Assembly (NCBI RefSeq): GCF_014203225.1
Contig: NZ_JACHIO010000012.1
Location: forward strand, 152,880 to 216,879
Direction: 5' to 3'
Source of the DNA: Granulicella mallensis
GTDB taxonomy: Bacteria; Acidobacteriota; Terriglobia; Terriglobales; Acidobacteriaceae
DNA length: 64,000 bases
Shown here: positions 1-64,000 of the stretch, piece after piece
Numbering within the stretch: position 1 is the stretch's first letter
How the letters are laid out: each line of letters starts with the position of its first letter
The notes under the pieces: generated by a model
The model's database searches: none
The model's input: the letters and a program-made list of their open reading frames with translations, nothing else
What the model was told of the DNA's origin: nothing
Program-made: the position numbers and the translations under genes

Positions 1-2
1 TG

Positions 3-728
3 CAGTTCTGGGGCGCGAACGCAGCCAGCTCCTATAAATACTACGAATACAGCGGATATAGCGGCATGCGGAAGATGTGGATGGACGCCATCAACGTCTC
101 TCATCCCGACTGGGTCGAGATCATCACATGGAACGACTTCGTGGAAGGCACTTATGTAAGTCCCATCGACGACCCTAATAAATACGAGTACGCAAACTAT
201 CTCACCGGGAGCGGACTGCCGACCGGAGTGTTACGTTACTTCCACACCCATGCCGGAGCCACGGCTCTACTGCCGTACTTCATCCAATGGTATAAAACAG
301 GGGTTCAGCCCGCGATCACCAACGATTCGATTTATTGGGCGTATCGAACACAATCGGTGAACGATAAGGCATCCAACAACACTCCCACCATCTCCGCAAG
401 CACCGATAACGGCCCCATTGCCGACGAGATCTATGTCACCGCCAACCTGGCGCAGCCGGGAACACTCGTCGTTACATCGGGCAGCAAAGTAACCGCCTTC
501 ACTCTTGCCGCGGGCAGCACCGACGTGAAGGCGCCCTTCGTGGATGGCAACACACCAACCTTCACCTTCCGTCCCACCTCAACCGGTACCGTCGAACTGA
601 GCGGAACCGGCACGGACCCGATTGGCCTCGCGACCTATGCAATAGCTTCTTGGGCCGGATCTTCGAGCACGTCGACCGCCGCGAACGATTACTACTATTC
701 GACGGGATCGGTGGCTGGCAAACCTTGA
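3..728 (+). CDS. GH71-type alpha-1,3-glucanase, C-terminal part (cut by window edge)
   Basis: The reading frame is open from the first bases of the window, so only the C-terminal part of the protein is present. The segment with WVEIITWNDFVEGTY and the later IQWYKTG block resembles the end of the catalytic barrel of glycoside hydrolase family 71 (mutanase, endo-1,3-alpha-glucanase). It is followed by a Thr/Ser-rich beta-type accessory module. The frame stops at 726-728, but frame +2 continues from about 710 to a stop at 806-808 and reads GGWQTLTTVPATVTLPAG, typical of a carbohydrate-binding module strand pair. A one-base deletion near 715 therefore seems to have truncated the protein or is a sequencing error. 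Expected to be secreted and to act on fungal or bacterial alpha-glucan. Family call moderate; the frameshift is seen directly. Confidence 0.7.
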   Translation, partial: QFWGANAASSYKYYEYSGYSGMRKMWMDAINVSHPDWVEIITWNDFVEGTYVSPIDDPNKYEYANYLTGSGLPTGVLRYFHTHAGATALLPYFIQWYKTGVQPAITNDSIYWAYRTQSVNDKASNNTPTISASTDNGPIADEIYVTANLAQPGTLVVTSGSKVTAFTLAAGSTDVKAPFVDGNTPTFTFRPTSTGTVELSGTGTDPIGLATYAIASWAGSSSTSTAANDYYYSTGSVAGKP

Positions 729-808
729 CGACCGTGCCAGCCACCGTCACACTCCCCGCAGGCCAGCAGGTTTTAACGATCAACCAGGATAACGCCGTTC
801 CGTGCTAA

Positions 809-1253
809 CCTCCCTCATCTCACAGAGGGTTCGGCCCCATGCTCACCTATAGTTCCGAATCCATGGGCTTCTCGTTCTCATGCCCCGGCTGTGGCAAAGC
901 CATCTGCACCTTCCCCCGATCACGAGTGGCGCATTTCCGAGCACTATTCACTAAGGCGACAGAACTGCTCGTCGGTAAGGTCGAGATAGGTCGATCCCTT
1001 CCCGGCTTCCGTCACCCTCCTCAGCGGGCCTGCTCGAGTCTGTTACGAATGTACGGTCCGCAGAATCGATATGATTTTTTGCAAATTTAGGGAACCATAG
1101 AAAAACTCCCTTCGTATGAGTCTATGTAAGCAGAGATGAGATCGCTAAGCGGCAAACAACGCCAAGCGACCAACCTAATAACCTACTACTGAAAAGTTGA
1201 ATGCTTTTACACAAGCGGTCGCTGCCCCCGTGCGCGACAAAGGAGACCTACCT
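809..1253. other. Intergenic stretch without a convincing gene
   Basis: A possible 83-codon frame at 839-1090 begins with a CPGCG zinc-ribbon-like motif, but its second half is not protein-like and it has no close ribosome-binding site. The last 100 bases should hold the promoter of the two small membrane genes that follow. Nothing else was recognised. Confidence 0.4.
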
Positions 1254-1355
1254 ATGTACTTCGCTATCGCTACAACCGTCCTTGTCCTCACCGTGTTCGT
1301 TCCGTCCTTCATCGGACTTCGCTCAAGCAGCAATGCCAACTGGCACTCGCTGTAA
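1254..1355 (+). CDS. 33-residue single-pass membrane peptide, copy 1
   Basis: A 33-codon gene too short for ordinary gene calling. It has a strong Shine-Dalgarno sequence (AAAGGAG) six to seven bases before the ATG. The peptide begins MYFA, has one hydrophobic segment at about residues 4-22, then a basic turn GLR and a polar tail ending SNANWHSL. It is a clear paralogue of the 34-codon gene 56 bp downstream: both start MYF, share VPS(F/L)IGLR and SNANWH, and have the same length. Conservation at protein level between diverged DNA copies, plus two good ribosome-binding sites, supports real translation. A positive end after the hydrophobic helix suggests that the C-terminus faces the cytoplasm. 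Function unknown; toxin-like peptide, membrane-complex subunit or stress peptide are all possible. Confidence 0.7.
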   Translation: MYFAIATTVLVLTVFVPSFIGLRSSSNANWHSL

Positions 1356-1411
1356 TCGCAAACGGAACACAACACCCAACTCCAACCATTCACCGAATAA
1401 GGAGACTCACC

Positions 1412-1516
1412 ATGTATTTCGCTACTGAAGTTGCCGTTTTTGCTCTTATCGTTCTCGTTCCTTCGCTCATCGGCCTGCGCGACCGCTCCAACGCAAACTG
1501 GCACAACAACAACTAA
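1412..1516 (+). CDS. 34-residue single-pass membrane peptide, copy 2
   Basis: Second member of the tandem pair. The Shine-Dalgarno TAAGGAGA lies about eight bases before ATG. The peptide starts MYFATEVAV, has a hydrophobic helix from about residue 5 to 22 (interrupted by one Glu at 6), then VPSLIGLRDRSNANWH and an Asn-rich end. Relative to copy 1 about two thirds of positions are identical, while many codons differ at third positions, which is the mark of selection on the protein. The two genes are likely one transcript. No terminator with a U-tract was found directly after it. Family not recognised. Confidence 0.7.
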   Translation: MYFATEVAVFALIVLVPSLIGLRDRSNANWHNNN

Positions 1517-2204
1517 ACAAACCAGGTCACGTAACTCTAGCTTGCGCAGATGGGCCGCCCCAGTGGTGGCCCTTGGTGTGTTCGGCCTCCTCGAGTTCTG
1601 GCCCAGTCATCTGTTGAACGTCTCCTGAAACGCAGGCTCGAACGAGGGAGTTACGAAACTCTTGCGGCACTAATCCACATCAGAAGCGCGTTCAGAAGGA
1701 GCAGCCGTTCAAGCCGTCTGCTTTATGCGCATTTCACCAATTCAGGGCTTGACTGGACAGGTCAGCTTTGCAGATCGGTTGGGCCAACATATCAGCCAGA
1801 GATTGGCTGGGAAACCGGCCATCTCTCTCGCCAAGTAGCACAGCCGGAACCATTCCGCGGATCACACAGGGCATTCCATAAATTGGGCCTGCCTGATGTA
1901 ATACGGGGTTTTCGGCAACTACGGTCGGAGTGAAGGTCTAAAGGGACCCCAAAGGGAGCCAAGGGCTGATTCTGAACCCTGGAAAGTTCGAAAATCGTCC
2001 ACCAGGGCCGACCATTTACACACCAAAGAATCAACTAGTTAAAGCCATGGGCATTTTCGCCCCAGACCCAATTCGGGTCCATTTGGCATGATGTACTCAT
2101 GCCCCAGCGCGTATAGTTTCGCCATCGGAAGACGGCCATAGGCATGTTCTCTCTTCTCGACTAATCGCGGCTACCCCTAAAAGCGCGAAAGCATGGCGGC
2201 ATCA
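1517..2204. other. Intergenic stretch, no supported gene
   Basis: Several open frames up to 127 codons occur on both strands, but none has a ribosome-binding site or recognisable protein features, and they overlap each other. The region separates the small-peptide genes from a convergent hydrolase gene and may include decayed sequence (for example around 2045-2150 on the minus strand). Confidence 0.4.
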
Positions 2205-3119
2205 TTACTCTTCGCCAAGAAACGCATTTACCACCCGCACATACTTCTCCGGTTCTTCATAGCTTGGCAGATGCCCGCTCTCTTCGAAGACTTCAAACTT
2301 CGCTCCGGGGATCGCCTTATAGATGCGCCACGCCGTCAGCGGCGCCACGTTCATGTCATAGCGCCCCGTGATGACCAATGCCGGAACAGAGAACTTCGGT
2401 AGCGCCGGCATCAAGTCCAGGTCTTCCGTTGCAGCCTGCACCGCCTGGCCCGTCGCAGGCGAGTTGCCCAAGTCCTTCGCGTGGCTCATGTAGTAGTCCA
2501 GCTTCTCGCGGCTGTAGAAGATCATGCCGAAGTGGTCGCGCAGCCCCTGCTGCGCCTTCTCCTCGTCGTTTGCGGTGGAGGCCCTCATACTCGCCTCCTG
2601 CGCCTCCAGTTTGTCCGGAAACACCTGCGGAAACAGGTGTACGATGCTCTTCCAACCCACTGTGCCGTCGGAGATGATCAACTTATGTACGTGCTCCGGG
2701 TGAGCCGCCGTGTAGGCCGTCACCAGAAAGCCTCCATACGAGTCGCCACACAGATCGATCTTGTCCAGGTGCAGTGCCGCGCGTACGGCATCAAGGTCTG
2801 CCACCTGTGCGTCCATTCCCATCGCCGCATCTGCGTGCTTCAGAGGAGACCTGCCCGTCCCGCGCTGGTCATAGAACACCACCTGCCGATGCCTCGCAAT
2901 TTGCAGCCATACATCGTTCTGCACCATGTAGATGTGCGAAAGCCCTGGACCACCGTTCACCGCAAACACCGGCGTTGCCTTGCTCGGCTGGCCATAGACC
3001 CAGTACGCGAGATTGACATCGGCACCCCCAACGTAACCTGTGGGCGGAATCAACGGCATCGGTGTTTGCGCCGCCACCGGCGCAGATAGAGCAAGCAATG
3101 CAAGCAGCATCTTCATCAC
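2205..3119 (-). CDS. Secreted alpha/beta hydrolase, proline iminopeptidase-like
   Basis: 304 residues with a signal peptide (about 1-18, cleavage after VAAQ). The alpha/beta-hydrolase core shows the oxyanion-loop motif GGPG at about 56-59, the strand VVFYDQRGTGRS at 80-91, the nucleophile elbow GDSYGG with Ser127, an acid at Asp255 (GRYDMN) and the base His283 (SGHLP). GGPG and DQRGTGRS are characteristic of the S33 peptidase group (proline iminopeptidase, tricorn F1-like). The complete triad suggests an active enzyme, probably releasing N-terminal residues from peptides or hydrolysing small esters or amides in the periplasm. It stands alone; the next gene on the same strand starts over 1 kb upstream. 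The exact substrate cannot be deduced. Confidence 0.8.
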   Translation of the reverse strand: MMKMLLALLALSAPVAAQTPMPLIPPTGYVGGADVNLAYWVYGQPSKATPVFAVNGGPGLSHIYMVQNDVWLQIARHRQVVFYDQRGTGRSPLKHADAAMGMDAQVADLDAVRAALHLDKIDLCGDSYGGFLVTAYTAAHPEHVHKLIISDGTVGWKSIVHLFPQVFPDKLEAQEASMRASTANDEEKAQQGLRDHFGMIFYSREKLDYYMSHAKDLGNSPATGQAVQAATEDLDLMPALPKFSVPALVITGRYDMNVAPLTAWRIYKAIPGAKFEVFEESGHLPSYEEPEKYVRVVNAFLGEE

Positions 3120-3244
3120 AGACCTTCCTCAGATCCTTGAATTTGTCTAATGCAACTTTACGACAAATCTCTGCAGCGCCCGAAATGAACGCGCAGCTCA
3201 ACGGTATCCTTCCTCCCAACCGCTTGGTCGACTTGGAGAAAGAA

Positions 3245-4235
3245 TCAATGCAAGCGTGAAACGTCAACGACGACCTTGCCGATCGTCCCTGCCGCTACCA
3301 GGTCGAAAGCTGCCGCCGTCCGCTCGGGCGTGAAGACCTCACTTGCGAGCATGGGGATTAGCTTTCCGGCATCGGCTAATGCGGCCGCGTTTCTTAGAAT
3401 CTGGCCGTGCTGTTCTTGCCCTCTGCCAGTCAGAAGCGGAAGTAATGTGAACACTCCCGAGTAGCTGGCGGCGCGAAAGGATAATGGCGCAAGGGAGTGG
3501 CCTCCCCCAGCCGAGACAGCTGACAACATGCCCTGTGTAGGTCTTGGCCGCATGGAAGGACGCATCGAGCGTGGAACCACCGACCGTATCGTAGACGATG
3601 TCGAACCCGGCGCCATTTGTGTATTTCTGGACGTACTGCTCAACGGAGTTAGAACGATAGTCGATGGGCGTCGCCCCAAGCCGGACGACAACGTCCTGCT
3701 TCTCTGGAGACACGGTTGCAAATACCTCAGATCCTTGAGCCCTCGCGAGTTGCACGACGATATGTCCCACCCCACCCGCCCCAGCATGCACGAGCACGGT
3801 TTGGCCTGCATGAACTTTGGCGCGGTCGATCAGTCCTTCCCACGCAGTGATCGTGACGAGCGGAAGCGCGGAAGCTTGATGCATGCTCAGCATCCTGGGC
3901 TTGTGGGCGAGCAGAACTGCGGGTACGGAGATATACTCCGCCAAGGTCCCCTGATGGCCACCTACACCACCGACCATGCCAAAGACTTCGTCTCCAACCG
4001 AATAATCCAGGACACCTTTGCCCACGCGCTCCACCACCCCTGCCATGTCAAGTCCGAGAACGGCCGGGAGAGGCTGTTTAGCGTGAGCGGCCGCTCCGGC
4101 GCGGATCTTTGTGTCGAGGGGATTGATGCATGACGCCTGAATCCTGACCAGCACATGGCCAGGCTCCGGCTCTGGTGTGGGGACAGAATGAACTTCGAAG
4201 TCCCCGCCCGGTTGACTCACCACAAGTGCCTTCAT
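3245..4235 (-). pseudogene. Quinone oxidoreductase-like MDR dehydrogenase with a +1 frameshift
   Basis: Two overlapping minus-strand frames together encode one medium-chain dehydrogenase/reductase. The first covers the catalytic domain and the Rossmann fold (GAGGVG at about 150-155, then a strand ending in the segment YDTVGG) and runs to about 3510. The rest, ending GTIGKVVVDVS, continues in another frame to 3245. Joining them needs loss of one base in a run of five C (plus strand 3504-3508); four C would read WGGHSLAPLSF and give a normal protein of about 329 residues. No zinc-site cysteines are visible, as in quinone oxidoreductases. Either a recent inactivating slip in a homopolymer or an assembly error; otherwise the gene is undamaged. 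Confidence 0.8.
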
Positions 4236-4859
4236 GAGTTCTCCTTTACCTGGATCGAGGTTCTCGGAACCAGGTTCAACAAGCTCTCAGCCGAGGCTAC
4301 TACAGCTTCTTCTCCTGACCGAGGCGACCAGCCCAGGATTAAGTCGCTGGTGTTTTACGGTCATCACTTCAACAAGCACGCTCGCCTCTTGGAGAGCATT
4401 GCGAATAAGCAACCAGCTAGCTCGAAAATATTGTGCATGCACAACGGATTCTCATCGAACACGCTAAATAGACCTAGCTTCGTACCTACACTCGCATCTG
4501 AGAAGCGCCTAGCTGTATGCCTTGTTAGTTATCTGCCATTTCCTATTTCCCAGGTATGGGGAGGCAACCGAAATTCAATCTTCGATCAGCGCCCCCCAGG
4601 GTAATCGGAGTTATGCACCGAGACTCCGACCCCTAGCAAGTTATGCCACCTTGGGCACAGGCCTCTTCAACAAAGAGTGCGTGGCGCAAAAAATGTGGCG
4701 GCCAATGGAGTGTCTGCGAAACAACGCTTGCAGGAAAATTCGTTGAATTTTTTTAAATCTCTTGACCAAAAGCCACATGAATAGCAAAGTAGAATTCTCA
4801 CCAAATTACTTGCGGGCCATTCAACCAATCTAGAGACAGAGGGCTGGCATGGCGGGTAA
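4236..4859. other. Intergenic stretch without a supported gene
   Basis: It contains the promoter region of the MDR gene on the minus strand. Frames of up to 149 codons are present but show no protein-like composition or ribosome-binding site. An AT-rich segment lies near 4740-4800. Confidence 0.35.
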
Positions 4860-5144
4860 CGCGCGGGATATCAATCCGTCAGCAACGCTGCGGAAAATAT
4901 CGACGCCTATCCAACAGCACAACATGCCGGCTGGACCTATATCGATTGCGCAAACGATTCGGAGATCTCGCTGCGACTTTCAGCGCAGCTTCCGGTGGGA
5001 ACCGCGCTCTCGACGACAGTCGTATCTCCAGATGGAAAAACTATTGTCTCAGAAGGCTGGCACACGATCTCGGCCACGGGTTCCGGTCTGGCGGCAAGCG
5101 GCACAGGCTATCAATTTGTAGTTAATTACAGGGGGGACATCACG
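4860..5144 (+). pseudogene. Relic of a secreted beta-sandwich module
   Basis: In the same frame as the next gene, and directly after a stop at 4857, the DNA encodes a protein-like stretch (YPTAQHAGWTYIDCANDSEI, then SPDGKTIVSEGWHTISATGS). No usable start codon precedes it; the first possible one, a GTG at 4995, is in its middle. It resembles the end module of an exported protein rather than an N-terminus and is followed by a proper ribosome-binding site and signal peptide of the next gene. Interpreted as a gene remnant. It could be a piece of a carbohydrate-active enzyme lost by deletion. Low certainty on identity. Confidence 0.4.
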
Positions 5145-7085
5145 TTGAGAATTTCTCTGATCTCAAAGATTTTTCGCATAGCAGCCGGAACGATCGGTCT
5201 GCTCTCTTTTCTTCCTCTCACGGCCCAAACCATGGTGCCCTGGGTTACCCGCTCGGCGGACAACTCCAGGAGCGGCTGGAACTCGCACGAGACGATACTG
5301 ACGCAGGCGTCCATTGGCACCAAAGGCATCGTGAGAAGCACAATTATCCCACTGGTCGGAGACGCTCGCGGCATGGAAGCGCAGCCGCTCATCCTGCCGC
5401 AGGTGACAACTCCACGAGGGGTACGGGATGTCATGGTGCTGCCGTCGATGGCCAACGTTGTGCGCGGAGTGGATGCGCATGACGGATCGGGCATCTGGCA
5501 GGTCCAGCTGGGAACCCCGATCGACGGGACCAGGGCTATTGATGGCTGGGGCATCAACCAACACTGGGGCTGCGTGTCGACAGGGGCCATCGACCCGGAA
5601 CTGAAGCGTCTCTATCAGGTTTGCTGGGTGGTGCCGAATGCCCAGGGGACTCCCATGCCGGCTGCTCCCGCCAGTAGTGATCCGAAGGCAGCGCGATACT
5701 TTATGTTTGTTCTCAATGTGGGCGACGGCAGCATGGTCACCCCGCCGGTCATGATCCAGGGATCCAGCAATGGGCAGGACTTCAACGGTTTTCCCCGGAA
5801 GCAGAGATCCTCTCTCGTCGAAACCAATGTCGCAGGCGTCAAGACAGTGCTTGGCTGTTCAGGCACCATCGATGAGACAGACCCTGGCGCCGCCGGCTAT
5901 TGCTTCGCCTTCGATGTTGCCAGCAATACCCAGACGGCGATCTTCGCGACCACTGCCGGAGAGGGTGCCGGCATTTGGATGGCCGGACAAGGCGCAGCGG
6001 CAGACGCGCAGGGCAATCTGTACGTGATTACCGGTAACGGAGATTTCGACGGCGCGACCCAGTGGGGAGAGTCATTCCTCAAGCTGAAGTACACACCCCC
6101 TTCAGGGAACACCAAAGCCAGTATTGCGGTTGTGGACCATTGGACTCCTTGGACCGATATGGGCCGAAGTGGCGGCCAGGCGCCTCCCGCTGGCAAGCTC
6201 GCCGGAATGAATGCCGCGACCGAGGCGATGAGCAAGCCTGTGGGCAGCGGGATGAACATGTCGCTCAAGAATGCCAGAGTGGAAACCTCCATGAGCGCGG
6301 AGGGCAAGCTGAGCGTCCGCGTCTATCCCGATATGGCCCAGGGCGCCTGGGCGGACGAAGACTGGGGCTCCGCCGGTCCGGCCTGCATCTTTCCCCTTGG
6401 CGTATGTGTCGCCAGTGGTAAGGATGGAATTGCCTTTCCCATCAAGACGACGAACATGGGAGGAACGACCGTTGCCGATCTGAAGAATTCCCCGGCCAAC
6501 TGCGCGAAGCTCGCCGGCGCTCCAGTGTGGCTGACGGTTGATCCGGGACCAGTCGATCCATGTCCCACAGATCCGACGGTCCTGAACTTCTTTCCCTGGG
6601 GAGACACGGCGCACATGCACATGACGCCGGTCCAGTATTTCGATCCTGTCTTGAATTCATGGACGATCTTCGCCTGGGGCGAGAACAACCAACTCCACAA
6701 ATGGAAGGTGAGTGACACAGGAACGTTGTCCTATCTCGCCCAGAGCAATGAGTTTGCCAGCTCAGAGGTTCGCACAACCGTTCAACACGGTGGCATGCCC
6801 GGAGGCTTCTGCAGCGGATCCAGCAATGGGGCCGACCCGAACACGGCTATCCTGGCCTGCACGATTCCCTACCGCGACGCCAACAAGGCCGTAACGAACG
6901 GGCGCTTACTGGTATACGACCCGGTCCACGTTGCTGCCGATGGCTCGTTGAAAGTCCTATGGGATTCGCAGGCCGAAGGCATTGCATTCCTGTTCAACAA
7001 GTTTGACCCGCCGGTGATCGACGGCGGCCACATCTACGTACCGAATTACAACGGCGGCGTCGATGTATACCAATTGACACGATAA
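5145..7085 (+). CDS. Secreted propeller-like protein (quinoprotein-like), function unknown
   Basis: The start chosen is TTG 5145, six to eight bases after a GGGGGG ribosome-binding site. Starting here gives a clean signal peptide (Arg/Lys followed by IAAGTIGLLSFLPLTAQ), whereas the longer frame would bury it in relic sequence. The mature protein has about 620 residues rich in Gly, Trp and Asp with recurring strand-turn units such as MANVVRGVDAHDGSGIWQVQ, and VITGNGDFDG. Such units are typical of PQQ-type or similar eight-bladed propellers, in which each blade ends near a Trp. No haem motif (CXXCH) was found. Several Cys pairs suggest disulfides in the periplasm. Possible roles: alcohol/sugar oxidation or a binding propeller. 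The fold is inferred. Confidence 0.6.
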   Translation: MRISLISKIFRIAAGTIGLLSFLPLTAQTMVPWVTRSADNSRSGWNSHETILTQASIGTKGIVRSTIIPLVGDARGMEAQPLILPQVTTPRGVRDVMVLPSMANVVRGVDAHDGSGIWQVQLGTPIDGTRAIDGWGINQHWGCVSTGAIDPELKRLYQVCWVVPNAQGTPMPAAPASSDPKAARYFMFVLNVGDGSMVTPPVMIQGSSNGQDFNGFPRKQRSSLVETNVAGVKTVLGCSGTIDETDPGAAGYCFAFDVASNTQTAIFATTAGEGAGIWMAGQGAAADAQGNLYVITGNGDFDGATQWGESFLKLKYTPPSGNTKASIAVVDHWTPWTDMGRSGGQAPPAGKLAGMNAATEAMSKPVGSGMNMSLKNARVETSMSAEGKLSVRVYPDMAQGAWADEDWGSAGPACIFPLGVCVASGKDGIAFPIKTTNMGGTTVADLKNSPANCAKLAGAPVWLTVDPGPVDPCPTDPTVLNFFPWGDTAHMHMTPVQYFDPVLNSWTIFAWGENNQLHKWKVSDTGTLSYLAQSNEFASSEVRTTVQHGGMPGGFCSGSSNGADPNTAILACTIPYRDANKAVTNGRLLVYDPVHVAADGSLKVLWDSQAEGIAFLFNKFDPPVIDGGHIYVPNYNGGVDVYQLTR

Positions 7086-7103
7086 CGACCACTGGTGATC
7101 GGG

Positions 7104-7143
7104 CCGAACTCAACTCTCGCTTGAAGGCGAGAGTTGAGTTCGG
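7104..7143 (+). terminator. Strong hairpin after the propeller gene
   Basis: A perfect 17-bp stem (7104-7120 with 7127-7143) and a six-base loop lie 18 bases after the stop codon. There is no long U-tract, so it may act as an RNA-end stabiliser as well as a terminator. Confidence 0.6.
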
Positions 7144-7246
7144 TTCGCATTAGTATAATGGCTCCCGCCTCAGGAGAGGCCTTTGCACTAGGTAATGTCT
7201 GACGAATCGGAGATAGCGGCTTTTGCTTTTGTCTTTGCTTCTGAGA

Positions 7247-7422
7247 TAGGTCCGGGCTTTAGCCCGGACATTCAAGACAGCCGATAAATGGGGCTTCAGC
7301 CCCTGGGATAGGCTCTCCCCTCCACAGGCAGAGATACCAAGGGAAAGGAAGACTTGTCCCAGGGGCTGAAGCCCCATTCGTATTGGTCCCGTATTGCACG
7401 GACTAAAGCCCGGGCCTATCTC
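7247..7422. repeat. Nested inverted repeat of REP type
   Basis: Two self-complementary units, GGGCTTTAGCCCGG-like (7253-7267 and about 7402-7415) and GGGGCTTCAGCCCC-like (about 7288-7303 and 7355-7375), are arranged head-to-head so that the outer and the inner units pair with each other across the whole 176-bp block. The arrangement could fold into one long stem or two cruciform arms. It lies between the propeller gene and the patatin gene and holds no gene. Confidence 0.7.
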
Positions 7423-7691
7423 CACCTCCTCTTTCGGGACCAGAGGACGGAGATAGTTACCCATGAACGATCTTCATGATGCTTATGAAGCAACCATTAT
7501 GAAGATCGAATACTCCGTCAAGAAACAGAGGAACTTCCCTAATATGCCATTTACTTAATTCCCGGACTGAAACCCTGCCCATGCCGGCTACGAGGCCAAA
7601 GCAAGCGTTCTCATCTCCGCTGTAGCTGCGCGATCATCCACCCACATAGCCCCGTTCCAAATGGCCGGGCAACACAAGCAGGAGAATCATC
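7423..7691. other. Leader region of the patatin gene
   Basis: No gene. A short imperfect palindrome (GATCTTCATGATGCTTATGAAG and a nearby complementary copy, 7468-7507) may be an operator or terminator. A usable ribosome-binding site (CAGGAGAATC) precedes the patatin start at 7692. Confidence 0.35.
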
Positions 7692-8666
7692 ATGAGCAGT
7701 TTTACGATTCTGTCGTTCGTCGGCGGGGGCATCCGCGGACTAGCCTCCGCTACGTTGTTGAATGCGCTTTTTGAGAAACACTCCAATGTCGTCTCAGGCG
7801 CCAGCATGCTGGCTGGAACCTCCACCGGCGGTACCATCATCGCCGCTCTGGTGAATGGGGTGAGCCCGCAGGAGATCGTCACCACCTATAGGACCACGGA
7901 CCGTGAGTTCTATATCAAATACTACAGCGGCGGCGATCCTACCAAGCCAGCCTATCCCGTCGAGCTCTTTGCTGCGGGGATGTACGCAAAGTACGGACTC
8001 AAGAAACTCAGTGACATCAATCAGAAACTTCTCTTCACGACCTTCGACGTCGGCCAGAAGGGCACGCCCTGGCAACCGCTTCTCCTTAACAACTTTCCCC
8101 AATCGACTACCTCCGACACCAAACTCGCGGATGCGGTCGTTGCCACATCGGCCATGCCTGGCATGTTTGGCTCCCATCAGTTCGGCAACTATCAAGGCAC
8201 GATAGATGGTGCCTTCGTTAACCACGACCCCACCCTCGCGGCGATCGCCCTGGCCATTCACTCGGGTGTCAATCCAAGTGATATCGTTGCTATCTGCTTC
8301 GGTACAGGTCTCATGGCAAATAGTCTTGGAAGCGCAACGAAGACCTGGGGCTTCCAGCAATGGCAAACAGGCGACCCCGACAACCCTTACAACGTTCCGC
8401 CTCTCCTCATCAACGGAACACCATCGCCAATCCTGAACGCCTCTCTCAACGGAACGTCCACCTGTCTCATCCCCGACCTCGCTCGCATGATGCTGCCTGG
8501 TCGCTATGCCTATCTCAACCCCACCCTCCCCAACTACATTCCCGAGAATGAGACCGACAATCTGGTGCTCGATGAACTGGAAGGACTGGCGAAAGCTGTC
8601 ACCCTTACCCCCGAATTCGATACCGCAGAAAGACTCGTAAAAGACCACTGGTCCCTGGCCATCTAA
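7692..8666 (+). CDS. Patatin-like phospholipase
   Basis: 324 residues without a signal peptide. All patatin hallmarks are visible: glycine-rich oxyanion loop GGGIRG (11-16), nucleophile elbow GTSTGG with Ser44, and the catalytic Asp172 in DGA. The family hydrolyses acyl chains of phospholipids using a Ser-Asp dyad; bacterial members act on membranes, storage lipids or as effectors and cytoplasmic lipid acyl hydrolases. The start has the Shine-Dalgarno CAGGAG nine bases upstream. The gene stands alone between a repeat block and a convergent gene. The sequence after about residue 230 is less conserved and may form a lid. It most resembles the bacterial CapV/FabD-lysophospholipase-like group in length, but no cyclic-nucleotide system genes are adjacent. 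Confidence 0.88.
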   Translation: MSSFTILSFVGGGIRGLASATLLNALFEKHSNVVSGASMLAGTSTGGTIIAALVNGVSPQEIVTTYRTTDREFYIKYYSGGDPTKPAYPVELFAAGMYAKYGLKKLSDINQKLLFTTFDVGQKGTPWQPLLLNNFPQSTTSDTKLADAVVATSAMPGMFGSHQFGNYQGTIDGAFVNHDPTLAAIALAIHSGVNPSDIVAICFGTGLMANSLGSATKTWGFQQWQTGDPDNPYNVPPLLINGTPSPILNASLNGTSTCLIPDLARMMLPGRYAYLNPTLPNYIPENETDNLVLDELEGLAKAVTLTPEFDTAERLVKDHWSLAI

Positions 8667-8683
8667 CCCTTCCCTGCTCCCGC

Positions 8684-8715
8684 GAGAGATGCGAGTGGCC
8701 CCACTCGCATCTCTC
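8684..8715. terminator. Bidirectional-looking terminator hairpin
   Basis: A perfect 15-bp stem GAGAGATGCGAGTGG with its complement and a tight CC loop lies 18 bases after the patatin stop and before the convergent gene. Confidence 0.6.
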
Positions 8716-8810
8716 ACAAATACAGAGTCACAACTACTTTTCTTACAGCTGCAACTGGTACTTGGCCGAACCGCCTATGGAAAACCACTTAGGTGAACGC
8801 TTCACCGCGA

Positions 8811-10085
8811 TTAGAGATAACTGAGCCATTTGTTTTCGGGATAAGTTCTCTTATAGTTCGCGTAACGCTTCATAGGCCAATATAGCGATGCGACGATGCC
8901 AATCCAGATGAGATAAATAATAGGCAAGCTAAAGCCGTAACCTTGCGGCGTCCCAAGTGCCACGCTGCCGTATGGAAGCGGTGTCGTGAAGCGATGCCAG
9001 TCATGGCCGGTAAGAGCACACGTAATAATCGTGAGGAGATGGATCAAGCCCACGTGCAGTACGTAGTAGGCGAGAGGAACACGTCCATAGACTTCCGCGG
9101 TGCTCCGCAGCCAGGGCGCGCGGCCGGAAGAGATCAACGATTCGAACCAGGCTAAGAGCAGGAGGGAGAGTCCCATCGTGATGCAGATATATTGCAGCGA
9201 GGGTGGGTACTTTTCTACGTTGAGGAAGGTCGTAATGGCAGGCGCTATGCCGTGCTGGCTGGTCCACGTATTGGGATCGCCGTATCCGTGGAAAGCTCGG
9301 AGTATCGAAAAGAGTGCAACGAACCCCGCGCCCAGCCCGGCTGACCAGCGAATGCGCTGCGCAGTTGGCGATATCCATAAGCGGCCAAAGCAGAAGCCCA
9401 GGGCCATCAGTCCATTCCAGGGAACGATAGGGTACAAAATATACAGGATCGGTCTGCCGTGAAAATTCACGAAGCCCGACTCGTGTCCGATCATCCAAAG
9501 ACCGGACCAATGCCCCAGGGAAGCCGCATGGATGCCATCCAGAGCGTTATGCCCCGCAACGAAGATCACTCCTATCGCAGCGACCACGGGAATGGGTAAC
9601 CAGACCAATCCGGACAGAAAGACCATCGACACGCCAATCGCCCAGATCACCTGCAGAATGCTGACTCCAGGCATCCCGATCCAGACAAAATAGACGACTG
9701 TCAGTTCAAGAAAGATCAACCAGCAACCGCGTATGGCGAGAAAACGCGAAACTGCGCCTTTGCTTTGTCCCCGTGCGAGTTGCATGTACGCTCCCACTCC
9801 AGCGAGAAAGACGAATGTAGGCGCACAGAGGTGAGTAATCCAGCGGGTAAAGAAATAAGGCAGGCTCAGATGGGAAGGGTCCATCAGGTCGATGTTCTGA
9901 TTCGTGAAGAAGTCCCTTGTGTGATCGAGCGCCATGAGAATCATGACCACACCACGGAGCACATCAAGCGAGGGGATACGTGAATTGCTCTTCACGCGAT
10001 CTGAAGTGGATGTTCCGTTCAAGCCCTCGTATTTGTCTTGAGGTCGACGAGCGTCAGTGACTTCGTTGCGGGAGTCATGGGCCAT
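8811..10085 (-). CDS. DUF1624-type membrane protein (heparan-alpha-glucosaminide acetyltransferase-like)
   Basis: About 424 residues from the chosen start (MAHDSRNE, minus-strand ATG at 10085); an upstream in-frame TTG would add 49 residues of poor quality. After a polar N-terminus the motif SLDVLRGVVMILMALDHTRD opens the membrane domain, as in DUF1624/NagX proteins, where the invariant Arg and His in 'LDxxRG...DH' belong to the acyl-transfer site. About ten hydrophobic segments follow, and the C-terminus is basic (WPMKRYANYKRTYP). These proteins are thought to transfer acetyl groups across the membrane to amino sugars or other glycans. It is transcribed towards the patatin gene and ends close to its terminator. 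Specific substrate unknown. Confidence 0.8.
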   Translation of the reverse strand: MAHDSRNEVTDARRPQDKYEGLNGTSTSDRVKSNSRIPSLDVLRGVVMILMALDHTRDFFTNQNIDLMDPSHLSLPYFFTRWITHLCAPTFVFLAGVGAYMQLARGQSKGAVSRFLAIRGCWLIFLELTVVYFVWIGMPGVSILQVIWAIGVSMVFLSGLVWLPIPVVAAIGVIFVAGHNALDGIHAASLGHWSGLWMIGHESGFVNFHGRPILYILYPIVPWNGLMALGFCFGRLWISPTAQRIRWSAGLGAGFVALFSILRAFHGYGDPNTWTSQHGIAPAITTFLNVEKYPPSLQYICITMGLSLLLLAWFESLISSGRAPWLRSTAEVYGRVPLAYYVLHVGLIHLLTIITCALTGHDWHRFTTPLPYGSVALGTPQGYGFSLPIIYLIWIGIVASLYWPMKRYANYKRTYPENKWLSYL

Positions 10086-10299
10086 CTGTTCGTGCTTAAG
10101 TTCCTTCGCCGACAGTTTTAGATCAGATTGGCGCTGAGTGAAGCCGCCAATGGCAAACTCCGTGCGGAGAAATCGTAGCAATGGATGAACCTCGTCGAGT
10201 GGGAGCTGCCTATGGGGGTGCAGGAAACGCAAAGAACCCCATAGGCATTACAACCCGCTAACTCACGAAATATTCCCGGAGAATGAACGATTCAGGCGC
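10086..10299. other. Upstream region of the DUF1624 gene
   Basis: Contains the alternative N-terminal extension (to 10232) that I do not accept as coding, and presumably the promoter. No other element recognised. Confidence 0.3.
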
Positions 10300-10414
10300 T
10301 AGAGCAAATCTCCTGTAGGTGTATAGCGAAGCCACGACCTTTATGGCCGTTTTTCCCCAGAAAAACGGTACTGCACGCCCGATTCAACTTCCCAGTAACA
10401 GGAGATTTGCTCTA
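10300..10414. repeat. 115-bp MITE-like element with perfect 17-bp terminal inverted repeats
   Basis: Both ends are TAGAGCAAATCTCCTGT and its exact complement (10300-10316 and 10398-10414). The 81-bp interior contains a further short palindrome (GGCCGTTTTTCCCCAGAAAAACGG at about 10343-10366). No coding capacity. The right terminal repeat supplies the TAG stop codon of the neighbouring flavoprotein gene (10412-10414), so insertion or evolution of this element has set the C-terminus of that protein. Resembles non-autonomous mobile or REP/BIME-type elements. Confidence 0.7.
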
Positions 10415-11809
10415 AGATGCAGCGGAAGAAAACAGAGCGATCAATCCCTCTGGAATCGTAGGATGTGCGAGGATAGCCTCTCGTAGCAAGGTGTAGGGCA
10501 TCCCTCCCAGCATGGCAATCTGCACGCAACCCATAATCTCGCCTGCTCCCACACCGAACGCCGCAAATCCGAGGATGCGGTCGCTGTCTCGCTCCACCAG
10601 GCACTTGAGGAATCCACGCGTTTCCATAAGGCTGCGCGCCCGCAGCACATGCGTCATCGGGACCTTGAAGAGACGGTAGGCGATCCCCCTGGCCCGGGCC
10701 TCCTTCTCGTTCATTCCAATGCGTGCGAATTCAGGGTCTGTAAAGAGACAGAAGGGTACCTGTCTCCCCGTAGTCACGTGGTTCCCGCCGAGCAGGTTGT
10801 CGCGAACAACGCGGAAGTCATCCTCGCTGATGTGGGTGAACTGCGGGCTGCCCGCGACCTCACCCACCGCCCACACTCCGGGCGCAGTCGTCTCCAGGCG
10901 CTCGTTTACTTTGATGTAGCCGCGCTCTGTCAGTTCCACTCCAACGAGGTCCAGCCCGATGTCTTTCGTGTTTGGCACACGTCCAGCCGCTACCAGAAGA
11001 TGCGTTCCCTCCAGCAACTTCTCCGTACCATTCTGCGAGAGAGTGACACGGACTGACTTTCCTGAGACTCCAGCGATGCTCTTCAACTTGGCATTCAAAA
11101 CCAGTTTGATGCCTTCGTCTTCGAGGAGGCTCTGCAATCCCTCCGTGGTGTCTTCATCCTCGCCATGAATCACACGCTCGTTGCGGTCTACGACCGTGAC
11201 CTGGCTGCCGAACCGGCGCATCGCCTGTGCGAACTCCAGCCCTACGTACCCGGCTCCGAGAATGATCAGGTGCTCGGGCACGACATCGAGCTCCAGAGCC
11301 TCAACATGGGTCAGCGGCTGTGCCACTGCCATCCCGGGAATGTTCTCGATAGCCGCGTGCGTCCCTGTTCCGATCACAATATTCTTGCCGGTCAGCAATC
11401 GCTTCGTTCCATCCGCCAGAGTTGCTTCCAGTATCCTGGGTTCCACAAATCTGCCGGATGCCATGATCAGCTCCGCGCCACTCTGCTTGTAGAGAGCGAG
11501 ATGCGTGTCTACCAATCCCTGGACCATCCTGCGCTTGCGATCTCTAACCGCCGGCATATTGACACGAAAGTTATCAACGCTGACGCCAAACTCGTCGCTG
11601 CGCCGAACGTTGTGCGCGATCTGCGCCGTATGAATCACATTCTTACTGGGAAGGCATGCGATGTTCGGGCAGGCTCCTCCAACATACTTGCGCTCGACCA
11701 CAGCGACGCGCTGGCCTTGCCCCGCAAAGGTCCAGGCCAGCAATTTCGCGCCTGCACCGCTACCAAGGATCAGAAGATCGTAAACTTCGGGTTGTGCTTG
11801 AAGATCCAT
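10412..11809 (-). CDS. FAD-dependent pyridine nucleotide-disulfide oxidoreductase (MerA/RclA-like)
   Basis: 465 residues from ATG 11809 (Shine-Dalgarno GGAGAA). FAD-binding Rossmann motif LGSGAGAKLLAW (15-26), redox-active pair C47-P-N-I-A-C52, NAD(P)H-binding motif ILGAGYVGLEFA in the middle, the second FAD motif (VWAVGEVAG) and the dimerisation-domain signature HPTIPEGL near the C-terminus with the His/Glu pair. This is the architecture of dihydrolipoamide dehydrogenase, mercuric reductase and RclA. There is no N-terminal MerR-type heavy-metal domain and no C-terminal vicinal Cys pair, so mercuric reduction is unlikely. The adjacent DUF417 gene upstream on the same strand mirrors the rclA/rclC association of enterobacteria, pointing to oxidant (reactive chlorine) resistance; this function is inferred. 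Confidence 0.82.
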   Translation of the reverse strand: MDLQAQPEVYDLLILGSGAGAKLLAWTFAGQGQRVAVVERKYVGGACPNIACLPSKNVIHTAQIAHNVRRSDEFGVSVDNFRVNMPAVRDRKRRMVQGLVDTHLALYKQSGAELIMASGRFVEPRILEATLADGTKRLLTGKNIVIGTGTHAAIENIPGMAVAQPLTHVEALELDVVPEHLIILGAGYVGLEFAQAMRRFGSQVTVVDRNERVIHGEDEDTTEGLQSLLEDEGIKLVLNAKLKSIAGVSGKSVRVTLSQNGTEKLLEGTHLLVAAGRVPNTKDIGLDLVGVELTERGYIKVNERLETTAPGVWAVGEVAGSPQFTHISEDDFRVVRDNLLGGNHVTTGRQVPFCLFTDPEFARIGMNEKEARARGIAYRLFKVPMTHVLRARSLMETRGFLKCLVERDSDRILGFAAFGVGAGEIMGCVQIAMLGGMPYTLLREAILAHPTIPEGLIALFSSAAS

Positions 11810-11944
11810 AGGTGATGTTCTCCGTTGTAGAGGATGCGTGTGAGGATCTCGGCCTCTTTGCATGCTTGTGCCATCAACGCCCTGTTGTCATCCCGAGCGC
11901 TCCAAACGGAGAGGAGCGTTGCAACGCTTCGTCCCGCTTCGCGA

Positions 11945-12508
11945 TTAGCTTTTATTCTCGGAGAGGATAGCCCTTTTGCCGAAATAGGTGACGAGGTAGA
12001 ACGCTACCCCAAGGGAGATGATGTCCTTGAAAAGAAACAAGCCCGTGAGACTCATATACCGTAGCCCTTTAACCACAATCGTTGCGCCCGGAGTAGTAAT
12101 GATCATCGTACTGGTGATGAAGAACATGACGCATGCGATGAGCCCACCCACGATACCGGCTTTAGGTTTCAAATAGCCTACGATCATCAAGGTGGCAGCG
12201 ATCCATTCGGTAAGGCCAATTAAATCAGAGCCGACATAAGGACCGAATACTTTAAAGTGCCAACTGATCAGCGGGCTATTTGAAACCAGCGGAATAATGC
12301 CTTCGGCACCGGGAGCCGTCATCTTGAAAGACCCCGCCCAAAGGAGCATCACGATCATGCCGATACTGGAAATCAGGAAAGGGATATTACGATCACTTAC
12401 CCAGGCAGCTACCTTGGTTAGGATGCTTTTGGCTTCCATTGAGGAGCCAGCAGAAACCAGGTCTTGATTCTCCGCGTTCATTGATTGTCCAGACGAGACC
12501 CGATCCAT
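11945..12508 (-). CDS. DUF417 (YkgB/RclC-like) inner-membrane protein
   Basis: 187 residues; ATG at 12508 with Shine-Dalgarno AAGGAG seven bases upstream. About four hydrophobic helices with the DUF417 pattern: WAGSFKMTAPGAEGI after the first helix, PYVGSDLIGLTEW, and a C-terminal PGAT...RYMSLTGLFLFKD block. In E. coli the family member RclC belongs to the reactive-chlorine-inducible rclABC operon together with the flavoprotein RclA, and a MerA/RclA-like gene follows here after 135 bp. It is preceded by a candidate sigma-54 promoter (12580-12596) and paired enhancer-like sites (12692-12737), shared with four other loci around a sigma-54 activator. Biochemical function of DUF417 is unknown. 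Confidence 0.85.
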   Translation of the reverse strand: MDRVSSGQSMNAENQDLVSAGSSMEAKSILTKVAAWVSDRNIPFLISSIGMIVMLLWAGSFKMTAPGAEGIIPLVSNSPLISWHFKVFGPYVGSDLIGLTEWIAATLMIVGYLKPKAGIVGGLIACVMFFITSTMIITTPGATIVVKGLRYMSLTGLFLFKDIISLGVAFYLVTYFGKRAILSENKS

Positions 12509-12579
12509 AAGTACTTCTCCTTACTGTGGTTGATGTAACTGCATATAAGCGATGACGTAACGAAAGTTAACTGTTTGGC

Positions 12580-12596
12580 TGCAATCGAAAGACCAA
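12580..12596 (-). promoter_or_regulatory. Candidate sigma-54 promoter of the DUF417/flavoprotein genes
   Basis: Minus strand TTGGTCTTTCGATTGCA: -24 TTGG and -12 TTGCA with the required ten bases between GG and GC. The middle CAC is not conserved, so on its own it would be weak. It is supported by paired motifs starting 98 bp upstream with the same geometry as at four other promoters. A start near 12570 would give a leader of about 60 bases. Confidence 0.6.
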
Positions 12597-12691
12597 ACTC
12601 AGCGCATCCCCTTTTCAACCAGGTTATCGAGCTAAGTGATTCCTGCTCTGCAAAATCGATTGCAGCGTCATGATCAATCGCCGTCTCCAAC

Positions 12692-12737
12692 TGACGAAGC
12701 CACGACGGATCTTCGACAGTGACGGACTTTAGCTGCT
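12692..12737 (+). promoter_or_regulatory. Paired enhancer-like sites, pair E
   Basis: TGACGAAGCCACGACGGA (12692-12709) and TGACGGACTTTAGCTGCT (12720-12737) start exactly 28 bp apart. The first is a near copy of sites at 16768 and 22602. The second copy keeps only the TGACGGA half; it overlaps the stop codon of the ECF sigma gene (12729-12731). Confidence 0.6.
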
Positions 12738-13385
12738 TGATTCGTCGCAGTGCGTGAATACCTTCTTGAACCTCATCTCCTTAGAGGTGACGTTGATTGC
12801 CTTCAATTGTGGCGTCAGCAAGCTCTGCAGCATGATTCGAGCCCGGTGGGACATGATATTCACCAGCGAGGCATCCATCTCCAGAATCTGTGCCGTGTCA
12901 TTTAGATCGAGTTCCTCTACATCGCGCAGGAGAAACACTCGCTGGTAAATGTCAGGAAGCCTCCCAAAGCCATGCTGCAGCAGGCTTCTGATCTCCTCGT
13001 GCTCGACCACGTCAGAAAGAACTTCTTTCCAGTCGCTCAAAAGTGCCGGAGACATAAGCCACTCTTCGCTCTCAGGTTCTAGTAGAGAAGCGGTCTGGAT
13101 GATCGCCTGTTGCTGCAATCGGCTCTTTGCCTCATTGATCGCGATATGGATAAACCACGTCCTGAGTTTTCTATCGCCCCGGAAGGAGCCTAGATTCTGA
13201 AAGGCCCTAACGAACGTTTCCTGCGCTACGTCCTCAGCATCCTTATCGTTCTTCATGTAGGAAAGCGAAATCAGGTAGACGCTCCGCTCATAAGGGAGAA
13301 TTAACTGATGATAAAGCTGGGTATTTCCAGCCAAAATAACATCAATCAACTCCGACTCTCCTCCGCTTTGGACCATGGGGATCAT
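12729..13385 (-). CDS. ECF-type RNA polymerase sigma factor
   Basis: 218 residues. Region 2 is clear (LYHQLILPYERSVYLISLSY, then KNDKDAEDVAQETFVRAFQN and TWFIHIAINEAKSR), and region 4 follows (LPDIYQRVFLLRDVEELDLNDTA then the recognition helix region SLVNIMSHRARIMLQ). Such sigma factors direct transcription in response to envelope or oxidative signals and are normally held by an anti-sigma factor. No anti-sigma gene with a zinc-binding HXXXCXXC motif is recognised next to it: the 220 bp downstream contain regulatory sites and then the DUF417 gene. Control may therefore be transcriptional or through an unlinked partner. The substitution of the usual 'V+S+L+R' recognition helix by VNIMSHRA is in the expected place. 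Confidence 0.87.
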   Translation of the reverse strand: MIPMVQSGGESELIDVILAGNTQLYHQLILPYERSVYLISLSYMKNDKDAEDVAQETFVRAFQNLGSFRGDRKLRTWFIHIAINEAKSRLQQQAIIQTASLLEPESEEWLMSPALLSDWKEVLSDVVEHEEIRSLLQHGFGRLPDIYQRVFLLRDVEELDLNDTAQILEMDASLVNIMSHRARIMLQSLLTPQLKAINVTSKEMRFKKVFTHCDESSS

Positions 13386-13455
13386 TCTTTTGAAGCTGTT
13401 TCCAGCGATGTCTTAACCAAACGAGCCCGGCTGCTGTTGAGTCCTTCCAGGGCAG

Positions 13456-14073
13456 TCATACCGTTTTCAGAGAGATCGAGTCCGTGCTCTCACCTGGGGG
13501 CACTGGAGGTTCCGGCACCAGATAAAGCAGGACAGCGCAACACACCAGTGCGAAGCTGCATCGCGGAAACTCGAACCATACGAGCATCGCAGTGAGAAAG
13601 AGTCCGAGCGCAACGAGTGAGCGTATCCAGGCAAGCCTGCGAGTGCGAGGCGAAATCTCCTCAACTACTGCCCGGGTCAGGGCATGGTGCTCGAACTGAA
13701 GATAAGCCAACTCCACCAGAACAAATACCGCTGCATAAAGGAAGACAGGAACCGCAGCTATACGTGTGCTCGCAACCCATGCCGTTGCAAACGGCACCAG
13801 CGATACTGTGAACAAGTGCGCGAAATTAATCCAAATCAACCGCGGCGTCGACTCATCGGTAAAACGCAGCAGGTGATGGTGATTCGTCCAAACGATGGCG
13901 ATGAACAGGTAACTTACCAGGTAGCTCAGCGCAGTCGGCCACAATGGCAGAAGGCATGCGAAGGTGGGGTGCTCTGGCGGCCTCAGGTCCAGAACCATGA
14001 TCGTGATGATGACCGCAAACACCCCGTCTGAAAAGGTAGCCAGTCGTTCAATGTTCGCTTTTCGCGGAGACAT
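13456..14073 (-). CDS. TMEM175-family (DUF1211) potassium channel subunit
   Basis: About 205 residues from the second in-frame ATG (14073), preferred because GGGAGA lies just upstream; a start at 14088 would add five residues. The family signature RxxxFSD is present near the N-terminus (ERLATFSDGVFAVIITIMVLDL). Six hydrophobic segments follow, with a WTNHHH motif between helices 3 and 4, as in prokaryotic TMEM175 proteins, which form tetrameric K+ leak channels with a hydrophobic gate made of pore helix 1. The gene lies downstream of the SDR gene on the same strand (67 bp gap) and may be co-transcribed with it. Physiological role in bacteria is not settled. Confidence 0.85.
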   Translation of the reverse strand: MSPRKANIERLATFSDGVFAVIITIMVLDLRPPEHPTFACLLPLWPTALSYLVSYLFIAIVWTNHHHLLRFTDESTPRLIWINFAHLFTVSLVPFATAWVASTRIAAVPVFLYAAVFVLVELAYLQFEHHALTRAVVEEISPRTRRLAWIRSLVALGLFLTAMLVWFEFPRCSFALVCCAVLLYLVPEPPVPPGESTDSISLKTV

Positions 14074-14139
14074 AGGTTCTCCCGTCATGCTGGTTTAGCA
14101 AATAGCATTCGCGAACCAAAGCTGTACTGGGCTCCTGAT

Positions 14140-14913
14140 TCAGATGCCTTTGACTTCGCCGCCATCCATTCGTATAGAAGATCCCGTCATCCACTTCGCC
14201 GCCGGCGATACCAGATACGCCATCAGATCAGCGATCTCCTCTGGCTTGCCGAAACGGCTGATACCGGCTTCCTCTGGAAACTTCTTCAGCGCCTCTTCCA
14301 CGGTGAGGTTGTGCGCGGGAGCCCATTTCGCGAAGAACGATTGCCTGCGTCCGGTCATCACAGCACCTGGAACCACGCTGTTGACCTGCACTCCATCCTT
14401 GATCCCCTGCTCTGCAAACGCTTTTGCGAGGGCAATGATTGCAGCGTTGATCGCGGCGACCGCGGCGAACCCAGGCTTTGGGTCGAGAGCGGCGCTGCCG
14501 GAGATCAGGACGACAGATCCACCTGAGGCTTTCAACGCATCCCAGGCTCGTACCGTCAGGCGGCGTGCGCCGTGCAGCTTGAGTTCCAATCCGTCATTCC
14601 ACTGCGCATCCGTCATCTCAAACAGATCAATCTGGGGAACAGCTCCCGCAATATTCACCAGGGCGTCGATCCTGCCAAAGCGTTCCAATGTTCCCTTAAC
14701 GACCGTCTCTACTGCCTGCGGGTCTCGCAGGTCGAGCGCATAGATAAGCGACTCGGCGCCTGCGGCGCTGACATCGGCCGCAGCCTTTTGCAGTTCATCC
14801 TGATTTCTGGCGACGAGCACTACGGCTGAAAAATCACGCGCCAAACGCACTGCGGTAGCGCGGCCAATTCCCTGGCTTGCACCGGTAACAACAGCAACAG
14901 AGTTGGGCTTCAT
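14140..14913 (-). CDS. SDR-family protein lacking the usual catalytic Tyr and Lys
   Basis: 257 residues from ATG 14913 (Shine-Dalgarno AAAGGTG). The nucleotide-binding motif TGASQGIG (10-17), NIAG (87-90) and the structural C-terminal motif (SIRMDGG) define a classical short-chain dehydrogenase. The Ser of the active site is present in the segment LISGSAALDP. Where YxxxK should stand, the sequence reads VAAIN: Val152 and Asn156 replace the catalytic Tyr and Lys. The fold and cofactor site therefore look intact but the standard chemistry does not. It is the last gene of a putative operon with two alpha/beta hydrolases under a sigma-54 promoter. It could be a cofactor-binding regulator, a divergent enzyme or a structural partner. 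Confidence 0.85.
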   Translation of the reverse strand: MKPNSVAVVTGASQGIGRATAVRLARDFSAVVLVARNQDELQKAAADVSAAGAESLIYALDLRDPQAVETVVKGTLERFGRIDALVNIAGAVPQIDLFEMTDAQWNDGLELKLHGARRLTVRAWDALKASGGSVVLISGSAALDPKPGFAAVAAINAAIIALAKAFAEQGIKDGVQVNSVVPGAVMTGRRQSFFAKWAPAHNLTVEEALKKFPEEAGISRFGKPEEIADLMAYLVSPAAKWMTGSSIRMDGGEVKGI

Positions 14914-15002
14914 AAGCACCTTTCTTCGTCGACACGAGTGTCGTTGAGCACGTTCCATGTTTCTAACGAAGAGGAGGTGCGCCCCTCCTCTTCATTAGCG
15001 AT

Positions 15003-15704
15003 TTACGAGGCGAGCGCTCCACGCGCAGCTTCCAGAATCACCTCGACCACAAGGTACGGAGCTGTGAGCATGGGAGAGTGATCCACTTTATGCGACCAGA
15101 TCTTGGCATTCATACGATTTGCCATGTACCGCTGAGTCTCAGGAAGAATCATGCGGTCTTCTTCCGCAATCAGGAACCACGAGGGCTTCGTCTTCCATGC
15201 GGGTGCAGGAACTTTCTCCTGAATGCACTTCACAGAGATAGGCCTCTGTACTGCAGACGCAATCGTCGTTTGATCCGCAGATGCGTTGTGTGCCACGGCG
15301 TTGCTGAAGCCTTCTTCCGGCATCCAGATAAAGCCATGCTCATCGGGTGCGAGTTGCGGAGCTTTGGAATGTGGAGCAGCGCGATAAAACACATCCGCGA
15401 CCGTCTCCCCCTCATCAGGCGCCAGGGCCGCCACATACACGAGCGACTTGACTCGATCGTCAGACGGGCCAGCGATCACAGCCCCTCCATACGCGTGACC
15501 AACCAGAACAACAGGTCCCGTGGTTCTCTCGATTGCGCGCTGGAGGGCAGCGATGTCATCCGTGAGCGATGTAAGTGGAATCGTTGCGCATGTGACCTTC
15601 AGACCCTGTCGCTTCAGGGGCAGAATGACGTTCTGCCAGCAGGACCCGTCAGCCCATGCCCCATGAACGAGTACAACCGTTACATTTTCAGAAAAAGAAT
15701 TCAT
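15003..15704 (-). CDS. Alpha/beta-hydrolase-fold protein with Ala in place of the nucleophile
   Basis: 233 residues. The N-terminal strand and oxyanion loop (TVVLVHGAWADGSCW, residues 9-23) are typical of the salicylate/methyl-ester esterase-like group. The nucleophile elbow reads VGHAYGG, so position 71 is Ala (codon GCG) where Ser (one-base change) is expected. His is retained in DHSPM near the C-terminus and an acid in AEEDRM. The protein therefore probably cannot use a serine nucleophile; relatives with GHAYGG exist to my knowledge, so this is likely an evolved variant and not an error. Gene order: 20 bp after the upstream hydrolase and 89 bp before the SDR gene, so one operon is likely. 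Confidence 0.82.
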   Translation of the reverse strand: MNSFSENVTVVLVHGAWADGSCWQNVILPLKRQGLKVTCATIPLTSLTDDIAALQRAIERTTGPVVLVGHAYGGAVIAGPSDDRVKSLVYVAALAPDEGETVADVFYRAAPHSKAPQLAPDEHGFIWMPEEGFSNAVAHNASADQTTIASAVQRPISVKCIQEKVPAPAWKTKPSWFLIAEEDRMILPETQRYMANRMNAKIWSHKVDHSPMLTAPYLVVEVILEAARGALAS

Positions 15705-15724
15705 CGTGATTCCCTGCCGCCTTT

Positions 15725-16606
15725 CTATCGCGAGATGCCGTTCGACCCCAGAAACTCTTTGATCGCAGCGGCAATTTCGACGGAGTGTGTCTCTGTAGCA
15801 AAATGCCCTGTATCCAGAAACTGGACCTTCGCGTTCGGCAGATCCTTGCGGAAGGCCTCGGCCCCTGCCGGAATGAAGAAGGGATCGTTCTTGCCCCAGA
15901 TTGCCAGCAGCGGCGGCTTCGACTTCCGAAGATACTCTTGGAATTTGGGATAAAGCTTCACGTTCGACGCGTAGTCAAGGAACAGATCGAGCTGAATATC
16001 CGTATTCCCCGGTCTTTCCAGCAAAGCAGCGTCCAAAGTGTAAGACTCGGGCGGCACGCTCTCGGGATTTGCGACACCGTGCGTGTACTGCCAGCGAGTT
16101 CCATCAAAATTCAAGATGTTCTTCCGGATCACTTCCCGGTTCTCTGCTGTCGGCGTAGCCCAATACGTTCTGATCGGCCCCCAGGCATCGCCCAATCCTT
16201 CTTCGTAGGCGTTACCGTTCTGCGAGACGATCGCGGTAATTCGCTCGGGGCGGCTCATGGCCAGACGGAGGCCTGTAGGCGCTCCATAGTCGAAGATGTA
16301 GATCGCGTAGCGAGTGAGGCCAAGCGCGTCCGTGAAGGCCTGCACCGTACCGGCCAGCGCGTCGAATGAGTATGTGTAGTTTCGCTTTTCGGGTACTTCC
16401 GTAAACCCAAATCCAGGCAGATCCGGCGCGATCACCCTGTAGCTGTCCGCAAGACGAGAGATGAGATCGCGGAACATGAAGGATGATGTCGGAAACCCAT
16501 GCAGCAAGAGCAACACAGGCGCGGCTGCATCGCCGGCTTCACGGTAGAAGACTTGGATTCCGTCCGCTTCAACTTTATGCACGGATGTCACAGGGACTTG
16601 ACTCAT
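15725..16606 (-). CDS. Epoxide hydrolase/haloalkane dehalogenase-like alpha/beta hydrolase
   Basis: 293 residues from ATG 16606, with GGAGAG six bases upstream (an ATG five codons earlier lacks this). Motifs: oxyanion loop LLLLHGFPTSS (32-42), DLPGFG (62-67), nucleophile elbow IFDYGAP in which Asp106 takes the nucleophile place, IWGKNDPFF near the C-terminus with an acid, and TGHFATE with the base His. An aspartate nucleophile is the mark of epoxide hydrolases and haloalkane dehalogenases, which form an ester intermediate with the substrate carbon. First gene of a probable three-gene operon with a sigma-54 promoter 50-60 bp upstream. Suggests detoxification of an electrophilic epoxide or halide; the substrate is unknown. 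Confidence 0.87.
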   Translation of the reverse strand: MSQVPVTSVHKVEADGIQVFYREAGDAAAPVLLLLHGFPTSSFMFRDLISRLADSYRVIAPDLPGFGFTEVPEKRNYTYSFDALAGTVQAFTDALGLTRYAIYIFDYGAPTGLRLAMSRPERITAIVSQNGNAYEEGLGDAWGPIRTYWATPTAENREVIRKNILNFDGTRWQYTHGVANPESVPPESYTLDAALLERPGNTDIQLDLFLDYASNVKLYPKFQEYLRKSKPPLLAIWGKNDPFFIPAGAEAFRKDLPNAKVQFLDTGHFATETHSVEIAAAIKEFLGSNGISR

Positions 16607-16665
16607 AAGATCTCTCCTCACTACTGCTGGTCATCGTTAACACCACGAGCCGCACCCTATTACGA

Positions 16666-16682
16666 TGCAAGCAAACAGCCAA
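16666..16682 (-). promoter_or_regulatory. Sigma-54 promoter of the hydrolase operon
   Basis: Minus strand TTGGCTGTTTGCTTGCA matches TTGGC at -24 and TTGCA at -12 with ten bases between GG and GC. Transcription would begin near 16655, about 50 bases before the ATG at 16606. Paired upstream sites begin 88 bp away. Confidence 0.75.
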
Positions 16683-16707
16683 TCTCAAATTGAGATTGGC
16701 TGTTTGC
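16671..16707. promoter_or_regulatory. 37-bp perfect palindrome overlapping the sigma-54 promoter
   Basis: Two 18-bp arms (GCAAACAGCCAATCTCAA and its exact complement) around one central A. The left half includes the -24 element and spacer of the promoter at 16666-16682. It could be a terminator for the aldolase gene upstream on the same strand or a repressor operator; lack of a U-tract and the promoter overlap favour an operator or a dual role. Confidence 0.6.
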
Positions 16708-16767
16708 TAAGTCGTTTGAGTACAGCAAGATCCCCCTATACAAACGCCGAGGGGTCCTGCCTCAAAC

Positions 16768-16813
16768 TGACGAACTCGCGACGGACTTCCAACACTGACG
16801 AGATTCGGTCGTG
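16768..16813 (+). promoter_or_regulatory. Paired enhancer-like sites, pair A
   Basis: TGACGAACTCGCGACGGA (16768-16785) and TGACGAGATTCGGTCGTG (16796-16813), 28 bp apart, on the strand opposite to the promoter. The proximal one starts 88 bp upstream of the -24 GG. Confidence 0.7.
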
Positions 16814-16852
16814 ACGTCGTCACAGTACCTGATCTGCCGCAGATTCCGGCGG

Positions 16853-17722
16853 CTACTGCACTTGATTGAATAGCCGCAACCGGGCAAGAACAACCTGCTT
16901 AACAGCTTCTTCCGCTACCGGTAAGAGCTTGTAGGGAACAACCTCTCGCGGCTGCTTCGCAAAAGCGTCTTCCAGGCCGTGCCGCCACGCAACGCGCAGT
17001 TCGGTGTTGATGTGAATGATATTGATCCCGGCCTTGATCGCTTCCTGCAGGTCACGATCCTCCGTACCGGAGCCACCATGCAAGGTCAGGAAGCTTCCGG
17101 AGGCACGCTTGATCTCGCGTATCCGGGGAATGTCGAGGTGCTTCTTCACATCTCCCTTCAACATGCTCTGCAACATGCCGTGCGCGTTCCCGACCGCAGG
17201 AGCGAGGATATCGACTCCGGTGCTTTCGACATACTGCCTGGCTTCTTCTGGTGTCGTAAGCTCGCTCGAGAGATCAGCCATGGATTCATGAATCTCAGAT
17301 CCTGTTCCAATGTTTCCAATCTCTCCCTCTATCAGGATCATCGGATTGATTGACTTCAACGCCTCCACCGCCTGCTTTGTCTGTTTGATATTTTCCTCAA
17401 ACGGCAGTGCGGACAGGTCGAACACAATGGAATCAAATCCGGCTTTGGCTGCTGCGATGGCGCTGTCCAGGGAATGCGTATGGTCGGCATTGAGGAAGAT
17501 CGGGGCACCCTGTTCCTCACGAAGGCTCTTCACCAGGGCCGCGACTTGAGCGACCCCCACAAAGGCTCGCTCGCCTTCCGATAAACCGACGACTACCGGA
17601 ACCTTTAGTTCCTGCGCAGCCGAAAATACAGCCTTCAGCAAAACCCAATCGGAGATGTTGAAGTGTCCAATGGCCGTCCCATTGCTTTGCGCTGCTGCTA
17701 ACGATGTTCTTAGGTTGTCCAT
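16853..17722 (-). CDS. Class II fructose-bisphosphate/tagatose-bisphosphate aldolase family
   Basis: 289 residues, the normal length. Zn and catalytic residues are visible: NADHTH with Asp80 and His81, GEIGNIG at 133-139, His181 in GNAHG and His215 in LHGGSGT; NTELR follows as in GatY/KbaY/FbaA. The motif is NADH rather than the usual HLDH of canonical glycolytic enzymes, so it belongs to a side branch and may cleave another ketose-1-phosphate. It has its own sigma-54 promoter at 17806-17822 with paired enhancer-like sites, unlike a housekeeping glycolytic gene. This suggests an induced role in metabolising a triose, aldehyde or sugar released under stress. Confidence 0.87.
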   Translation of the reverse strand: MDNLRTSLAAAQSNGTAIGHFNISDWVLLKAVFSAAQELKVPVVVGLSEGERAFVGVAQVAALVKSLREEQGAPIFLNADHTHSLDSAIAAAKAGFDSIVFDLSALPFEENIKQTKQAVEALKSINPMILIEGEIGNIGTGSEIHESMADLSSELTTPEEARQYVESTGVDILAPAVGNAHGMLQSMLKGDVKKHLDIPRIREIKRASGSFLTLHGGSGTEDRDLQEAIKAGINIIHINTELRVAWRHGLEDAFAKQPREVVPYKLLPVAEEAVKQVVLARLRLFNQVQ

Positions 17723-17805
17723 GATTCCTCCACTGATTTATTAGCTATTGAATGATCCACTCAGACGAAGCAAGTCTTGAGGTATCCCGCATGAGTAGAT
17801 AGAAA
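17723..17805 (-). promoter_or_regulatory. Leader of the aldolase gene
   Basis: About 70 bases between the predicted sigma-54 start site (near 17795) and the ATG at 17722; a GGAGGAATC Shine-Dalgarno stands directly before the start. Confidence 0.5.
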
Positions 17806-17822
17806 AGCAATCGACGGGCCAT
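17806..17822 (-). promoter_or_regulatory. Sigma-54 promoter of the aldolase gene
   Basis: Minus strand ATGGCCCGTCGATTGCT: GG and GC separated by ten bases, with TGGC-CG and TTGCT (T is allowed in the last position). Only one position in the conserved block (A to C) deviates. Paired sites start 101 bp upstream. Confidence 0.75.
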
Positions 17823-17920
17823 CGAGAAGACCTGTAATGAGAAGAAGAACTCTCTGCTATAAGCCTCTTCCTGCTAGTGATTAGATCACGCAGTCAGGCG
17901 GGCAGAGTTAAGGCTCTGGG

Positions 17921-17966
17921 TGACGAACAGATGACTAGAGCCCGACACTGACGGGATTCGGACGTA
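17921..17966 (+). promoter_or_regulatory. Paired enhancer-like sites, pair B
   Basis: TGACGAACAGATGACTAG (17921-17938) and TGACGGGATTCGGACGTA (17949-17966), again 28 bp apart and opposite to the promoter strand. Confidence 0.7.
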
Positions 17967-18077
17967 GCGACCGTCGCAGAATACTATTTTGCCTTCCTAT
18001 ATTTATTCACGGCCCAGATAGCGCATCCACAATTTCGCCGCAGAACCGCGCAAAACATCTAAGTAGCATATCTGTCC

Positions 18078-18485
18078 TCAAGTGCAAGGATCAGGCGCCT
18101 GATTTGGATCCAGAACTTTCGCTATCGTTTCGAGCAGGTGTCCGATAGGCATGCCCTTGTCGATGCACCTCACAAATAGAACGCGCTCTTCATGTGAAAG
18201 TGTATTCACGCCTCCTGAGAGCAATACAATTGGAAACCTTGCACCCAATGCCCGCATGCGCAGAAAGAGCTCTCGTCCATTTAATCCCGGCATCTGAAAG
18301 TCCAGAATCGCGAGATCGAACCTGGAGAGGTCGCAGCGAAGAGCCGCAAGCGGACAATGATAGAGAACAACGGAGTAACCGTGTTCTTTGAGCTTCTCTC
18401 CGCGCATGGTGGCACCTAGAATCTCATCATCCACGCACAGAATGTGATACCTGCGTAATTCGGGAGCCTCATCTCTCAAAACCAC
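18078..18485 (-). CDS. Stand-alone response-regulator receiver protein
   Basis: 135 residues, a single REC domain without an output domain. Acidic pocket Asp19-Asp20 (CVDDE), phospho-acceptor Asp62 (AILDFQMPGLNG), the switch Ser in LLSGG at about 90 and the conserved Lys110 (CIDKGMP). Typical of Spo0F/CheY-like or acidobacterial 'response regulator' adaptors. It ends 5' of no other gene and starts 152 bp after the egtB gene on the same strand, so it may be a distal member of that transcript. The cognate kinase is not in the window's vicinity; the nearest histidine kinase is the unrelated KdpD-like gene at 40-41 kb. Confidence 0.85.
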   Translation of the reverse strand: MVLRDEAPELRRYHILCVDDEILGATMRGEKLKEHGYSVVLYHCPLAALRCDLSRFDLAILDFQMPGLNGRELFLRMRALGARFPIVLLSGGVNTLSHEERVLFVRCIDKGMPIGHLLETIAKVLDPNQAPDPCT

Positions 18486-18637
18486 ACATGCTCCTTAAAC
18501 ATCCAGGGGGCGAGTGATCGAGGCCTCGTAATTAGACCACGCTGAACTTCGATGATAAGTTCTGAGTGCTTACCGTTAGCCGATGCGCACTCCAGATCGA
18601 GTACTTGAGTGTACTTAGTCATTGCGAATGAAGACCT

Positions 18638-19900
18638 TCAAATTGCCAGACGTATGCCCGTGAACTGCCAGCGGGTCGCCGGATGAAAGAAATTGCGATA
18701 GGTTGCACGCACATGATCCGCGGGGGTGACGCACGACCCTCCCCGCAAGATCATCTGGTTAGACATAAACTTGCCGTTGTATTCTCCGAGTGCACCAGGA
18801 AGGGGTTTATACCCCGGATAGCCCATGTAGGGGCTGGCTGTCCATTCCCAGCAGTCTCCGAATAGTTGCTCCATGCCGGTGCCAGTCGCCACAGCAGGAT
18901 GCAGCCTTCCGGTATCCAGCAGATTTCCATGCCGGCGTTCCCTGCTCGCAATCGATTCCCACTCTGCCTCTGTTGGAAGCCGGCAGGCACGCCAACGCGC
19001 AAAGGCGTCTGCCTCGAAGAAGCTAACGTGACAGACGGGAGTATCAAGCAACTCCGCAAGGCCATGCCATCCCTTGAGCGTGAAGACGCGCCAACCTGCC
19101 GCATCGCCGGCGTCTCGCTCCCAATAGAGCGGTGCTTTCCAGGCCCCTCGCGCTACAGCTTCCCACCCCTCAGACAGCCAGAGCGAAGGGCGCGTATAAG
19201 CCTCATCAGCCATGAACTCTAAATACTCACGGCAGGTTACCTTACGGTTCGCAATCAGGAATGGGGCCAGGTAAACCTTATGGCACGGAGTCTCGTTGTC
19301 AAAACAAAAGTCCAGAGGCTCGGCAACGTTCAGCGTATACCCGATCTCGGTAATCCCACCCTCAAAATCAAGCCATCTGAGTTGAGGACTCGGCTGAGGA
19401 GCTTCTTTCGGCAGCGCCGCAGATCCGTAGGAGAGACGTAGGGGATTCGAAAAAAAGGCATGCTTGATATCCGTCAGGGCAAGTTCCTGATGCTGTTGTT
19501 CGTGATTCAGCCCCAGCATGATCCGCCTTGATACTTCTGGGTCGATGGAACACGCAAACAATCTCTCCATCTCCTGATCGACATGGGCACGGAAAGCCAG
19601 AACCTCATCGAGCGACGGCCGAGAAAACGAGGCTCGCAACTTCTTCTCGGGAATCTCTTCACCAAGCGCGAGGTAATAACTATTGAAGAGGCGATGAAAC
19701 TCTTCGCGAAAGGGCCTGTAGTCGCAGAGATACGGCCGTAAAACAAAGGTCTCGAAGAACCAGGTGGTATGCGCCTGGTGCCATTTGACCGGACTGGCCT
19801 CCGGACACGACTGCACCATTTGATCCTCCGCGGACAAAGGAGCAACGAGAGAGCGCGTCATCGATCGCACAGCTTGATATTTTGACTGGAGAGTAGACAT
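18638..19900 (-). CDS. egtB: EgtB-like non-haem iron sulfoxide synthase
   Basis: 420 residues, the normal length for EgtB. N-terminal DinB-like helical domain with the iron ligands in HTTWFFE (His44) and HEQQHQE (His133 and His137), then a C-terminal formylglycine-generating-enzyme-like (C-type lectin) domain ending RNFFHPATRWQFTGIRLA. EgtB joins a cysteine or gamma-glutamylcysteine to hercynine using O2, the key step in ergothioneine formation. The partner methyltransferase EgtD, often adjacent, is not found within the window, so the substrate depends on an unlinked gene. A consensus-perfect sigma-54 promoter is 93-109 bp upstream of the ATG, placing this enzyme under the adjacent GAF-domain activator. 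Ergothioneine is known as an oxidant scavenger. Confidence 0.88.
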   Translation of the reverse strand: MSTLQSKYQAVRSMTRSLVAPLSAEDQMVQSCPEASPVKWHQAHTTWFFETFVLRPYLCDYRPFREEFHRLFNSYYLALGEEIPEKKLRASFSRPSLDEVLAFRAHVDQEMERLFACSIDPEVSRRIMLGLNHEQQHQELALTDIKHAFFSNPLRLSYGSAALPKEAPQPSPQLRWLDFEGGITEIGYTLNVAEPLDFCFDNETPCHKVYLAPFLIANRKVTCREYLEFMADEAYTRPSLWLSEGWEAVARGAWKAPLYWERDAGDAAGWRVFTLKGWHGLAELLDTPVCHVSFFEADAFARWRACRLPTEAEWESIASRERRHGNLLDTGRLHPAVATGTGMEQLFGDCWEWTASPYMGYPGYKPLPGALGEYNGKFMSNQMILRGGSCVTPADHVRATYRNFFHPATRWQFTGIRLAI

Positions 19901-19992
19901 GAGGGGTAATCATCCGCTGAGGCTCTGATTGCAGACGGCATGTCCGCCACAAACTGGACAGTACATTCCGAATGTCGACACAGCTTCTGTGC

Positions 19993-20009
19993 TGCAAGCA
20001 ACGTGCCAA
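19993..20009 (-). promoter_or_regulatory. Consensus-perfect sigma-54 promoter of egtB
   Basis: Minus strand TTGGCACGTTGCTTGCA equals TTGGCACG-N4-TTGCA at every conserved base. The predicted start is near 19982, 80 bases before the ATG. Paired sites start exactly 100 bp upstream of the -24 GG. Confidence 0.9.
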
Positions 20010-20106
20010 AAAAAATGGAACTCTATCGTCCAGCGAAACCGAGGTATAAGTTATGTATTTGCAATGCTATATCGTCACCAACGACGTGAAGCACACGGGT
20101 CATCCC

Positions 20107-20152
20107 TGACGAAATCAGGACTGATTTTCGCCACTGACGGGTTTCCGTCGCA
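20107..20152 (+). promoter_or_regulatory. Paired enhancer-like sites, pair C
   Basis: TGACGAAATCAGGACTGA (20107-20124) and TGACGGGTTTCCGTCGCA (20135-20152), 28 bp apart. They lie between the stop of the activator gene and the egtB promoter. Confidence 0.7.
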
Positions 20153-20187
20153 AGACTTGGCACGTGATGCAGCCTAAGAGAAGTCGA

Positions 20188-22344
20188 TCACTTCGAGCGT
20201 AGAGGACTCCCAACACTCTTCTGTTCAGCGGACATGGCACGACTTATCCCGAGTTTCTGCATTTTAGAAACCAGGGTTGTTCGCTTCATGCCCAATCGTT
20301 CCGCAGCGCCCTTTGGGCCACCGACAACCCCATCGCTGGCATCCAGCGCCCGGAGGATATGATCCCGCTCCAGATCCTCGAGACCTGTCAACGGTGGGTT
20401 CGATCCTTTATGAGTACTGAACGGTTCTAACTCCGAAATGGGAGCTCGCAAAACCGTATGGGGCGAGAGAATCATTGCCCGCTCGATAAAATTCTGCAAC
20501 TCGCGAACGTTACCAGGCCAGCGATACCGTACCAGGGCATCCATCGTTTCGGAAGGAATCTCCTCGATTCTCTTGTCCATTCGGCGCGCATAGAATTCCA
20601 CAAAATGCTGGACCAGGTTCGGAATATCTTCCGTTCGCTGTCGCAAGGCTGGAATATGAATCGGAAATACTTTTAACCGATAGTAAAGATCCTCGCGAAA
20701 CGTGCCCTGCTTGACCATGGCGGGAAGATCGCGGTGTGTCGCTGCTATGAGACGGACGTCGACTTTATGAGTGTGATTGCTGCCGAGCCGCTCAAACTCC
20801 CGTTCCTGCAGGACTCGTAACAACTTCGCTTGAAGTTCCAAGGGAATGTCGCCGACCTCATCCAGGAAGAGGGTGCCTTTATTCGCAAGCTCAAAGCGCC
20901 CGGTCTTCTGCGCAATCGCTCCGGTGAACGCTCCTTTTTCATGCCCGAATAACTCGCTTTCGAGAAGTCCAAGTGGGATTGCAGCGCAGTTCAACTTAAC
21001 AAAGGACCGGCTCCGGCGGCCGCTCAAATTATGGATCGCGCGCGCGACCAGCTCTTTGCCGGTTCCTGTCTCGCCCATGATCAGCACGCTTGAATCCGTC
21101 GGCGCCACGATGGATACCAGGTCCAGCGCGGTCTTCAACGCAGGGCTATCTCCGACAATCTCTCCAAACTGGGCGCGAATCTCTTCTTCAAGATAAAGCC
21201 TATGTTTCGCCTCTTTGTCTCGATCCCTTATCGCTTTCTCATAATCCAACGCGTTCTCGACAGCTATGGCCACCTGGCCCGCGACCTGTTCAAGAAAGGT
21301 AATTTCCACCTGGTCGAAGGCTCTCTCTGAGCGGTTTAGAGCACTCAACACCCCAATCACACCATTCTTCGTGAGCAATGGAATGCTGCATCCCGACACC
21401 AGGCCTTCGTCCATCAAGCTCTGATAGATCCGTTGAGCTGCGCTGTTACCGGAACGTTCAGCATCGGAGCGAACGGACTCCAGGTTGTCAAAGTATTGAG
21501 TCTTGCCGGTCCGCACGACCTTGCTACAGAAGGAACCATCGTTAGGGATGATAGCCCCGTCACGCAGAGAGCCTCGCGCGCCAGGGTTGTACAGTGGAGT
21601 TACGCGCAATCCCCCGTTATCGCTATCGGGTAGAAGCAAAGCACAAAAATCACACCGGGTTACTCGCAACAAATCCGTAGACAACACCTCCACCAAACGA
21701 CGCATGTCTAACTTCGATGCCATGCTGTTAGTAATCTCCAGAAGCAGATGCAACCGGTTCCGTTCAAGCCGCAATTGCTCTTCATTCAGGTGGCGCTCAA
21801 TCGCAATTCCAGCAATGTGGCTGGCGTTTTCGATCAACTTCAGATCAGCTTCGTCAGGGCTGCGTACTTCCCGATAATGAATGGCGAACGTTCCAAGGGT
21901 TTGCCCCTCGCTGGTAAATAACGGCAGCGACCAGACCGCACGAATTCCGAACGGCAGAAGCCGATGCCGATAATGATCCCAGACAGGATCTTCGAGGATA
22001 TCGCTCACATAGACTGGCTGCTTTCGGTAAACGGCGGTGCCGCAGGACCCGCCCTGGGGGCCAATCAACATGGACCCTGTCCCCTCGATAAATCCGGGAA
22101 GACCTGGCGCCGCGGCGCAATGAAGATGTCTTCCATCATCGTCCGGAAGCCAGATCGTGCACAATGTGCCGTCCCCGCGAGATTCGACCAATTGAGCGAT
22201 GATCGTGAGCACCTCGGGCAGCGGAGATCCGGCAAGAATCAACTTTAAAATGTTGAGTACAGATTCACTGGAAAAAAGACCCATTTCGCCGAGTTCATCC
22301 TTTGCGTTCAATGCCGGCCGGGAGGATTGTGTCGTTGACTCCAT
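20188..22344 (-). CDS. Sigma-54-dependent activator with two GAF domains (FhlA/NorR-type)
   Basis: 718 residues. Two GAF domains (about 40-185 and 205-365) precede an AAA+ domain with Walker A GETGTGKE (424-431), the sigma-54 contact loop GAFTGA (471-476) and Walker B LFLDEVGD (492-499). The C-terminal Fis-type helix-turn-helix covers about 660-705 (GPKGAAERLGMKRTTL). This is the layout of FhlA. GAF domains sense small molecules or, in NorR, nitric oxide through iron; the first GAF has Cys62 and Cys101 and the second Cys231, Cys234 and Cys273, candidates for redox sensing. Five sigma-54 promoters with a shared paired motif surround the gene, so it very likely controls them. Its own promoter shows no such motif. 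Confidence 0.93.
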   Translation of the reverse strand: MESTTQSSRPALNAKDELGEMGLFSSESVLNILKLILAGSPLPEVLTIIAQLVESRGDGTLCTIWLPDDDGRHLHCAAAPGLPGFIEGTGSMLIGPQGGSCGTAVYRKQPVYVSDILEDPVWDHYRHRLLPFGIRAVWSLPLFTSEGQTLGTFAIHYREVRSPDEADLKLIENASHIAGIAIERHLNEEQLRLERNRLHLLLEITNSMASKLDMRRLVEVLSTDLLRVTRCDFCALLLPDSDNGGLRVTPLYNPGARGSLRDGAIIPNDGSFCSKVVRTGKTQYFDNLESVRSDAERSGNSAAQRIYQSLMDEGLVSGCSIPLLTKNGVIGVLSALNRSERAFDQVEITFLEQVAGQVAIAVENALDYEKAIRDRDKEAKHRLYLEEEIRAQFGEIVGDSPALKTALDLVSIVAPTDSSVLIMGETGTGKELVARAIHNLSGRRSRSFVKLNCAAIPLGLLESELFGHEKGAFTGAIAQKTGRFELANKGTLFLDEVGDIPLELQAKLLRVLQEREFERLGSNHTHKVDVRLIAATHRDLPAMVKQGTFREDLYYRLKVFPIHIPALRQRTEDIPNLVQHFVEFYARRMDKRIEEIPSETMDALVRYRWPGNVRELQNFIERAMILSPHTVLRAPISELEPFSTHKGSNPPLTGLEDLERDHILRALDASDGVVGGPKGAAERLGMKRTTLVSKMQKLGISRAMSAEQKSVGSPLRSK

Positions 22345-22556
22345 TAGCTCTCCTTTCTCAACGCCACTCCGGAGCAGAAGAATGTCCCACTTGTGCGGAG
22401 GGTTTGATATTTCTATATAGTGTCAGATTGCACGATGAAACTCGTCAACACTCGCTTCGTCAGTGATGCTTCGTGCGGGCAATCCCCAGCATACGCTGCG
22501 ATCCCCGGAACAACCACTCGACCGGCTGAGCCATAGACCATCTCCGCGACGAGGGT
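22345..22556. other. Divergent intergenic region, activator side
   Basis: Holds the promoter of the activator gene (no -24/-12 element seen on the minus strand, so presumably sigma-70). No gene. Confidence 0.4.
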
Positions 22557-22602
22557 CGCGACCAATCTTCGCCAGTGTTGGCTATCCGTCACGTCTTCGT
22601 CA
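22557..22602 (-). promoter_or_regulatory. Paired enhancer-like sites, pair D
   Basis: On the minus strand TGACGAAGACGTGACGGA (22602-22585) and TGGCGAAGATTGGTCGCG (22574-22557), 28 bp apart. They stand opposite to the plus-strand aquaporin promoter, the same relative orientation as the other pairs; the proximal site starts 99 bp from the -24 GG. Confidence 0.7.
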
Positions 22603-22698
22603 CTCCGACCGCCGGCTCTCCGTGCCTCTTACAGAAGGAATCCCCGTCAGTTTAGAGCGTTTTCCCCATCGTCCCTCCTGAGTAAAGGCGTTTTGTTT

Positions 22699-22715
22699 TT
22701 GGCATTCCAGATGCA
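22699..22715 (+). promoter_or_regulatory. Sigma-54 promoter of the aquaporin gene
   Basis: TTGGCATTCCAGATGCA: TTGGCA at -24 and TGCA at -12 with ten bases between GG and GC. The predicted start near 22726 fits the coding start at 22781. Confidence 0.8.
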
Positions 22716-22780
22716 CGACCTACCTCATCTCGCCATGGAGCATGAGAGCAGCCATCCCATGCAGGGTGACTGGAAAACAA

Positions 22781-23695
22781 ATGGCTAAAGACATAACCGG
22801 CGCGGAAATGGAGGACTACCCGCAAATACTCCGCCGGGGTGACACATTGAATGCAGCCGACAGCCTGCGCTTGCACTGGCCCGAATACCTGATGGAAGCT
22901 ACCGGGCTAGCCTTATATATGTTCTTTGTCTGCATATTTGCAGCTCTGCTACAACATCCTGCTTCTCCGGTTCGACATATGATTGCCAGTCCTGTCTTAC
23001 GTCGAGCCCTCATGGGATTGGGCGTAGGAACGATGCTGGCTGCGATTATCATGACGCCGTGGGGCAAGCAGTCCGGTGGTCATTTCAATCCAGCCATCAC
23101 CTTTACCTTTTATCGGCTGGGGAAGGTGAAGTTCTGGGATGCACTGTTTTACGCCATGGCACAGTTCTTTGGCGCGATGAGTGGTGTCTCAATCGCCGCC
23201 TACGTATTGAGAAGTATCGTGCAGAACGATACGATCCACTATGCAGTAACAGCGCCGGGCGTCTACGGAAGTCTGGTCGCATTTATTGCCGAACTGGTGA
23301 TCTCGTTTACGCTGATGAGCACGATCCTGTTCGTATCCAATCACAAATCACTGGCACAATTTACACCCTATTTTGTGGGGGTACTGTACGCAACGTACAT
23401 AACCTTCGAAACACCGTTGTCAGGGATGAGCATGAACCCCGCGCGAACGTTTGGGTCCGCATCCTATATCAGCTACTGGCACGCGCTTTGGATCTACTTC
23501 ATCGCCCCTACACTAGGAATGTTGGCCGGAGCCAAGCTCTTCTTACTAGCTCGCGGGGGAGCCGCTCCCTGCTGTGCAAAGCTACATCACGCCAATAACA
23601 AACGCTGTATCTTCATCTGCGGATATGAAACAGCGAAGATCAGGAGTAACTCCATGCAATCCCGCAACTCATTGTCTCCGGAAAGTCGGCTATAA
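22781..23695 (+). CDS. Aquaporin / MIP-family channel
   Basis: About 304 residues from MAKDITG (ATG 22781); an ATG at 22742 would add 13 residues without a spaced ribosome-binding site. Both pore motifs are present: GGHFNPAITF and SMNPARTF, the latter with the selectivity-filter Arg. Six membrane helices are visible, and a longer polar N-terminus and a Cys/His-containing C-terminal tail (CCAKLHH, about 265) are unusual. Members conduct water, glycerol or hydrogen peroxide. The sigma-54 promoter and shared enhancer motif place it with egtB and the RclA/RclC-like genes, so peroxide or small-solute traffic during stress is a reasonable guess, not proven. Confidence 0.87.
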   Translation: MAKDITGAEMEDYPQILRRGDTLNAADSLRLHWPEYLMEATGLALYMFFVCIFAALLQHPASPVRHMIASPVLRRALMGLGVGTMLAAIIMTPWGKQSGGHFNPAITFTFYRLGKVKFWDALFYAMAQFFGAMSGVSIAAYVLRSIVQNDTIHYAVTAPGVYGSLVAFIAELVISFTLMSTILFVSNHKSLAQFTPYFVGVLYATYITFETPLSGMSMNPARTFGSASYISYWHALWIYFIAPTLGMLAGAKLFLLARGGAAPCCAKLHHANNKRCIFICGYETAKIRSNSMQSRNSLSPESRL

Positions 23696-23778
23696 GATCT
23701 ATTCCCTACAACACTGTCAGACCGCACTCTCCGTTGGGATACAGACCACTCACCACAAACCTGACTGCCGTAAGCAGA

Positions 23779-23835
23779 CAAGGGGCATGGAGAAATGGAA
23801 ACCGCTATGCGTTTTCCACCTCTGCACGCCCCTTG
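23779..23835. terminator. Hairpin between convergent aquaporin and AidA genes
   Basis: An outer stem CAAGGGGC/GCCCCTTG (23779-23786 with 23828-23835) encloses an inner stem TGGAAA/TTTCCA (23796-23801 with 23813-23818). It lies in the convergent gap and probably ends transcription from one or both sides. Confidence 0.5.
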
Positions 23836-23932
23836 ACGGCGGCTCTCTCGAATTACAAAAGATCAAGCGATACTAACAATCAAAGCTGACACATAGCCCT
23901 GTTCAGGATGCTATAGATCCAGGCGATAACAG

Positions 23933-24538
23933 CTAGTCTTTATGAGGATGCTGGGGCACAAAATCGTACGGCAGTACACGCAGCGATGGCTCTGAGAGCT
24001 GGAAATAATGTTTCATTCCGCCACCGTCGGCGTCGAGTTCGTAAACCAACCGATACTTGTAAATTCCCGGCTCCAGGTCTGGACGAACCATTCCCGCCCA
24101 ATAGTAATAAGAGGGCGTGTAAGGGCTACGGATCTCGTCAGGACCTCCGTAGATCTTCAGGTCAGAACAGACCTGCGTTCCCAGGACCTCTTCGCCACCT
24201 TCGTCCAGAAAGACGATGTTGACGATACGGGCCATCGGCGGCCAGGTTTTATCCTGGCGCTGGTCCATATCCAAACAATAGATAAGCCAGTTCAGCACTT
24301 GTCCTTGCTTGCAGATGGTCTGCAGTTGGGGCGTTCCCTTGCCCTTACTGTGGGGGCTATTGTCCATCAGGAACGCACGCCCGTCGATCGACTTCGACGC
24401 AACAGTATTAGCGACATCAAGGGTTGTAACAACATTGAGCTGGGTCGAATTGAATTGACCAGGCAGTGGGTTATCCAAATTTTTATCATTCGGCGCCATG
24501 ACTGGTTTCTCCTGTATCTGTTCCGCTGTAGTGGTCAT
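23933..24538 (-). CDS. AidA/PixA inclusion-body family protein, paralogue 4
   Basis: 201 residues. After a polar N-terminal extension of about 30 residues it shows the family pattern: an N-terminal strand (NVVTTLDVANTV), a 'YLYDD'-like block (GRAFLMDNSPHSKGKGT), a hydrophobic strand with Trp (LNWLIYCLD) and a late YYYWAGMVRPDLEPGIYKYRLVYEL segment. It starts directly after the stop of the preceding gene (TAAATG), so translation is probably coupled. PixA proteins form crystalline inclusions in Xenorhabdus, and AidA is a quorum-controlled protein in Burkholderia and Ralstonia. The function of the family is not understood. Last gene of the operon. Confidence 0.75.
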   Translation of the reverse strand: MTTTAEQIQEKPVMAPNDKNLDNPLPGQFNSTQLNVVTTLDVANTVASKSIDGRAFLMDNSPHSKGKGTPQLQTICKQGQVLNWLIYCLDMDQRQDKTWPPMARIVNIVFLDEGGEEVLGTQVCSDLKIYGGPDEIRSPYTPSYYYWAGMVRPDLEPGIYKYRLVYELDADGGGMKHYFQLSEPSLRVLPYDFVPQHPHKD

Positions 24539-24934
24539 TTAGGCGTTTCCTTTAATGAGTCTCGATCCGTGGTCACAGGTCATGCTGAACGAGTGAGAAC
24601 CTACATTGAGAGTGATGGAATAAGGCAGATCATCCACGGCCTCTTTCACAGTTCCGAGCCAATAGACGATTGCGGTGCCGTCATAGGTGTAGCGCTTTAC
24701 TTCACAGATATCCTGGGGAACATTGATCGCTGTAATGTCCGCATAGGCTTCGCATTCCATCGGTGTAACCGTCCAAAGGATCTGGTCACCCTTTTTAACT
24801 GCTGTTGCCAGTTTGTGAGTTCCCTGATTCAGGGAGCCTCCGCGGCGGTTGTCATCGTACAGGTAGCAATTCCCTGCAAGCGTGTTATCGTCGAGTGCGC
24901 CGACAACATCAATGATGGATTTCACGTTGATCAT
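24539..24934 (-). CDS. AidA/PixA inclusion-body family protein, paralogue 3
   Basis: 131 residues, the shortest paralogue and close to a single AidA domain. Motifs: IIDVVGAL at the N-terminus, CYLYDDNRRGGSLNQGTHKL (about 23-42), ILWTVTPME, VYWLGTV and a C-terminal YSITLNVGSHSFSM beta hairpin. The Shine-Dalgarno AAGGAG is eight bases before the ATG. It is 25 bp downstream of paralogue 2 and abuts paralogue 4. No signal peptide, so cytoplasmic. Function unknown beyond family membership. Confidence 0.8.
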   Translation of the reverse strand: MINVKSIIDVVGALDDNTLAGNCYLYDDNRRGGSLNQGTHKLATAVKKGDQILWTVTPMECEAYADITAINVPQDICEVKRYTYDGTAIVYWLGTVKEAVDDLPYSITLNVGSHSFSMTCDHGSRLIKGNA

Positions 24935-24959
24935 ATTTAGTCTCCTTTGTTGCCATCAC

Positions 24960-25751
24960 TTATGCTGCTGTTAGTTGCGGTACGAGCGGAAGTACACCAG
25001 GTCCATACCCAGTGAAGCCATTGGCGATAGTGCCGGCCGTGACGTTGATCTTTGCATTTACGACAAAAGTTTCAGGCTTCCACACCACAGGCTCGCCTTT
25101 CTTACCGACGGGGCGATGGACAAGCAAGTGGATCTGGTAGACATGAAGACCGGTCTTATGCGTATCCACGGTCGCACTCCAATACCAGCCTTCTGTGATG
25201 GCATCCGGAGACCCGTATTGAGCCGGGTAGAGCACTCCGTTGTCCACAGCAGGACCGGTGATGTCGGAGATCAATGGCGACAAATCCCCTGCGCTGACGG
25301 TGGTTTCTCCCTTCGAGACTCCAGCAGGATGCGCAAAAGCCATGGGGACCTCGTGATGACGTCCATCCTTACGCTCGAAGGTCGCGCACTCTTGCTGGTT
25401 CGCAATCTTCTCGTGACGGGCGACGATCTTCGCTACATTTGCAGGGGATGCCGTTTTAAGCTCGGCGAGGAGCTCATGAAATCTCGCAGCGCCATGATCT
25501 TTTCTCGCCGCAACCCGCAACACTGGATTCGGTGCGGCGGCGATTCCGTAGGGCAGCCAATTCATGACGGCTTCGCCGGCTATGGACCCATCAGGATTAA
25601 GAGCACCAACAATATTCGTTGTTAGATCCGTGGTTCCCTCACCAATAGATCCAAGTTTTTTCGTGTTGTCTAAGAGATAGACATTGTTCTCGACCCGGCG
25701 CTCTTCCAGCAGGGCGTCGACATCCACCAACAAGATGATTCCGTTTTGCAT
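24960..25751 (-). CDS. AidA/PixA inclusion-body family protein, paralogue 2 (long)
   Basis: 263 residues. It keeps the family opening (ILLVDVDALLEER then VYLLDNTKKLGSIGEGTTDL) and the late strand region with HVYQIHLLVHRPVG, but an insertion of about 100 residues rich in charged residues (FHELLAELKTASPANVAKIV) lies in the middle. It starts with ATG and AGAGGAA upstream. The insertion, which is helical-looking, could create a distinct binding surface. Part of the same operon (39 bp after paralogue 1). No export signal. Confidence 0.75.
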   Translation of the reverse strand: MQNGIILLVDVDALLEERRVENNVYLLDNTKKLGSIGEGTTDLTTNIVGALNPDGSIAGEAVMNWLPYGIAAAPNPVLRVAARKDHGAARFHELLAELKTASPANVAKIVARHEKIANQQECATFERKDGRHHEVPMAFAHPAGVSKGETTVSAGDLSPLISDITGPAVDNGVLYPAQYGSPDAITEGWYWSATVDTHKTGLHVYQIHLLVHRPVGKKGEPVVWKPETFVVNAKINVTAGTIANGFTGYGPGVLPLVPQLTAA

Positions 25752-25790
25752 AGATTCCTCTTTTAGGGTTCGTTGTGCTAGTAGCGGATA

Positions 25791-26297
25791 TTAGAGGACG
25801 CTGTCCGTCCTAACGGGGGCAGGAGCATACATCGTGGGAAAAGCGAGTTGTGGACCAGCGACGCTGATCATTTTTCCCGTTGTGCCGAATTGCAGATGAA
25901 GCGTATAGGGGTGCCCATAATTCGGAAGCATGCAGAGCGGTGCATAGCCCGTCCAGGTGCAGAGCCAGGGGGTCTCGCTACCTACGAGGCCTTGGCCTGC
26001 CTGAGCTCCATTTGACGAATTGGTTGTTGCGGTAGAACCTGCCTGCGGGGTCGCAGCGGCTCCGGTCTCCTGAGGGCCGAAGGTAATGCCACCGAGCCAC
26101 ACCGGTGTCTGGACATCCACTGGATACAGGTTCCACTGGATCAGTTGACCGGGATAGACTGCGGAAATTGCTTTATGGGTGCCTTTGCCAACGCTACCTG
26201 AAGGGCTGTCGTCATAGATAAAAACTGTTTTCTCGACAGGACTTCCGGTCATCATCGCAATGACATCGACGAATATCTGAATATTAAGCTTACTCAC
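25791..26297 (-). CDS. AidA/PixA inclusion-body family protein, paralogue 1
   Basis: 168 residues starting with GTG 26297, for which AAAGGAAA is eight to nine bases upstream. N-terminal strand NIQIFVDVIAMM, then TVFIYDDSPSGSVGKGTHKA (about 24-43), IQWNLYPVDVQTPVWLGGI, a Gly/Ala/Thr-rich loop, and PYTLHLQFGTTGKMI near the end. It follows the adenylate-forming enzyme gene by 44 bp. Like its three neighbours it lacks cysteines in conserved places and has no signal peptide. Confidence 0.8.
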   Translation of the reverse strand: MSKLNIQIFVDVIAMMTGSPVEKTVFIYDDSPSGSVGKGTHKAISAVYPGQLIQWNLYPVDVQTPVWLGGITFGPQETGAAATPQAGSTATTNSSNGAQAGQGLVGSETPWLCTWTGYAPLCMLPNYGHPYTLHLQFGTTGKMISVAGPQLAFPTMYAPAPVRTDSVL

Positions 26298-26341
26298 TGG
26301 GCATTTCCTTTCGCTGAAATCGTTTATGTGAATGGAACAAT

Positions 26342-27913
26342 TTAGAGCCCGGATCCATCGTTGCCTGATACCACATCAACCAACAAAGGAACCTTACCGA
26401 CCTCTGTCCGCACCAGATCTGGAGAGGAAGGAGCGATCAGCCGCAAGCCGAAGTTATATCCGGTGCGTCGTAACGACGCGTCGTTGGCTTCCAGGCTGTT
26501 GAATACGGAGAGAGAGCGGATCAGGCCATTGATCATGACCGGCGATGCACCTGCCGGACCAAGTCGCTGAGCCACTACCGGAAGCAGCTCAAGATAGGCG
26601 GGGGTAGCCACCAATAAGTGCAGCTCCTTCCGTTCCCGGTAGTTGATGAATTGAACCTCTGCCGCTACTTCATCAATATCGAGGATTCCCTGTTTTTGGA
26701 ACTCCTGTGCGATGTTTTCGAACGCCTGCTTGACGTTGTACTGGGTATCGCCAATATGCATAAAATCGCCACTGCGTCCGACAAACTCGAACTGCGCCGT
26801 ATTGAGCAAGGGTGTCGCGAGGTAGGGCCGGCGAATAACCCGGTCACCTATCTTGTAACGGAAGACCGGAGCCTCATTCGCGTGCAAACGTGTGACAACC
26901 AGCTCCCCTTCTTCCCCCTCCGCGACCCATCGGCCATCGGCATCGACAACCTCGATGAAGTGCAGTCCGGGCACCGCCGAAAGTAGATTGGAGTCCTCGC
27001 TAAGTTGCAACCCGATCGCTTCCGCCTGCGTAGCGGCAAAGTAGCTGAGAATAGCGATGTTGGGATAAGCGGTCTTCAAGTCGTCGCGGATCTTCTTCCG
27101 CAAGACACCACTGCCATAGAGCGCCACCCGGAAGCTATCACGCTCTTCAATGTCCAGGCCCTCCGCAAAGCTGGCAAGCAGGGCGATGCTCTGGGTGATG
27201 CCCATGATGGCTTTGGTGCCCGGATAGGACATCATGAGTCGATAGACTTCCGGACTCATGGGGCCCGCCCCGATGTAGTTCACGCCAGGGATCTTCTGCA
27301 GGACCCCTCCCACCATCGTTCCGCTGCTCCACATCTGGTAGTCGGCCAGTGTCGTCGCAACCCATCGCGGCCCACTCTCGCCCAGATGCCGAAGCATCAT
27401 ATGGCGGCCGATAAACTCTCCAGAAAGCTCGTAGGTGCTCTGTAACTCCTTCAGGGAGTACACCGTCTCAGACGGCTTGCCGGAACTAGTCCCACCGCTG
27501 GCTACAACCTCGAAGCCGCCGCGCTCGATAGGCACGACCATACCGGCCCGGTCCCCTGTAAAGAAATCACGGAAGGTCTCTTTATCAGTGAGCGGAATGG
27601 CTTGAAAGTCTTCGAAGCTGTGGATGCCTCCCGACAGACCGGCCGCGTCCATCCGTTCGCGCCATAAGGGATTGAGTCGCGCGATATTCACTAACTGGCG
27701 CAGGCGGCGCAACACAATCGTGTGTTGTATCTCGATCGGAAGACAATCGTAGGAGACTTGAGTGCGCTGCTCTATGTCTCGCAGCGCAGACAGAAATTGA
27801 GGAAGAGCCAGAACTGCTTCAATGGAATCCGGGGTTAGCTGATCGTCGGAGATAACCGAATTTGCAAGCTGCTCGTGTGCAGTATCGATTGGAGAGAGAG
27901 TAGCTTCGGTCAT
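26342..27913 (-). CDS. PaaK-like adenylate-forming enzyme
   Basis: 523 residues. It resembles phenylacetate-CoA ligase-type enzymes: the ATP-binding loop VVASGGTSSGKPSET (about 137-150), a central Gly-rich segment around YGSGVLRKK, and FRYKIGDRVIRRP with the conserved Asp that binds the ribose. The N-terminal 110 residues form the helical PaaK-like part. These enzymes activate carboxylates as adenylates and pass them to CoA, carrier proteins or amines. The ATG shares its A with the stop of the decarboxylase (TAATG), so the two are translationally coupled and probably work on linked compounds. Substrate cannot be predicted; no carrier-protein gene is nearby. Confidence 0.78.
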   Translation of the reverse strand: MTEATLSPIDTAHEQLANSVISDDQLTPDSIEAVLALPQFLSALRDIEQRTQVSYDCLPIEIQHTIVLRRLRQLVNIARLNPLWRERMDAAGLSGGIHSFEDFQAIPLTDKETFRDFFTGDRAGMVVPIERGGFEVVASGGTSSGKPSETVYSLKELQSTYELSGEFIGRHMMLRHLGESGPRWVATTLADYQMWSSGTMVGGVLQKIPGVNYIGAGPMSPEVYRLMMSYPGTKAIMGITQSIALLASFAEGLDIEERDSFRVALYGSGVLRKKIRDDLKTAYPNIAILSYFAATQAEAIGLQLSEDSNLLSAVPGLHFIEVVDADGRWVAEGEEGELVVTRLHANEAPVFRYKIGDRVIRRPYLATPLLNTAQFEFVGRSGDFMHIGDTQYNVKQAFENIAQEFQKQGILDIDEVAAEVQFINYRERKELHLLVATPAYLELLPVVAQRLGPAGASPVMINGLIRSLSVFNSLEANDASLRRTGYNFGLRLIAPSSPDLVRTEVGKVPLLVDVVSGNDGSGL

Positions 27914-29460
27914 TATTGAGCCACCATCGTTCCGTCGAGGGCCTGTACGTCCCAGGACTTCATAATTTCTGCGGCCTTGCTCCGTATTTCAAATATCAAA
28001 GCAGCTATGTGGTCCATCTCTATTTCATGGTTCATCATGACAATGCGAAGCACGTTTCTACCCTCGATCTCTACTTTGGAAATAAAAAATCGCCCACCAT
28101 CGCGAATAGCATCGCGCAGAGTAAGTTGCAGTTCACTTATCTGGGCGGAGTCGAATCCCTTGGGCCTGTATTCAAAGCACAAGATATTTGCCTCCGGTTC
28201 GTGGACAGTTGCAAAATCCGGCAGGGACGAGAGATAGCTATAGGCATCCCAGGTGAGATCTACCAAATACTCCAGCTTTTGTGCGATAACTTGTGGCCCG
28301 AACATAGCCCAGATCAACCATAGGTTGAGAATCGCCGGACGCTTCGTGCATTCAAAGTTCTTCGCACCACTCTCAAATCGCGTCATGGAATTCTCGTGAT
28401 GATCAAAGACGTAGCTGGCCTCTTGCGAAAAGGCGCCGCGTGCCTTCGACCGGTCACGATAGAACAAGAGCGTGCAGAGGGCTGGGACAAACAAGGTCTT
28501 GTGCGCATCAATGCAGAAGGAGTCTGCTCGTTCGATTCCACGCAGCCTGGGTCTGAGTCGCTCCGATAGCAGAAAAGCGCCACAGTGTGCCGCATCTACG
28601 TGGAGCCATATGCCATGTTCTTCTGCAAAATCAGCCAGTTCTTCGAGGGGATCGATGGCCCCAACGGGTGTAGTACCCGCCGAGATAACCAGGCAGAAAA
28701 TGTCTTTGCCTTCCGCAAGCGCTTCCTTGAGGATAGGGACCGCTCTACGAACACAGATCTGGCGGCGATCGTTGAGTGGCAGACGGATGATATTGTCCTG
28801 GCCAATTCCAATGATTCCAGGGACCCGGCATACGCTGTAGTGGATGTCATCACTTACTGCGATAGCAGGAGTACCGTTTCGCCGCGTAACACCGGTCTTC
28901 CAACTGGCATACAGGCGGTCGTTCCGTGCAGCGAGAACCGCCGTAAGGTTTGCCAGAGAACCACCTGACGTCGTGATCATGTCGCAGGTATCGGGATCCC
29001 ATCCGATGCGACGGGCAAACTCTTCCGCGATGATCTTATCGGCGACATTGGCAAGCTGCCCGGCCTCATAAAACGAAGCAGGCTGTGGCGAAATGGCCGT
29101 GATCATATCGAAGACCGCAGCTACAGGGAAGACAGAAGAAAACTGCCGTGCCATATAGCCGGTAGATCCGACCTTAATGCTGGTTCGGAAGTACAGGTCG
29201 ATAATCTTGGAGAATCGCTCAGGATCGAAGGGAGCGTCAGATCCGCTATGAGCGGTCATGAGTCCACGCGCTTCAGACATCAAGTCTTCAGGCTGTTCGA
29301 GCGTAACGCCTTCTATTTTTTTCCGGCGCAGCAACTCGCTGATCTTTTCAATCGCAACTTGAGCGGAGAGATCGAACGTGGATGGTGAGAAGGCGCACCG
29401 GAAATTTTCGGCGCAAGAATTCTGCCCATTAAGAATGGGCTCTTCCTTTTGGAACAACAT
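27913..29460 (-). CDS. Group II PLP-dependent amino acid decarboxylase
   Basis: 515 residues. PLP-binding features of the glutamate/aromatic/2,4-diaminobutyrate decarboxylase group are visible: TSGGSLANL (164-172), ring-stacking His207 (DDIHYSV), HVDAAHCG with Asp289, and the Schiff-base Lys321 in DAHKTLFVP. First gene of a six-gene operon, coupled to a PaaK-like adenylating enzyme and followed by four AidA/PixA genes. Probable reaction: release of CO2 from an amino acid giving an amine or beta-alanine-like product. Which amino acid is used cannot be read from the sequence. The 540 bp upstream carry no obvious sigma-54 or paired-motif element. Confidence 0.88.
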   Translation of the reverse strand: MLFQKEEPILNGQNSCAENFRCAFSPSTFDLSAQVAIEKISELLRRKKIEGVTLEQPEDLMSEARGLMTAHSGSDAPFDPERFSKIIDLYFRTSIKVGSTGYMARQFSSVFPVAAVFDMITAISPQPASFYEAGQLANVADKIIAEEFARRIGWDPDTCDMITTSGGSLANLTAVLAARNDRLYASWKTGVTRRNGTPAIAVSDDIHYSVCRVPGIIGIGQDNIIRLPLNDRRQICVRRAVPILKEALAEGKDIFCLVISAGTTPVGAIDPLEELADFAEEHGIWLHVDAAHCGAFLLSERLRPRLRGIERADSFCIDAHKTLFVPALCTLLFYRDRSKARGAFSQEASYVFDHHENSMTRFESGAKNFECTKRPAILNLWLIWAMFGPQVIAQKLEYLVDLTWDAYSYLSSLPDFATVHEPEANILCFEYRPKGFDSAQISELQLTLRDAIRDGGRFFISKVEIEGRNVLRIVMMNHEIEMDHIAALIFEIRSKAAEIMKSWDVQALDGTMVAQ

Positions 29461-29916
29461 CGTACATCTCCTTACCTGACGTAACAGTGCTCAGCGGTTG
29501 CGATTTACGACCAACGGGAGACCCAACTCGTACTACTTACATCAATTGCTGTGATCAGGTTGACTCACCACAGGCAATAGCTGATGAAGGAATGATTAAA
29601 AAGCTACAACAGAATCGTTAAAATGATCAATCCTCACCACGAAGTTTCAATCGGTAAATTGACTGGGGAAAATTTCATTTAATAACTTTTTCGCCCCTGA
29701 TGTCGGGAGTTCTTTCTACTTGCAAATATCGGTTTGCCCTATCGCTGCGGATGAGCTCGCACTGAAACAAAAGAAACCAGCTCTTCTGCATGGTCGACAC
29801 AAAGTTTCATTCCTGAAGCATTTTTTTTGAAAATTAAAAACGTCATTAATTTTTTAAACACAGTATTTTAAATATTCCGAAAGGTGTAGTTACCGCGCAT
29901 TGCCCAGTAGATCACG
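29461..29916. other. Promoter region of the decarboxylase-AidA operon
   Basis: AT-rich, no gene. It includes runs such as AAAATTTCATTTAATAACTTTTT near 29670 and TTTTTTTTGAAAATTAAAAA near 29822, consistent with a promoter, a UP-type element or a nucleoid-protein site. No -24/-12 element and no TGACGRR pair was found. Confidence 0.4.
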
Positions 29917-29961
29917 AAAATTACCACGTAGAGGGCGATATATTCTCTACGTGGTAATTTT
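29917..29961 (-). terminator. Terminator of the ogt gene
   Basis: A 17-bp perfect stem (AAAATTACCACGTAGAG with its complement, 29917-29933 and 29945-29961), 11-base loop, T-rich on both exits, 44 bp after the ogt stop. Confidence 0.75.
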
Positions 29962-30004
29962 TAGAAAAAATAATTAAATATATTCGTGTATTTCGCGGCT
30001 GTTA

Positions 30005-30568
30005 CTAACCGAACAAAGTTGGCTGAGCTACTCGGTCAACGTGCGACTCAGACAGGGATCTTTTGGCTGCTATCCCACGTGCAGGTCTAGCGTTGCCTTC
30101 CAAGTCCAGCAAGCGCGCTTTCCTATCAAGGCCGCCTGCGAACCCTGTTAGTTTGCCGGATGATCCAATCACACGATGGCATGGAACAATGATAGAGATC
30201 GGATTTCTGCCATTGGCGGCGCCAACTGCTCGTGTTGCTTTAGGATTCCCTAACTGTTTCGCAAGTTGGCCGTAACTCCGCGTCTCGCCGAAGGGTATAG
30301 CCAGAAGAGCTTCCCAGACATTCTTCTGGAACCGAGTGCCTCTCATATCAAGCGGAAGCGAAAATGACTTTCGTTTTCCCCTAAAGTATTCACCCAACTG
30401 GCTCTCTGTTTCGAGAAGGATAGGATGTTTCTCATCCTCCGCAAGTTTTCCCAAACGTACTCGGCGCGGATTGTTGTTCTCCCAAAGAATGGCAACGAGT
30501 CCTTTATCGCTCGCTACAAGCTTTAACTTTCCGACGAGAGAATCGATGATTTTGTAGACCATAGTCAT
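30005..30568 (-). CDS. ogt: Methylated-DNA--[protein]-cysteine S-methyltransferase
   Basis: 187 residues. The active-site motif is IVPCHRV with acceptor Cys130; the DNA-binding helix and Arg finger lie in GNPKATRAVGAANGRNP (107-123), preceded by FQKNVWEALLAIPFGET (80-96). It directly removes methyl groups from O6-methylguanine in DNA by transfer to the cysteine, a suicide reaction. The C-terminal 25 residues (after LDLEGN) extend beyond the usual end. It lies in a repair cluster with mug and an alkyltransferase-like gene within 3 kb. Whether it is constitutive cannot be judged; no Ada box was recognised. Confidence 0.92.
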   Translation of the reverse strand: MTMVYKIIDSLVGKLKLVASDKGLVAILWENNNPRRVRLGKLAEDEKHPILLETESQLGEYFRGKRKSFSLPLDMRGTRFQKNVWEALLAIPFGETRSYGQLAKQLGNPKATRAVGAANGRNPISIIVPCHRVIGSSGKLTGFAGGLDRKARLLDLEGNARPARGIAAKRSLSESHVDRVAQPTLFG

Positions 30569-30693
30569 TGCCTTTTTCTATGATGACGCGAAGGCCAACA
30601 AGATGCATCTCACTCTACAGAGAGTAATGCAGAGGGCTTCAAGAGTAAGCTTGTGCTTGTGAAGCACCAACCGCAAAATATAAGACGAGGTCA

Positions 30694-31014
30694 ATGATGA
30701 ACAATGATCCTTCACAGAAATTAATGGGCCGGTTCAAGATCGAGCGCGAGGGCCAGATCTCCTACCTTGCCTATGAGATCGACGGCCATAAATCAATATC
30801 GCTTTTGCATACCAAAGTGGCTCCTGCACTTCGAAGTCGCGGTATCGCCACAGAGCTTGCCCAAATGGCGTTTGAATATGCAAAGGAGAACCACTTGAAG
30901 GTCGAAATCATTTGTCCGTTTGTCTATCACTTTCTCAATAAACATCCTGAGTACAAACCGCTTGTCCGAACCTCCTCTGCCTACAATCCTGCGGCTTCAA
31001 CCAACTCCCGGTAA
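30694..31014 (+). CDS. Small GNAT-type N-acetyltransferase (NATD1/YidJ-like)
   Basis: 106 residues, the size of the GCN5-related group with one short domain. The acetyl-CoA loop is VAPALRSRGIATELAQ (42-57), preceded by a strand pair and followed by the CPFVYHFLNKHPEY segment that is diagnostic of the YjdJ/NATD1 group. Its 3' end overlaps the convergent mug gene by 34 bases. Substrate unknown; related proteins have not been firmly assigned. Confidence 0.85.
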   Translation: MMNNDPSQKLMGRFKIEREGQISYLAYEIDGHKSISLLHTKVAPALRSRGIATELAQMAFEYAKENHLKVEIICPFVYHFLNKHPEYKPLVRTSSAYNPAASTNSR

Positions 31015-31520
31015 GCAGTGACCAAATTTTCAAGAGTGAAGGCACGGTTAAGTCCGCTGGGGTTCGGTAGCACCCATACCTTGGCACCGCCAAAACGCAT
31101 AGACTGCTGCCCCCACGGAAGCTCCCGCTGATTAAAGATCGCCGAACACGCTGGCTTTCCCAGAAAGGCAATGTAACGTGGACCATACTGCCGGATCTTC
31201 CGCTCCAGTTCAGGACGCGCGTCAATAAAATCACTTTTCCTCAGATCGTTGGCACAGACCGTGGGCCTTTCTACAGCGGAAGTGAGCCCACAGCGATAGT
31301 CAAGCAACGAACAGGCATGTTCAGGCAGTATTTGTTTCGGCGTGAATCCCGAAAGATGAAGAACACACCAGAAGCGATTGCTGCGGCCAGCGAAATGGTA
31401 TCCAAGTACAGCCGAACGCAGACCGGGATTGATTCCGCAGAAGACTACGCTCAAACCATTTGCGAGGATATCAGGGAGACCCTGAATGGGATTTTCAGCT
31501 GGCATGGTTTGACGATTCAT
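30981..31520 (-). CDS. mug: G/U mismatch-specific DNA glycosylase
   Basis: About 179 residues from ATG 31520 (AAGG ten bases upstream); an upstream ATG at 31607 would add 29 residues. Active-site motif GINPGLRS and the DNA-intercalating motif PNPSGLNR are both intact, as in Mug/TDG uracil-DNA glycosylases. They remove uracil and ethenocytosine from mismatches. Position next to ogt and an alkyltransferase-like protein suggests handling of alkylated or etheno adducts. The 3' end overlaps the convergent acetyltransferase gene. Confidence 0.9.
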   Translation of the reverse strand: MNRQTMPAENPIQGLPDILANGLSVVFCGINPGLRSAVLGYHFAGRSNRFWCVLHLSGFTPKQILPEHACSLLDYRCGLTSAVERPTVCANDLRKSDFIDARPELERKIRQYGPRYIAFLGKPACSAIFNQRELPWGQQSMRFGGAKVWVLPNPSGLNRAFTLENLVTAYRELVEAAGL

Positions 31521-31619
31521 CACACTTGTACCTTGCCGTAAGGATGCGGCGGCTAATCTATTCTCAGCGCTCCTGGGCATGAAGATGTCCTTTTCCGGCA
31601 TCTCCATGATGCTGCAGTT

Positions 31620-32453
31620 TTAGACAAAGCGGCCAAACATCTCGTTGAGTTGTCGATTAAGAGACCCGCCTGCCAATCCATTGAAGGAGCCGTCCCTCAA
31701 CTGTTTCGCCGCCGCTAATGTCGCGCCCCATGAAATCTGCGCGAGAGCGCCACCCACGCTGATCCTTCGCACGCCGAGATCGGCATACTCCGCAAGGGTA
31801 GTACCTGGTCCTACCACCAGAATATTGACCGGCTTAGGTGCCACTGCTTTCACGAGCGCGATGACGTCCTCCTTCGTGCTCAGGGCCGGCATGCCCAGAC
31901 CCGGCGCATAGAGGCAATCGGCGCCAGCATCGGCCAGCGCAACCAGCTTATCGATCGCAACGGAGACAGATCCCCCAATCAACAGTCCCTCCGTGCGGCC
32001 CACTAACAGTACGTCTTCACCTGTTTTATCGATGGCGGCACGTGCGGCACGAATCCGTTCCACGGCGAGAGACGTTTCGTAGAGCTTATTTACATCGCCA
32101 ACGACCCGGTCCTCAATAGACAATCCCGCCACACCGCTTTTTACCGCGAGTGTGACATTCGCCGCTACATCCTGGAGATCGGCAGCAAAACCGGATTCGA
32201 AATCGGCGTTCACCGGCAAATCGACAGCGCCGCTGACGGCAGTCAGATGTTGCAAAACATCGCCAAGTGTCACCGCGTAGTCTGGTCTACCTATGGTCCA
32301 TGCAAACCCTGTGCTGGTGGTAGCCAGAGCGGCAAACCCCAGGTCCTGGAATATCCTGGCACTTCCTATATCCCAGGGGTTCGGAAGAACAAAGCAGCCC
32401 TGTTGATGAAGAGCACGAAATGCAGCGCGTTTTTCAACGAGAGTTCTAGACAT
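31620..32453 (-). CDS. PEP mutase/isocitrate lyase superfamily enzyme
   Basis: 277 residues from ATG 32453, which has a perfect CAGGAGG ten bases upstream; a start at 32528 would add a weak N-terminal tail. Superfamily hallmarks: PNPWDIGSARIFQDLGF (about 24-40), the metal loop NADFESGF, SIEDR, and LVGRTEGLL. The flexible Cys loop (KKCGH) of true isocitrate lyases is absent, so it is closer to oxaloacetate decarboxylase, methylisocitrate-lyase-like or carboxyphosphonoenolpyruvate-mutase types. Probable C-C or C-P bond chemistry on an alpha-keto or dicarboxylic acid. Single gene, downstream of doxX-atl on the same strand. Confidence 0.85.
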   Translation of the reverse strand: MSRTLVEKRAAFRALHQQGCFVLPNPWDIGSARIFQDLGFAALATTSTGFAWTIGRPDYAVTLGDVLQHLTAVSGAVDLPVNADFESGFAADLQDVAANVTLAVKSGVAGLSIEDRVVGDVNKLYETSLAVERIRAARAAIDKTGEDVLLVGRTEGLLIGGSVSVAIDKLVALADAGADCLYAPGLGMPALSTKEDVIALVKAVAPKPVNILVVGPGTTLAEYADLGVRRISVGGALAQISWGATLAAAKQLRDGSFNGLAGGSLNRQLNEMFGRFV

Positions 32454-32478
32454 CAAAGACCTCCTGGTTACAAAAGGT

Positions 32479-32516
32479 AAATCCTGTTTCAGGATTTGAC
32501 AGCCCTGATAGCTGTC
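32479..32516 (-). terminator. Two adjacent short hairpins between atl and the PEP-mutase-like gene
   Basis: AAATCCTG-TTT-CAGGATTT (32479-32497) and GACAGC-N7-GCTGTC (32498-32516) lie between the atl stop (32562) and the next ATG (32453). They could end the doxX-atl transcript or act as a leader control element. Confidence 0.4.
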
Positions 32517-32561
32517 GGTGGACCACAATGTCTCAAGACCTGAAGATAGGGCTGTCTCTTT

Positions 32562-32942
32562 TTACTCCCATGGTTTTAAAAAGTGCTCGTACTTCTCCAT
32601 GTCGACATGCTTGCCAGAAAACTTGATACCTTCCATCTGCAGGCGCAGTCGTTGCTCAGCCGTACCCTCACCGCGCACCTTGATCTCTCCGCCCACACCT
32701 ACCACACGATGCCAAGGTAAAGCGTCTGGGTCTATCCGCAGCAACCGCGCCACCGCGCGATGGTAGAGAGGATATCCTGCCGCAGCCGCGACCTTTCCAT
32801 AGGTACTCACTTTGCCTTTGGGAATAGAACGGATGACGCGACGGAACGCGGCATCGCGATCGTCGTTCGGCCTCATCCCGGACTTGATGAGTTGCCTCTT
32901 CAGCTTGTTCCTATCGACAGGTTCGATTCCAAATGTCGGCAT
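32562..32942 (-). CDS. atl: Alkyltransferase-like protein (MGMT fold, no acceptor cysteine)
   Basis: About 126 residues from MPTFGIEP; a frame to 33053 would overlap the doxX gene. The MGMT C-terminal domain is recognised by FRRVIRSIPKGKVSTYGKVAAAAG and by PWHRV, where Trp replaces the acceptor Cys of PCHRV. This is the defining mark of alkyltransferase-like proteins, which bind O6-alkylguanine and direct nucleotide-excision repair to it. It starts nine bases after the doxX stop, so the two are likely co-transcribed. The presence of both ogt and atl within 3 kb is unusual and suggests two-way handling of alkyl lesions. Confidence 0.88.
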   Translation of the reverse strand: MPTFGIEPVDRNKLKRQLIKSGMRPNDDRDAAFRRVIRSIPKGKVSTYGKVAAAAGYPLYHRAVARLLRIDPDALPWHRVVGVGGEIKVRGEGTAEQRLRLQMEGIKFSGKHVDMEKYEHFLKPWE

Positions 32943-32950
32943 GGAAACGA

Positions 32951-33469
32951 TTATTCTACTTTCAAGCGCCTCTTGACGAGACCATCTATCGATAACGGTC
33001 CTGAACCACCCAGGACGAGTGTCGCGAGGCAAGCGAGATAGAGCAAGTCGCACTCATAACCCGGCGGCCCGAACTGAGCGCCAGCAGCAGTCACAGCCTT
33101 AATCTTGATGGAGCTAAAACCGTAGGGCAGATGCACCGTAAAAACAGCTACCAGTAGAACCACGGCCATCGGTAAGCTGGCGAGCGGCACAAATGCGCCC
33201 AGAAGAACAGCCAGGCCGCCGAACAATTCGATCAGAATCGTGAGCCAGGCCATAAGATGTGGACTCGGCACACCAAGAGCATGCAGAATCACGGCAAAGG
33301 CTTCAGGGCCTTTGGTCAACTTTGCGTAACCGTGCTGCATAAAACCGTAGCCAACGATCAGTCGTATGGGAATGGGTGCCCAGCGGTTGAGAGGATATCG
33401 ATAGAGCGAGTCAAAGTAGCCAAAGAGTGACGCTTTATCACGGTTTGATGTTTCACTCTGATTGTTCAT
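32951..33469 (-). CDS. DoxX-family membrane protein
   Basis: 172 residues, four membrane helices. Conserved DoxX features: RLIVGYGFMQHGYAKLTKGP in the first helix region, a second helix ending ELFGGLAVLLGAF and later HLPYGFSS. The family is linked to thiosulfate:quinone oxidoreductase, thiol and oxidative stress, and in mycobacteria to a membrane oxidoreductase complex. Upstream partner of atl in an apparent two-gene operon. Function in this context unknown. Confidence 0.85.
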   Translation of the reverse strand: MNNQSETSNRDKASLFGYFDSLYRYPLNRWAPIPIRLIVGYGFMQHGYAKLTKGPEAFAVILHALGVPSPHLMAWLTILIELFGGLAVLLGAFVPLASLPMAVVLLVAVFTVHLPYGFSSIKIKAVTAAGAQFGPPGYECDLLYLACLATLVLGGSGPLSIDGLVKRRLKVE

Positions 33470-33702
33470 GCTGGATCAACTCTCCTGTTAAAGGGCGCGA
33501 TGCCGCAGACATTCTGAAAGGAAACACACACCAACGCATACTGTTAGAGTCTCCTGGGCGCGATAGGTTACGTTCGAACATCAAACCACGGTTCCCCCCG
33601 GAGACGGACACCTCTTCGTTCCACATGTCATGGCAGCGCGACAGCCGTTGCTCCATCGGAATAAGATGAAACACGCAATTTGCAGGTAAAGGGGATGAAT
33701 AG

Positions 33703-34905
33703 ATGAGTGCAGGCAGTGGAATGGACCGGCGGTCGTTCTTGCAGACAATAGGCTCGGTGGGACTCATGGGAGCCTTGCCGGAATCGGCCTTCGCAGCGCA
33801 TACCGGAAGTGGACATATCGTGCATGAGATCGCACAGCCATCGCAGGAGACGGAGGCGAAACCCAGCCACACCATTCGCTTCGCCGTATGCGGCATGAGC
33901 CACGACCACATCTACGGAATGATCGGCGCCATCCAACGCGGCGGTGGTGTCATGGTGGCGGCCTATGGCTCAGAACCGGATAAGATTGCCACGTTCCGCA
34001 AGCGCTTCCCCGACGTCAAAGTCGCCTCTTCGGAAGAGGAGATCCTGAACGATCAGTCGATCCAGTTGGTTATGAGCTCGAAGATCGCCAGCGAGCGTGC
34101 CGCCCTTGGCATCAAAGTAATGAAGCACGGCAAGGATTACCTGAGCGACAAACCCGGCATCACGACACTGGAGCAGCTTGCCGAAGTTCGGAAGACCATC
34201 GCCGAAACCAAGCGCATCTACGGCATCATGTACAGCGAGCTGCTGGAGGTGAAAGCAGCGGTCAAGGCTGGAGAATTGGTCCAGGCAGGAGCGATCGGCC
34301 GCGTCATCCAGACCATCAACATTGCGCCGCACCAGATCATGCAGAAGGTCGGCGACAACGGCGGCGGAGCACCCCGCCCCGACTGGTTCTGGAACCCCGA
34401 TCAGTACGGCGGCATTCTCTGCGATATCGGCTCGCACCAGGTGGATCAATTTCTCTACTACACAGGATCGACGAAGGCTGAAATCGTCGAGTCGCAGATC
34501 GCCAATATCGCGCACCCGGAGCACCCGCGCTTCCAGGACTTCGGAGACATGGTTCTGCGCGGCAATAAGGGGTTCGGCTACGTTCGGCTGGACTGGTTCA
34601 CGCCCGACGCGCTCGGAACCTGGGGTGACGGAAGACTCTTCATCCTCGGCACGCAAGGGTATATCGAGGTGCGTAAGTACACCGACGTCGCCGTCAAACC
34701 CCAGGGCAACAACCTCTTTATCGTGGACGGAAAGCAATCGCGCTACATCGACTGCAACAACATCGATCTGCCCTTCGGCCCCCAGTTTGTCGCGGATATC
34801 GTCAACCGCACGCACACGGCGCAGGACCAGGAACAGGCTCTCTTAGCCGCAGAATTGGTCATCACCGCGCAGAAGAACGCCAAGTTCGTACATATGAACG
34901 CCTAA
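33703..34905 (+). CDS. Exported Gfo/Idh/MocA-family oxidoreductase
   Basis: 400 residues with a twin-arginine signal (MDRRSFLQTIG) cleaved around 30. The dinucleotide-binding fold starts with IRFAVCGMSHDHIYGMI; GMSHDH replaces the usual GxGxxG but is typical of a subgroup of secreted members. DKPG (about 150) gives the catalytic Lys, and the C-terminal beta-sheet domain has DIGSHQVDQFLYY with the His usually near the substrate. Such proteins oxidise or isomerise sugars, using a tightly bound NAD(P) loaded before TAT export. It heads a block of exported glycan genes. The substrate is not identifiable. Confidence 0.85.
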   Translation: MSAGSGMDRRSFLQTIGSVGLMGALPESAFAAHTGSGHIVHEIAQPSQETEAKPSHTIRFAVCGMSHDHIYGMIGAIQRGGGVMVAAYGSEPDKIATFRKRFPDVKVASSEEEILNDQSIQLVMSSKIASERAALGIKVMKHGKDYLSDKPGITTLEQLAEVRKTIAETKRIYGIMYSELLEVKAAVKAGELVQAGAIGRVIQTINIAPHQIMQKVGDNGGGAPRPDWFWNPDQYGGILCDIGSHQVDQFLYYTGSTKAEIVESQIANIAHPEHPRFQDFGDMVLRGNKGFGYVRLDWFTPDALGTWGDGRLFILGTQGYIEVRKYTDVAVKPQGNNLFIVDGKQSRYIDCNNIDLPFGPQFVADIVNRTHTAQDQEQALLAAELVITAQKNAKFVHMNA

Positions 34906-34923
34906 GACGAGATCACAAAGAGA

Positions 34924-34955
34924 GGCCGGAAGCGTAGACCATGCGCTATCCGGCC
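34924..34955 (+). terminator. Terminator of the Gfo/Idh gene
   Basis: Stem GGCCGGA/TCCGGCC (34924-34930 with 34949-34955) with an inner AGCG/CGCT extension and a downstream TTCTTCCTTT tract. Confidence 0.75.
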
Positions 34956-35080
34956 TTCTTCCTTTCCATCAATCTCAAGCGCGCGACATCTTTCCTTTCT
35001 GTACAACCGCTTGACAAGCGCAACCCGGCCTAGATATACCGCAGGAGACGGCTTTATCCTGGCCGAGCGATTTCATACCC

Positions 35081-37615
35081 ATGCCACCCACCTTTTCTTC
35101 TCCTTCTCGCCGCCAGTTTTTGAAGTCTCTCGCCGCAACCGCGGCCATCGCACAGGGAACTATTCCCTTGCGCGCGTCCCTCTTGAGCGCATCCATTGTG
35201 CGGCCCTTCCTTGCTGCGGCGGATGCCTCGTCCACCTCGCTCAAACTGGACCAGCCCTGGGAGTACTATCAGGGCCCGCTGGCCGGTCCCTGGGCGGTCT
35301 GGCACGGAGACGAGATTGCCGTGTGGGAGAAGGTCTCTCTCCCGCACTGTTTCAATCACTATGACGCCTGCGATCCCGACACACCGTATTACCGCGGCCA
35401 TGGCTGGTATCGCACCCACATTCCAGCCACGAATCCCCTGAAGAACGGCCGCACCCTGCTGCACTTTGAAGGCGCCGGCCAAACCTCTCAGGTCTACATC
35501 GGCACCAAGCTCATAGGGACGCATGTAGGCGGCTATGACGAGTTCGTCTACGACATCACCGAAGCTCTCGCCACCGCCACGCCGGTCCCCGGAGCAGCTA
35601 CCAAAGGCAAAGAGAGCGGCATTGCACTCGCCGTCCTATGCGACAACTCTCAGGACCTCGAACGCTCGCCCTCGGACCTCAGCGACTTCAGCCTCTATGG
35701 CGGACTCTATCGCCATGTGCACCTCGTCTATGCCCCTGCGGTATCGTTCGAATCACTCCACATCACACCGACAGTAGCTCTCGGCGCTCCAACCAAAGTC
35801 GCTCTAAAAGGCCGCCTGCACAACCCAACGAATCTCTCCGGCAAGACCACCCTTGCCATCCGAGTAAACGACGCCGACGGCAAGGTAGTCCATCAGGCGA
35901 CAAAGGCCCTTGCGATGTGGAACGACGAGACAGAGATTGCCTCCTTCGAGATCACCGCACCGAAGCTCTGGTCGCCAAAGACGCCGCACCTGTACACCTG
36001 CAGCGTCAAGCTCAGCAGCGAGTACGGCGACAGTGAGATGACGGAGCGCTTCGGCCTCAAGCACACGGAATGGGTCGACCACGGGCCCTTCAAGTTGAAC
36101 GGCGAACGTCTTCTGCTGCGCGGCACGCAGCGTCACATGGACCACGCCGGTTATGCGGCCGCGCAGCCTGACGACCTCGTCCGCAAGGAGATGGAGCTGG
36201 TCAAGAAGATGGGCGCCAACTTCATCCGTCTCGGGCACTATCAGCAGACCAGCCAGGTGCTCGACCTCTGCGACGAACTCGGCATCCTCGTCTGGGAAGA
36301 AGCACCATGGTGCCGCGCCGGTATTGGCGATGAGCAGTGGAAGCAGCAGACACGCACGATGCTCGCGCACCTGATCGACCAGCACTACAACCATCCCTCC
36401 ATTCTGATGTGGGGCTTAGGCAATGAAGATGACTGGCCTAATGAATATCCCACGCTCGATCAGCAGGCCATCCGCGGCTTCATGCAGGAGATGAACGAGC
36501 TCGCGCACAGCCTCGATCCCACGCGCGTCACCTCCTTCCGCCGCTGTGACTTCGCACGCGATATCCCAGACGTATACTCGCCCTCCATCTGGGCAGGCTG
36601 GTATCGCGGCGTCTATACCGAATATCAGCAGTCGCTCGAGACGGAACGCGAACGCGTCAAACACTTCATCCACATCGAATGGGGCGCGGACAGCCACGCA
36701 CGCCGCCACTCCGAAAACCCCGACGCCTCCCTCGCCAGGATCGCCACCGGCACAGGCACTGATGAGCGCGGCCTCGACTACCTGCCCACCGGCGGCGCGC
36801 CGCGCATCTCCAAGGATGGCGACTGGTCCGAGAGCTACGCCTGCAATCTCTTCGACTGGCACCTCAAGGTGCAGGAGACACTGCCCTGGTTTACCGGCTC
36901 CGCGCAATGGATCTTCAAGGACTTCACCACGCCGTTGCGCGCGGAGAATCCTGTTCCTCGCATCAACCAGAAGGGCCTGCTCGAACGCGATATGACGTTG
37001 AAGGAAGGCTACTTCGTCTTCCAGTCCTTTTGGAGCGAAGAGCCGATGGTGCATCTCTACGGCCACTCATGGCCGGTGCGCTGGGGTGCGGAAGGCGAGC
37101 AGCGCATGGTGAAGGTCTACTCCAATTGCCCGTCCGCCGAGCTCTTCGTCAACGGCAAATCCGTGGGTACCAAGCAACGTGACAGCCAGAACTTTCCCGC
37201 CGCCGGCCTGCGCTGGATGGCTAACTTCGTGCCCGGCAAGAACCATCTGCGCGTCGTCGCGAAGAAAAATGGCATCACCCTCACCGACGAGATCGAGTTC
37301 GAGTACCAAACCGCCAAGTGGGGCAAACCCGCAAAGCTGGTGCTGCGTGAGCTTGCGCGCGAAGGGGGCAAGGCCACCGTCGAAGCCACCTTGCTCGATG
37401 CCAACGGCGTGCTCTGCCTCGACTCGCATGCCATCGTTCACTACACTCTCGCGGGCAGCGGCAAGCTGATCGACAACCTCGGCACCTCCACCGGCTCCCG
37501 CGTCGTGCAGATGTACAACGGGCGCTCCCAGATCAGCCTTCAGCGCAACAACGGAGCCAACACAGTGGGGGTCGTCACCGAAGGCGTACCAGCCGCCTTT
37601 GTCTCCATCGTCTGA
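35081..37615 (+). CDS. Exported glycoside hydrolase family 2 enzyme
   Basis: 844 residues with a TAT signal (SRRQFLKSLAATAA). Order of domains: sugar-binding jelly-roll (about 50-240), immunoglobulin-like (240-340), TIM barrel (340-640), then C-terminal beta domains including a DUF4982-like part. The acid/base is Glu449 in LGNEDDW and the probable nucleophile Glu533 in IHIEWGAD. GH2 includes beta-galactosidases, glucuronidases and arabinosidases; the longer C-terminal part resembles the glycan-utilisation type of Bacteroidetes and Acidobacteria. It is followed by an alginate-lyase-family gene 73 bp downstream and sits near the rhamnose genes, suggesting plant or algal cell-wall use. Confidence 0.88.
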   Translation: MPPTFSSPSRRQFLKSLAATAAIAQGTIPLRASLLSASIVRPFLAAADASSTSLKLDQPWEYYQGPLAGPWAVWHGDEIAVWEKVSLPHCFNHYDACDPDTPYYRGHGWYRTHIPATNPLKNGRTLLHFEGAGQTSQVYIGTKLIGTHVGGYDEFVYDITEALATATPVPGAATKGKESGIALAVLCDNSQDLERSPSDLSDFSLYGGLYRHVHLVYAPAVSFESLHITPTVALGAPTKVALKGRLHNPTNLSGKTTLAIRVNDADGKVVHQATKALAMWNDETEIASFEITAPKLWSPKTPHLYTCSVKLSSEYGDSEMTERFGLKHTEWVDHGPFKLNGERLLLRGTQRHMDHAGYAAAQPDDLVRKEMELVKKMGANFIRLGHYQQTSQVLDLCDELGILVWEEAPWCRAGIGDEQWKQQTRTMLAHLIDQHYNHPSILMWGLGNEDDWPNEYPTLDQQAIRGFMQEMNELAHSLDPTRVTSFRRCDFARDIPDVYSPSIWAGWYRGVYTEYQQSLETERERVKHFIHIEWGADSHARRHSENPDASLARIATGTGTDERGLDYLPTGGAPRISKDGDWSESYACNLFDWHLKVQETLPWFTGSAQWIFKDFTTPLRAENPVPRINQKGLLERDMTLKEGYFVFQSFWSEEPMVHLYGHSWPVRWGAEGEQRMVKVYSNCPSAELFVNGKSVGTKQRDSQNFPAAGLRWMANFVPGKNHLRVVAKKNGITLTDEIEFEYQTAKWGKPAKLVLRELAREGGKATVEATLLDANGVLCLDSHAIVHYTLAGSGKLIDNLGTSTGSRVVQMYNGRSQISLQRNNGANTVGVVTEGVPAAFVSIV

Positions 37616-37688
37616 AGCACTAGCTCATCCCTCGTAGCTCGTCACCTCATAGCTCGTAGCTGCCCCCCTCAGCTCACCAGGAGCCACC

Positions 37689-38894
37689 ATGATCGACCGC
37701 CGCCGCTTCACTCTCTCCGCCGCCGCACTGGCACTCACACCCCAGCTGCGTGCCCTCGCACCCACAGCGGCTCCTCTGATCACCGCAAAAGAGGTGGCCC
37801 GCATCGACCACGACCGTGTTCTGCGCGCCGCAAATGAGTACCTTCCGCAACCGCCAATCACTCTCACTGCGTCACACTCGCCACGCAGCGCCGGCGGCCC
37901 GCACGACTACTTCTCCGAGGGCGACTACTGGTGGCCGGACCCGAAGAACCCCGGCGGCCCCTACATCCGCCGCGACGGCCTCTCCAACCCCCAGAACTTC
38001 AACGACCATCGTGAAGCCCTCATTCGCCTGAGCCTGCACGTCCCCGCGCTGACAGCCGCCTGGCTGCTCACCAAAGACACTCGCTACGCCAAACATGCCG
38101 CACTCCATCTGCGTGCTTGGTTCCTCGATCCGACGACGAAGATGAACCCCAACCTGCAATATGCGCAGGCGATCTTCGGAGTCAGCCCCGGCCGTGGCAC
38201 TGGCATCATCGACACGCTGCATCTCATCGAGGTTACGCGCGCGATGCGGCACCTCGAGAAGGCCAACGTCCTCACACCTGCGGAGATCCAGGGTCTGCAC
38301 GAGTGGTTCGCGCAATATCTCGACTGGATGAGCACCTCCAAAAACGGCATTGAGGAAGAACTGGCCAAGAACAATCACGGCACCTGCTGGGTCGCGCAGG
38401 CTGCGGCATTCGCCGTCTACATCGGCAATCAGGATGCGATCGCACTCTGCCGCAAGCGCTTCAAAGAAAACCTGATGCCCGACCAGCTCGCGCCCAACGG
38501 CAGCTTCCCGCTGGAGCTGGCACGCACCAAGCCTTATAGTTATTCGCTCTTCGACCTCGACGTAACAGCCATCCTCTGCCAGCTCATCTCCACGAACGAC
38601 GGCTCGGCCAACGACCTCTGGCAGTTCGCTCTGCCCAATGGCAATCGCTATAAGAAGGCCGTCGACTTCATGTTCCCGTTCATCCAGGACAAGAGCAAGT
38701 GGCCCTACCCCAAGGACGTGGAGTACTTCGACGACATGCCCAACCGCCAGCCCAGCCTGCTCTTCGCTGGCCTTGCCTACAACGAGCAGAAGTTTATTGC
38801 CCTCTGGCGCACGCTCCCGCCAGACCCGAAGACCGCGGAGATCATCCGCAACTTCCCTGTTCGGCAGCCGCTGCTATGGGTGACAACGGTGTAA
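37689..38894 (+). CDS. Exported alginate-lyase-family (PL5-like) protein
   Basis: 401 residues; TAT-like signal (MIDRRRFTLSAAALAL). The alginate-lyase fold motif NNHGTCW (Asn228, Asn229, His230) and the early WPDPKNPGGPYIRRDG block are typical of acidobacterial and Bacteroidetes 'alginate lyase family' proteins, an alpha/alpha barrel. True activity may be on other uronic-acid or rhamnose-containing polymers. It starts with ATG and an AGGAG six bases upstream, and is probably co-transcribed with the GH2 gene. A cluster of imperfect CTCGTAGCTCG repeats (37622-37662) stands in the gap before it. Confidence 0.85.
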   Translation: MIDRRRFTLSAAALALTPQLRALAPTAAPLITAKEVARIDHDRVLRAANEYLPQPPITLTASHSPRSAGGPHDYFSEGDYWWPDPKNPGGPYIRRDGLSNPQNFNDHREALIRLSLHVPALTAAWLLTKDTRYAKHAALHLRAWFLDPTTKMNPNLQYAQAIFGVSPGRGTGIIDTLHLIEVTRAMRHLEKANVLTPAEIQGLHEWFAQYLDWMSTSKNGIEEELAKNNHGTCWVAQAAAFAVYIGNQDAIALCRKRFKENLMPDQLAPNGSFPLELARTKPYSYSLFDLDVTAILCQLISTNDGSANDLWQFALPNGNRYKKAVDFMFPFIQDKSKWPYPKDVEYFDDMPNRQPSLLFAGLAYNEQKFIALWRTLPPDPKTAEIIRNFPVRQPLLWVTTV

Positions 38895-38947
38895 ACCAAA
38901 ACCAGGATATATGTCCCCGATCTTCTTGTTCAATCCCTCCACAGAAA

Positions 38948-39168
38948 CGTCATCCTGAGCGGAGCACCTCGCGCTTTTTGCGAGGTGCGCAGTCGAAGGA
39001 CCCCGAGGGGACTTGATCTCGCCCATACCGTCGGGACCTTTTCCACCACAGAAGTCCAGGCTCAGGCGCTTGAGGTAGAAAAGTTCCGGAGAGCTTGGGC
39101 AGGGATTATAGCCCTCGGGGTCCTTCGACTCCGCGTCCCAAAAACGGGACGCTCCGCTCAGGATGACG
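38948..39168. repeat. Paired inverted repeat with internal hairpins
   Basis: Left unit (38948-39008) starts CGTCATCCTGAGCGGAGC and ends GTCGAAGGACCCCGAGG; right unit (39113-39168) is its complement in opposite order. Each arm has its own hairpin in the middle (CACCTCGC...GCGAGGTG; GCGTCCC...GGGACGC). A REP/MITE-like element; the 355-bp gap has no gene. Confidence 0.75.
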
Positions 39169-39250
39169 CTTTAGTGGCGAGATAGAACGATATTAAAGAC
39201 TACGAATAAACCAATTGAGGTATGGCTAACTGAAGCCATACCTCAAGCAC

Positions 39251-39943
39251 CTACTCCTGCCGAAACCTATACCCGACATAATTCTCAGTAAGAAGATACT
39301 GCGGCGCAGCAGGATCATCCTCGATCTTCTTCCGCAACTGGCTAATGTAGGTCCGCAGATACTCCCGCTCGCCGCCATACTCCGACCCCCAGATCGTCTT
39401 CAACAGACGATTATGCGCGAGCGGCTTTCCCGCATGCTGCATCAGCAGATGCAGCAGCTCGAACTCCTTGGGCGTCATGTGCAACTCTTCATCGCGCTTC
39501 GTAACGCGATGCGTAACCGGATCGATTGCCACATCGCCAATCTGTATCGCGCGTGTATCTTCTCCTACCGGAGTGCGCACCCGGCGAACAGCCGCGCGAA
39601 TGCGTGCTGCCAGCTCAGACAACTGGAAGGGCTTGGTGACATAGTCGTCAGCACCGGCGTCCAGTGCGAGCACTTTATCTTCTTCCTTGTCGCGAACGGT
39701 CAACACGATAATAGGCAGCCGGGGATAGGCTTCCCGCATCTTGTGACAGGTTGCCATGCCTCCGATACCCGGCATATTCAGATCGAGCAGCACGACGTCA
39801 TAAGCGGTCTTGCGCAGCTCCAGCAGACCGTTCTCTCCATTGGAGGCATCGGCCACAGTAAATCCAAGGGCCTGCAGTGTGCTGTGCAAACTGTGCCTTA
39901 GAGCAGAATCATCTTCAACGATTAATACCGAGCCTTGTGTCAC
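39251..39943 (-). CDS. OmpR/KdpE-type response regulator
   Basis: 230 residues. Receiver domain with phospho-acceptor Asp53 (VLLDLNMPG), Thr in VLTVRD and Lys in VTKPFQ; winged-helix output domain with HMTPKEFELLHLLMQHAGKP and a C-terminal RTYISQLRKKIE...VGYRF. LRTYISQLRKKIE is typical of KdpE. Its partner kinase is 11 bp upstream on the same strand. The kdpFABC structural genes are not in the window, so control of K+ transport is plausible but not shown; another K+ channel-like gene (TMEM175) is 25 kb away. Confidence 0.88.
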   Translation of the reverse strand: MTQGSVLIVEDDSALRHSLHSTLQALGFTVADASNGENGLLELRKTAYDVVLLDLNMPGIGGMATCHKMREAYPRLPIIVLTVRDKEEDKVLALDAGADDYVTKPFQLSELAARIRAAVRRVRTPVGEDTRAIQIGDVAIDPVTHRVTKRDEELHMTPKEFELLHLLMQHAGKPLAHNRLLKTIWGSEYGGEREYLRTYISQLRKKIEDDPAAPQYLLTENYVGYRFRQE

Positions 39944-39954
39944 TGGCTTCTCCT

Positions 39955-41400
39955 TTATGCAGATAACGAAATAGAAAGACCTTTAGCGGGGAGCGAGATA
40001 GAGAAGGTAGTTCCCGTATCGCGCTCGCTCTCCACCCATAGCTCACCACCATGCGCTTCGACCGCTCGCAATGCGACGGAAAGCCCAATTCCCGTCCCAG
40101 GTGCCCGATGCTCCACATCCTGGCTGCGATAGAAGCGCCGGAAGATCAAAGCCCGTTCTTCCACTGGAATGTACGAGCCGTCATTGTGAATCGAAAGAAT
40201 CACGGAGCCTCCATCCGCCTTCGCGGACAACTCAATGGCAGAGGCTGCCGGGCTATACTTCAGCGCGTTCTCGAGAATCTGGGCCAGGGCCATACTGAGC
40301 AACTCACGATCCCCTTCAATAGCCAGCCCCTCTTCAAAGTGCGTATGAAGCCGCTCGGTATCGAACTCGGAGCCCAGCTCTTCGATCGTCGCCTGCAGCA
40401 GCGCACGCAACTCCAGTGGCTTTCGGTGCAGCTTCATCTCACCAACATCAAGCCTGGAGGTACGAAGCAACTTATTGGTAAGGCTCGACAGCCGGGACGC
40501 CTGCCCTTCGATGAGATCGACGAGTTCGATCTGGACCGGCGTAAGTCCGCCGATCTCGGACAGTCCCGCACTCGAAATGGCAATCGTCGTCAGCGGTGTC
40601 TTCACCGCGTGCGCCAGCCCATCGAGCACCGCCGAACGAAGCTGTTCGGAGAGCTTTTCAGACTCGGCCACAACCTCTGCTTTGAGCGCGCGAGCCCTTT
40701 CCAGCGCGGAGGCCATCAGCGTGCCGATCGCGCTGGCCATCAGCGGATCGATCAAGTCTCCACGCAACAGCACCGCCCCGACCGGGCGTGTTCCGGAACG
40801 CAGCACACGAATCGCTTCTTTCCTGCTTTCGGAATCGACATCCCGGTCTGCCAACAAGGCCGCTCTCAGAGACTCGGAGGCCCCTTCGGCATCGCCAGTC
40901 CAGGCAAAGCGTTCTCCATGAGCCTCCCAGAGACCGACACCGTCAAGATGAAAGCACTGCTGCACCAGCATGCTGAGATGGATGCCGACGGACTCTCTCC
41001 AGTCCAGGAGCAACATGCGTTGCAATAACTCATAGAGCGCCAATTGCTGCTCATCGTGACGCTGTAAGGCCCGGTCCGTCCGCCTCACCGTATGGGAAAG
41101 ATAGCTTACCAGCAGCGACACGCAGATGAATGTGGCGAGGGCCGTGATGTTCTCTGGCGAGGCGACGCGAAGCGTAAAGAGCGGCTCCGAAAAAAACAGG
41201 TCCAGGCTCACCGTAGCGCAGATCGATACCACCATGGCTGCGCGAAACCCGACTCGCCACGCCACCAGGAGCGTCAGCAGCATATAGAGCGGAATCATGG
41301 TCGCGAGACCCAACGTATGCCGAACGTTGATAGCCCCGAACGCAACAACCAATACGCAGGCTGCGAGTGTGGCAATGACGGATCTGAGGCGAACGGACAA
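39955..41400 (-). CDS. Short KdpD-like sensor histidine kinase
   Basis: 481 residues from TTG 41400, which has AGAGGAG five bases upstream; the ATG at 41445 has none. Four membrane helices of DUF4118 type (residues 5-105), a GAF-like segment, then HisKA with the phospho-His in LAHAVKTPLTT, and HATPase with ENALKYSPAAS, IFRRFYRS and GTGIGLSV. It matches the C-terminal half of KdpD but lacks the N-terminal cytoplasmic KdpD/Usp sensor domain that binds ATP and K+, so its signal may differ. Forms a two-gene operon with the KdpE-like regulator. Confidence 0.87.
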   Translation of the reverse strand: MSVRLRSVIATLAACVLVVAFGAINVRHTLGLATMIPLYMLLTLLVAWRVGFRAAMVVSICATVSLDLFFSEPLFTLRVASPENITALATFICVSLLVSYLSHTVRRTDRALQRHDEQQLALYELLQRMLLLDWRESVGIHLSMLVQQCFHLDGVGLWEAHGERFAWTGDAEGASESLRAALLADRDVDSESRKEAIRVLRSGTRPVGAVLLRGDLIDPLMASAIGTLMASALERARALKAEVVAESEKLSEQLRSAVLDGLAHAVKTPLTTIAISSAGLSEIGGLTPVQIELVDLIEGQASRLSSLTNKLLRTSRLDVGEMKLHRKPLELRALLQATIEELGSEFDTERLHTHFEEGLAIEGDRELLSMALAQILENALKYSPAASAIELSAKADGGSVILSIHNDGSYIPVEERALIFRRFYRSQDVEHRAPGTGIGLSVALRAVEAHGGELWVESERDTGTTFSISLPAKGLSISLSA

Positions 41401-41508
41401 AGTATCTCCTCTATAAGGATAGATAAATATGCCTAAAGAAGGCATGAAGCTGTTATTCGGCGATCTTCATCAGCTCACCCCTGCAAATCATCCTCCGGAT
41501 AGCAAAAC

Positions 41509-41540
41509 AAAATGGCGAAGCCCCTAGGCTTCGCCATTTT
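41509..41540 (-). terminator. Terminator of the TonB receptor gene
   Basis: AAAATGGCGAAGCC with its complement (41509-41522, 41527-41540), four-base loop, TTTTGTTTTGC on the minus-strand exit; 22 bp after the stop. Confidence 0.8.
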
Positions 41541-41561
41541 ATGCTTCGGTAACGAACCACG

Positions 41562-44500
41562 TCAGAAACTCAACTGCAACGACATCTGAATCTGGCGCGC
41601 GCTGCCGATGGTGTGGGTGACAGAACCGAGACTAAAGGGGCAATTATAGAAACCCGTGTTGCTGGCATTGCAGGATGTAGGTAGAACCGGGGTCCCAGCG
41701 ACCGGGAATCCATTGTAGTTCTGGTTCTGCGACACCTCGTTGCCAGGAACATCGAAGCTGCTGGTGTTGGTGAGGTTGTAGACATCGAACGTGTACTTGA
41801 GGCTGTAACGATCCGTAATGCTGGTGACCTTGACCAGGGAGGCGTCCGCGCGCTTCTGAAAGGCCTGGCGGAAGATATTGCGTTGTCCGGTAGTGAAGTT
41901 CGTTTCGTAAGGATCGGAGGCGGGGATAGCACCATTCAACCCTCCTGCGGGCAGTACCGGGATAGCGAAGCAGGAGGTCTTGAGAGCAAAGTCTCCAAAC
42001 GCTCCGGAGAGACCGGTCTTGGCATTCTTCGGCGTACAGCCAGGAGCCAGCGGCACAATGGGGTTGGTAATGCCGTCGCTGACACCGTAGTAAACACTGC
42101 CGATGGCACCGCTGAAATCGATGACGCTATAGGGCTGGCCGCTCTGTAGCACGGTAAGGCCGACCAGCGACCAGCCATTTTCCAGGTAGCCTTTAGCAGT
42201 GAACTTGGTAGCAAAATCCGGCAGCTTGTAAACGTAATTGAAGTTGATGACATGGGTGCGGTCAAAGTCGGACGAAGCGTATCCGTCCCGCAGGTTGAGT
42301 GGGTTATTGCCGTTATAGAAGAGCCCCAGGCCGCTCTGTTCGTCGAGCGCGTGGGAGTAGGTGTAAGACGCAGCGACCTGCAGGCCGTGGCTCATGCGCT
42401 TTTCAATGTGGGCCGTCAGCGCGTTATAGGCATCGACGCCAGCGGCCTTATAGTCGATCGATTCCGCCGCGTAGCCGATATAAGGAACGCGATGGTCGAC
42501 GTTGCCTCCCTCATAATCGGTGTCGTAGCTGCTGCCATTATTCAGCGTAGCTCCGCCTACGTTGTAACCGTAGGAGAGGGTTTCACCATGAATGGGGCTA
42601 GTAGGCGAGGCAATTCCCGGCTGGTTGAACGGAACAGGAATGACCTGATGGCGCCCAAGATTGCCAACGTAGCCAAGCTCGATAGCCAGATCGTTGCGTG
42701 GCTGCCATTGAACGTCCAGCGTGTAGTTATAGGTATAGGGCAGCTTGTTGCCACGATCATAAACGCCCAGCGAGATAGGCCGCCCTCCGTTGTTAATCTC
42801 CCCCAGGTTCGGCAGGTACTTACTCAGGTCAGAGGCCTTGGGATTGGAAGGGGCCGCGGACTGAACATTCGTATAAGGATTAGCCAGGTTACCGGTTGCC
42901 GCCGTAGGCGTCTGGTTCGGAGGGGAGAAGGGATCGTTCGTATTACCCGGCCCCAGGTTATTCGCGCCGCAGGTAGGAATGTAACCGTCGTAGAGAGTAT
43001 TGTTCGGGCAGCTCTGCGCAGTTACAAAAGGCAACTGCTGATTGACGCCGAAGGGGCCACCCGTAACGGTGCCGATCGCATATCCAGGCGAGAAGTAGCT
43101 GAACAGCTCGCCACGGTCGTAGTACATGCCAAAGCCGCTACGAATAACGACTTTGTTATGGAACATCTCGGGCTGCCAGGCTGCCCCGATACGCGGACCA
43201 ATCCCCCATTGGCGGCCAGTAAGAGTCGTTGGACTTACGCCTGAAGTACCGTTCGCATTGTTACCGGCGATGATGAAGCCGGGCTGCGTGATCACGTCCG
43301 CTACCGCGTTGTACTGATAGGCGTTCGGATCGTTGGGATGGCTGGCATCGGGGAAATCGAAGTTGAAGATGCGCCCCTGCTTCTCCGTTAGTCCACCGTC
43401 CCAATCGTAGCGCACACCGGCCGTCAAGCTGAGAGTCGGCGTGACCTGGAACTTGTCCTGCACGTAGCTTCCGATCTGGTTCGCCCGATAGTAACGGCTG
43501 GCATCGCCCTGCAGAAAAGAGCTGACATAGAAGCTCGTAGAAGAGCTGCCAGGAGTGACGTAGCCCTGCGCAAACGCACTCAGGTCATCCGTGGCGACGG
43601 TACCTGTACCCGTACGCTTGTCGATGGTGTTGAGTTGGGTATAGCTGTAGCTGGTTCCGAAGCTGACCGTGTGTTTGCCGATCGTCCAGATCGCGTTACC
43701 GGTAGGCTGCAAGCGGTTCTGAAAGACACCCGTGTTCGACGATTGCCCTTCCGCATTGGGACCGATGTTCAGGATGCCCGTGCCGGAGAGACCGGCGTTG
43801 GCTGCAGCGCTGCCCAATACATTCACGATCGAAACACCGGGAAAGTAGTTCGAACCAAATTCGTTGATGGAGACATTACCCTCCGAACCGCCGGGGATAG
43901 CGCTCGGACCGAAGGGCTGCTCGTTGTCGCCCCAGGTCTTCTCGCGCAGAAAACCCAGTGTCTCTGTCGTACTCAGGTTGGACTTCACCAGGTAGGTGTT
44001 GACGATGGAGAAGACCTGCGCGCCGGAGTCGAGGTGCTCGGTGAAGCCGGGAACATTGGAGTAGGAATAGGGCGCGAGCGTGGGATCGTGCTGATAGTAG
44101 TACTTCAGCGCGATCGTGTCCTTGGTCGTGGCGTTGTAGTCGAGGTTCGCGACCAGCATGTCCGCCTTGAAGCGGCCGGTTCCCGGCAAGAAGGCGTTGA
44201 AGGGATGCGTCGGAGACAGACTTGCCGATCCGGTGTCATTGGGGATGAGCCACTTACCAGGCTCTCCGGGCAATGCGGGCGAGTTGAAAAGAGCCAGGGC
44301 TGTCCGATCGATATTGCCGGCACTAAGAGTCTGGTTGGCATCTGGAAATTGTGCGTTCACGATGCTTGCAAAGCCTGAGGCGCTGCGAGTGCTGTCGGAG
44401 AGCCCGACAGGGACGTTCATGAAGGAGTCGCCGATCTCCTGATCGGAGACATGCAGATGCTGGTAGGAGAGAAAGCCGAAGAGCTTGTCCTTGAGGATGG

Positions 44501-45518
44501 GACCACCGAACGTACCGCCGACAAGATAGCGGTGCAGCTCGGGGTTCTTCAGGTTGTCGGGAACATCCATATCGTTCTTGAAGAAGAAGGGAGCGGCATT
44601 GATCCAGTTCGTGCCGCGACGGCCATAGAGCGTGCCGTGATAGGTGTTCGTGCCGGAGGCGGTGCTCAGGTCGATGTGCGCACCGGAGGTAGAACCCTGC
44701 TGCGCGTCGTACATCGAAGCGTTGACACGAACCTCCGCGATTGTCTCAGGAGCCGGAGTAGGAATAGCATTACCGATCGAAAGGTAGATAGAGGCTGCGG
44801 ATTGAATGACGCCAGCCGCGCCATTGCTGGTAGAAACGCCCGTGCTGTTGATCACGCGAGCCGAACCCACCTGGCTGGTGCTCTTGCCGTTGAACAGGCT
44901 GCTGGCGTCGACGCCATTCAACGAGAAGCTGTTGCTCGTATCGCGCTGGCCATTGGCCCAGATGGGAGCGTTGCCCAGGCCGGAGTTCGCACCCGTACCG
45001 CCCGCAAGTTCGGAGTTAACTCCGGGCGAAAGAATCGCCACTCCGGTAAAGCTGCCCGTCGGCAGTGGAATCGCTTCAATCTGCGACTTGTCAAGCACAT
45101 AGCCGTTCGTGGTGTCGGTCGCATTCAGCAGCGGATTGACATCGACGGTTACGGAATCCGATACAGCTCCCACCGCAAGCTGCGCCGGAAGGGTGATCGT
45201 ACGGTCAGCCTGGACCAGGATGCCGGGATATCTCTGGCTCGAAAAACCGTCGCGCGTAAACGTCAGAGTGTACTTACCGATAGGCAGGTCATTCAATGTG
45301 TAGGAACCTTGCGCGCTGGACTGTGCGGTACGGGTAAGCTTCGTATCGTCCGAAACAGCCTTCACCTGCACCCCAGGTACGACGCTTCCCGAAGGATCGG
45401 TCACGGTTCCAACGATCCCTCCGAGAGTCTGCTGCGCTCGCGCAACAAGCGGCGCAAGCAGGAAGAGACAGAAAGTGGAAAGAGCAAAGGCCGCGGCCAT
45501 TCTGCGTAGGGAGAGCAA
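41562..45518 (-). CDS. Oar-like TonB-dependent receptor with carboxypeptidase-regulatory domain
   Basis: 1318 residues from TTG 45518, chosen because AGGAGGT is six bases upstream and the signal peptide then starts at its N-terminus (LRRMAAAFALSTFCLFLLAP, cleavage after ARAQ). An N-terminal CarboxypepD_reg-like beta sandwich (about 30-110) carries DPSGSVVPGVQV and YTLNDLPIGKYTLTF. A plug-like region (SDSVTVDVNPLLNATD, ESIP-type QIEAIPLPTGS) and a very long barrel end with LQLSF, a typical outer-membrane C-terminus. This acidobacterial family imports oligosaccharides or other large ligands with TonB. Single gene. Located between the glycan enzymes and the APC transporter. Confidence 0.9.
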   Translation of the reverse strand: MLSLRRMAAAFALSTFCLFLLAPLVARAQQTLGGIVGTVTDPSGSVVPGVQVKAVSDDTKLTRTAQSSAQGSYTLNDLPIGKYTLTFTRDGFSSQRYPGILVQADRTITLPAQLAVGAVSDSVTVDVNPLLNATDTTNGYVLDKSQIEAIPLPTGSFTGVAILSPGVNSELAGGTGANSGLGNAPIWANGQRDTSNSFSLNGVDASSLFNGKSTSQVGSARVINSTGVSTSNGAAGVIQSAASIYLSIGNAIPTPAPETIAEVRVNASMYDAQQGSTSGAHIDLSTASGTNTYHGTLYGRRGTNWINAAPFFFKNDMDVPDNLKNPELHRYLVGGTFGGPILKDKLFGFLSYQHLHVSDQEIGDSFMNVPVGLSDSTRSASGFASIVNAQFPDANQTLSAGNIDRTALALFNSPALPGEPGKWLIPNDTGSASLSPTHPFNAFLPGTGRFKADMLVANLDYNATTKDTIALKYYYQHDPTLAPYSYSNVPGFTEHLDSGAQVFSIVNTYLVKSNLSTTETLGFLREKTWGDNEQPFGPSAIPGGSEGNVSINEFGSNYFPGVSIVNVLGSAAANAGLSGTGILNIGPNAEGQSSNTGVFQNRLQPTGNAIWTIGKHTVSFGTSYSYTQLNTIDKRTGTGTVATDDLSAFAQGYVTPGSSSTSFYVSSFLQGDASRYYRANQIGSYVQDKFQVTPTLSLTAGVRYDWDGGLTEKQGRIFNFDFPDASHPNDPNAYQYNAVADVITQPGFIIAGNNANGTSGVSPTTLTGRQWGIGPRIGAAWQPEMFHNKVVIRSGFGMYYDRGELFSYFSPGYAIGTVTGGPFGVNQQLPFVTAQSCPNNTLYDGYIPTCGANNLGPGNTNDPFSPPNQTPTAATGNLANPYTNVQSAAPSNPKASDLSKYLPNLGEINNGGRPISLGVYDRGNKLPYTYNYTLDVQWQPRNDLAIELGYVGNLGRHQVIPVPFNQPGIASPTSPIHGETLSYGYNVGGATLNNGSSYDTDYEGGNVDHRVPYIGYAAESIDYKAAGVDAYNALTAHIEKRMSHGLQVAASYTYSHALDEQSGLGLFYNGNNPLNLRDGYASSDFDRTHVINFNYVYKLPDFATKFTAKGYLENGWSLVGLTVLQSGQPYSVIDFSGAIGSVYYGVSDGITNPIVPLAPGCTPKNAKTGLSGAFGDFALKTSCFAIPVLPAGGLNGAIPASDPYETNFTTGQRNIFRQAFQKRADASLVKVTSITDRYSLKYTFDVYNLTNTSSFDVPGNEVSQNQNYNGFPVAGTPVLPTSCNASNTGFYNCPFSLGSVTHTIGSARQIQMSLQLSF

Positions 45519-45979
45519 GGTGTTACCTCCTGGGAAGAACCTACGGGAGAGCTGCAAAGAAGAAACACGTATCGCATGCAGCCCAGCGGCCGTCGTTCTG
45601 AAACTCGTTTCCGGTGCAATCGGTATGTCTGAAAACGGAGGGACAGCCCTCTGTATTCCGGGGTTGTACGTTCTAGTTTCGACGGCAGATACAACTCCGC
45701 GCCGTGCCTCAAGGACACTTACTGAGCAATTCGACTAAATGCAAAAATGCATTTGATCGAATGGTTAAGTTCGAAGCCAGATACTGGATGAGGGCAGCAG
45801 ATTGCGTCCCATGAATTGTTGCGATGACCAAAGAATAACCGAGAATTCATCTCAGGCCAATAGGAATATGCTTTTCGACGCTCCAGGGTGTGTCATCCAA
45901 CTGCTGTTCGAGATAAAGACAAGGTCTGCTCACTTTGCGCCTACATCCACACAAGATGGAGTGTAGAAGCTCAAACAGC
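45519..45979. other. Upstream region of the TonB receptor gene
   Basis: Promoter region and unassigned sequence; frames here are shadows. No other element recognised apart from the repeat that follows. Confidence 0.35.
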
Positions 45980-46263
45980 CACGGGTATAAGCCCCAAAGG
46001 GGCGATATATCCCAGCCCAGGGTGAGGCGACTCACGAGCGTTCTTTGCTCGCCGTGTCGCCGTAACCCTGGGTTGGGAGCCCAGTGAAGGTAGAGCCCTG
46101 TAGGGGCGATCTATCGCTGTTGCACGATAGGTCGCGCTTACAGCGCTCAATCTAATTTGCCACTTGCCCCAAGGTTCCGGCACCCCGGCGAGGATAAAAC
46201 ACTCGCTGCGCATGCCTCCACCCTGGGCTGGTATAGGTCGCCCCTTCGGGGCTTATACCCGTG
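45980..46263. repeat. Three related inverted-repeat units
   Basis: Unit 1 (45980-46029) CACGGGTATAAGCCCCAAAG... and unit 3 (46210-46263) ...CTTCGGGGCTTATACCCGTG are complementary end-to-end, and an internal unit (about 46065-46130) repeats the CCCTGGG...AGGGGCGATCTATCG part. The whole block could fold into a long hairpin. It is a REP-like family without coding capacity. Confidence 0.65.
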
Positions 46264-46362
46264 ACTGTTTGAACATTTCCTCTCCCTTTTGTATTTCTGT
46301 AGGCACGAAATGGGTCGGCCAATCTTTATCTCAAATAGCAATGTCGAATTAGGTGACACACC

Positions 46363-47751
46363 CTACGCTTCACGCTTGCTGATTCCATACCAGGCCATCG
46401 CTAACACCAGGTACACAAGGTAGATGTAAGGAAAATAACGCTGTGGCGCAGGCGGCACGGGAAAGATATTCCAGAGTAGTGCGGCAATCATCGCCACTGT
46501 GGCAACGGCGGCGAGCAAACCTGACCCCACGCTCAGACGCTGCTCTCGCCGCAGATGCACGGCGAGCGCAATCGCCGCCAACGTGTATGCCGTAAGAAAG
46601 CCAAAGACGGCGAGCGTGCCCATCCAGCCATAGATATCGGCGCCGCTGGCTCCTCGATGGGCGAGCACTCCTACAGGCACAAAGGCGAGTACTGCCGCAA
46701 GAATACTGGCCATACCAGGCGTCTCGTTCCGGGCATGCGTGACTCCGAACCGGCTATGCGCCAGGCCGTGATGAGCCATCAACAGCAGAACGCGCGAAGC
46801 GGCGATAACGCAAGCCAGCGTCGCCGCCAGCATGCTAACGAGCACGCCCGCATCGATGATCGGGCCAACAAACCTGACACCAGCCTGCGCGGAGAGGTAG
46901 TGAAAGGGCGCGGCGCTGGCATCCAGCGTGGTGGAGGCTCCGTGGAATCCAAGCACCTCACCATACGCGCAGACAATGAAGAATAAGCCCGCCAGCAGAG
47001 CACTTTGGATCACAGCGCGAGGAATCGTCTTCAGAGGTTCGCGGGCCTCCGCACCAAGGGTCGTTGCACTCTCGAAGCCTACGAAGCTGAAGATCGCCAG
47101 CATGACGCCCATCCTTACCTGCGGCGCTGAAACTCCTCGGAGGCGGACCTGCGACATGTCAAAATGCAGACCATGCTTCCACAGCGTAATACCGACGACG
47201 AAGGTAATCAGGCATACCGAGATCGCCTCGATCCAGAGCATCAGCTCCGCCGATACCTTTACATCGCGGTACGCGACCGCCATCGCTCCACCCGCCGCCA
47301 CCAGCGAAAGCAGCACAGGAGACACATGCAGATGGTATTCATCGAGAAAGATGTAGGCGTAGTTGAGGAAGCCTCCGATGACCGATGACGCAGTCATCAC
47401 ATACGCAAAGAACAGTGCCCATGCGGTAAGCGCACTCCACGCCGGAGAAAGCGACGAGCGCGTATAGCTATACAGCGAACCGGGTGAAGCCGACTCTCGC
47501 GCAAAACTCGCCACGCACATGGCAACCAGTACGATTGCAGCCAGAGCGATCAGATAGGCAAGCCCCGTACCCGCCCCACACAATCCGAAGACCAGCGGCA
47601 CTGTAAGCGTAGGTGTCGTGCTGGGTGCAATCAGAGAGATGGACTGCGCCAGGGTTTCGAGCGGCGAGAGTACCTGCTGCCGCAACCCATACGAGGGCGA
47701 GGCCGCTGTCTCCGGACCGTCGCTGATCGTCGCGACCGTGGAAGAATCCAT
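46363..47751 (-). CDS. APC-superfamily amino acid/polyamine permease
   Basis: 462 residues, about 12 membrane helices. It carries the APC signatures: an N-terminal LSPLETLAQSISLIAPSTTPTL helix 1 with the unwound substrate-binding region and the PGSLYSYTR segment (helix 3), and FSFVGFESATTLGAEAREPLKTIP in helix 6, as in amino-acid/amine transporters of the APC family. Family substrates are amino acids, polyamines or related amines. Single gene, separated from rhaB by an inverted repeat pair. It could serve the decarboxylase product of the upstream operon, but that is speculation. Confidence 0.87.
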   Translation of the reverse strand: MDSSTVATISDGPETAASPSYGLRQQVLSPLETLAQSISLIAPSTTPTLTVPLVFGLCGAGTGLAYLIALAAIVLVAMCVASFARESASPGSLYSYTRSSLSPAWSALTAWALFFAYVMTASSVIGGFLNYAYIFLDEYHLHVSPVLLSLVAAGGAMAVAYRDVKVSAELMLWIEAISVCLITFVVGITLWKHGLHFDMSQVRLRGVSAPQVRMGVMLAIFSFVGFESATTLGAEAREPLKTIPRAVIQSALLAGLFFIVCAYGEVLGFHGASTTLDASAAPFHYLSAQAGVRFVGPIIDAGVLVSMLAATLACVIAASRVLLLMAHHGLAHSRFGVTHARNETPGMASILAAVLAFVPVGVLAHRGASGADIYGWMGTLAVFGFLTAYTLAAIALAVHLRREQRLSVGSGLLAAVATVAMIAALLWNIFPVPPAPQRYFPYIYLVYLVLAMAWYGISKREA

Positions 47752-47930
47752 CGTTCAACCTCGCAGGTAGAAGTTCGGTTAAGGACCCAGATAACTGGGC
47801 CGGTGTAACCGGCTGGATGATTCGTGTGGATTCAGCATAGCGCAGTTTTTGCTGCGGCCTGTTCTTGGCTGTCGCTTGTTCCGCTGTTGTTTGTTTTTGC
47901 CGTTGCTTGTTCTTGTGGTTGCTTGTTCTT
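47752..47930. other. Upstream region of the permease gene
   Basis: T/G-rich runs (TTGTTTTTGCCGTTGC) and probable promoter sequence. No gene. Confidence 0.3.
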
Positions 47931-48116
47931 CGTCGTCATCCTGAGCCGTAGGCGAAGGACCCCCGCATTGGGCGAGGCACAACTGCGCTGCGGTGGCGAG
48001 ACCTGGAAGGGCGACAATCTCTGCCTCAGCTATGCTCCCTTGATCTGTGGCTTCCCATATCGCTACTGGTGATCCAAAATGCGGGGGTCCTTCGCATACG
48101 GCTCAGGATGACGACG
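47931..48116. repeat. Inverted repeat pair of the CGTCATCCTGAGC family
   Basis: Left unit 47931-47974 (CGTCGTCATCCTGAGCCGTA...) and right unit 48079-48116 (...GGCTCAGGATGACGACG) face each other. The unit shares CGTCATCCTGAGC and GAAGGACC with the element at 38948-39168, so it is the same dispersed family. Confidence 0.7.
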
Positions 48117-48146
48117 AAAAACAAACAACAGCAAAACTTAGAAGCT

Positions 48147-49607
48147 CTAACCCTGCTGCGCGTTCGCAAGCCTCGCCGCCCAGACACACGCCGGTCGCGA
48201 CACCGTCTCACCCGTCTTCTCCAGGGTCGCAAGCTGAACAGCGAAGTTCCCCAGGGTCGAGCACTCCGTCCCAGCCCGCAGCACCTCAAGTCCCGTAGCC
48301 TCCGCCGTCAGCCGATTCAGAAACTCATTCTGGCTTCCACCACCCATAAGGTAGAGCCGCCGAAAGCGCTTGCCCGTAATCTCCGCCACGCTGTGCAGCA
48401 CATGCGCATAACGCGCCGCCAGACTGTAGAAGAGAAACGAAGCCATCTCCGCCGCATCCTTCACATCCACACTCAACTCCGCCAACCCGCGCCGGCGAAG
48501 CTGCGCGTTGATGCGCTCCGGCATATGGCCTTGCAGCATCAGGTCAGGGTCGTCCACATCCAGCACATACTCACGAGGGCCGAACGCCGTCGAAGCCTCC
48601 ACCAGTACCGGCAGATCAAGCGTCGTGCCCTTTGCGCTCCAGCTCTCGATGCACTGGCGCAGAAGCCACATGCCGTTCACGTTCTTATGGAAGCAGATCG
48701 TTCCATCGACGCCGCCCAGGTTGGTGAAGTTCTCTTCCCGCGCGGCAGCCGAATTTACAGGAGCCTCCAACTGCGCTCCCACCAGCGACCACGTACCCGA
48801 ACTGATGTAAGCCCAGTCATCGCCTGGGTCAGGAATCGCCGCAATCGCCGAAGCCGTATCGTGACACGCCGGAGCGATCAGACGCGTGTTCTCAAACGCC
48901 GGCAGCATGGCCAACTCGCCCTGCACTTTTCCGATATCGGTTCCCGGAGGAACAATCGGAGGCGCATCCGCGATCGTCTGCCCAAGCACGCCAAAGATCT
49001 CACTCGACCACTCGCCATCGAGGCCCACCATCTGCGTATGCGTCGCGTTCGTACGCTCCGAGACCGCCCGGCCGCCAAGCCGATGCAGAACATACTCCGG
49101 CAGGTTAAGCCAGCAGTGTTTCTTCTTCTCTACATCGTCGGCAAACATCTGGTAGACGCTGTTGATGCGCAGCAGCTGCAAGCCCGTGATCTCGCGCATC
49201 CGCTCAGCGGAGAGACGTTCATGCAACACCGGCTCAGCCGCAACCGTACGTTCATCGCGATAACAAAAGGGATCGGCAATAGCCGTGCCCTGGTCGTCCA
49301 GCCGCACATAGTCCACGGCCCAACCGTCAACAGCGATCGACCGTACCCCTTCGGTCGCGATCTCCGCGCACTGGCGCAGACCGGCGTAGAGCCCTTCGAG
49401 GATCATCCCGAGATCCCACCGCAGACCATCCGCGCGTTCAACAGCGTGGTTCGCAAAGCGATGGACAAGCTGGATCCGGGGCCCCTGCTCCAGCCAGCGC
49501 AGTAACGATACGCGGCAACTCTCTGCTCCTAGATCGATGGCAACCAGAGCCCGTCGGTCGTTTGGAACCGGAAGAGGAAGAGTTGCCGCTGTACCGTCCA
49601 CGCTCAT
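48147..49607 (-). CDS. rhaB: L-rhamnulose kinase
   Basis: 486 residues, FGGY sugar kinase. N-terminal phosphate loop VAIDLGAESCRVSLLRW (22-38), VDGWAVDYVRLD (sugar contact), catalytic Asp region SSGTWSLVGAQ and C-terminal MGGGSQNEFLNRLTAEATG motif agree with rhamnulokinase. It phosphorylates L-rhamnulose at C1. It overlaps the upstream aldolase/dehydrogenase by four bases (ATGA), so the two are translated together. The second, third and fourth enzyme steps of rhamnose use are thus encoded in one unit. Confidence 0.93.
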   Translation of the reverse strand: MSVDGTAATLPLPVPNDRRALVAIDLGAESCRVSLLRWLEQGPRIQLVHRFANHAVERADGLRWDLGMILEGLYAGLRQCAEIATEGVRSIAVDGWAVDYVRLDDQGTAIADPFCYRDERTVAAEPVLHERLSAERMREITGLQLLRINSVYQMFADDVEKKKHCWLNLPEYVLHRLGGRAVSERTNATHTQMVGLDGEWSSEIFGVLGQTIADAPPIVPPGTDIGKVQGELAMLPAFENTRLIAPACHDTASAIAAIPDPGDDWAYISSGTWSLVGAQLEAPVNSAAAREENFTNLGGVDGTICFHKNVNGMWLLRQCIESWSAKGTTLDLPVLVEASTAFGPREYVLDVDDPDLMLQGHMPERINAQLRRRGLAELSVDVKDAAEMASFLFYSLAARYAHVLHSVAEITGKRFRRLYLMGGGSQNEFLNRLTAEATGLEVLRAGTECSTLGNFAVQLATLEKTGETVSRPACVWAARLANAQQG

Positions 49608-51805
49608 CGCAGATAAGCCTCGGTCAGGCCGCCGTCCACCGGGATCAGGTGGCCCGTCGTCACCGGAGCCTTCGGGCCGCCAACAAACAGGATCGCCTCA
49701 GCGCAGTCCTTCGGATCGATGGGCACATGCGTCAGCGTACGCTTGGCGTAGAACGCCGCCAGCAGGTTGCGAATCTCGTCATCGCTGCCGCTCTCATCGA
49801 ACGGAATTCCATACTTCGTGAGCGACGCCTTCACACGGTCGCGCGGGAACATCGTCGATCCCTTGACCACCGTCGCCGGACTGATGCCGTTCACGCGCAG
49901 CAGCGGCGAGTACGTAATCGCCAACTCGCGCACCAGGTGGCTCAGCGCCGCCTTGCTCACGTCATAGGCCTCGGAGCCGCGCTTGGCCACAACTGCATTG
50001 GCCGAGCTCGTCAGCACCACGCTGCCCGGAATTCCCTGCGCCTTGAAGACCTTCTGCGCTTCATCGGTGAGCAGGTAGTTCGCCGTGACATTAATCTCCA
50101 GCGTCACACCCCACTGCGCGTCCGTGATAATGCCGTCGGGCGAGGTCGGGAAGATGGCAGCGGTATTGACCAGGATGTCGATGCCGCCAAAGGCCGCAAT
50201 CGTCGCGTCCAGCGCGCTCTTGATCGCATCGCGCTTGCGAATGTCGATCACTGCTGCCACCGCGCATTCTTTGCCACCGATAGCTTTGGCCTCGTCCGCA
50301 ACCTTCTGCGCGGCTTCAAGCGAAAGGTCCGCAACAACGATGTGCGCGCCGCGTTCCGCAGCCAGCAAGACGGTCTCACGCCCAATCCCGCTCGCTCCGC
50401 CGACGACCAACACCACGCGCCGGCTCAGTTCCTTCTCCGGAGGCTGACGGCGAATCTTCGCCTCTTCCAGCGCCCAGTACTCGATACGGAAGGCCTCGCT
50501 CGGCGGAAGCGCTACGTAGTTCTCATGCACGCTGAACGCCGAAGTCGGCGCACAGCCTGCCTGCGGCAGCTCCGAGGGCAGCTTGCCCTCGTCCATACTG
50601 CCCGCGCCTTCCATTACATGGATGGCGTTGATATAGAACTCACCCGTAATGCGCGACTCTGCCTTGTTCTTGCCGAAGCTGAACATGCCGACGCCCGGCA
50701 CCAGTACCACCGTCGGGCTGGCATCGCGCATGGCCGGAGATTCCGGCGTCGCATGGGCCTTGTAGTACTCCGCATACTCGGCGCGATAGGTTTCGAGGGC
50801 CTCATCCAGCTTGGCCTCGAGATCGGTAATGCTCCCCGTCGGATTCCAGTCGATAAATAGCGGACGAATCTTCGTGCGAATGAAGTGGTCCGGGCAGCTC
50901 GTGCCGAGATGCGCCAACTGCTTCGCCGAGTTCGAGTTCACAAATGCGAGCACATCCGGCGCATCCGTAAAGCTGCCGATGACCCGCTGCTTTGCCGAGA
51001 CACGGCCGCGAATCGCAGGCATCAACTGCACCGCAAGACTCTTCCGCTCATCATGCGATGAGTACCTCGCGCCGCTAAAGCTCGGTCCCTTCTTCGCTGC
51101 GTGTTCCTGAATAAATTGTCCGAGCTGATCGATGATCGTGATCGTGTTCAGGTAGCTCTCGCGCTGCGTCTGTCCCCACGTAAACAAACCGTGTCCGCCG
51201 AGCACAACACCGTCGCAGCCGGGCGTAGCCGCCACGGCCTTCTGCAGCATCATCGCCAGCTCAAAGCCGGGACGCTGCCACGGCACCCAGACCATCTTGT
51301 GGCCGAAGCGCTGATTGAACTCTTCCATCTTCTCCTTGCCGTTGGCCGAGGCAGCCAGGGCAATCGCCCAGTCGGGGTGCAGATGGTCCACATGCGGCGC
51401 GGGCAGAAAGCCATGCAGCGGCGTGTCGATCGAAGCCGCCGTCGGATTGTTGTTGAACGTGCAGAGCGGATACATCGAAACGATCTCGTCTTCGAACTCA
51501 ACGCCCTTGTAGCTCTTGGCCAGCGACAGCACCTTGTCGAGGTACAGCGTCGCAAAGCCGGAACGCTTGATGCTGCCCAGATCGCCGCCAGATCCCTTGA
51601 CCCAGAGCACCGTCTTCTTCTGCCCGTCGAGCGGGTCAGTCTCTTCGATCTTCGAGCTCGTGTTTCCCCCACCAAAGTTCGTCAGTCGCAGGTCGGAGCC
51701 CAGCAGATTCGAGCGGTAGCGCAACAACTCTGGAGCGTCGAGCTTGGAAGCTACGGCTTCATCCCAGCGGTCTTCGAGAAAGTGGAGTTTGTTCGAGGTC
51801 GTCAT
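49604..51805 (-). CDS. Bifunctional rhamnulose-1-phosphate aldolase/short-chain dehydrogenase
   Basis: 733 residues, fusion protein. N-terminal class II aldolase/adducin domain (about 1-400) with the metal His block in HGFLPAPHVDHLHPD and VLGGHGLFTWGQ; C-terminal SDR domain (about 455-733) with GGASGIG and SEAYDVSKAAL carrying the YxxxK pair. The aldolase splits L-rhamnulose-1-phosphate to DHAP and L-lactaldehyde, which the second domain oxidises to L-lactate. This corresponds to RhaEW of Bacillus and others. Adjacent lutABC genes then use the lactate. Operon with rhaB (four-base overlap). An inverted repeat lies 70-90 bp upstream. Confidence 0.93.
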   Translation of the reverse strand: MTTSNKLHFLEDRWDEAVASKLDAPELLRYRSNLLGSDLRLTNFGGGNTSSKIEETDPLDGQKKTVLWVKGSGGDLGSIKRSGFATLYLDKVLSLAKSYKGVEFEDEIVSMYPLCTFNNNPTAASIDTPLHGFLPAPHVDHLHPDWAIALAASANGKEKMEEFNQRFGHKMVWVPWQRPGFELAMMLQKAVAATPGCDGVVLGGHGLFTWGQTQRESYLNTITIIDQLGQFIQEHAAKKGPSFSGARYSSHDERKSLAVQLMPAIRGRVSAKQRVIGSFTDAPDVLAFVNSNSAKQLAHLGTSCPDHFIRTKIRPLFIDWNPTGSITDLEAKLDEALETYRAEYAEYYKAHATPESPAMRDASPTVVLVPGVGMFSFGKNKAESRITGEFYINAIHVMEGAGSMDEGKLPSELPQAGCAPTSAFSVHENYVALPPSEAFRIEYWALEEAKIRRQPPEKELSRRVVLVVGGASGIGRETVLLAAERGAHIVVADLSLEAAQKVADEAKAIGGKECAVAAVIDIRKRDAIKSALDATIAAFGGIDILVNTAAIFPTSPDGIITDAQWGVTLEINVTANYLLTDEAQKVFKAQGIPGSVVLTSSANAVVAKRGSEAYDVSKAALSHLVRELAITYSPLLRVNGISPATVVKGSTMFPRDRVKASLTKYGIPFDESGSDDEIRNLLAAFYAKRTLTHVPIDPKDCAEAILFVGGPKAPVTTGHLIPVDGGLTEAYLR

Positions 51806-51876
51806 TCTGATATCGGTTCCTGTGGTGGGTCTCGCGCCAGTTTCGCGGCGTAATGATGATTACACACCAACTATCA

Positions 51877-51895
51877 ATAGAACAACTATTTCTAT
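51877..51895 (-). promoter_or_regulatory. Possible operator upstream of the rhamnose aldolase gene
   Basis: ATAGAACAACTATTTCTAT: a 6-bp perfect inverted repeat (ATAGAA/TTCTAT) with a 7-bp spacer in the AT-rich promoter region. A candidate for the sugar-responsive regulator encoded 600 bp upstream; no second copy was found, so this is weak. Confidence 0.3.
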
Positions 51896-51962
51896 AGGGG
51901 TATTTATCCGATCCTCACAGAACAGATTCAATCTGCTTTTGCCTTTCTTGTTTGTCTTTCTT

Positions 51963-52355
51963 TTGTCATTCCCGCAGGGAATCTGTTTTTCGTTTCGGAG
52001 AGGCAAGGCTTTGGCCACGAGGGCGAATGCCAGGATCTGCTATCAAACTGTTTTATGGAGTGAAGGGTGCAAACAGTTTGTTGAGGCACAAACCGGGAGG
52101 GCCTGGCTTCAGCCAGGCCACCAAGGCATCGCCCAAAGGTTCCTTCCTCTCTGCCGAAGGCCGGAGTGAAGGCGTAGCCGCAACGACTGAATTGCCTTCT
52201 TTAGCCATGGCGAGACAAGCTGCCCTAGACTTATCCCTGAATTGCTTTCGTAGAAGCCAAACCGCAGCTCAGAAACTCGTAGCGGGAGGACCGAAGTCCT
52301 CCCGCTCAAGAGCGTGCCACTCCAGCCAGCAGATTCCCTGCGGGAATGACAGAAA
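51963..52355. repeat. Nested repeat block between the rhamnose genes
   Basis: Outer pair: GTCATTCCCGCAGGGAATC (about 51966-51984) and its complement near 52333-52352. An inner member of another family (52068-52205, with GGCCTGGCTTCAGCCAGGCC and CTCTGCCGAAGGC...GCAACGACTGAATTGC) matches both arms of the repeat at 61985-62275. No gene in the 590-bp gap. Confidence 0.65.
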
Positions 52356-52399
52356 GAAAAACAAAGGCAGCCACATGGGCTATGGCAAAAATTGCCAGG

Positions 52400-53611
52400 C
52401 TACGACGTCTTCCGCGCCGCGCCCTGCTTCAGCTTCTGGCTACGCTTCGGCGCGGATTTATTCTCGCCACCAGCATGCGAAGCCGCAGCCGCCACGGTAA
52501 GCCCCGCATCCGCCTCCAGCACACGCCCGGCACGGTCCGCCGTAATCGCCCGATGCTCCACATAGTTGTACGGAGCCACCGTCTCACCGCGCAGCAACGC
52601 CAGGCCAAGGTCAATCAACCTCGGACCGTAGAGCCCCACCTCATGGGAGATCGAAGCAATCGCCGGGCTTCCCGGCCGTTGCATCTCGATCACCATCTCC
52701 TCCAGGCAATCCTGTCCCACAATGGCCACGTGCTTCTCGCGGTCCAGATCGCGAACGGCTGCGATAGCGCCCATCGCGCTCGTATCGTTCGCCGCCGCAA
52801 TCAGGATGTGCTTGTCCTTCGGGTGGCGCTTCAAAAAGTCGAGGACCACCTTGTAACTGATGTCGCGCATTCCCCTGCCATCGATCCGCACAAAGCATTC
52901 GACGGGCAGATTGGGCAGCCGCGTCTTCACGCCCTCAAACGCCCCGGTAATGCGGCTCTGCACCAGTTGTCCGGCCTCCGCAAGATCAAGCCCTACCATC
53001 CAGTCAATCTCCCCGTCCCAGCGCTGCTGCGCAAACTCCGCCAGCACCCCACCCGCTTCGCGACCCGCACGATAGTTGTCGATGCCCAGGTACGTCGCAT
53101 GAGGATGCGGAATATCGACTGCAATCAGGGGTATCTTCGCCTCGGCGATCTTGTCGGCAATAATCGGCGCGGCGTGCTCGTCCACCTGGAACTCGATGAT
53201 GACATCGACGCGCTCGCGGATGAACGTCTCCGCATTCTCGATGGCCGTCTCCGCGTTGTAGCGGTTGTCCAGCACCAGCAGGTCGACGCCGACCGCCGCA
53301 GCCGCCTCGCGCAGGCTTACGGTCACGGCTTCGGAAAACGGCATCTCCGCACTCTGGCTGCCGAAGCCGAAGCGCAGCTTCTTGGGCCGTGCGATGTGCC
53401 GATAGTGCCGGTCCGCCGTCTGCCCAACGTAGCCCCGATGCACCAGGGTCTTCAGAATTCGATAGACCGTCGTCTTCGAGATCTTGGTACGCTTGTGGAT
53501 CGTCTCCAGCACCATCGGCTGGTTTTCATTCTGCAGAAGCTCAAGGATATCGAGAGCCTTGGTGAGTACGGGGATCAGGTACAGCCGCTTGGTCTTCGTC
53601 TTGGGCGCCAT
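52400..53611 (-). CDS. Hybrid regulator: IclR-type HTH with sugar-binding (periplasmic-binding-protein) domain
   Basis: 403 residues. The N-terminal 85 residues are a winged helix of IclR type (LTKALDILELLQNENQPMVLETI, then KISKTTVYRILKTLVHRGYV). The rest is a type I periplasmic-binding-protein-like sensor (EAVTVSLREAAAAVGVDLLVLDN, DVIIEFQVDEHAAP, ANDTSAMGAIAAVRD), as in LacI family regulators. The HTH of LacI is replaced by that of IclR. It is placed between rhaI and the rhaEW-rhaB operon, so it is most likely the rhamnose-responsive regulator. The C-terminal tail is Lys/Gln/Ser-rich. No signal peptide. Confidence 0.85.
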   Translation of the reverse strand: MAPKTKTKRLYLIPVLTKALDILELLQNENQPMVLETIHKRTKISKTTVYRILKTLVHRGYVGQTADRHYRHIARPKKLRFGFGSQSAEMPFSEAVTVSLREAAAAVGVDLLVLDNRYNAETAIENAETFIRERVDVIIEFQVDEHAAPIIADKIAEAKIPLIAVDIPHPHATYLGIDNYRAGREAGGVLAEFAQQRWDGEIDWMVGLDLAEAGQLVQSRITGAFEGVKTRLPNLPVECFVRIDGRGMRDISYKVVLDFLKRHPKDKHILIAAANDTSAMGAIAAVRDLDREKHVAIVGQDCLEEMVIEMQRPGSPAIASISHEVGLYGPRLIDLGLALLRGETVAPYNYVEHRAITADRAGRVLEADAGLTVAAAASHAGGENKSAPKRSQKLKQGAARKTS

Positions 53612-53755
53612 TACAACCTCTTTAGGACTAGTTAGAAACCTACGCGTCCATTATCGGCAAGGAGCGCCAATTCCCCTAATGAATTCGTGCGGCCTCAAGA
53701 TGAAATTGCAATTTTGCGGCCCCTCATTCGGCACTCTACGCCCTTGACAAGGGTC

Positions 53756-54949
53756 TCAGGCGTATGAGCTTCCGCCCCCGGCATTTTTCTCCCTGCGCTC
53801 TTCGGTGGTGCGCTCGACATAGCGGCTCTCGCGCAGGGCAGCCAGCGGATGAGCGGGCAGACCGCGCGCCTCACGCCACTCCGCCAGCAGCGGACGCACA
53901 TCCTGCCAGAACGCCCCGCGGAAGGCCTCTTCCGCATCGACCAGGCTGCAGCTGTCCTGCAGCTTGGCCAGCGTGTCCTGATCCACCAGAGAAGCCTTCG
54001 CGTAGAGTTCCTGTGCCGTGACGACAGTCTGCACCATCGCCTCCACCTTGCCCTTCAGATTGTGGCTCTGGTCGATCATGAACGCCGGAGACTTGAACGC
54101 CCCGCCCTTGCTCTGCTCGAACAGAATCTCGTGGAAGATACGGAAGATCTGGTACGGGTCGATCGAGCCCAGCGTCAGGTCGTCATCCGCATACTTGCGG
54201 TCGTTGAAATGGAACCCACCCAGCGCATTCAGTTCGATCAGCCACGCGACAATCTGCTCGATGTTCGTGCCCTGGTAGTGGTGGCCCGTGTCGACCAGCA
54301 CCTTCGCCTGCGGCCCGGCGCTGCGTGCGAGCTCAAGCGCCATGCCCCAATCGGCGATGTCAGTGTGATAGAAAGCCGGCTCAAAGGGCTTGTACTCCAC
54401 CAGCATGATCTGTCCCGGCGCGAGTGCCGCATGGGTCTTCGCAAGAGCTTCCTTCATCCAGCCGATACGACGGCGCATGCTCTGCGTACCGGGGTAGTTC
54501 GATCCGTCGGACACCCACATGGAGACCTCAGCGGCTCCCAGGGCCTTGCCGATCGCGACCGAGTCCAGCAGATGAGCGGTGGCCTTCGCACGAACCTCCG
54601 CACTCGGGTTACAGATGGAGCCGTACTTGTACTCGGCCTCCTGGAACAGGTTCGGATTGATCGACCCCGCACGGATGCCGGTCTTCTCGACCAGCGACTG
54701 GATCTTCGGAGCGTCGGCCACGCCGTTCGGCAGGTCCCACAGCACATGCAGCGCCAGCGTCGGCGTAACCCCCGTCAGCCGATGGACCTCGGCGGCGTCG
54801 GCAAACTTCTCTTCGATATTGGTGGCCGCCGCGGCCTGGATGTACTTGCCGAAGCGCGTCCCCGTATTGGCAAAGCCCCAGGAGGGAATCTCAATGGCGA
54901 ATGTATCGAGTGCGCGAAACACCCGCTCTTTGATTGGATCGGTTGGCAT
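53756..54949 (-). CDS. rhaI: L-rhamnose isomerase (RhaI type)
   Basis: 397 residues from ATG 54949 with GAGGTGA upstream. The TIM-barrel metal ligands are in VEYKPFEPAFYHTD, VLVDTGHHYQG, HFNDRKYADDDL and an early SINPNLFQEAEYKYGS block, matching the Pseudomonas-type RhaI rather than the enteric RhaA. It converts L-rhamnose to L-rhamnulose. It is divergent from rhaT, with a 228-bp shared control region that holds TATAATACGTAT. Encodes the first enzyme of the pathway. Confidence 0.93.
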   Translation of the reverse strand: MPTDPIKERVFRALDTFAIEIPSWGFANTGTRFGKYIQAAAATNIEEKFADAAEVHRLTGVTPTLALHVLWDLPNGVADAPKIQSLVEKTGIRAGSINPNLFQEAEYKYGSICNPSAEVRAKATAHLLDSVAIGKALGAAEVSMWVSDGSNYPGTQSMRRRIGWMKEALAKTHAALAPGQIMLVEYKPFEPAFYHTDIADWGMALELARSAGPQAKVLVDTGHHYQGTNIEQIVAWLIELNALGGFHFNDRKYADDDLTLGSIDPYQIFRIFHEILFEQSKGGAFKSPAFMIDQSHNLKGKVEAMVQTVVTAQELYAKASLVDQDTLAKLQDSCSLVDAEEAFRGAFWQDVRPLLAEWREARGLPAHPLAALRESRYVERTTEERREKNAGGGSSYA

Positions 54950-55177
54950 GGAGCGATTCACCTCGGGCTGACGCAAAAGCGGGCCTTCTTCTCAAACGGA
55001 ACTATAATACGTATTGAAACTTTTTGGCAGGAGAAATGCTACGTACTTTCTTTTACTCCCTCAAAAAGCTCCCTTCAATAGGAAAATTGTTTCTTATCGA
55101 TCTCCCTATCAGTTAGGATAGCTGCGCCACCGGAAGTTGTCGAAATTCAATCGCCGGAACGTGCGTTCGAGGTCAAC

Positions 55178-56326
55178 GTGGGACCGAATCCCTTTATCGG
55201 CGTCATCTTTCACTGGCTTGGCGGTCTCTGCTCAGCCAGCAATTTCATACCGTTTCGCGGCATTAAACGCTGGTCGTGGGAGATCTACTGGATCATCCAG
55301 GGTGTTGCCGCCTGGCTGATCGCCCCTCCGCTGCTGGCCTCCATCTTTGTTCCTCACCTCTTTCGGGTGCTGCACGCCGCACCGGCTTCGAGCATCGGCT
55401 GGGCGATCTTCTGGGGCATTCTCTGGGGCGTCGGCGGCCTGACCTTCGGCCTGGCGATTCGCTACCTGGGCCTGGGCCTGGGCTATGCTATCGCGCTGGG
55501 CTTCTGCACGGCCTTCGGGACCCTGATCCCGCCCATCTTTCACGGCCAGATGCACACCATTATCAGCGAGCGCTCCGGACAGGTGATCCTGTGCGGTGTA
55601 GCGATGTGCATCCTCGCCATCGCTGTCAGCGGAGCCGCCGGCTACTCCAAGGAACAGGAGATCAGCGAAGAGGACAAGGCCGCCGCCGGGGAACGCGACT
55701 TCTCCTTCGTCAAGGGCCTCGTCATCGCGATCTTCGCGGGCATCATGAGCTCCTTCTTCGCCTTCGGCCTTGACGCCGGCAAGCCGATCGCCGACATCGC
55801 CCGCACCGAACTGGTTGCCGCGGGCAGCACCGATCTCTGGTCCAACCTTCCCGTCCTGATCGTCGTCCTCTGGGGAGGCTTCGTTACCAACCTCATCTGG
55901 TCGGCGATCCTGATCGTTCGCAACCGCTCCATCGGCCAGTTCGCCGGCGAACCCGGCGACAACCCCATGGGCACCGCCGTCGTCACCGGCGAGACGCTGC
56001 AGGACATCGACCCCCGCCACCTCACCCAGCGCATCAGCAGCAGCGTCCTCACGCGCAACTACCTGCTGGCGGCCGCTGCCGGTGTGATCTGGTACTTCCA
56101 GTTCTTCTTCTACTCCATGGGCACCACCAAGATGGGCAAGTACGACTTCGCCAGTTGGACGCTGCACATGGCGAGTATCATCATCTTCGCGAACCTGTGG
56201 GGCATCGCCCTGAAAGAGTGGAAGGACACCAGCCTGCGCACGCGCCTGCTGGTCGGCTGCGGACTCGCTCTCCTTATTGGTTCGACGGTCGTGGTCGGTT
56301 ATGGAAGTTATCTCAAGGTAAGTTGA
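55178..56326 (+). CDS. rhaT: L-rhamnose:proton symporter
   Basis: 382 residues with GTG start 55178. Ten hydrophobic helices. The N-terminus MGPNPFIGVIFHWLGGLCSASNFIPF... and helices including SNFIPFRGIKRWSWEIYWIIQG are typical of RhaT, a member of the drug/metabolite transporter superfamily. Imports L-rhamnose with a proton. It is divergently transcribed from rhaI, an arrangement that permits joint induction. The Shine-Dalgarno is GAGGT, four bases from the GTG. Confidence 0.93.
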   Translation: MGPNPFIGVIFHWLGGLCSASNFIPFRGIKRWSWEIYWIIQGVAAWLIAPPLLASIFVPHLFRVLHAAPASSIGWAIFWGILWGVGGLTFGLAIRYLGLGLGYAIALGFCTAFGTLIPPIFHGQMHTIISERSGQVILCGVAMCILAIAVSGAAGYSKEQEISEEDKAAAGERDFSFVKGLVIAIFAGIMSSFFAFGLDAGKPIADIARTELVAAGSTDLWSNLPVLIVVLWGGFVTNLIWSAILIVRNRSIGQFAGEPGDNPMGTAVVTGETLQDIDPRHLTQRISSSVLTRNYLLAAAAGVIWYFQFFFYSMGTTKMGKYDFASWTLHMASIIIFANLWGIALKEWKDTSLRTRLLVGCGLALLIGSTVVVGYGSYLKVS

Positions 56327-56414
56327 GAATAGCGACCGGGTAAAAATTACCTCTGCCACGGCCACGGCCTTTGCTGTTGTCTTTGCCTTTCTGGTTGTCA
56401 TTCCCGAAGGGAAT

Positions 56415-56466
56415 CTGCTTTTGCTTCTGCTTCTGCTTCTGCTTCTGCTTCTGCTTTTGCTCTTGC
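56415..56466. repeat. Short tandem repeat, unit TTCTGC
   Basis: Five exact copies of TTCTGC and two or three degenerate ones. Flanked by GTCATTCCCGAAGGGAATC and GTCATTCCGAGCGGAGCGAG palindromic units. Slippage-prone simple repeat in the gap between rhaT and lutA. Confidence 0.8.
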
Positions 56467-56652
56467 TTTTCTGGTTTGTCATTCCGAGCGGAGCGAGTGA
56501 ACCTGCTTCCTCCCGTTCTTCGCCCAAACCGCCCGAAAGCTACAGGCAACAACCAGAAGAGCTTCACATAACATTGCTGGCACCACCAAAGAGATTAGAA
56601 TCTCTTTGAAAACTGTTTTTCGCTCCTGATATACGCTCCATGGAGGAGTTCC

Positions 56653-57399
56653 CTGCGTATCGCGCTCTTTGTCGCCTGCTATAACGACACGCTATTCCCT
56701 CAAACCGGAATCGCCGTCACCCATGTGATCGAACGCCTGGGCCACACCGTCGAGTTTCCCGTGCAGCAAACCTGCTGCGGGCAGATGCACTACAACACCG
56801 GCTACCATCGCGAGGCCGTGCCCCTCGTCCGCCGCTTCGTCGAAATGTTCCGCGATGCCGAAGCCGTCTGCGTTCCCTCGGCCTCCTGCGTGGCCATGAT
56901 GCGAGAGCACTACGTGATGATGGCCGAAGCCGAAAACGATCCCGCCTTCCTCGCGGACGTCCACAGCCTGCTGCCACGCGTCTTCGAGTTCTCCGAACTG
57001 CTCGTCAACCGGCTCGGCATTGAAGACGTCGGCGCGACCTTCCCGCACAGCGTCACCTATCACCCTTCCTGCCACTCGCTCCGCATGCTGCACGTAGGCG
57101 ATGCCCCCGTAAAGCTGCTGCGCTCCGTCCGCGGCCTTAATCTTCTGGAGCTTCCCAACAAAGAACAGTGCTGCGGTTTCGGCGGCACCTTTGCGGTAAA
57201 GAACCCCGACGTCTCCGTCGCCATGCTCACAGAAAAAGACGCCTGCGTCGTGCAGACCGGCGCGGAGATCGTGACGGCGCTCGACAACTCCTGCCTGATG
57301 CAGATCTACGGCGGCCTCCATCGCTCCGGCTCGAAGGTCCGCACGATGCACCTGGCCGAGATCCTCGAGTCCATCGAGCCCACGGGAGGCCTAGCGTGA
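56653..57399 (+). CDS. lutA: Lactate utilisation protein A (Fe-S protein)
   Basis: 249 residues. The homologous N-terminus (ALFVACYNDTLFPQTGIAV) lies upstream of the first ATG/GTG, so the start is probably CTG 56653, five bases after GGAGGAG; this would be a rare start codon. The two CCG domains (TCCGQMHYNTG; CCGFGGTFAVKNPDVS) and PSCHSLRMLHV bind the iron-sulfur cluster/haem-like centre of LldE/LutA. It oxidises L-lactate together with LutB and LutC. Overlaps lutB by four bases (GTGA). Confidence 0.9.
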   Translation: MRIALFVACYNDTLFPQTGIAVTHVIERLGHTVEFPVQQTCCGQMHYNTGYHREAVPLVRRFVEMFRDAEAVCVPSASCVAMMREHYVMMAEAENDPAFLADVHSLLPRVFEFSELLVNRLGIEDVGATFPHSVTYHPSCHSLRMLHVGDAPVKLLRSVRGLNLLELPNKEQCCGFGGTFAVKNPDVSVAMLTEKDACVVQTGAEIVTALDNSCLMQIYGGLHRSGSKVRTMHLAEILESIEPTGGLA

Positions 57400-58883
57400 G
57401 CGTCATCGTCGGCAAAACCTCCCAAGCGCCCGACTTCCCCATCGCCGCAAAGTCCGCGCTCAAGAACGACCAGCTTCGCCGCAACGTGGCCCATGCCACC
57501 AACGTCATCCGTAACAAGCGCGCGCTGCGCGTAGAAGAGATGCCCGACTGGGAAGACCTCCGCCAGGCCGGCAGCGACATCAAGGCGCACACCCTCGCGC
57601 ACCTCGACCACTACCTCGAAGAGTTCGCCCGCAACTGCGAGTTGGCCGGAGGCAAGGTCCACTGGGCGCGCGACGCCGACGAAGCCAACAGCATCGCGAT
57701 CAACCTCATCCGTCACTACGGCGGCACGGAGCCCGGCCTCGAAGTCATCAAGGTCAAGACGATGACCTCCGACGAAGTGCAGATGAACCACGCGCTCGAA
57801 GCCGCGGGCATCAAGCCCATCGAGACCGACCTCGCCGACATGATCGTGCAGCTCGGCCACGACGAGCCCTCGCACATCGTCGTTCCGGCACTGCACAAGA
57901 ACCGTGTCGAGATCCGCGACATCTTCCGCAAGCAGATGGGCCTCCCCGAACTCACCGAGCAGCCCGAAGACCTGACCAACGCGGCTCGCCACTATCTGCG
58001 CGACCGCTTTCTGCGCGCAAAGATCGGTATCAGCGGAGCGAACTTCGCCATCGCCGCCACCGGCTCGGTCGGCGTCGTCGAGTCCGAAGGCAACGGCCGC
58101 ATGTGCGTCACGCTGCCCGAGGTGCTCATCACGCTGATCGGCATCGAGAAGGTCCTCCCGACCTTCGCCGACCTCGAAGTCATCCTGCAGACGCTTCCCC
58201 GCTCCGCCACCGGCGAGCGCATGAATCCCTACAACTCCATCTGGACCGGGGTCACTCCGGGCGACGGCCCGCAGGCCTTTCACGTCATCCTGCTCGACAA
58301 CGGCCGCACCAGGCTTCTCGAAGACGAGATCGAACGCGAGACCCTCGCCTGCATCCGCTGCGGAGCCTGCCTCAACGCCTGCCCGGTCTATCGCGAGACC
58401 GGCGGCCACGCCTACGGCTCCATCTACTCCGGCCCCATCGGCGCGATTCTCTCGCCGCAGTTGCAGTCGCTGGAACACTCTCGTTCCCTGCCCTTTGCGT
58501 CTACTCTCTGCGGTGCCTGCTACGAGGTCTGCCCGGTAAAGATCAACATCCCCGAGGTGCTGATCCATCTCCGCGGACGCGTCGTTCGCGAAGACCAGAA
58601 GACGCTCGGCGGCAAGCTCTCCGCCGAGAACATCGCGATGCAAACCGTCGCAACGGTCTTCCAGGATCATCGCCGCTACGAGGCCGCGCAGCGCCTCGCA
58701 CGCATCGGCCAGACAATCTTCAAACGCGACGGCCAGCTCACCAACCTGCCCGGCATGGCCGGCGGCTGGACACGCTCACGCGACCTGCGCCCCATCCCTA
58801 AACAGAGCTTCCGCGACTGGTGGAAAGCACGCGATAAAAATGGAGAGGAAACACGCGAAAAGAAAGCCGAGGAAAGAGCATGA
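57396..58883 (+). CDS. lutB: Lactate utilisation iron-sulfur protein B
   Basis: 495 residues from GTG 57396. The N-terminal LUD domain is followed by two [4Fe-4S] motifs, CIRCGACLNACPVY and CGACYEVCPVKIN, in the C-terminal third, then a DUF3390-like tail. With LutA and LutC it forms the L-lactate oxidase complex. Four-base overlaps with both neighbours indicate tight translational coupling. Receives lactate from the rhamnose aldolase/dehydrogenase. Confidence 0.93.
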   Translation: MSVIVGKTSQAPDFPIAAKSALKNDQLRRNVAHATNVIRNKRALRVEEMPDWEDLRQAGSDIKAHTLAHLDHYLEEFARNCELAGGKVHWARDADEANSIAINLIRHYGGTEPGLEVIKVKTMTSDEVQMNHALEAAGIKPIETDLADMIVQLGHDEPSHIVVPALHKNRVEIRDIFRKQMGLPELTEQPEDLTNAARHYLRDRFLRAKIGISGANFAIAATGSVGVVESEGNGRMCVTLPEVLITLIGIEKVLPTFADLEVILQTLPRSATGERMNPYNSIWTGVTPGDGPQAFHVILLDNGRTRLLEDEIERETLACIRCGACLNACPVYRETGGHAYGSIYSGPIGAILSPQLQSLEHSRSLPFASTLCGACYEVCPVKINIPEVLIHLRGRVVREDQKTLGGKLSAENIAMQTVATVFQDHRRYEAAQRLARIGQTIFKRDGQLTNLPGMAGGWTRSRDLRPIPKQSFRDWWKARDKNGEETREKKAEERA

Positions 58884-59518
58884 CCGCCCGCGAAGAGATT
58901 CTTGCCCGCGTCCGTTCCGCACTGCACACCGCGCCCTCCGACCCTGTCGCCGCGCACGCCCGCCTCTCTCACACCTACAACCGCATCGGAAAGCTCAGCC
59001 GCGAAGCCTGCCTGGAACTCTTCATCGACCGGCTCGTCGACTACGACAGCGAGATCCTCCAGGTCACCGCCGAATCCGAGATACCGCAAGCCATCGCAAA
59101 AGCCCTGCAGCACGCGGACGAGCACCGCGCCCTCGTCGCCCCTGTATTCCCCGCTGCCTGTCTTCCCCCAGGCTTCGAGTTCAAGCTCGACAATGCTCTC
59201 CCCACCTCCGAGATCGAAGGCGTTGCAGCCGTCGTCACCACCTGCGAGGCCGCCGTCGCCGCGACCGGCACAATCATCCTGGTACACGACGGCGCCCAGG
59301 GCCGCCGCGTCATCACGCTCATGCCCGACCACCACATCTGCCTCGTACACCGCGACCAGGTCTTCGAGCTTCTGCCTGAAGCGATGACCGCCATCGCAGG
59401 CAGAACCACCAAGCCCATCACCACGATCTCCGGACCATCGGCGACCTCCGACATCGAGATGACACGCATCCGCGGCGTCCACGGTCCACGCCGGTTGACC
59501 GTCATCCTCTACGGCTAA
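58880..59518 (+). CDS. lutC: Lactate utilisation protein C
   Basis: 212 residues, LUD/DUF162 domain. Family-typical segments: AREEILARVRSAL at the start, TTCEAAVAATGTIIL and the C-terminal SGPSATSDIEMTRIRGVHGPRRL. Third component of the lactate oxidising complex, starting inside the lutB end (ATGA). Followed 73 bp later by the rhamnose mutarotase gene, so lutABC-rhaM may be one transcript. Confidence 0.92.
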   Translation: MTAREEILARVRSALHTAPSDPVAAHARLSHTYNRIGKLSREACLELFIDRLVDYDSEILQVTAESEIPQAIAKALQHADEHRALVAPVFPAACLPPGFEFKLDNALPTSEIEGVAAVVTTCEAAVAATGTIILVHDGAQGRRVITLMPDHHICLVHRDQVFELLPEAMTAIAGRTTKPITTISGPSATSDIEMTRIRGVHGPRRLTVILYG

Positions 59519-59591
59519 AACAACGCAACCGAGCGACCCAATATCGACTCGCCACGCAACGACAGTACCCACGCCTCAGGAGAACAATCCC

Positions 59592-59930
59592 TTGCAACGT
59601 TACGCCCAGGTCATCCAACTCCGCGCCGAAGACGAAGCCGAATACATTCGCTACCACGCCGACGTCTGGCCCGGTGTACTTGAAAGAATTGCGGACTGCG
59701 GCATTCGCAACTACAGCATCTTCCTGCGCAACGGCGTGTTATTCGCCTACTTCGAGTACCACGGCACCGATTACGAAGCCGACATGCTCAAGATGGCAGC
59801 CGACCCCGAAACCCAACGCTGGTGGAAGATCATGGACCCCATGCAGGCCCAGATGCCCGATGCCCTGCCGGGCGAGAAGTGGTCACCGTTGCGCGAGGTA
59901 TTTCACTTCGACGGGCCACCGGTGAAGTAG
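59592..59930 (+). CDS. rhaM: L-rhamnose mutarotase
   Basis: 112 residues from TTG 59592 (AGGAGA seven to eight bases upstream). RhaM motifs: His of RYHADVWPGV, YSIFLRNGVLFAYFEYHG and PETQRWWKIMDPMQ. It interconverts alpha and beta L-rhamnopyranose so that RhaI can use it. Placement after lutABC links both modules. The stop TAG at 59928-59930 is followed in the same frame by an unusual open stretch (next entry). Confidence 0.93.
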   Translation: MQRYAQVIQLRAEDEAEYIRYHADVWPGVLERIADCGIRNYSIFLRNGVLFAYFEYHGTDYEADMLKMAADPETQRWWKIMDPMQAQMPDALPGEKWSPLREVFHFDGPPVK

Positions 59931-59942
59931 CGAGGCTGTCAG

Positions 59943-60122
59943 GAGACTTCTAGCCCTTCCATCACTAAACCCTCGAACGGATCACTTAAGAAGCTGACTT
60001 ATCAGGATTTATGGGCTGCTGAGTATCCTAATCTTTATTTTGAGGACCTACCTACCTTTCATGACCTGTGGAAGTCTATGAAGACATACTTTCGCGTTGC
60101 CGAAGCGGAAGGGAAAGATTGA
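59943..60122 (+). pseudogene. Open 3' extension or gene relic after rhaM
   Basis: Directly after the rhaM stop, the same frame stays open for about 60 codons to 60120-60122, and its last part looks like protein (LTYQDLWAAEYPNLYFEDLP, then FHDLWKSMKTYFRV). It has no start codon before ATG at about 60090. The beginning (SITKPSNGSL) recurs in degenerate form at about 62335-62390. Most likely a 3' fragment of another gene carried with a dispersed repeat; stop-codon readthrough is a remote option. Confidence 0.4.
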
Positions 60123-60210
60123 TCTACACTTCCCGGCGAATTTTCGAAGGTTTCAGTTTCGGACTCGATTTCCGTTTTGCAGATTGCACCTTTCAAATTG
60201 AGGTTTGTGA

Positions 60211-60684
60211 ATGAAAACTCTTGTTGCGCTTTCGCTGATCCTCGCGTGGTCTAGTGCTGTCGCTCAGACCCAAGCTCCACCTTCTCGCGCCGAGCAAGAA
60301 GCCAACGTGGAATTCCAATTTGGGCAGTTAGAGGAGATTGCCATGTGCCACCATGCAATCAAAGCCGCTCGTCATGACGGATTAGCCTTAGGGCAGAACC
60401 CTTACTATCGGTACATCCTCAACTCTCCGCAAAAGGGTCACGACGAAAATGTTTACCCGATTCCCGCGCGCTGCAAAAATCTTGAGACGCAGTGGGTTCT
60501 CGACTACGCCCAGTTGAGCCAGAAGTTCAAGGACATGCAAGATTCAACCATTCAGACACAGATTCAGATGACAATTCCCGAGATTTCAGCCGACGCACAA
60601 TTCATGACCGTAGTCATCAACAAGATGGAGCTTGAGGGCTCCAAGGCAACGTTTTTGGATAACCGAGACAAAGACACACCATAG
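60211..60684 (+). CDS. Secreted protein of unknown function
   Basis: 157 residues with a clear signal peptide (MKTLVALSLILAWSSAVAQ). The mature part is polar with two Cys (about 48 and 92), Gln-rich, and has no repeats or metal motifs. It is preceded by TTTGTGA and has a hairpin terminator after it. Family not recognised. Base usage is less GC-rich than the neighbouring lut genes, so it may be a recent acquisition. Confidence 0.6.
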   Translation: MKTLVALSLILAWSSAVAQTQAPPSRAEQEANVEFQFGQLEEIAMCHHAIKAARHDGLALGQNPYYRYILNSPQKGHDENVYPIPARCKNLETQWVLDYAQLSQKFKDMQDSTIQTQIQMTIPEISADAQFMTVVINKMELEGSKATFLDNRDKDTP

Positions 60685-60690
60685 GCCCAG

Positions 60691-60720
60691 CATTGTCTCC
60701 CCCACGTACGGGGGACAATG
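60691..60720 (+). terminator. Hairpin after the small secreted protein gene
   Basis: CATTGTCTCCCCC/GGGGGACAATG stem with a bulged T, six-base loop (ACGTAC-like), followed by TCATGCGTTTT. Confidence 0.6.
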
Positions 60721-60910
60721 GTCATGCGTTTTATGCAGCAGTCTAAAGAAACAATAATATTGCTGGACTGATGGGGGTCCCCGTTGTCTGGTGGCCGGAC
60801 AGAGCGAACTGGAATCAGAACACCAGATGTCGGCGTTTAGCTTGGGACCAACAACATCGCGTTCGGCTGCTTATACGGCCAGGATAGCAACCCGCCGCAG
60901 CACGTCAACG

Positions 60911-61618
60911 CTAGTTGTCCCCAAGGCTGGAGCGCCACTGGAAGGTTCTTTCAGGAAGAACGTAGCGTCGATTTCTAGTATCGATAAATGTGATGGTCGC
61001 CTGTAGAGGTTCACCATGAGTCCCAATCGGCGGCACTACGTTCGTAAAGAATTGTTTTCGGTTCGAGCGTCCTCCCAAATGAATAGAAGGAATGGAGACT
61101 GTTTCGCTGCCGTTAACGGAAGCCTGAACCAACACACACGCCGAAGCTCCGTAATGAATTGAAAAGAAAGCCCACCCCGACAGATAAATAGCCGGTTGAC
61201 CGTCGACCGTATCCTCTCCCCAAAAGCTTTCTTCCCATACCGCTTCGAGACACGGTGCAGGAACGCGAATTGCGTTCATTTCCCTTTGGTGCGTGTTGAT
61301 AAGGTCCATCGTCTCTTGCCGCTGTGTCTCGCTGGCACTCACAGCCTCAGTCTCCAGAGTCTGGCTCTTCCTGCGTTCCTCATTGAGTGCCGTACGTGAG
61401 CGCCAGTACAAACAGGAGATGCAGCCAGCCGCAACCAGGACAACCAAAACGACCCAAGCTGAAACCGGCGCGAACCAGAGGTTCTTGATTCCAGCGAAGG
61501 TAACGACTGTCCGCATCGGAACATTGGTCAGCCACGCAGCCACAGGGATGAGGACAAGTCCCCACACGAGTGTCACGATACTCGGAATAACCCATAGTTC
61601 CTTGTTCTTTTGATTCAC
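60911..61618 (-). CDS. Membrane-anchored protein of unknown function
   Basis: 235 residues with two N-terminal helices (about 9-31 and 50-70), then a charged helical linker with possible coiled coil (SRTALNEERRKSQTLETEAV), and a C-terminal beta-rich domain (YLSGWAFFSIHYGAS, LQATITFIDTRNRRYVLPE) that would be cytoplasmic or periplasmic depending on topology. No family recognised. Lower GC than the rhamnose region and lacks operon partners, in line with an accessory region close to the IS110 copy. Confidence 0.6.
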   Translation of the reverse strand: MNQKNKELWVIPSIVTLVWGLVLIPVAAWLTNVPMRTVVTFAGIKNLWFAPVSAWVVLVVLVAAGCISCLYWRSRTALNEERRKSQTLETEAVSASETQRQETMDLINTHQREMNAIRVPAPCLEAVWEESFWGEDTVDGQPAIYLSGWAFFSIHYGASACVLVQASVNGSETVSIPSIHLGGRSNRKQFFTNVVPPIGTHGEPLQATITFIDTRNRRYVLPERTFQWRSSLGDN

Positions 61619-61789
61619 CGCGCCAGTTTACCTCGCATCAGTGGGACTTACGCACAAGCGCGATGATTGAAATGACTCTTTGGAGTGACGCAAAGCCCCT
61701 TCCAAGCGTACCGAGAAACGCGCTTGCCGTCAGCAACCAATCACTGACGACAAGCCGCCCTACGAGAACCAATCTGGGCCAACTCAGCA
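61619..61789. other. Intergenic, promoter side of the membrane protein gene
   Basis: No supported gene. Confidence 0.3.
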
Positions 61790-61984
61790 TCATTCCGTTA
61801 CGACAGGCTGCCAAAGCTCGGCACGATTTCCTTCCGGGTCGATGATCCAGCCGAACTTTCCGAAGTCATAGCTTTCGCGTTTTGGATCGACCGTGACGCC
61901 TTCCTCTATCAAACGGTCCAGCACTACCTCCAGATCATCCACCTGCAGATTGATCATCGCTTTCTGTGCCGAAGCACGAATCGG
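61790..61984 (-). pseudogene. 3' half of a VOC (glyoxalase/bleomycin-resistance fold) gene
   Basis: The minus strand encodes a typical end of a VOC module: INLQVDDLEVVLDRLIEEGV, then YDFGKFGWIIDPEGNRAELWQP and a TGA stop. The N-terminal half (first beta-alpha-beta-beta-beta unit) is missing: upstream of about 61984 the DNA changes directly to a dispersed repeat. The gene has therefore been cut by insertion or deletion at the repeat and is not functional as a whole VOC protein. Confidence 0.75.
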
Positions 61985-62275
61985 AAGGGCATGGCTTCAG
62001 CCATGCCGAACAAGTTGGTGAGCAGATCTCTTCCTCTCTGCCGAAGGCTGAAGCGAAGGCATAGCCGGAGCGACTGAATTGCTTTCCTCCGTGCTGCCAA
62101 GACTCTGTAGGGCTCGCCGGAGTGGGATTTGTGGCTCGGGTGGCGGTTTCGCCACAACCAAAGAAAGCAATTCAGTCGTTGCGGCTACGCCTTCGCTCCA
62201 GCCTTCGGCAGAGAGGTAGACTCCTTCAGAGCGACTTTTATGGCATAGCTGAAGCTATGCCCTTCCGCAACTTGC
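61985..62275. repeat. Large imperfect inverted repeat, about 290 bp
   Basis: Left arm (about 61985-62100: AGGGCATGGCTTCAGCCATGCC, then CTCTGCCGAAGGCTGAAGCGAAGGC...) and right arm (62163-62275, complementary: GCCTTCGCTCCAGCCTTCGGCAGAGAGG..., GCATAGCTGAAGCTATGCCC). The unit also occurs once at 52068-52205. A mobile, REP-like family; it interrupts the VOC gene. Confidence 0.75.
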
Positions 62276-62649
62276 CTCAACAAACTGGTTACACAGTTCG
62301 ATTTCGTTCCAGAAAGAATTTGATGACACGCCCTGGGCCTCCCGTCACTAAATCTTCTAACAGATCACTTCCCAAAAGCCGACTTTCTATGAGCAGGTCA
62401 CTAGTGTCAAGGGATTGTTCTTTATTTTTTCCTTCATAGGGCTTTTGCTTTTGTTGTTGCTCTTGGTTTCGTTGCTCTCCACCGTGTTTCTATTCGCACT
62501 CTTGATGAGCTGTCTTCATGCAAGCTCGGTGCCTGTTGGGGTTCGAGAGGAGAGTCGATGCTGCCATTTATCGGTCGGCCTCGAAGGCCGAAGTCGGCTC
62601 GCAGTCATCGGAACACGGTGTCGTCGCAACGGGTGAACATGTTGATCCC
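62276..62649. other. Region before the IS110 transposase end
   Basis: Contains a decayed copy of the sequence at 59940-59990 (near 62335-62390) and probably the right end of the IS110 element, which shares CCATTTATCGGT with the other side (62561-62572 and 63776-63787). No gene supported. Confidence 0.4.
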
Positions 62650-63735
62650 TCAAGCAGCTTGTTCGTAGAACGGCATATACGTAGCTTGGGTGCTCCAGAG
62701 ATGATGAAGCAACACCGCAAGCTTGCGGGCCACGGCAACGACGGCCTTACTTCTGGCCTGCTTGCCACCTCGGGCGGCTAGGCGCAGGCCCCACTGTCGT
62801 AAGGCCGAGTCTCGTCCGTGCGGTCGAAGGATGTGATTGGAGCACTCGATTAGCAGACTTCGGAGATAGGCGTTACCGGCGTGGGTGATGCCGAGCTGCG
62901 GATCATGATCTCCAGACTGACTTCGACGCGGTCGCAGGCCCAGATAGCACCCAACGTCGCGACTTCGTCCGAACCGCTCTTTGCTTCCGAGCGTCAACAC
63001 GAAGGTTAGGGCGGTGAGATGACCGACGCCGTGAACCTTCAGCAGCGCCTGCGTCTCCGGATACTCGGTCTGGCCGAGGTGTTGGATCTGCCGGTCGTAC
63101 AGCTTGATCTTTACTGTCATCTCCGCGATCTGCTGAAGTACCGGACCGAGCGCCTGTGCCAGTCCAGGCGGCATAACGGCCAGGCTGCGCTGGGCGAAGC
63201 ACGTTGTGGCGGAAGCAGGCATACGGTAGCCACACGACTTCGTCAGACCACGAACGGCGTTCACCGCTGCCGTGCGCAGCCGCACCAGCAAAGCCCGCGC
63301 ACGGATCAGTGTGAGAGCCTCCTGCTGTGCGACAGTTCGGTGGGCGATCGGCCGGAGTATGTTCGGATCAAGCCGGGCATAACGCGCCAGCTTCTCAGCA
63401 TCGACCTGATCGCTCTTCCGGTCACTGTGCGAGATCGCCCGCAACTCGCGAACGTTCGCCACGATGACTTCGTGACCTAGTTCCTGCAACTGTGCGCTGA
63501 TCCAGATCGAGTGTGTTCCAGCCTCCATCGCAACCCGCGCTGGAGCCACGTCGGTGAACCACTTCTCGATCGCCTTCGGGGTAGTTCTGAAGCGGCCACG
63601 GTCGACCACTTCTCCGTCCTGGTTCAGGGTGCAGTAATGGCTCCAGACGTCGCCAAGGTCGATGCCGATCGTGATCTCAACCTTGGCCTGTCTGCGTGGG
63701 ACTTCAGCGATGAGGTGCTGCGCTGGCTTCTTCAT
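62650..63735 (-). CDS. IS110-family transposase
   Basis: 361 residues. N-terminal RuvC-like DEDD domain (GIDLGD with Asp26, VAMEAGTHS, SDQVDAEKLARY) and a C-terminal transposase_20 domain (LKVHGVGHLTALTFV, GCYLGLRPRRSQSG), with the conserved Ser-containing region before it. The frame is intact, with ATG at 63735, so the copy may be active. IS110 elements transpose using a structured bridge RNA from their non-coding end, and lack long terminal repeats. Short identical segments CCATTTATCGGT on both sides mark plausible element ends. Confidence 0.92.
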   Translation of the reverse strand: MKKPAQHLIAEVPRRQAKVEITIGIDLGDVWSHYCTLNQDGEVVDRGRFRTTPKAIEKWFTDVAPARVAMEAGTHSIWISAQLQELGHEVIVANVRELRAISHSDRKSDQVDAEKLARYARLDPNILRPIAHRTVAQQEALTLIRARALLVRLRTAAVNAVRGLTKSCGYRMPASATTCFAQRSLAVMPPGLAQALGPVLQQIAEMTVKIKLYDRQIQHLGQTEYPETQALLKVHGVGHLTALTFVLTLGSKERFGRSRDVGCYLGLRPRRSQSGDHDPQLGITHAGNAYLRSLLIECSNHILRPHGRDSALRQWGLRLAARGGKQARSKAVVAVARKLAVLLHHLWSTQATYMPFYEQAA

Positions 63736-63860
63736 GGGAACAGTCTGCTCCTCCTTCGGAGGACCTGCTCATCCCATTTATCGGTACCGATTAGCCGTGT
63801 GCAGGAAGGAATCCGGCGGAAGTGATAGTGCGGCGGCTGGCATGCCATGCTGCACCGTCG
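63736..63860 (-). ncRNA. Possible bridge-RNA region of the IS110 element
   Basis: In IS110-group elements the non-coding end upstream of the transposase gene encodes the bridge RNA. The region here contains a compact hairpin (GTCCTCC...GGAGGAG) just upstream of the transposase ATG. Only the location and structure suggest this; the guide loops were not resolved. Confidence 0.3.
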
Positions 63861-64000
63861 GACACCGCCGTATTCTACGAGGAACTTCGGGTGACGCTAG
63901 CTACAGCCCGCACCGTTCCGTCCCTCGCACAAAACAGGTAAGCGTCTCTTTGAACCTCAGCATGGAAGGCGGCAGCTTGGTCGCCGGCAGCGCGTGAGGA
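63861..64000. other. Window edge, no supported gene
   Basis: Short open frames on both strands without recognisable features; the sequence is cut by the window end. Confidence 0.3.

Follow-up and report, generated by a model that had tools for sequence, protein, structure and literature searches.

A composite site of about 53 bp lies upstream of five gene groups in a 64,000-nucleotide stretch of the Granulicella mallensis genome (hereafter the window), and is probably an enhancer bound by the neighbouring activator within a sigma-54 regulon predicted to protect the cell from reactive chlorine or a similar thiol oxidant. We take these promoters to form a new sigma-54 regulon, one belonging to the Granulicella family, and infer from sequence the binding, the sigma-54 dependence and the signal; control of oxidant defence would be a novel role for sigma-54. 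No earlier description of the regulon was found in the open-licence PubMed Central literature. The available portions of PMC12316311 make no mention of Acidobacteriota, ergothioneine, Granulicella, Terriglobus or Edaphobacter, and those of PMC3162934 none of Acidobacteria, Acidobacterium or Solibacter.

An earlier note on this DNA had described five pairs of TGACGRR-N5-GWC 18-mers with starts 28 bp apart, and we confirm that these spaced pairs exist, that they go far beyond what chance would give and that the pattern is larger than was first described. All five pairs are present and the consensus is exact in eight of the ten half-arrays, but instead of two separate 18-mers each pair forms part of one composite, in which the pair is joined by the conserved letters CAGTGTYGG and an extra GAC lies ~12 bp upstream. 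Given as columns 1-60 of the profile, the sites are found upstream of the DUF417-flavoprotein genes (site 1, 12692..12751, minus strand; E 2.8e-11, hold-out E 9.3e-6), the hydrolase-hydrolase-SDR group (site 2, 16768..16827, minus; 1.7e-14, hold-out 2.6e-11), a class II aldolase gene (site 3, 17921..17980, minus; 1.3e-12, hold-out 3.5e-10) and egtB (site 4, 20107..20166, minus; 6.2e-12, hold-out 2.5e-7), and between the activator and aquaporin genes, oriented to the aquaporin (site 5, 22543..22602, plus; 3.0e-14, hold-out 1.9e-10). The offset between half-sites is identical in 72 of 73 half-pairs (tested within ±12 bp), the remaining pair being at +1. The site is also a near-dyad, with a self-complementarity peak of 0.854 at position 33 (runner-up 0.784) and weak reverse-strand matches for all five window sites (E 1e-5 to 0.05). 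The dyad is imperfect: of 70 sites, 37 have GAC as the left outer triplet (positions 6-8), and position 35 carries GTC or GTT in 47 and GAC in 11.

Each window site faces a sigma-54-type -24/-12 element, and all five of those listed in the earlier note were found: TGGTCTTTCGATTGCA (12580..12595, minus strand), TGGCTGTTTGCTTGCA (16666..16681, minus), TGGCCCGTCGATTGCT (17806..17821, minus), TGGCACGTTGCTTGCA (19993..20008, minus) and TGGCATTCCAGATGCA (22700..22715, plus), with the T of TGG at 12595, 16681, 17821, 20008 and 22700, respectively. Counted between the site's final A and the T of TGG, the gaps are 96 bp for site 1, 99 bp for site 3, 98 bp for site 4 and 97 bp for site 5, versus 86 bp for site 2, which bears out the proposal of four similar spacings and one shorter by about a helical turn. 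The arrangement extends to relatives: TGG-N9-TGC occurs 85-104 bp downstream of 69 of 75 sites from the host and its relatives, where 0.69 would be expected, and of none of 76 in the mirror control; the strict motif is absent from that interval in the other six. The association holds for sites left out of profile building (53/57) and after thinning to <80% identity (53/59). Gaps fall into two classes one helical turn apart, with nine sites at 85-88 bp and 60 at 94-104 bp. One host unit, on contig C19, has its -24/-12 element 42 bp from the site, outside both classes. The host genome contains a single rpoN match (PF04552, 194 bits).

A profile search of the host genome (6.47 Mb; 150 of 1532 first-look candidates scored) recovered seven site copies with E-values, themselves rough, from 5e-15 to 5e-11, and the next match, reverse-strand self-matches aside, had an E of 0.10. 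Five copies are in the window and two on contigs C19 and C1, so the regulon is compact, as the earlier note held, but not restricted to this locus. A hold-out profile built only from other genomes' sites placed the same seven copies on top (E 6e-13 to 9e-6; next match, again aside from self-matches, 0.65; 150 of 2339 candidates scored). A chance pattern picked out by eye is therefore a vanishingly improbable account, given the hold-out model and the mirror control, and the earlier view that such an arrangement does not easily arise by chance stands. The lone 18-mer consensus would fit such an account, as it is not enriched genome-wide (92 matches versus 119 for the reversed control), but the pair pattern, tightened once the sites were known, gave seven host matches versus none in the reversed control at ≤1 mismatch, and the excess of promoters over expectation points the same way. 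Across the other 149 genomes the pair pattern had four matches, in three genomes, versus one control match; neither in the host nor in these genomes were the 28-bp pairs equally common at random places. At ≤2 mismatches the pattern returned mostly noise (27 host versus 17 control matches), and the matches retained were those with ≤1 mismatch plus the conserved core. Two candidates (C19:82018 and C32:29952) were dropped because the remainder of the profile was absent from their surroundings, and a pattern match in genome G096 was treated as chance.

The clustering of five of the seven host copies in ~10 kb might suggest a recent duplication, or a mobile repeat with a promoter-like end, conserved for reasons other than regulation. 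We consider this very improbable. Linkers of the seven host units are unrelated in pairwise comparison (mean identity 28%, maximum 39%) while the sites are conserved (59%), which makes recent duplication unlikely; in addition, the copies fall into two helical gap classes, have the promoter on one side alone, and across species precede members of the same gene families.

To our knowledge, ring assembly by bacterial enhancer-binding proteins (bEBPs) on DNA and the strictness of enhancer-promoter geometry have been studied mostly at single promoters, and some 70 natural promoters of one bacterial family, with the same internal spacing and two phased distances, form a ready data set on that geometry. 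Classical sigma-54 enhancers tolerate variable distance. NtrC/NifA-type enhancers are described in sections of PMC7057263 as lying ~100-150 bp before the promoter and binding a bEBP with an AAA+ ring, with looping often aided by IHF. The arrangement seen here likewise combines an upstream site with a bEBP of the AAA+ ring type, but its distance to the promoter hardly varies apart from a step of one helical turn, and IHF bending of the linker was rejected as a general feature, an IHF-like match occurring in just 3 of 70 linkers. In the mechanism we propose, activator dimers would occupy six GAC/GTC-type triplets at approximately positions 7, 18, 29 and 35, 46, 57, and the site would therefore serve as a template on which the AAA+ ring is assembled in a fixed register. 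A short, helically phased linker would then hand the ring to the sigma-54 polymerase, making a long or IHF-bent loop unneeded. The first GAF domain (GAF1) is envisaged to hold the AAA+ domain off until modified by an oxidant or electrophile, perhaps at three conserved cysteines (C62, C76 and C101), upon which the targets would clear the oxidant or its products; the predicted clearing set comprises the flavoprotein reductase, the DUF417 membrane protein, ergothioneine synthesis, the dehalogenase-type hydrolases and NAD(P)H oxidoreductases. We offer this arrangement of three dimers on six triplets as a model. Only tentatively do we put forward the complete version, namely a ruler-like enhancer, near-palindromic with triplets 11 bp apart in each arm, that loads three dimers into a hexamer ahead of a two-position linker, together with a cysteine-GAF sensor of reactive chlorine and the first such defence under sigma-54 control, including dehalogenases and ergothioneine synthesis.

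The neighbouring activator is encoded at 20188..22344 on the minus strand, and its presence across genomes closely tracks that of the site. Among 398 genomes, the site was found at E ≤ 1e-4, a threshold picked after the lists were known, in 25 of 28 genomes with an activator ortholog versus 2 of 370 others, and at E ≤ 0.01 in 28/28 versus 12/370 (Fisher p 4e-34 for the association). Seven of the 25 had contributed to the profile; without them the proportion is 18/21. Three of the 28 orthologs (G312, G307 and G072) are partial or C-terminal only, and not counting these as orthologs gives 23/25 versus 4/373. Weak matches in 10 of the 370 ortholog-free genomes (E 4.8e-4 to 6.5e-3) were treated as chance, about four being expected at 0.01. 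The surveys scored 13 candidates per genome for sites and two for the activator, and absences are uncertain because so few were scored. There are two exceptions: in G168 a 73%-identical activator fragment lies ~600 bp from a lone site, and in G320 the site is present and the ortholog was not found. It is quite unlikely that the activator gene is a mere neighbour and that some other protein binds the site, whether a response regulator, an ECF-linked factor or a different enhancer-binding protein. Family genomes do encode further AAA+ activators, with identity up to 55%, and ECF-sigma-like genes adjoin some sites, but it is the ortholog that predicts the site, the site is mostly missing where all activators are more distant ones, and the lone G168 site adjoins an activator remnant. 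The earlier proposal of a sigma-54 regulon tied to a GAF-domain activator is thus supported by co-occurrence, conserved promoter spacing and recurrent target families.

The 718-aa activator has a GAF-GAF-Sigma54_activat AAA+-Fis HTH layout, with two GAF stretches N-terminal to the AAA+ domain (PF00158, 247 bits) and a C-terminal Fis-type HTH (PF02954, 33.1 bits, cut-off 22). The GAFTGA loop noted previously is visible in the translation within the AAA+ domain, and is invariant in 27/27 aligned rows, in which the query and one relative were each entered twice. C62, C76 and C101 of GAF1 are kept in the same 27/27 rows, with identity down to 66%. They are also kept in 121/121 closer sequences (the query plus the best 120 of 7924 homologs), although this is weak evidence because all are ≥74% identical; of two distant regulators aligned at C101, one likewise has Cys there. 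The GAF cysteines possibly sense the oxidant. In a 347-genome sample of the phylum (three candidates scored per genome) there was no activator match at E ≤ 1e-165 except the host's own, and within this sample the clade seems confined to the family of the host.

NorR has a single GAF domain and a GT-N7-AC operator. It resembles the activator in being a GAF-AAA+-Fis protein, responsive to NO in E. coli, where the three enhancer sites that precede norVW are indispensable and act as a scaffold for higher-order oligomers (PMC2941729). The host protein differs in its two GAF domains and in a single compact 53-bp composite with near-invariant spacing; its score against the NorR model (NF003451) is 363 bits, under the cut-off of 476, and the annotated targets include no recognised gene for NO detoxification. 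The GAF-GAF-AAA+-Fis layout is shared with FhlA, whose model (NCBIfam NF011958) gives the best NCBIfam score, 510.5 bits, without reaching its cut-off of 830. Many of the best 120 homologs are named formate hydrogenlyase transcriptional activator or FhlA in JGI, a name that looks wrong here because the score is below the cut-off and none of the annotated targets was recognised as a hydrogenase or formate gene. Through the regulon, a clade of regulators that often carries this name gains a predicted function.

For the 69 sites with a promoter, the first ORF behind falls into a few recurrent families: Hyd1 (19), EgtB (12), DUF417 (7), the RclA-like flavoprotein (5), DM13 (4) and aquaporin (3), with 19 others. 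The DUF417 membrane protein of the window (11945..12508, minus strand; PF04224, 79.7 bits) belongs to the RclC/RcrB family, scoring 58.8 bits against the RclC model NF040476 (cut-off 275). Its partner, a RclA/MerA-like flavoprotein disulfide reductase (10412..11863, minus), has a CxxxxC active-site pair, kept in 12 of 13 sequences of its cluster, and scores 389 bits against PRK06370 and 343 bits against the RclA model NF040477 (cut-off 740), below the cut-off in both cases. Its two best PDB chains are 6kgy (255 bits), which we take to be RclA, and a dihydrolipoyl dehydrogenase (252 bits). Since neither protein reaches the cut-off of its Rcl model, the case for chlorine depends on resemblance at family level and on the company of the genes. 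RclR is an AraC-family protein and not a sigma-54 activator. The available sections of PMC12096828, PMC9600549 and PMC7527725 report that E. coli rclABC is induced by HOCl/HOSCN, and those of the first two that RclA is a HOSCN reductase and that resistance to HOSCN or HOCl requires RclC and RcrB, both DUF417 proteins. The pairing of an RclA-like flavoprotein with a DUF417 protein is common to both systems, but in the host the pair is part of a sigma-54-type regulon with egtB and hydrolases. If correct, the regulon would connect sigma-54, outside enteric bacteria, with ergothioneine synthesis and with oxidant defence of the DUF417/RclA type.

The earlier note assigned no function to the regulon; its recurrent targets (the dehalogenase-like hydrolase operon, EgtB, the DUF417 protein and the RclA-like flavoprotein) suggest that it counters reactive chlorine or another thiol oxidant. 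The same regulon and activator could instead answer to a small organic ligand bound by the GAF domains (a formate-like acid, an aromatic or an aldehyde), with the hydrolases, SDR and aldolase being catabolic or aldehyde-detoxifying, a reading that we regard as possible though improbable. FhlA, the top-scoring NCBIfam model, is induced by formate and is grouped with activators of (di-)carboxylate transport and metabolism (in part of PMC3162934), and alpha/beta hydrolases, an SDR, a class II aldolase, a VOC protein and a quinone-reductase-like protein are among the targets. The unmet FhlA cut-off speaks against it, as do the first ORFs of 24 of the 69 units (EgtB, DUF417 and the RclA-like reductase), which do not look catabolic, and the conserved GAF1 cysteines, which suit thiol chemistry.

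The other window genes fill out the regulon. Hyd1 (15725..16621, minus strand) is a haloalkane-dehalogenase-like alpha/beta hydrolase with an Asp-type elbow, FDYGAPTG (PRK03592, 104 bits, below the cut-off of 241), a cut-off that the target on C19 clears with 403 bits. It is followed by Hyd2 (15003..15704, minus), a protein of the alpha/beta hydrolase fold whose nucleophile position is occupied by Ala (GHAYGG), and, as third gene of the group, an SDR oxidoreductase (14140..14958, minus). The aldolase gene (16853..17722, minus) encodes a class II ketose-bisphosphate aldolase family protein (TIGR00167, 219 bits, cut-off 215.6), and the aquaporin gene (22742..23695, plus) a MIP-family channel (PF00230, 108 bits). 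Downstream of egtB lies a 135-aa ORF (18078..18485, minus) with no NCBIfam match at 1e-10, presumably receiver-like as judged by eye. EgtB itself (18638..19900, minus), for ergothioneine synthesis, scores 530 bits against TIGR03440, above the cut-off of 360, and two EgtD matches above cut-off are present elsewhere in the host genome.

On re-reading the window, the five -24/-12 elements and the five upstream pairs of 18-mers starting 28 bp apart were recovered at the positions assigned to them in the earlier note, and all five pairs fit YCGTCA-N13-GTC-N6-TCGTCA (promoter sense) with at most one mismatch. A tightened form of this pattern, allowing up to one mismatch, matched the host genome (Granulicella mallensis) seven times compared with none for the same pattern reversed, and 149 other genomes four times compared with once. 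The single 18-mer consensus was not enriched (92 matches versus 119 for the control), and the evidence therefore rests in the pair. The pairs are real, but the site itself is larger: when the copies in the host are aligned with those that lie close to activator orthologs, a conserved block of ~53-56 bp emerges, here called the composite site.

Across the 6.47 Mb of the host genome, a sequence-only profile (R1) built from 18 sites identified seven copies (E 5e-15 to 5e-11; 150 of 1532 first-look candidates scored), with the next match, reverse-strand self-matches aside, at E 0.10. Because circularity had to be avoided, a second profile was built from 11 sites, all from genomes other than the host; the same seven sites ranked first (E 6e-13 to 9e-6) and the next match at any other place had an E of 0.65. 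Five copies are in the window and two lie outside it, on contigs C19 and C1. The gene behind the C19 copy encodes a haloalkane dehalogenase (403 bits against NF002938, cut-off 241), and the C1 copy precedes paralogs of Hyd1 (a haloalkane-dehalogenase-like alpha/beta hydrolase), here truncated, and of Hyd2 (an alpha/beta-hydrolase-fold protein). At the C1 copy (G000:C1:346113-346645; loci L014 and L048) the Hyd1 paralog survives as an ORF of just 115 aa that seems to lack the middle part, and the Hyd2 paralog behind it comprises 291 aa.

The two halves of the site, scored separately, occur at one offset in 72 of 73 pairs, with a single pair at +1 and none elsewhere within +/-12. The profile is nearly self-complementary (best centre at position 33, 0.854; next centre 0.784), and the reverse strand of all five window sites also matches it (E 1e-5 to 0.05). 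GAC/GTC-type triplets fall near positions 7, 18 and 29 of one arm and 35, 46 and 57 of the other, ~11 bp apart. Despite this dyad, the promoter is on one side only. Geometry was examined in the window together with 46 fetched loci (47 stretches in all), which were selected for sites or activator orthologs rather than promoters and contained 76 distinct sites, 75 with enough downstream sequence. TGG-N9-TGC was present 85-104 bp downstream of 69 of the 75, where background frequency predicts 0.69, and at the mirror position (upstream, opposite strand) of 0/76. This strict element was found for 53/57 sites outside the profile-building set and 53/59 after thinning to <80% identity. Distances form two classes, nine at 85-88 bp and sixty at 94-104 bp. 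Ten short-distance units were listed, one of them close to the end of a contig, and six of the ten lie upstream of Hyd1 or its truncated paralog. The six sites lacking a strict element at 85-104 bp include one (L118) with a relaxed GG-N10-GC at 100 bp and the host C19 copy (G000:C19:107135-107195; L013, L047), with a -24/-12 at 42 bp. A G160 unit (L128) preceding a protein of the same cluster as the C19 dehalogenase has its -24/-12 at 98 bp, and the host unit may therefore have lost ~55 bp of linker.

The candidate binder is the 718-aa protein encoded at 20188..22344 (reverse strand), in which two GAF stretches are followed by a sigma-54-interacting AAA+ domain and then a Fis-type HTH. In a survey of 398 genomes of the host's family (13 site and two protein candidates scored per genome), orthologs shared at least 63% identity with the activator, other matches being at 55% or less. 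The site was found at E<=1e-4 in 25/28 genomes with an ortholog versus 2/370 without, and at E<=0.01 in 28/28 versus 12/370. Omitting the seven genomes that supplied profile sites (G000, G386, G040, G350, G160, G159 and G215) leaves 18/21. Site and activator occur together in three genomes sampled from the host's genus. The two genomes with a site at E<=1e-4 but no ortholog are G320, with neither an ortholog nor a promoter at its site, and G168, where a 73%-identical activator remnant lies ~600 bp from the site and the regulon seems to be decaying. The G168 fragment (G168:C33:231348-232458) spans residues 427-584 and adjoins a lone site. The host genome has one rpoN copy; this, the co-occurrence and the domain composition suggest that the activator binds the composite site. 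Five short paralogs (open frames of 346-406 aa, 75-81% identical) align with the activator solely over its AAA+ and HTH regions, a sensor-less, PspF-like layout; those at G307:C408:5714-6763, G160:C26:30547-31560, G280:C115:6427-7440 and G274:C676:3893-4939 each adjoin a site, and the fifth is at G072:C1:3739548-3740537. Edaphobacter aggregans (L043:9601-13000) carries a tandem pair of activator copies, each as two tblastn pieces, the first covering residues 358-708 only.

Many of 120 listed homologs bear the JGI name 'formate hydrogenlyase transcriptional activator'. By the NCBIfam cut-offs, the host protein is neither FhlA (510 of 830 bits) nor NorR (363 of 476 bits). For NorR, three enhancer sites are described as scaffolding the oligomer (PMC2941729). 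By analogy, the composite site could position several activator dimers as a single fixed array, which would set the register of the AAA+ ring, with a short phased linker replacing a flexible or IHF-bent loop; an IHF-like match occurs in 3/70 linkers. Signal sensing might be performed by GAF1, possibly through cysteines. C62, C76 and C101 are present in 27/27 aligned rows, down to 66% identity, and in 121/121 closer sequences; C234 and C273 vary (Cys in 110 and 103 of the same 121).

For each of the 69 sites with a promoter, the first ORF behind it was assigned by automatic ORF calling and BLAST clustering, close relatives such as G158 included; these ORFs encode Hyd1 (19), EgtB (12), DUF417 (7), an RclA-like flavoprotein (5), DM13 (4), aquaporin (3), aldolase, DUF427, a BD-FAE-type hydrolase and an ECF-like group (c21) (two each), and eleven others (one each). 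The order Hyd1-Hyd2-SDR recurs, often with DUF417 or the flavoprotein next. RclA is described as an enzyme that reduces HOSCN; RclC and RcrB, both DUF417 proteins, are described as protecting E. coli against HOSCN and HOCl (PMC12096828, PMC9600549). The host flavoprotein scores below the cut-off for RclA, and the host DUF417 protein below that for RclC. Reports of RclA proper, too, come almost exclusively from epithelial colonisers (PMC7527725); the host proteins are therefore relatives of RclA and RclC, not the same proteins. Host EgtB scores 530 bits (cut-off 360). The Rcl relatives, EgtB and dehalogenase-type enzymes point to a predicted oxidant and electrophile defence, with reactive chlorine as our most specific guess. 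Among open-licence papers, with two sigma-54 surveys searched by word, we found none that describes this regulon or places RclA/RclC-type genes or egtB under the control of sigma-54. Sigma-54 regulons with an upstream activator are known, and the novelty of this one lies in its fixed composite site and its predicted function.

Hyd2 (window 15003-15704) and its relatives have Ala at the nucleophile position of alpha/beta hydrolases (HAY, where HSY is usual) in 25/25 distinct cluster members, and Hyd2 is probably not a serine hydrolase. The 3' end of an ECF sigma factor gene (window 12729-13385) overlaps upstream site 1, and BLAST detected ECF-like genes near sites in relatives (L136, L147, L148). 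Beyond the aquaporin gene, several small proteins (window 23933-26297) look like one family, AidA/inclusion-body-like by eye.
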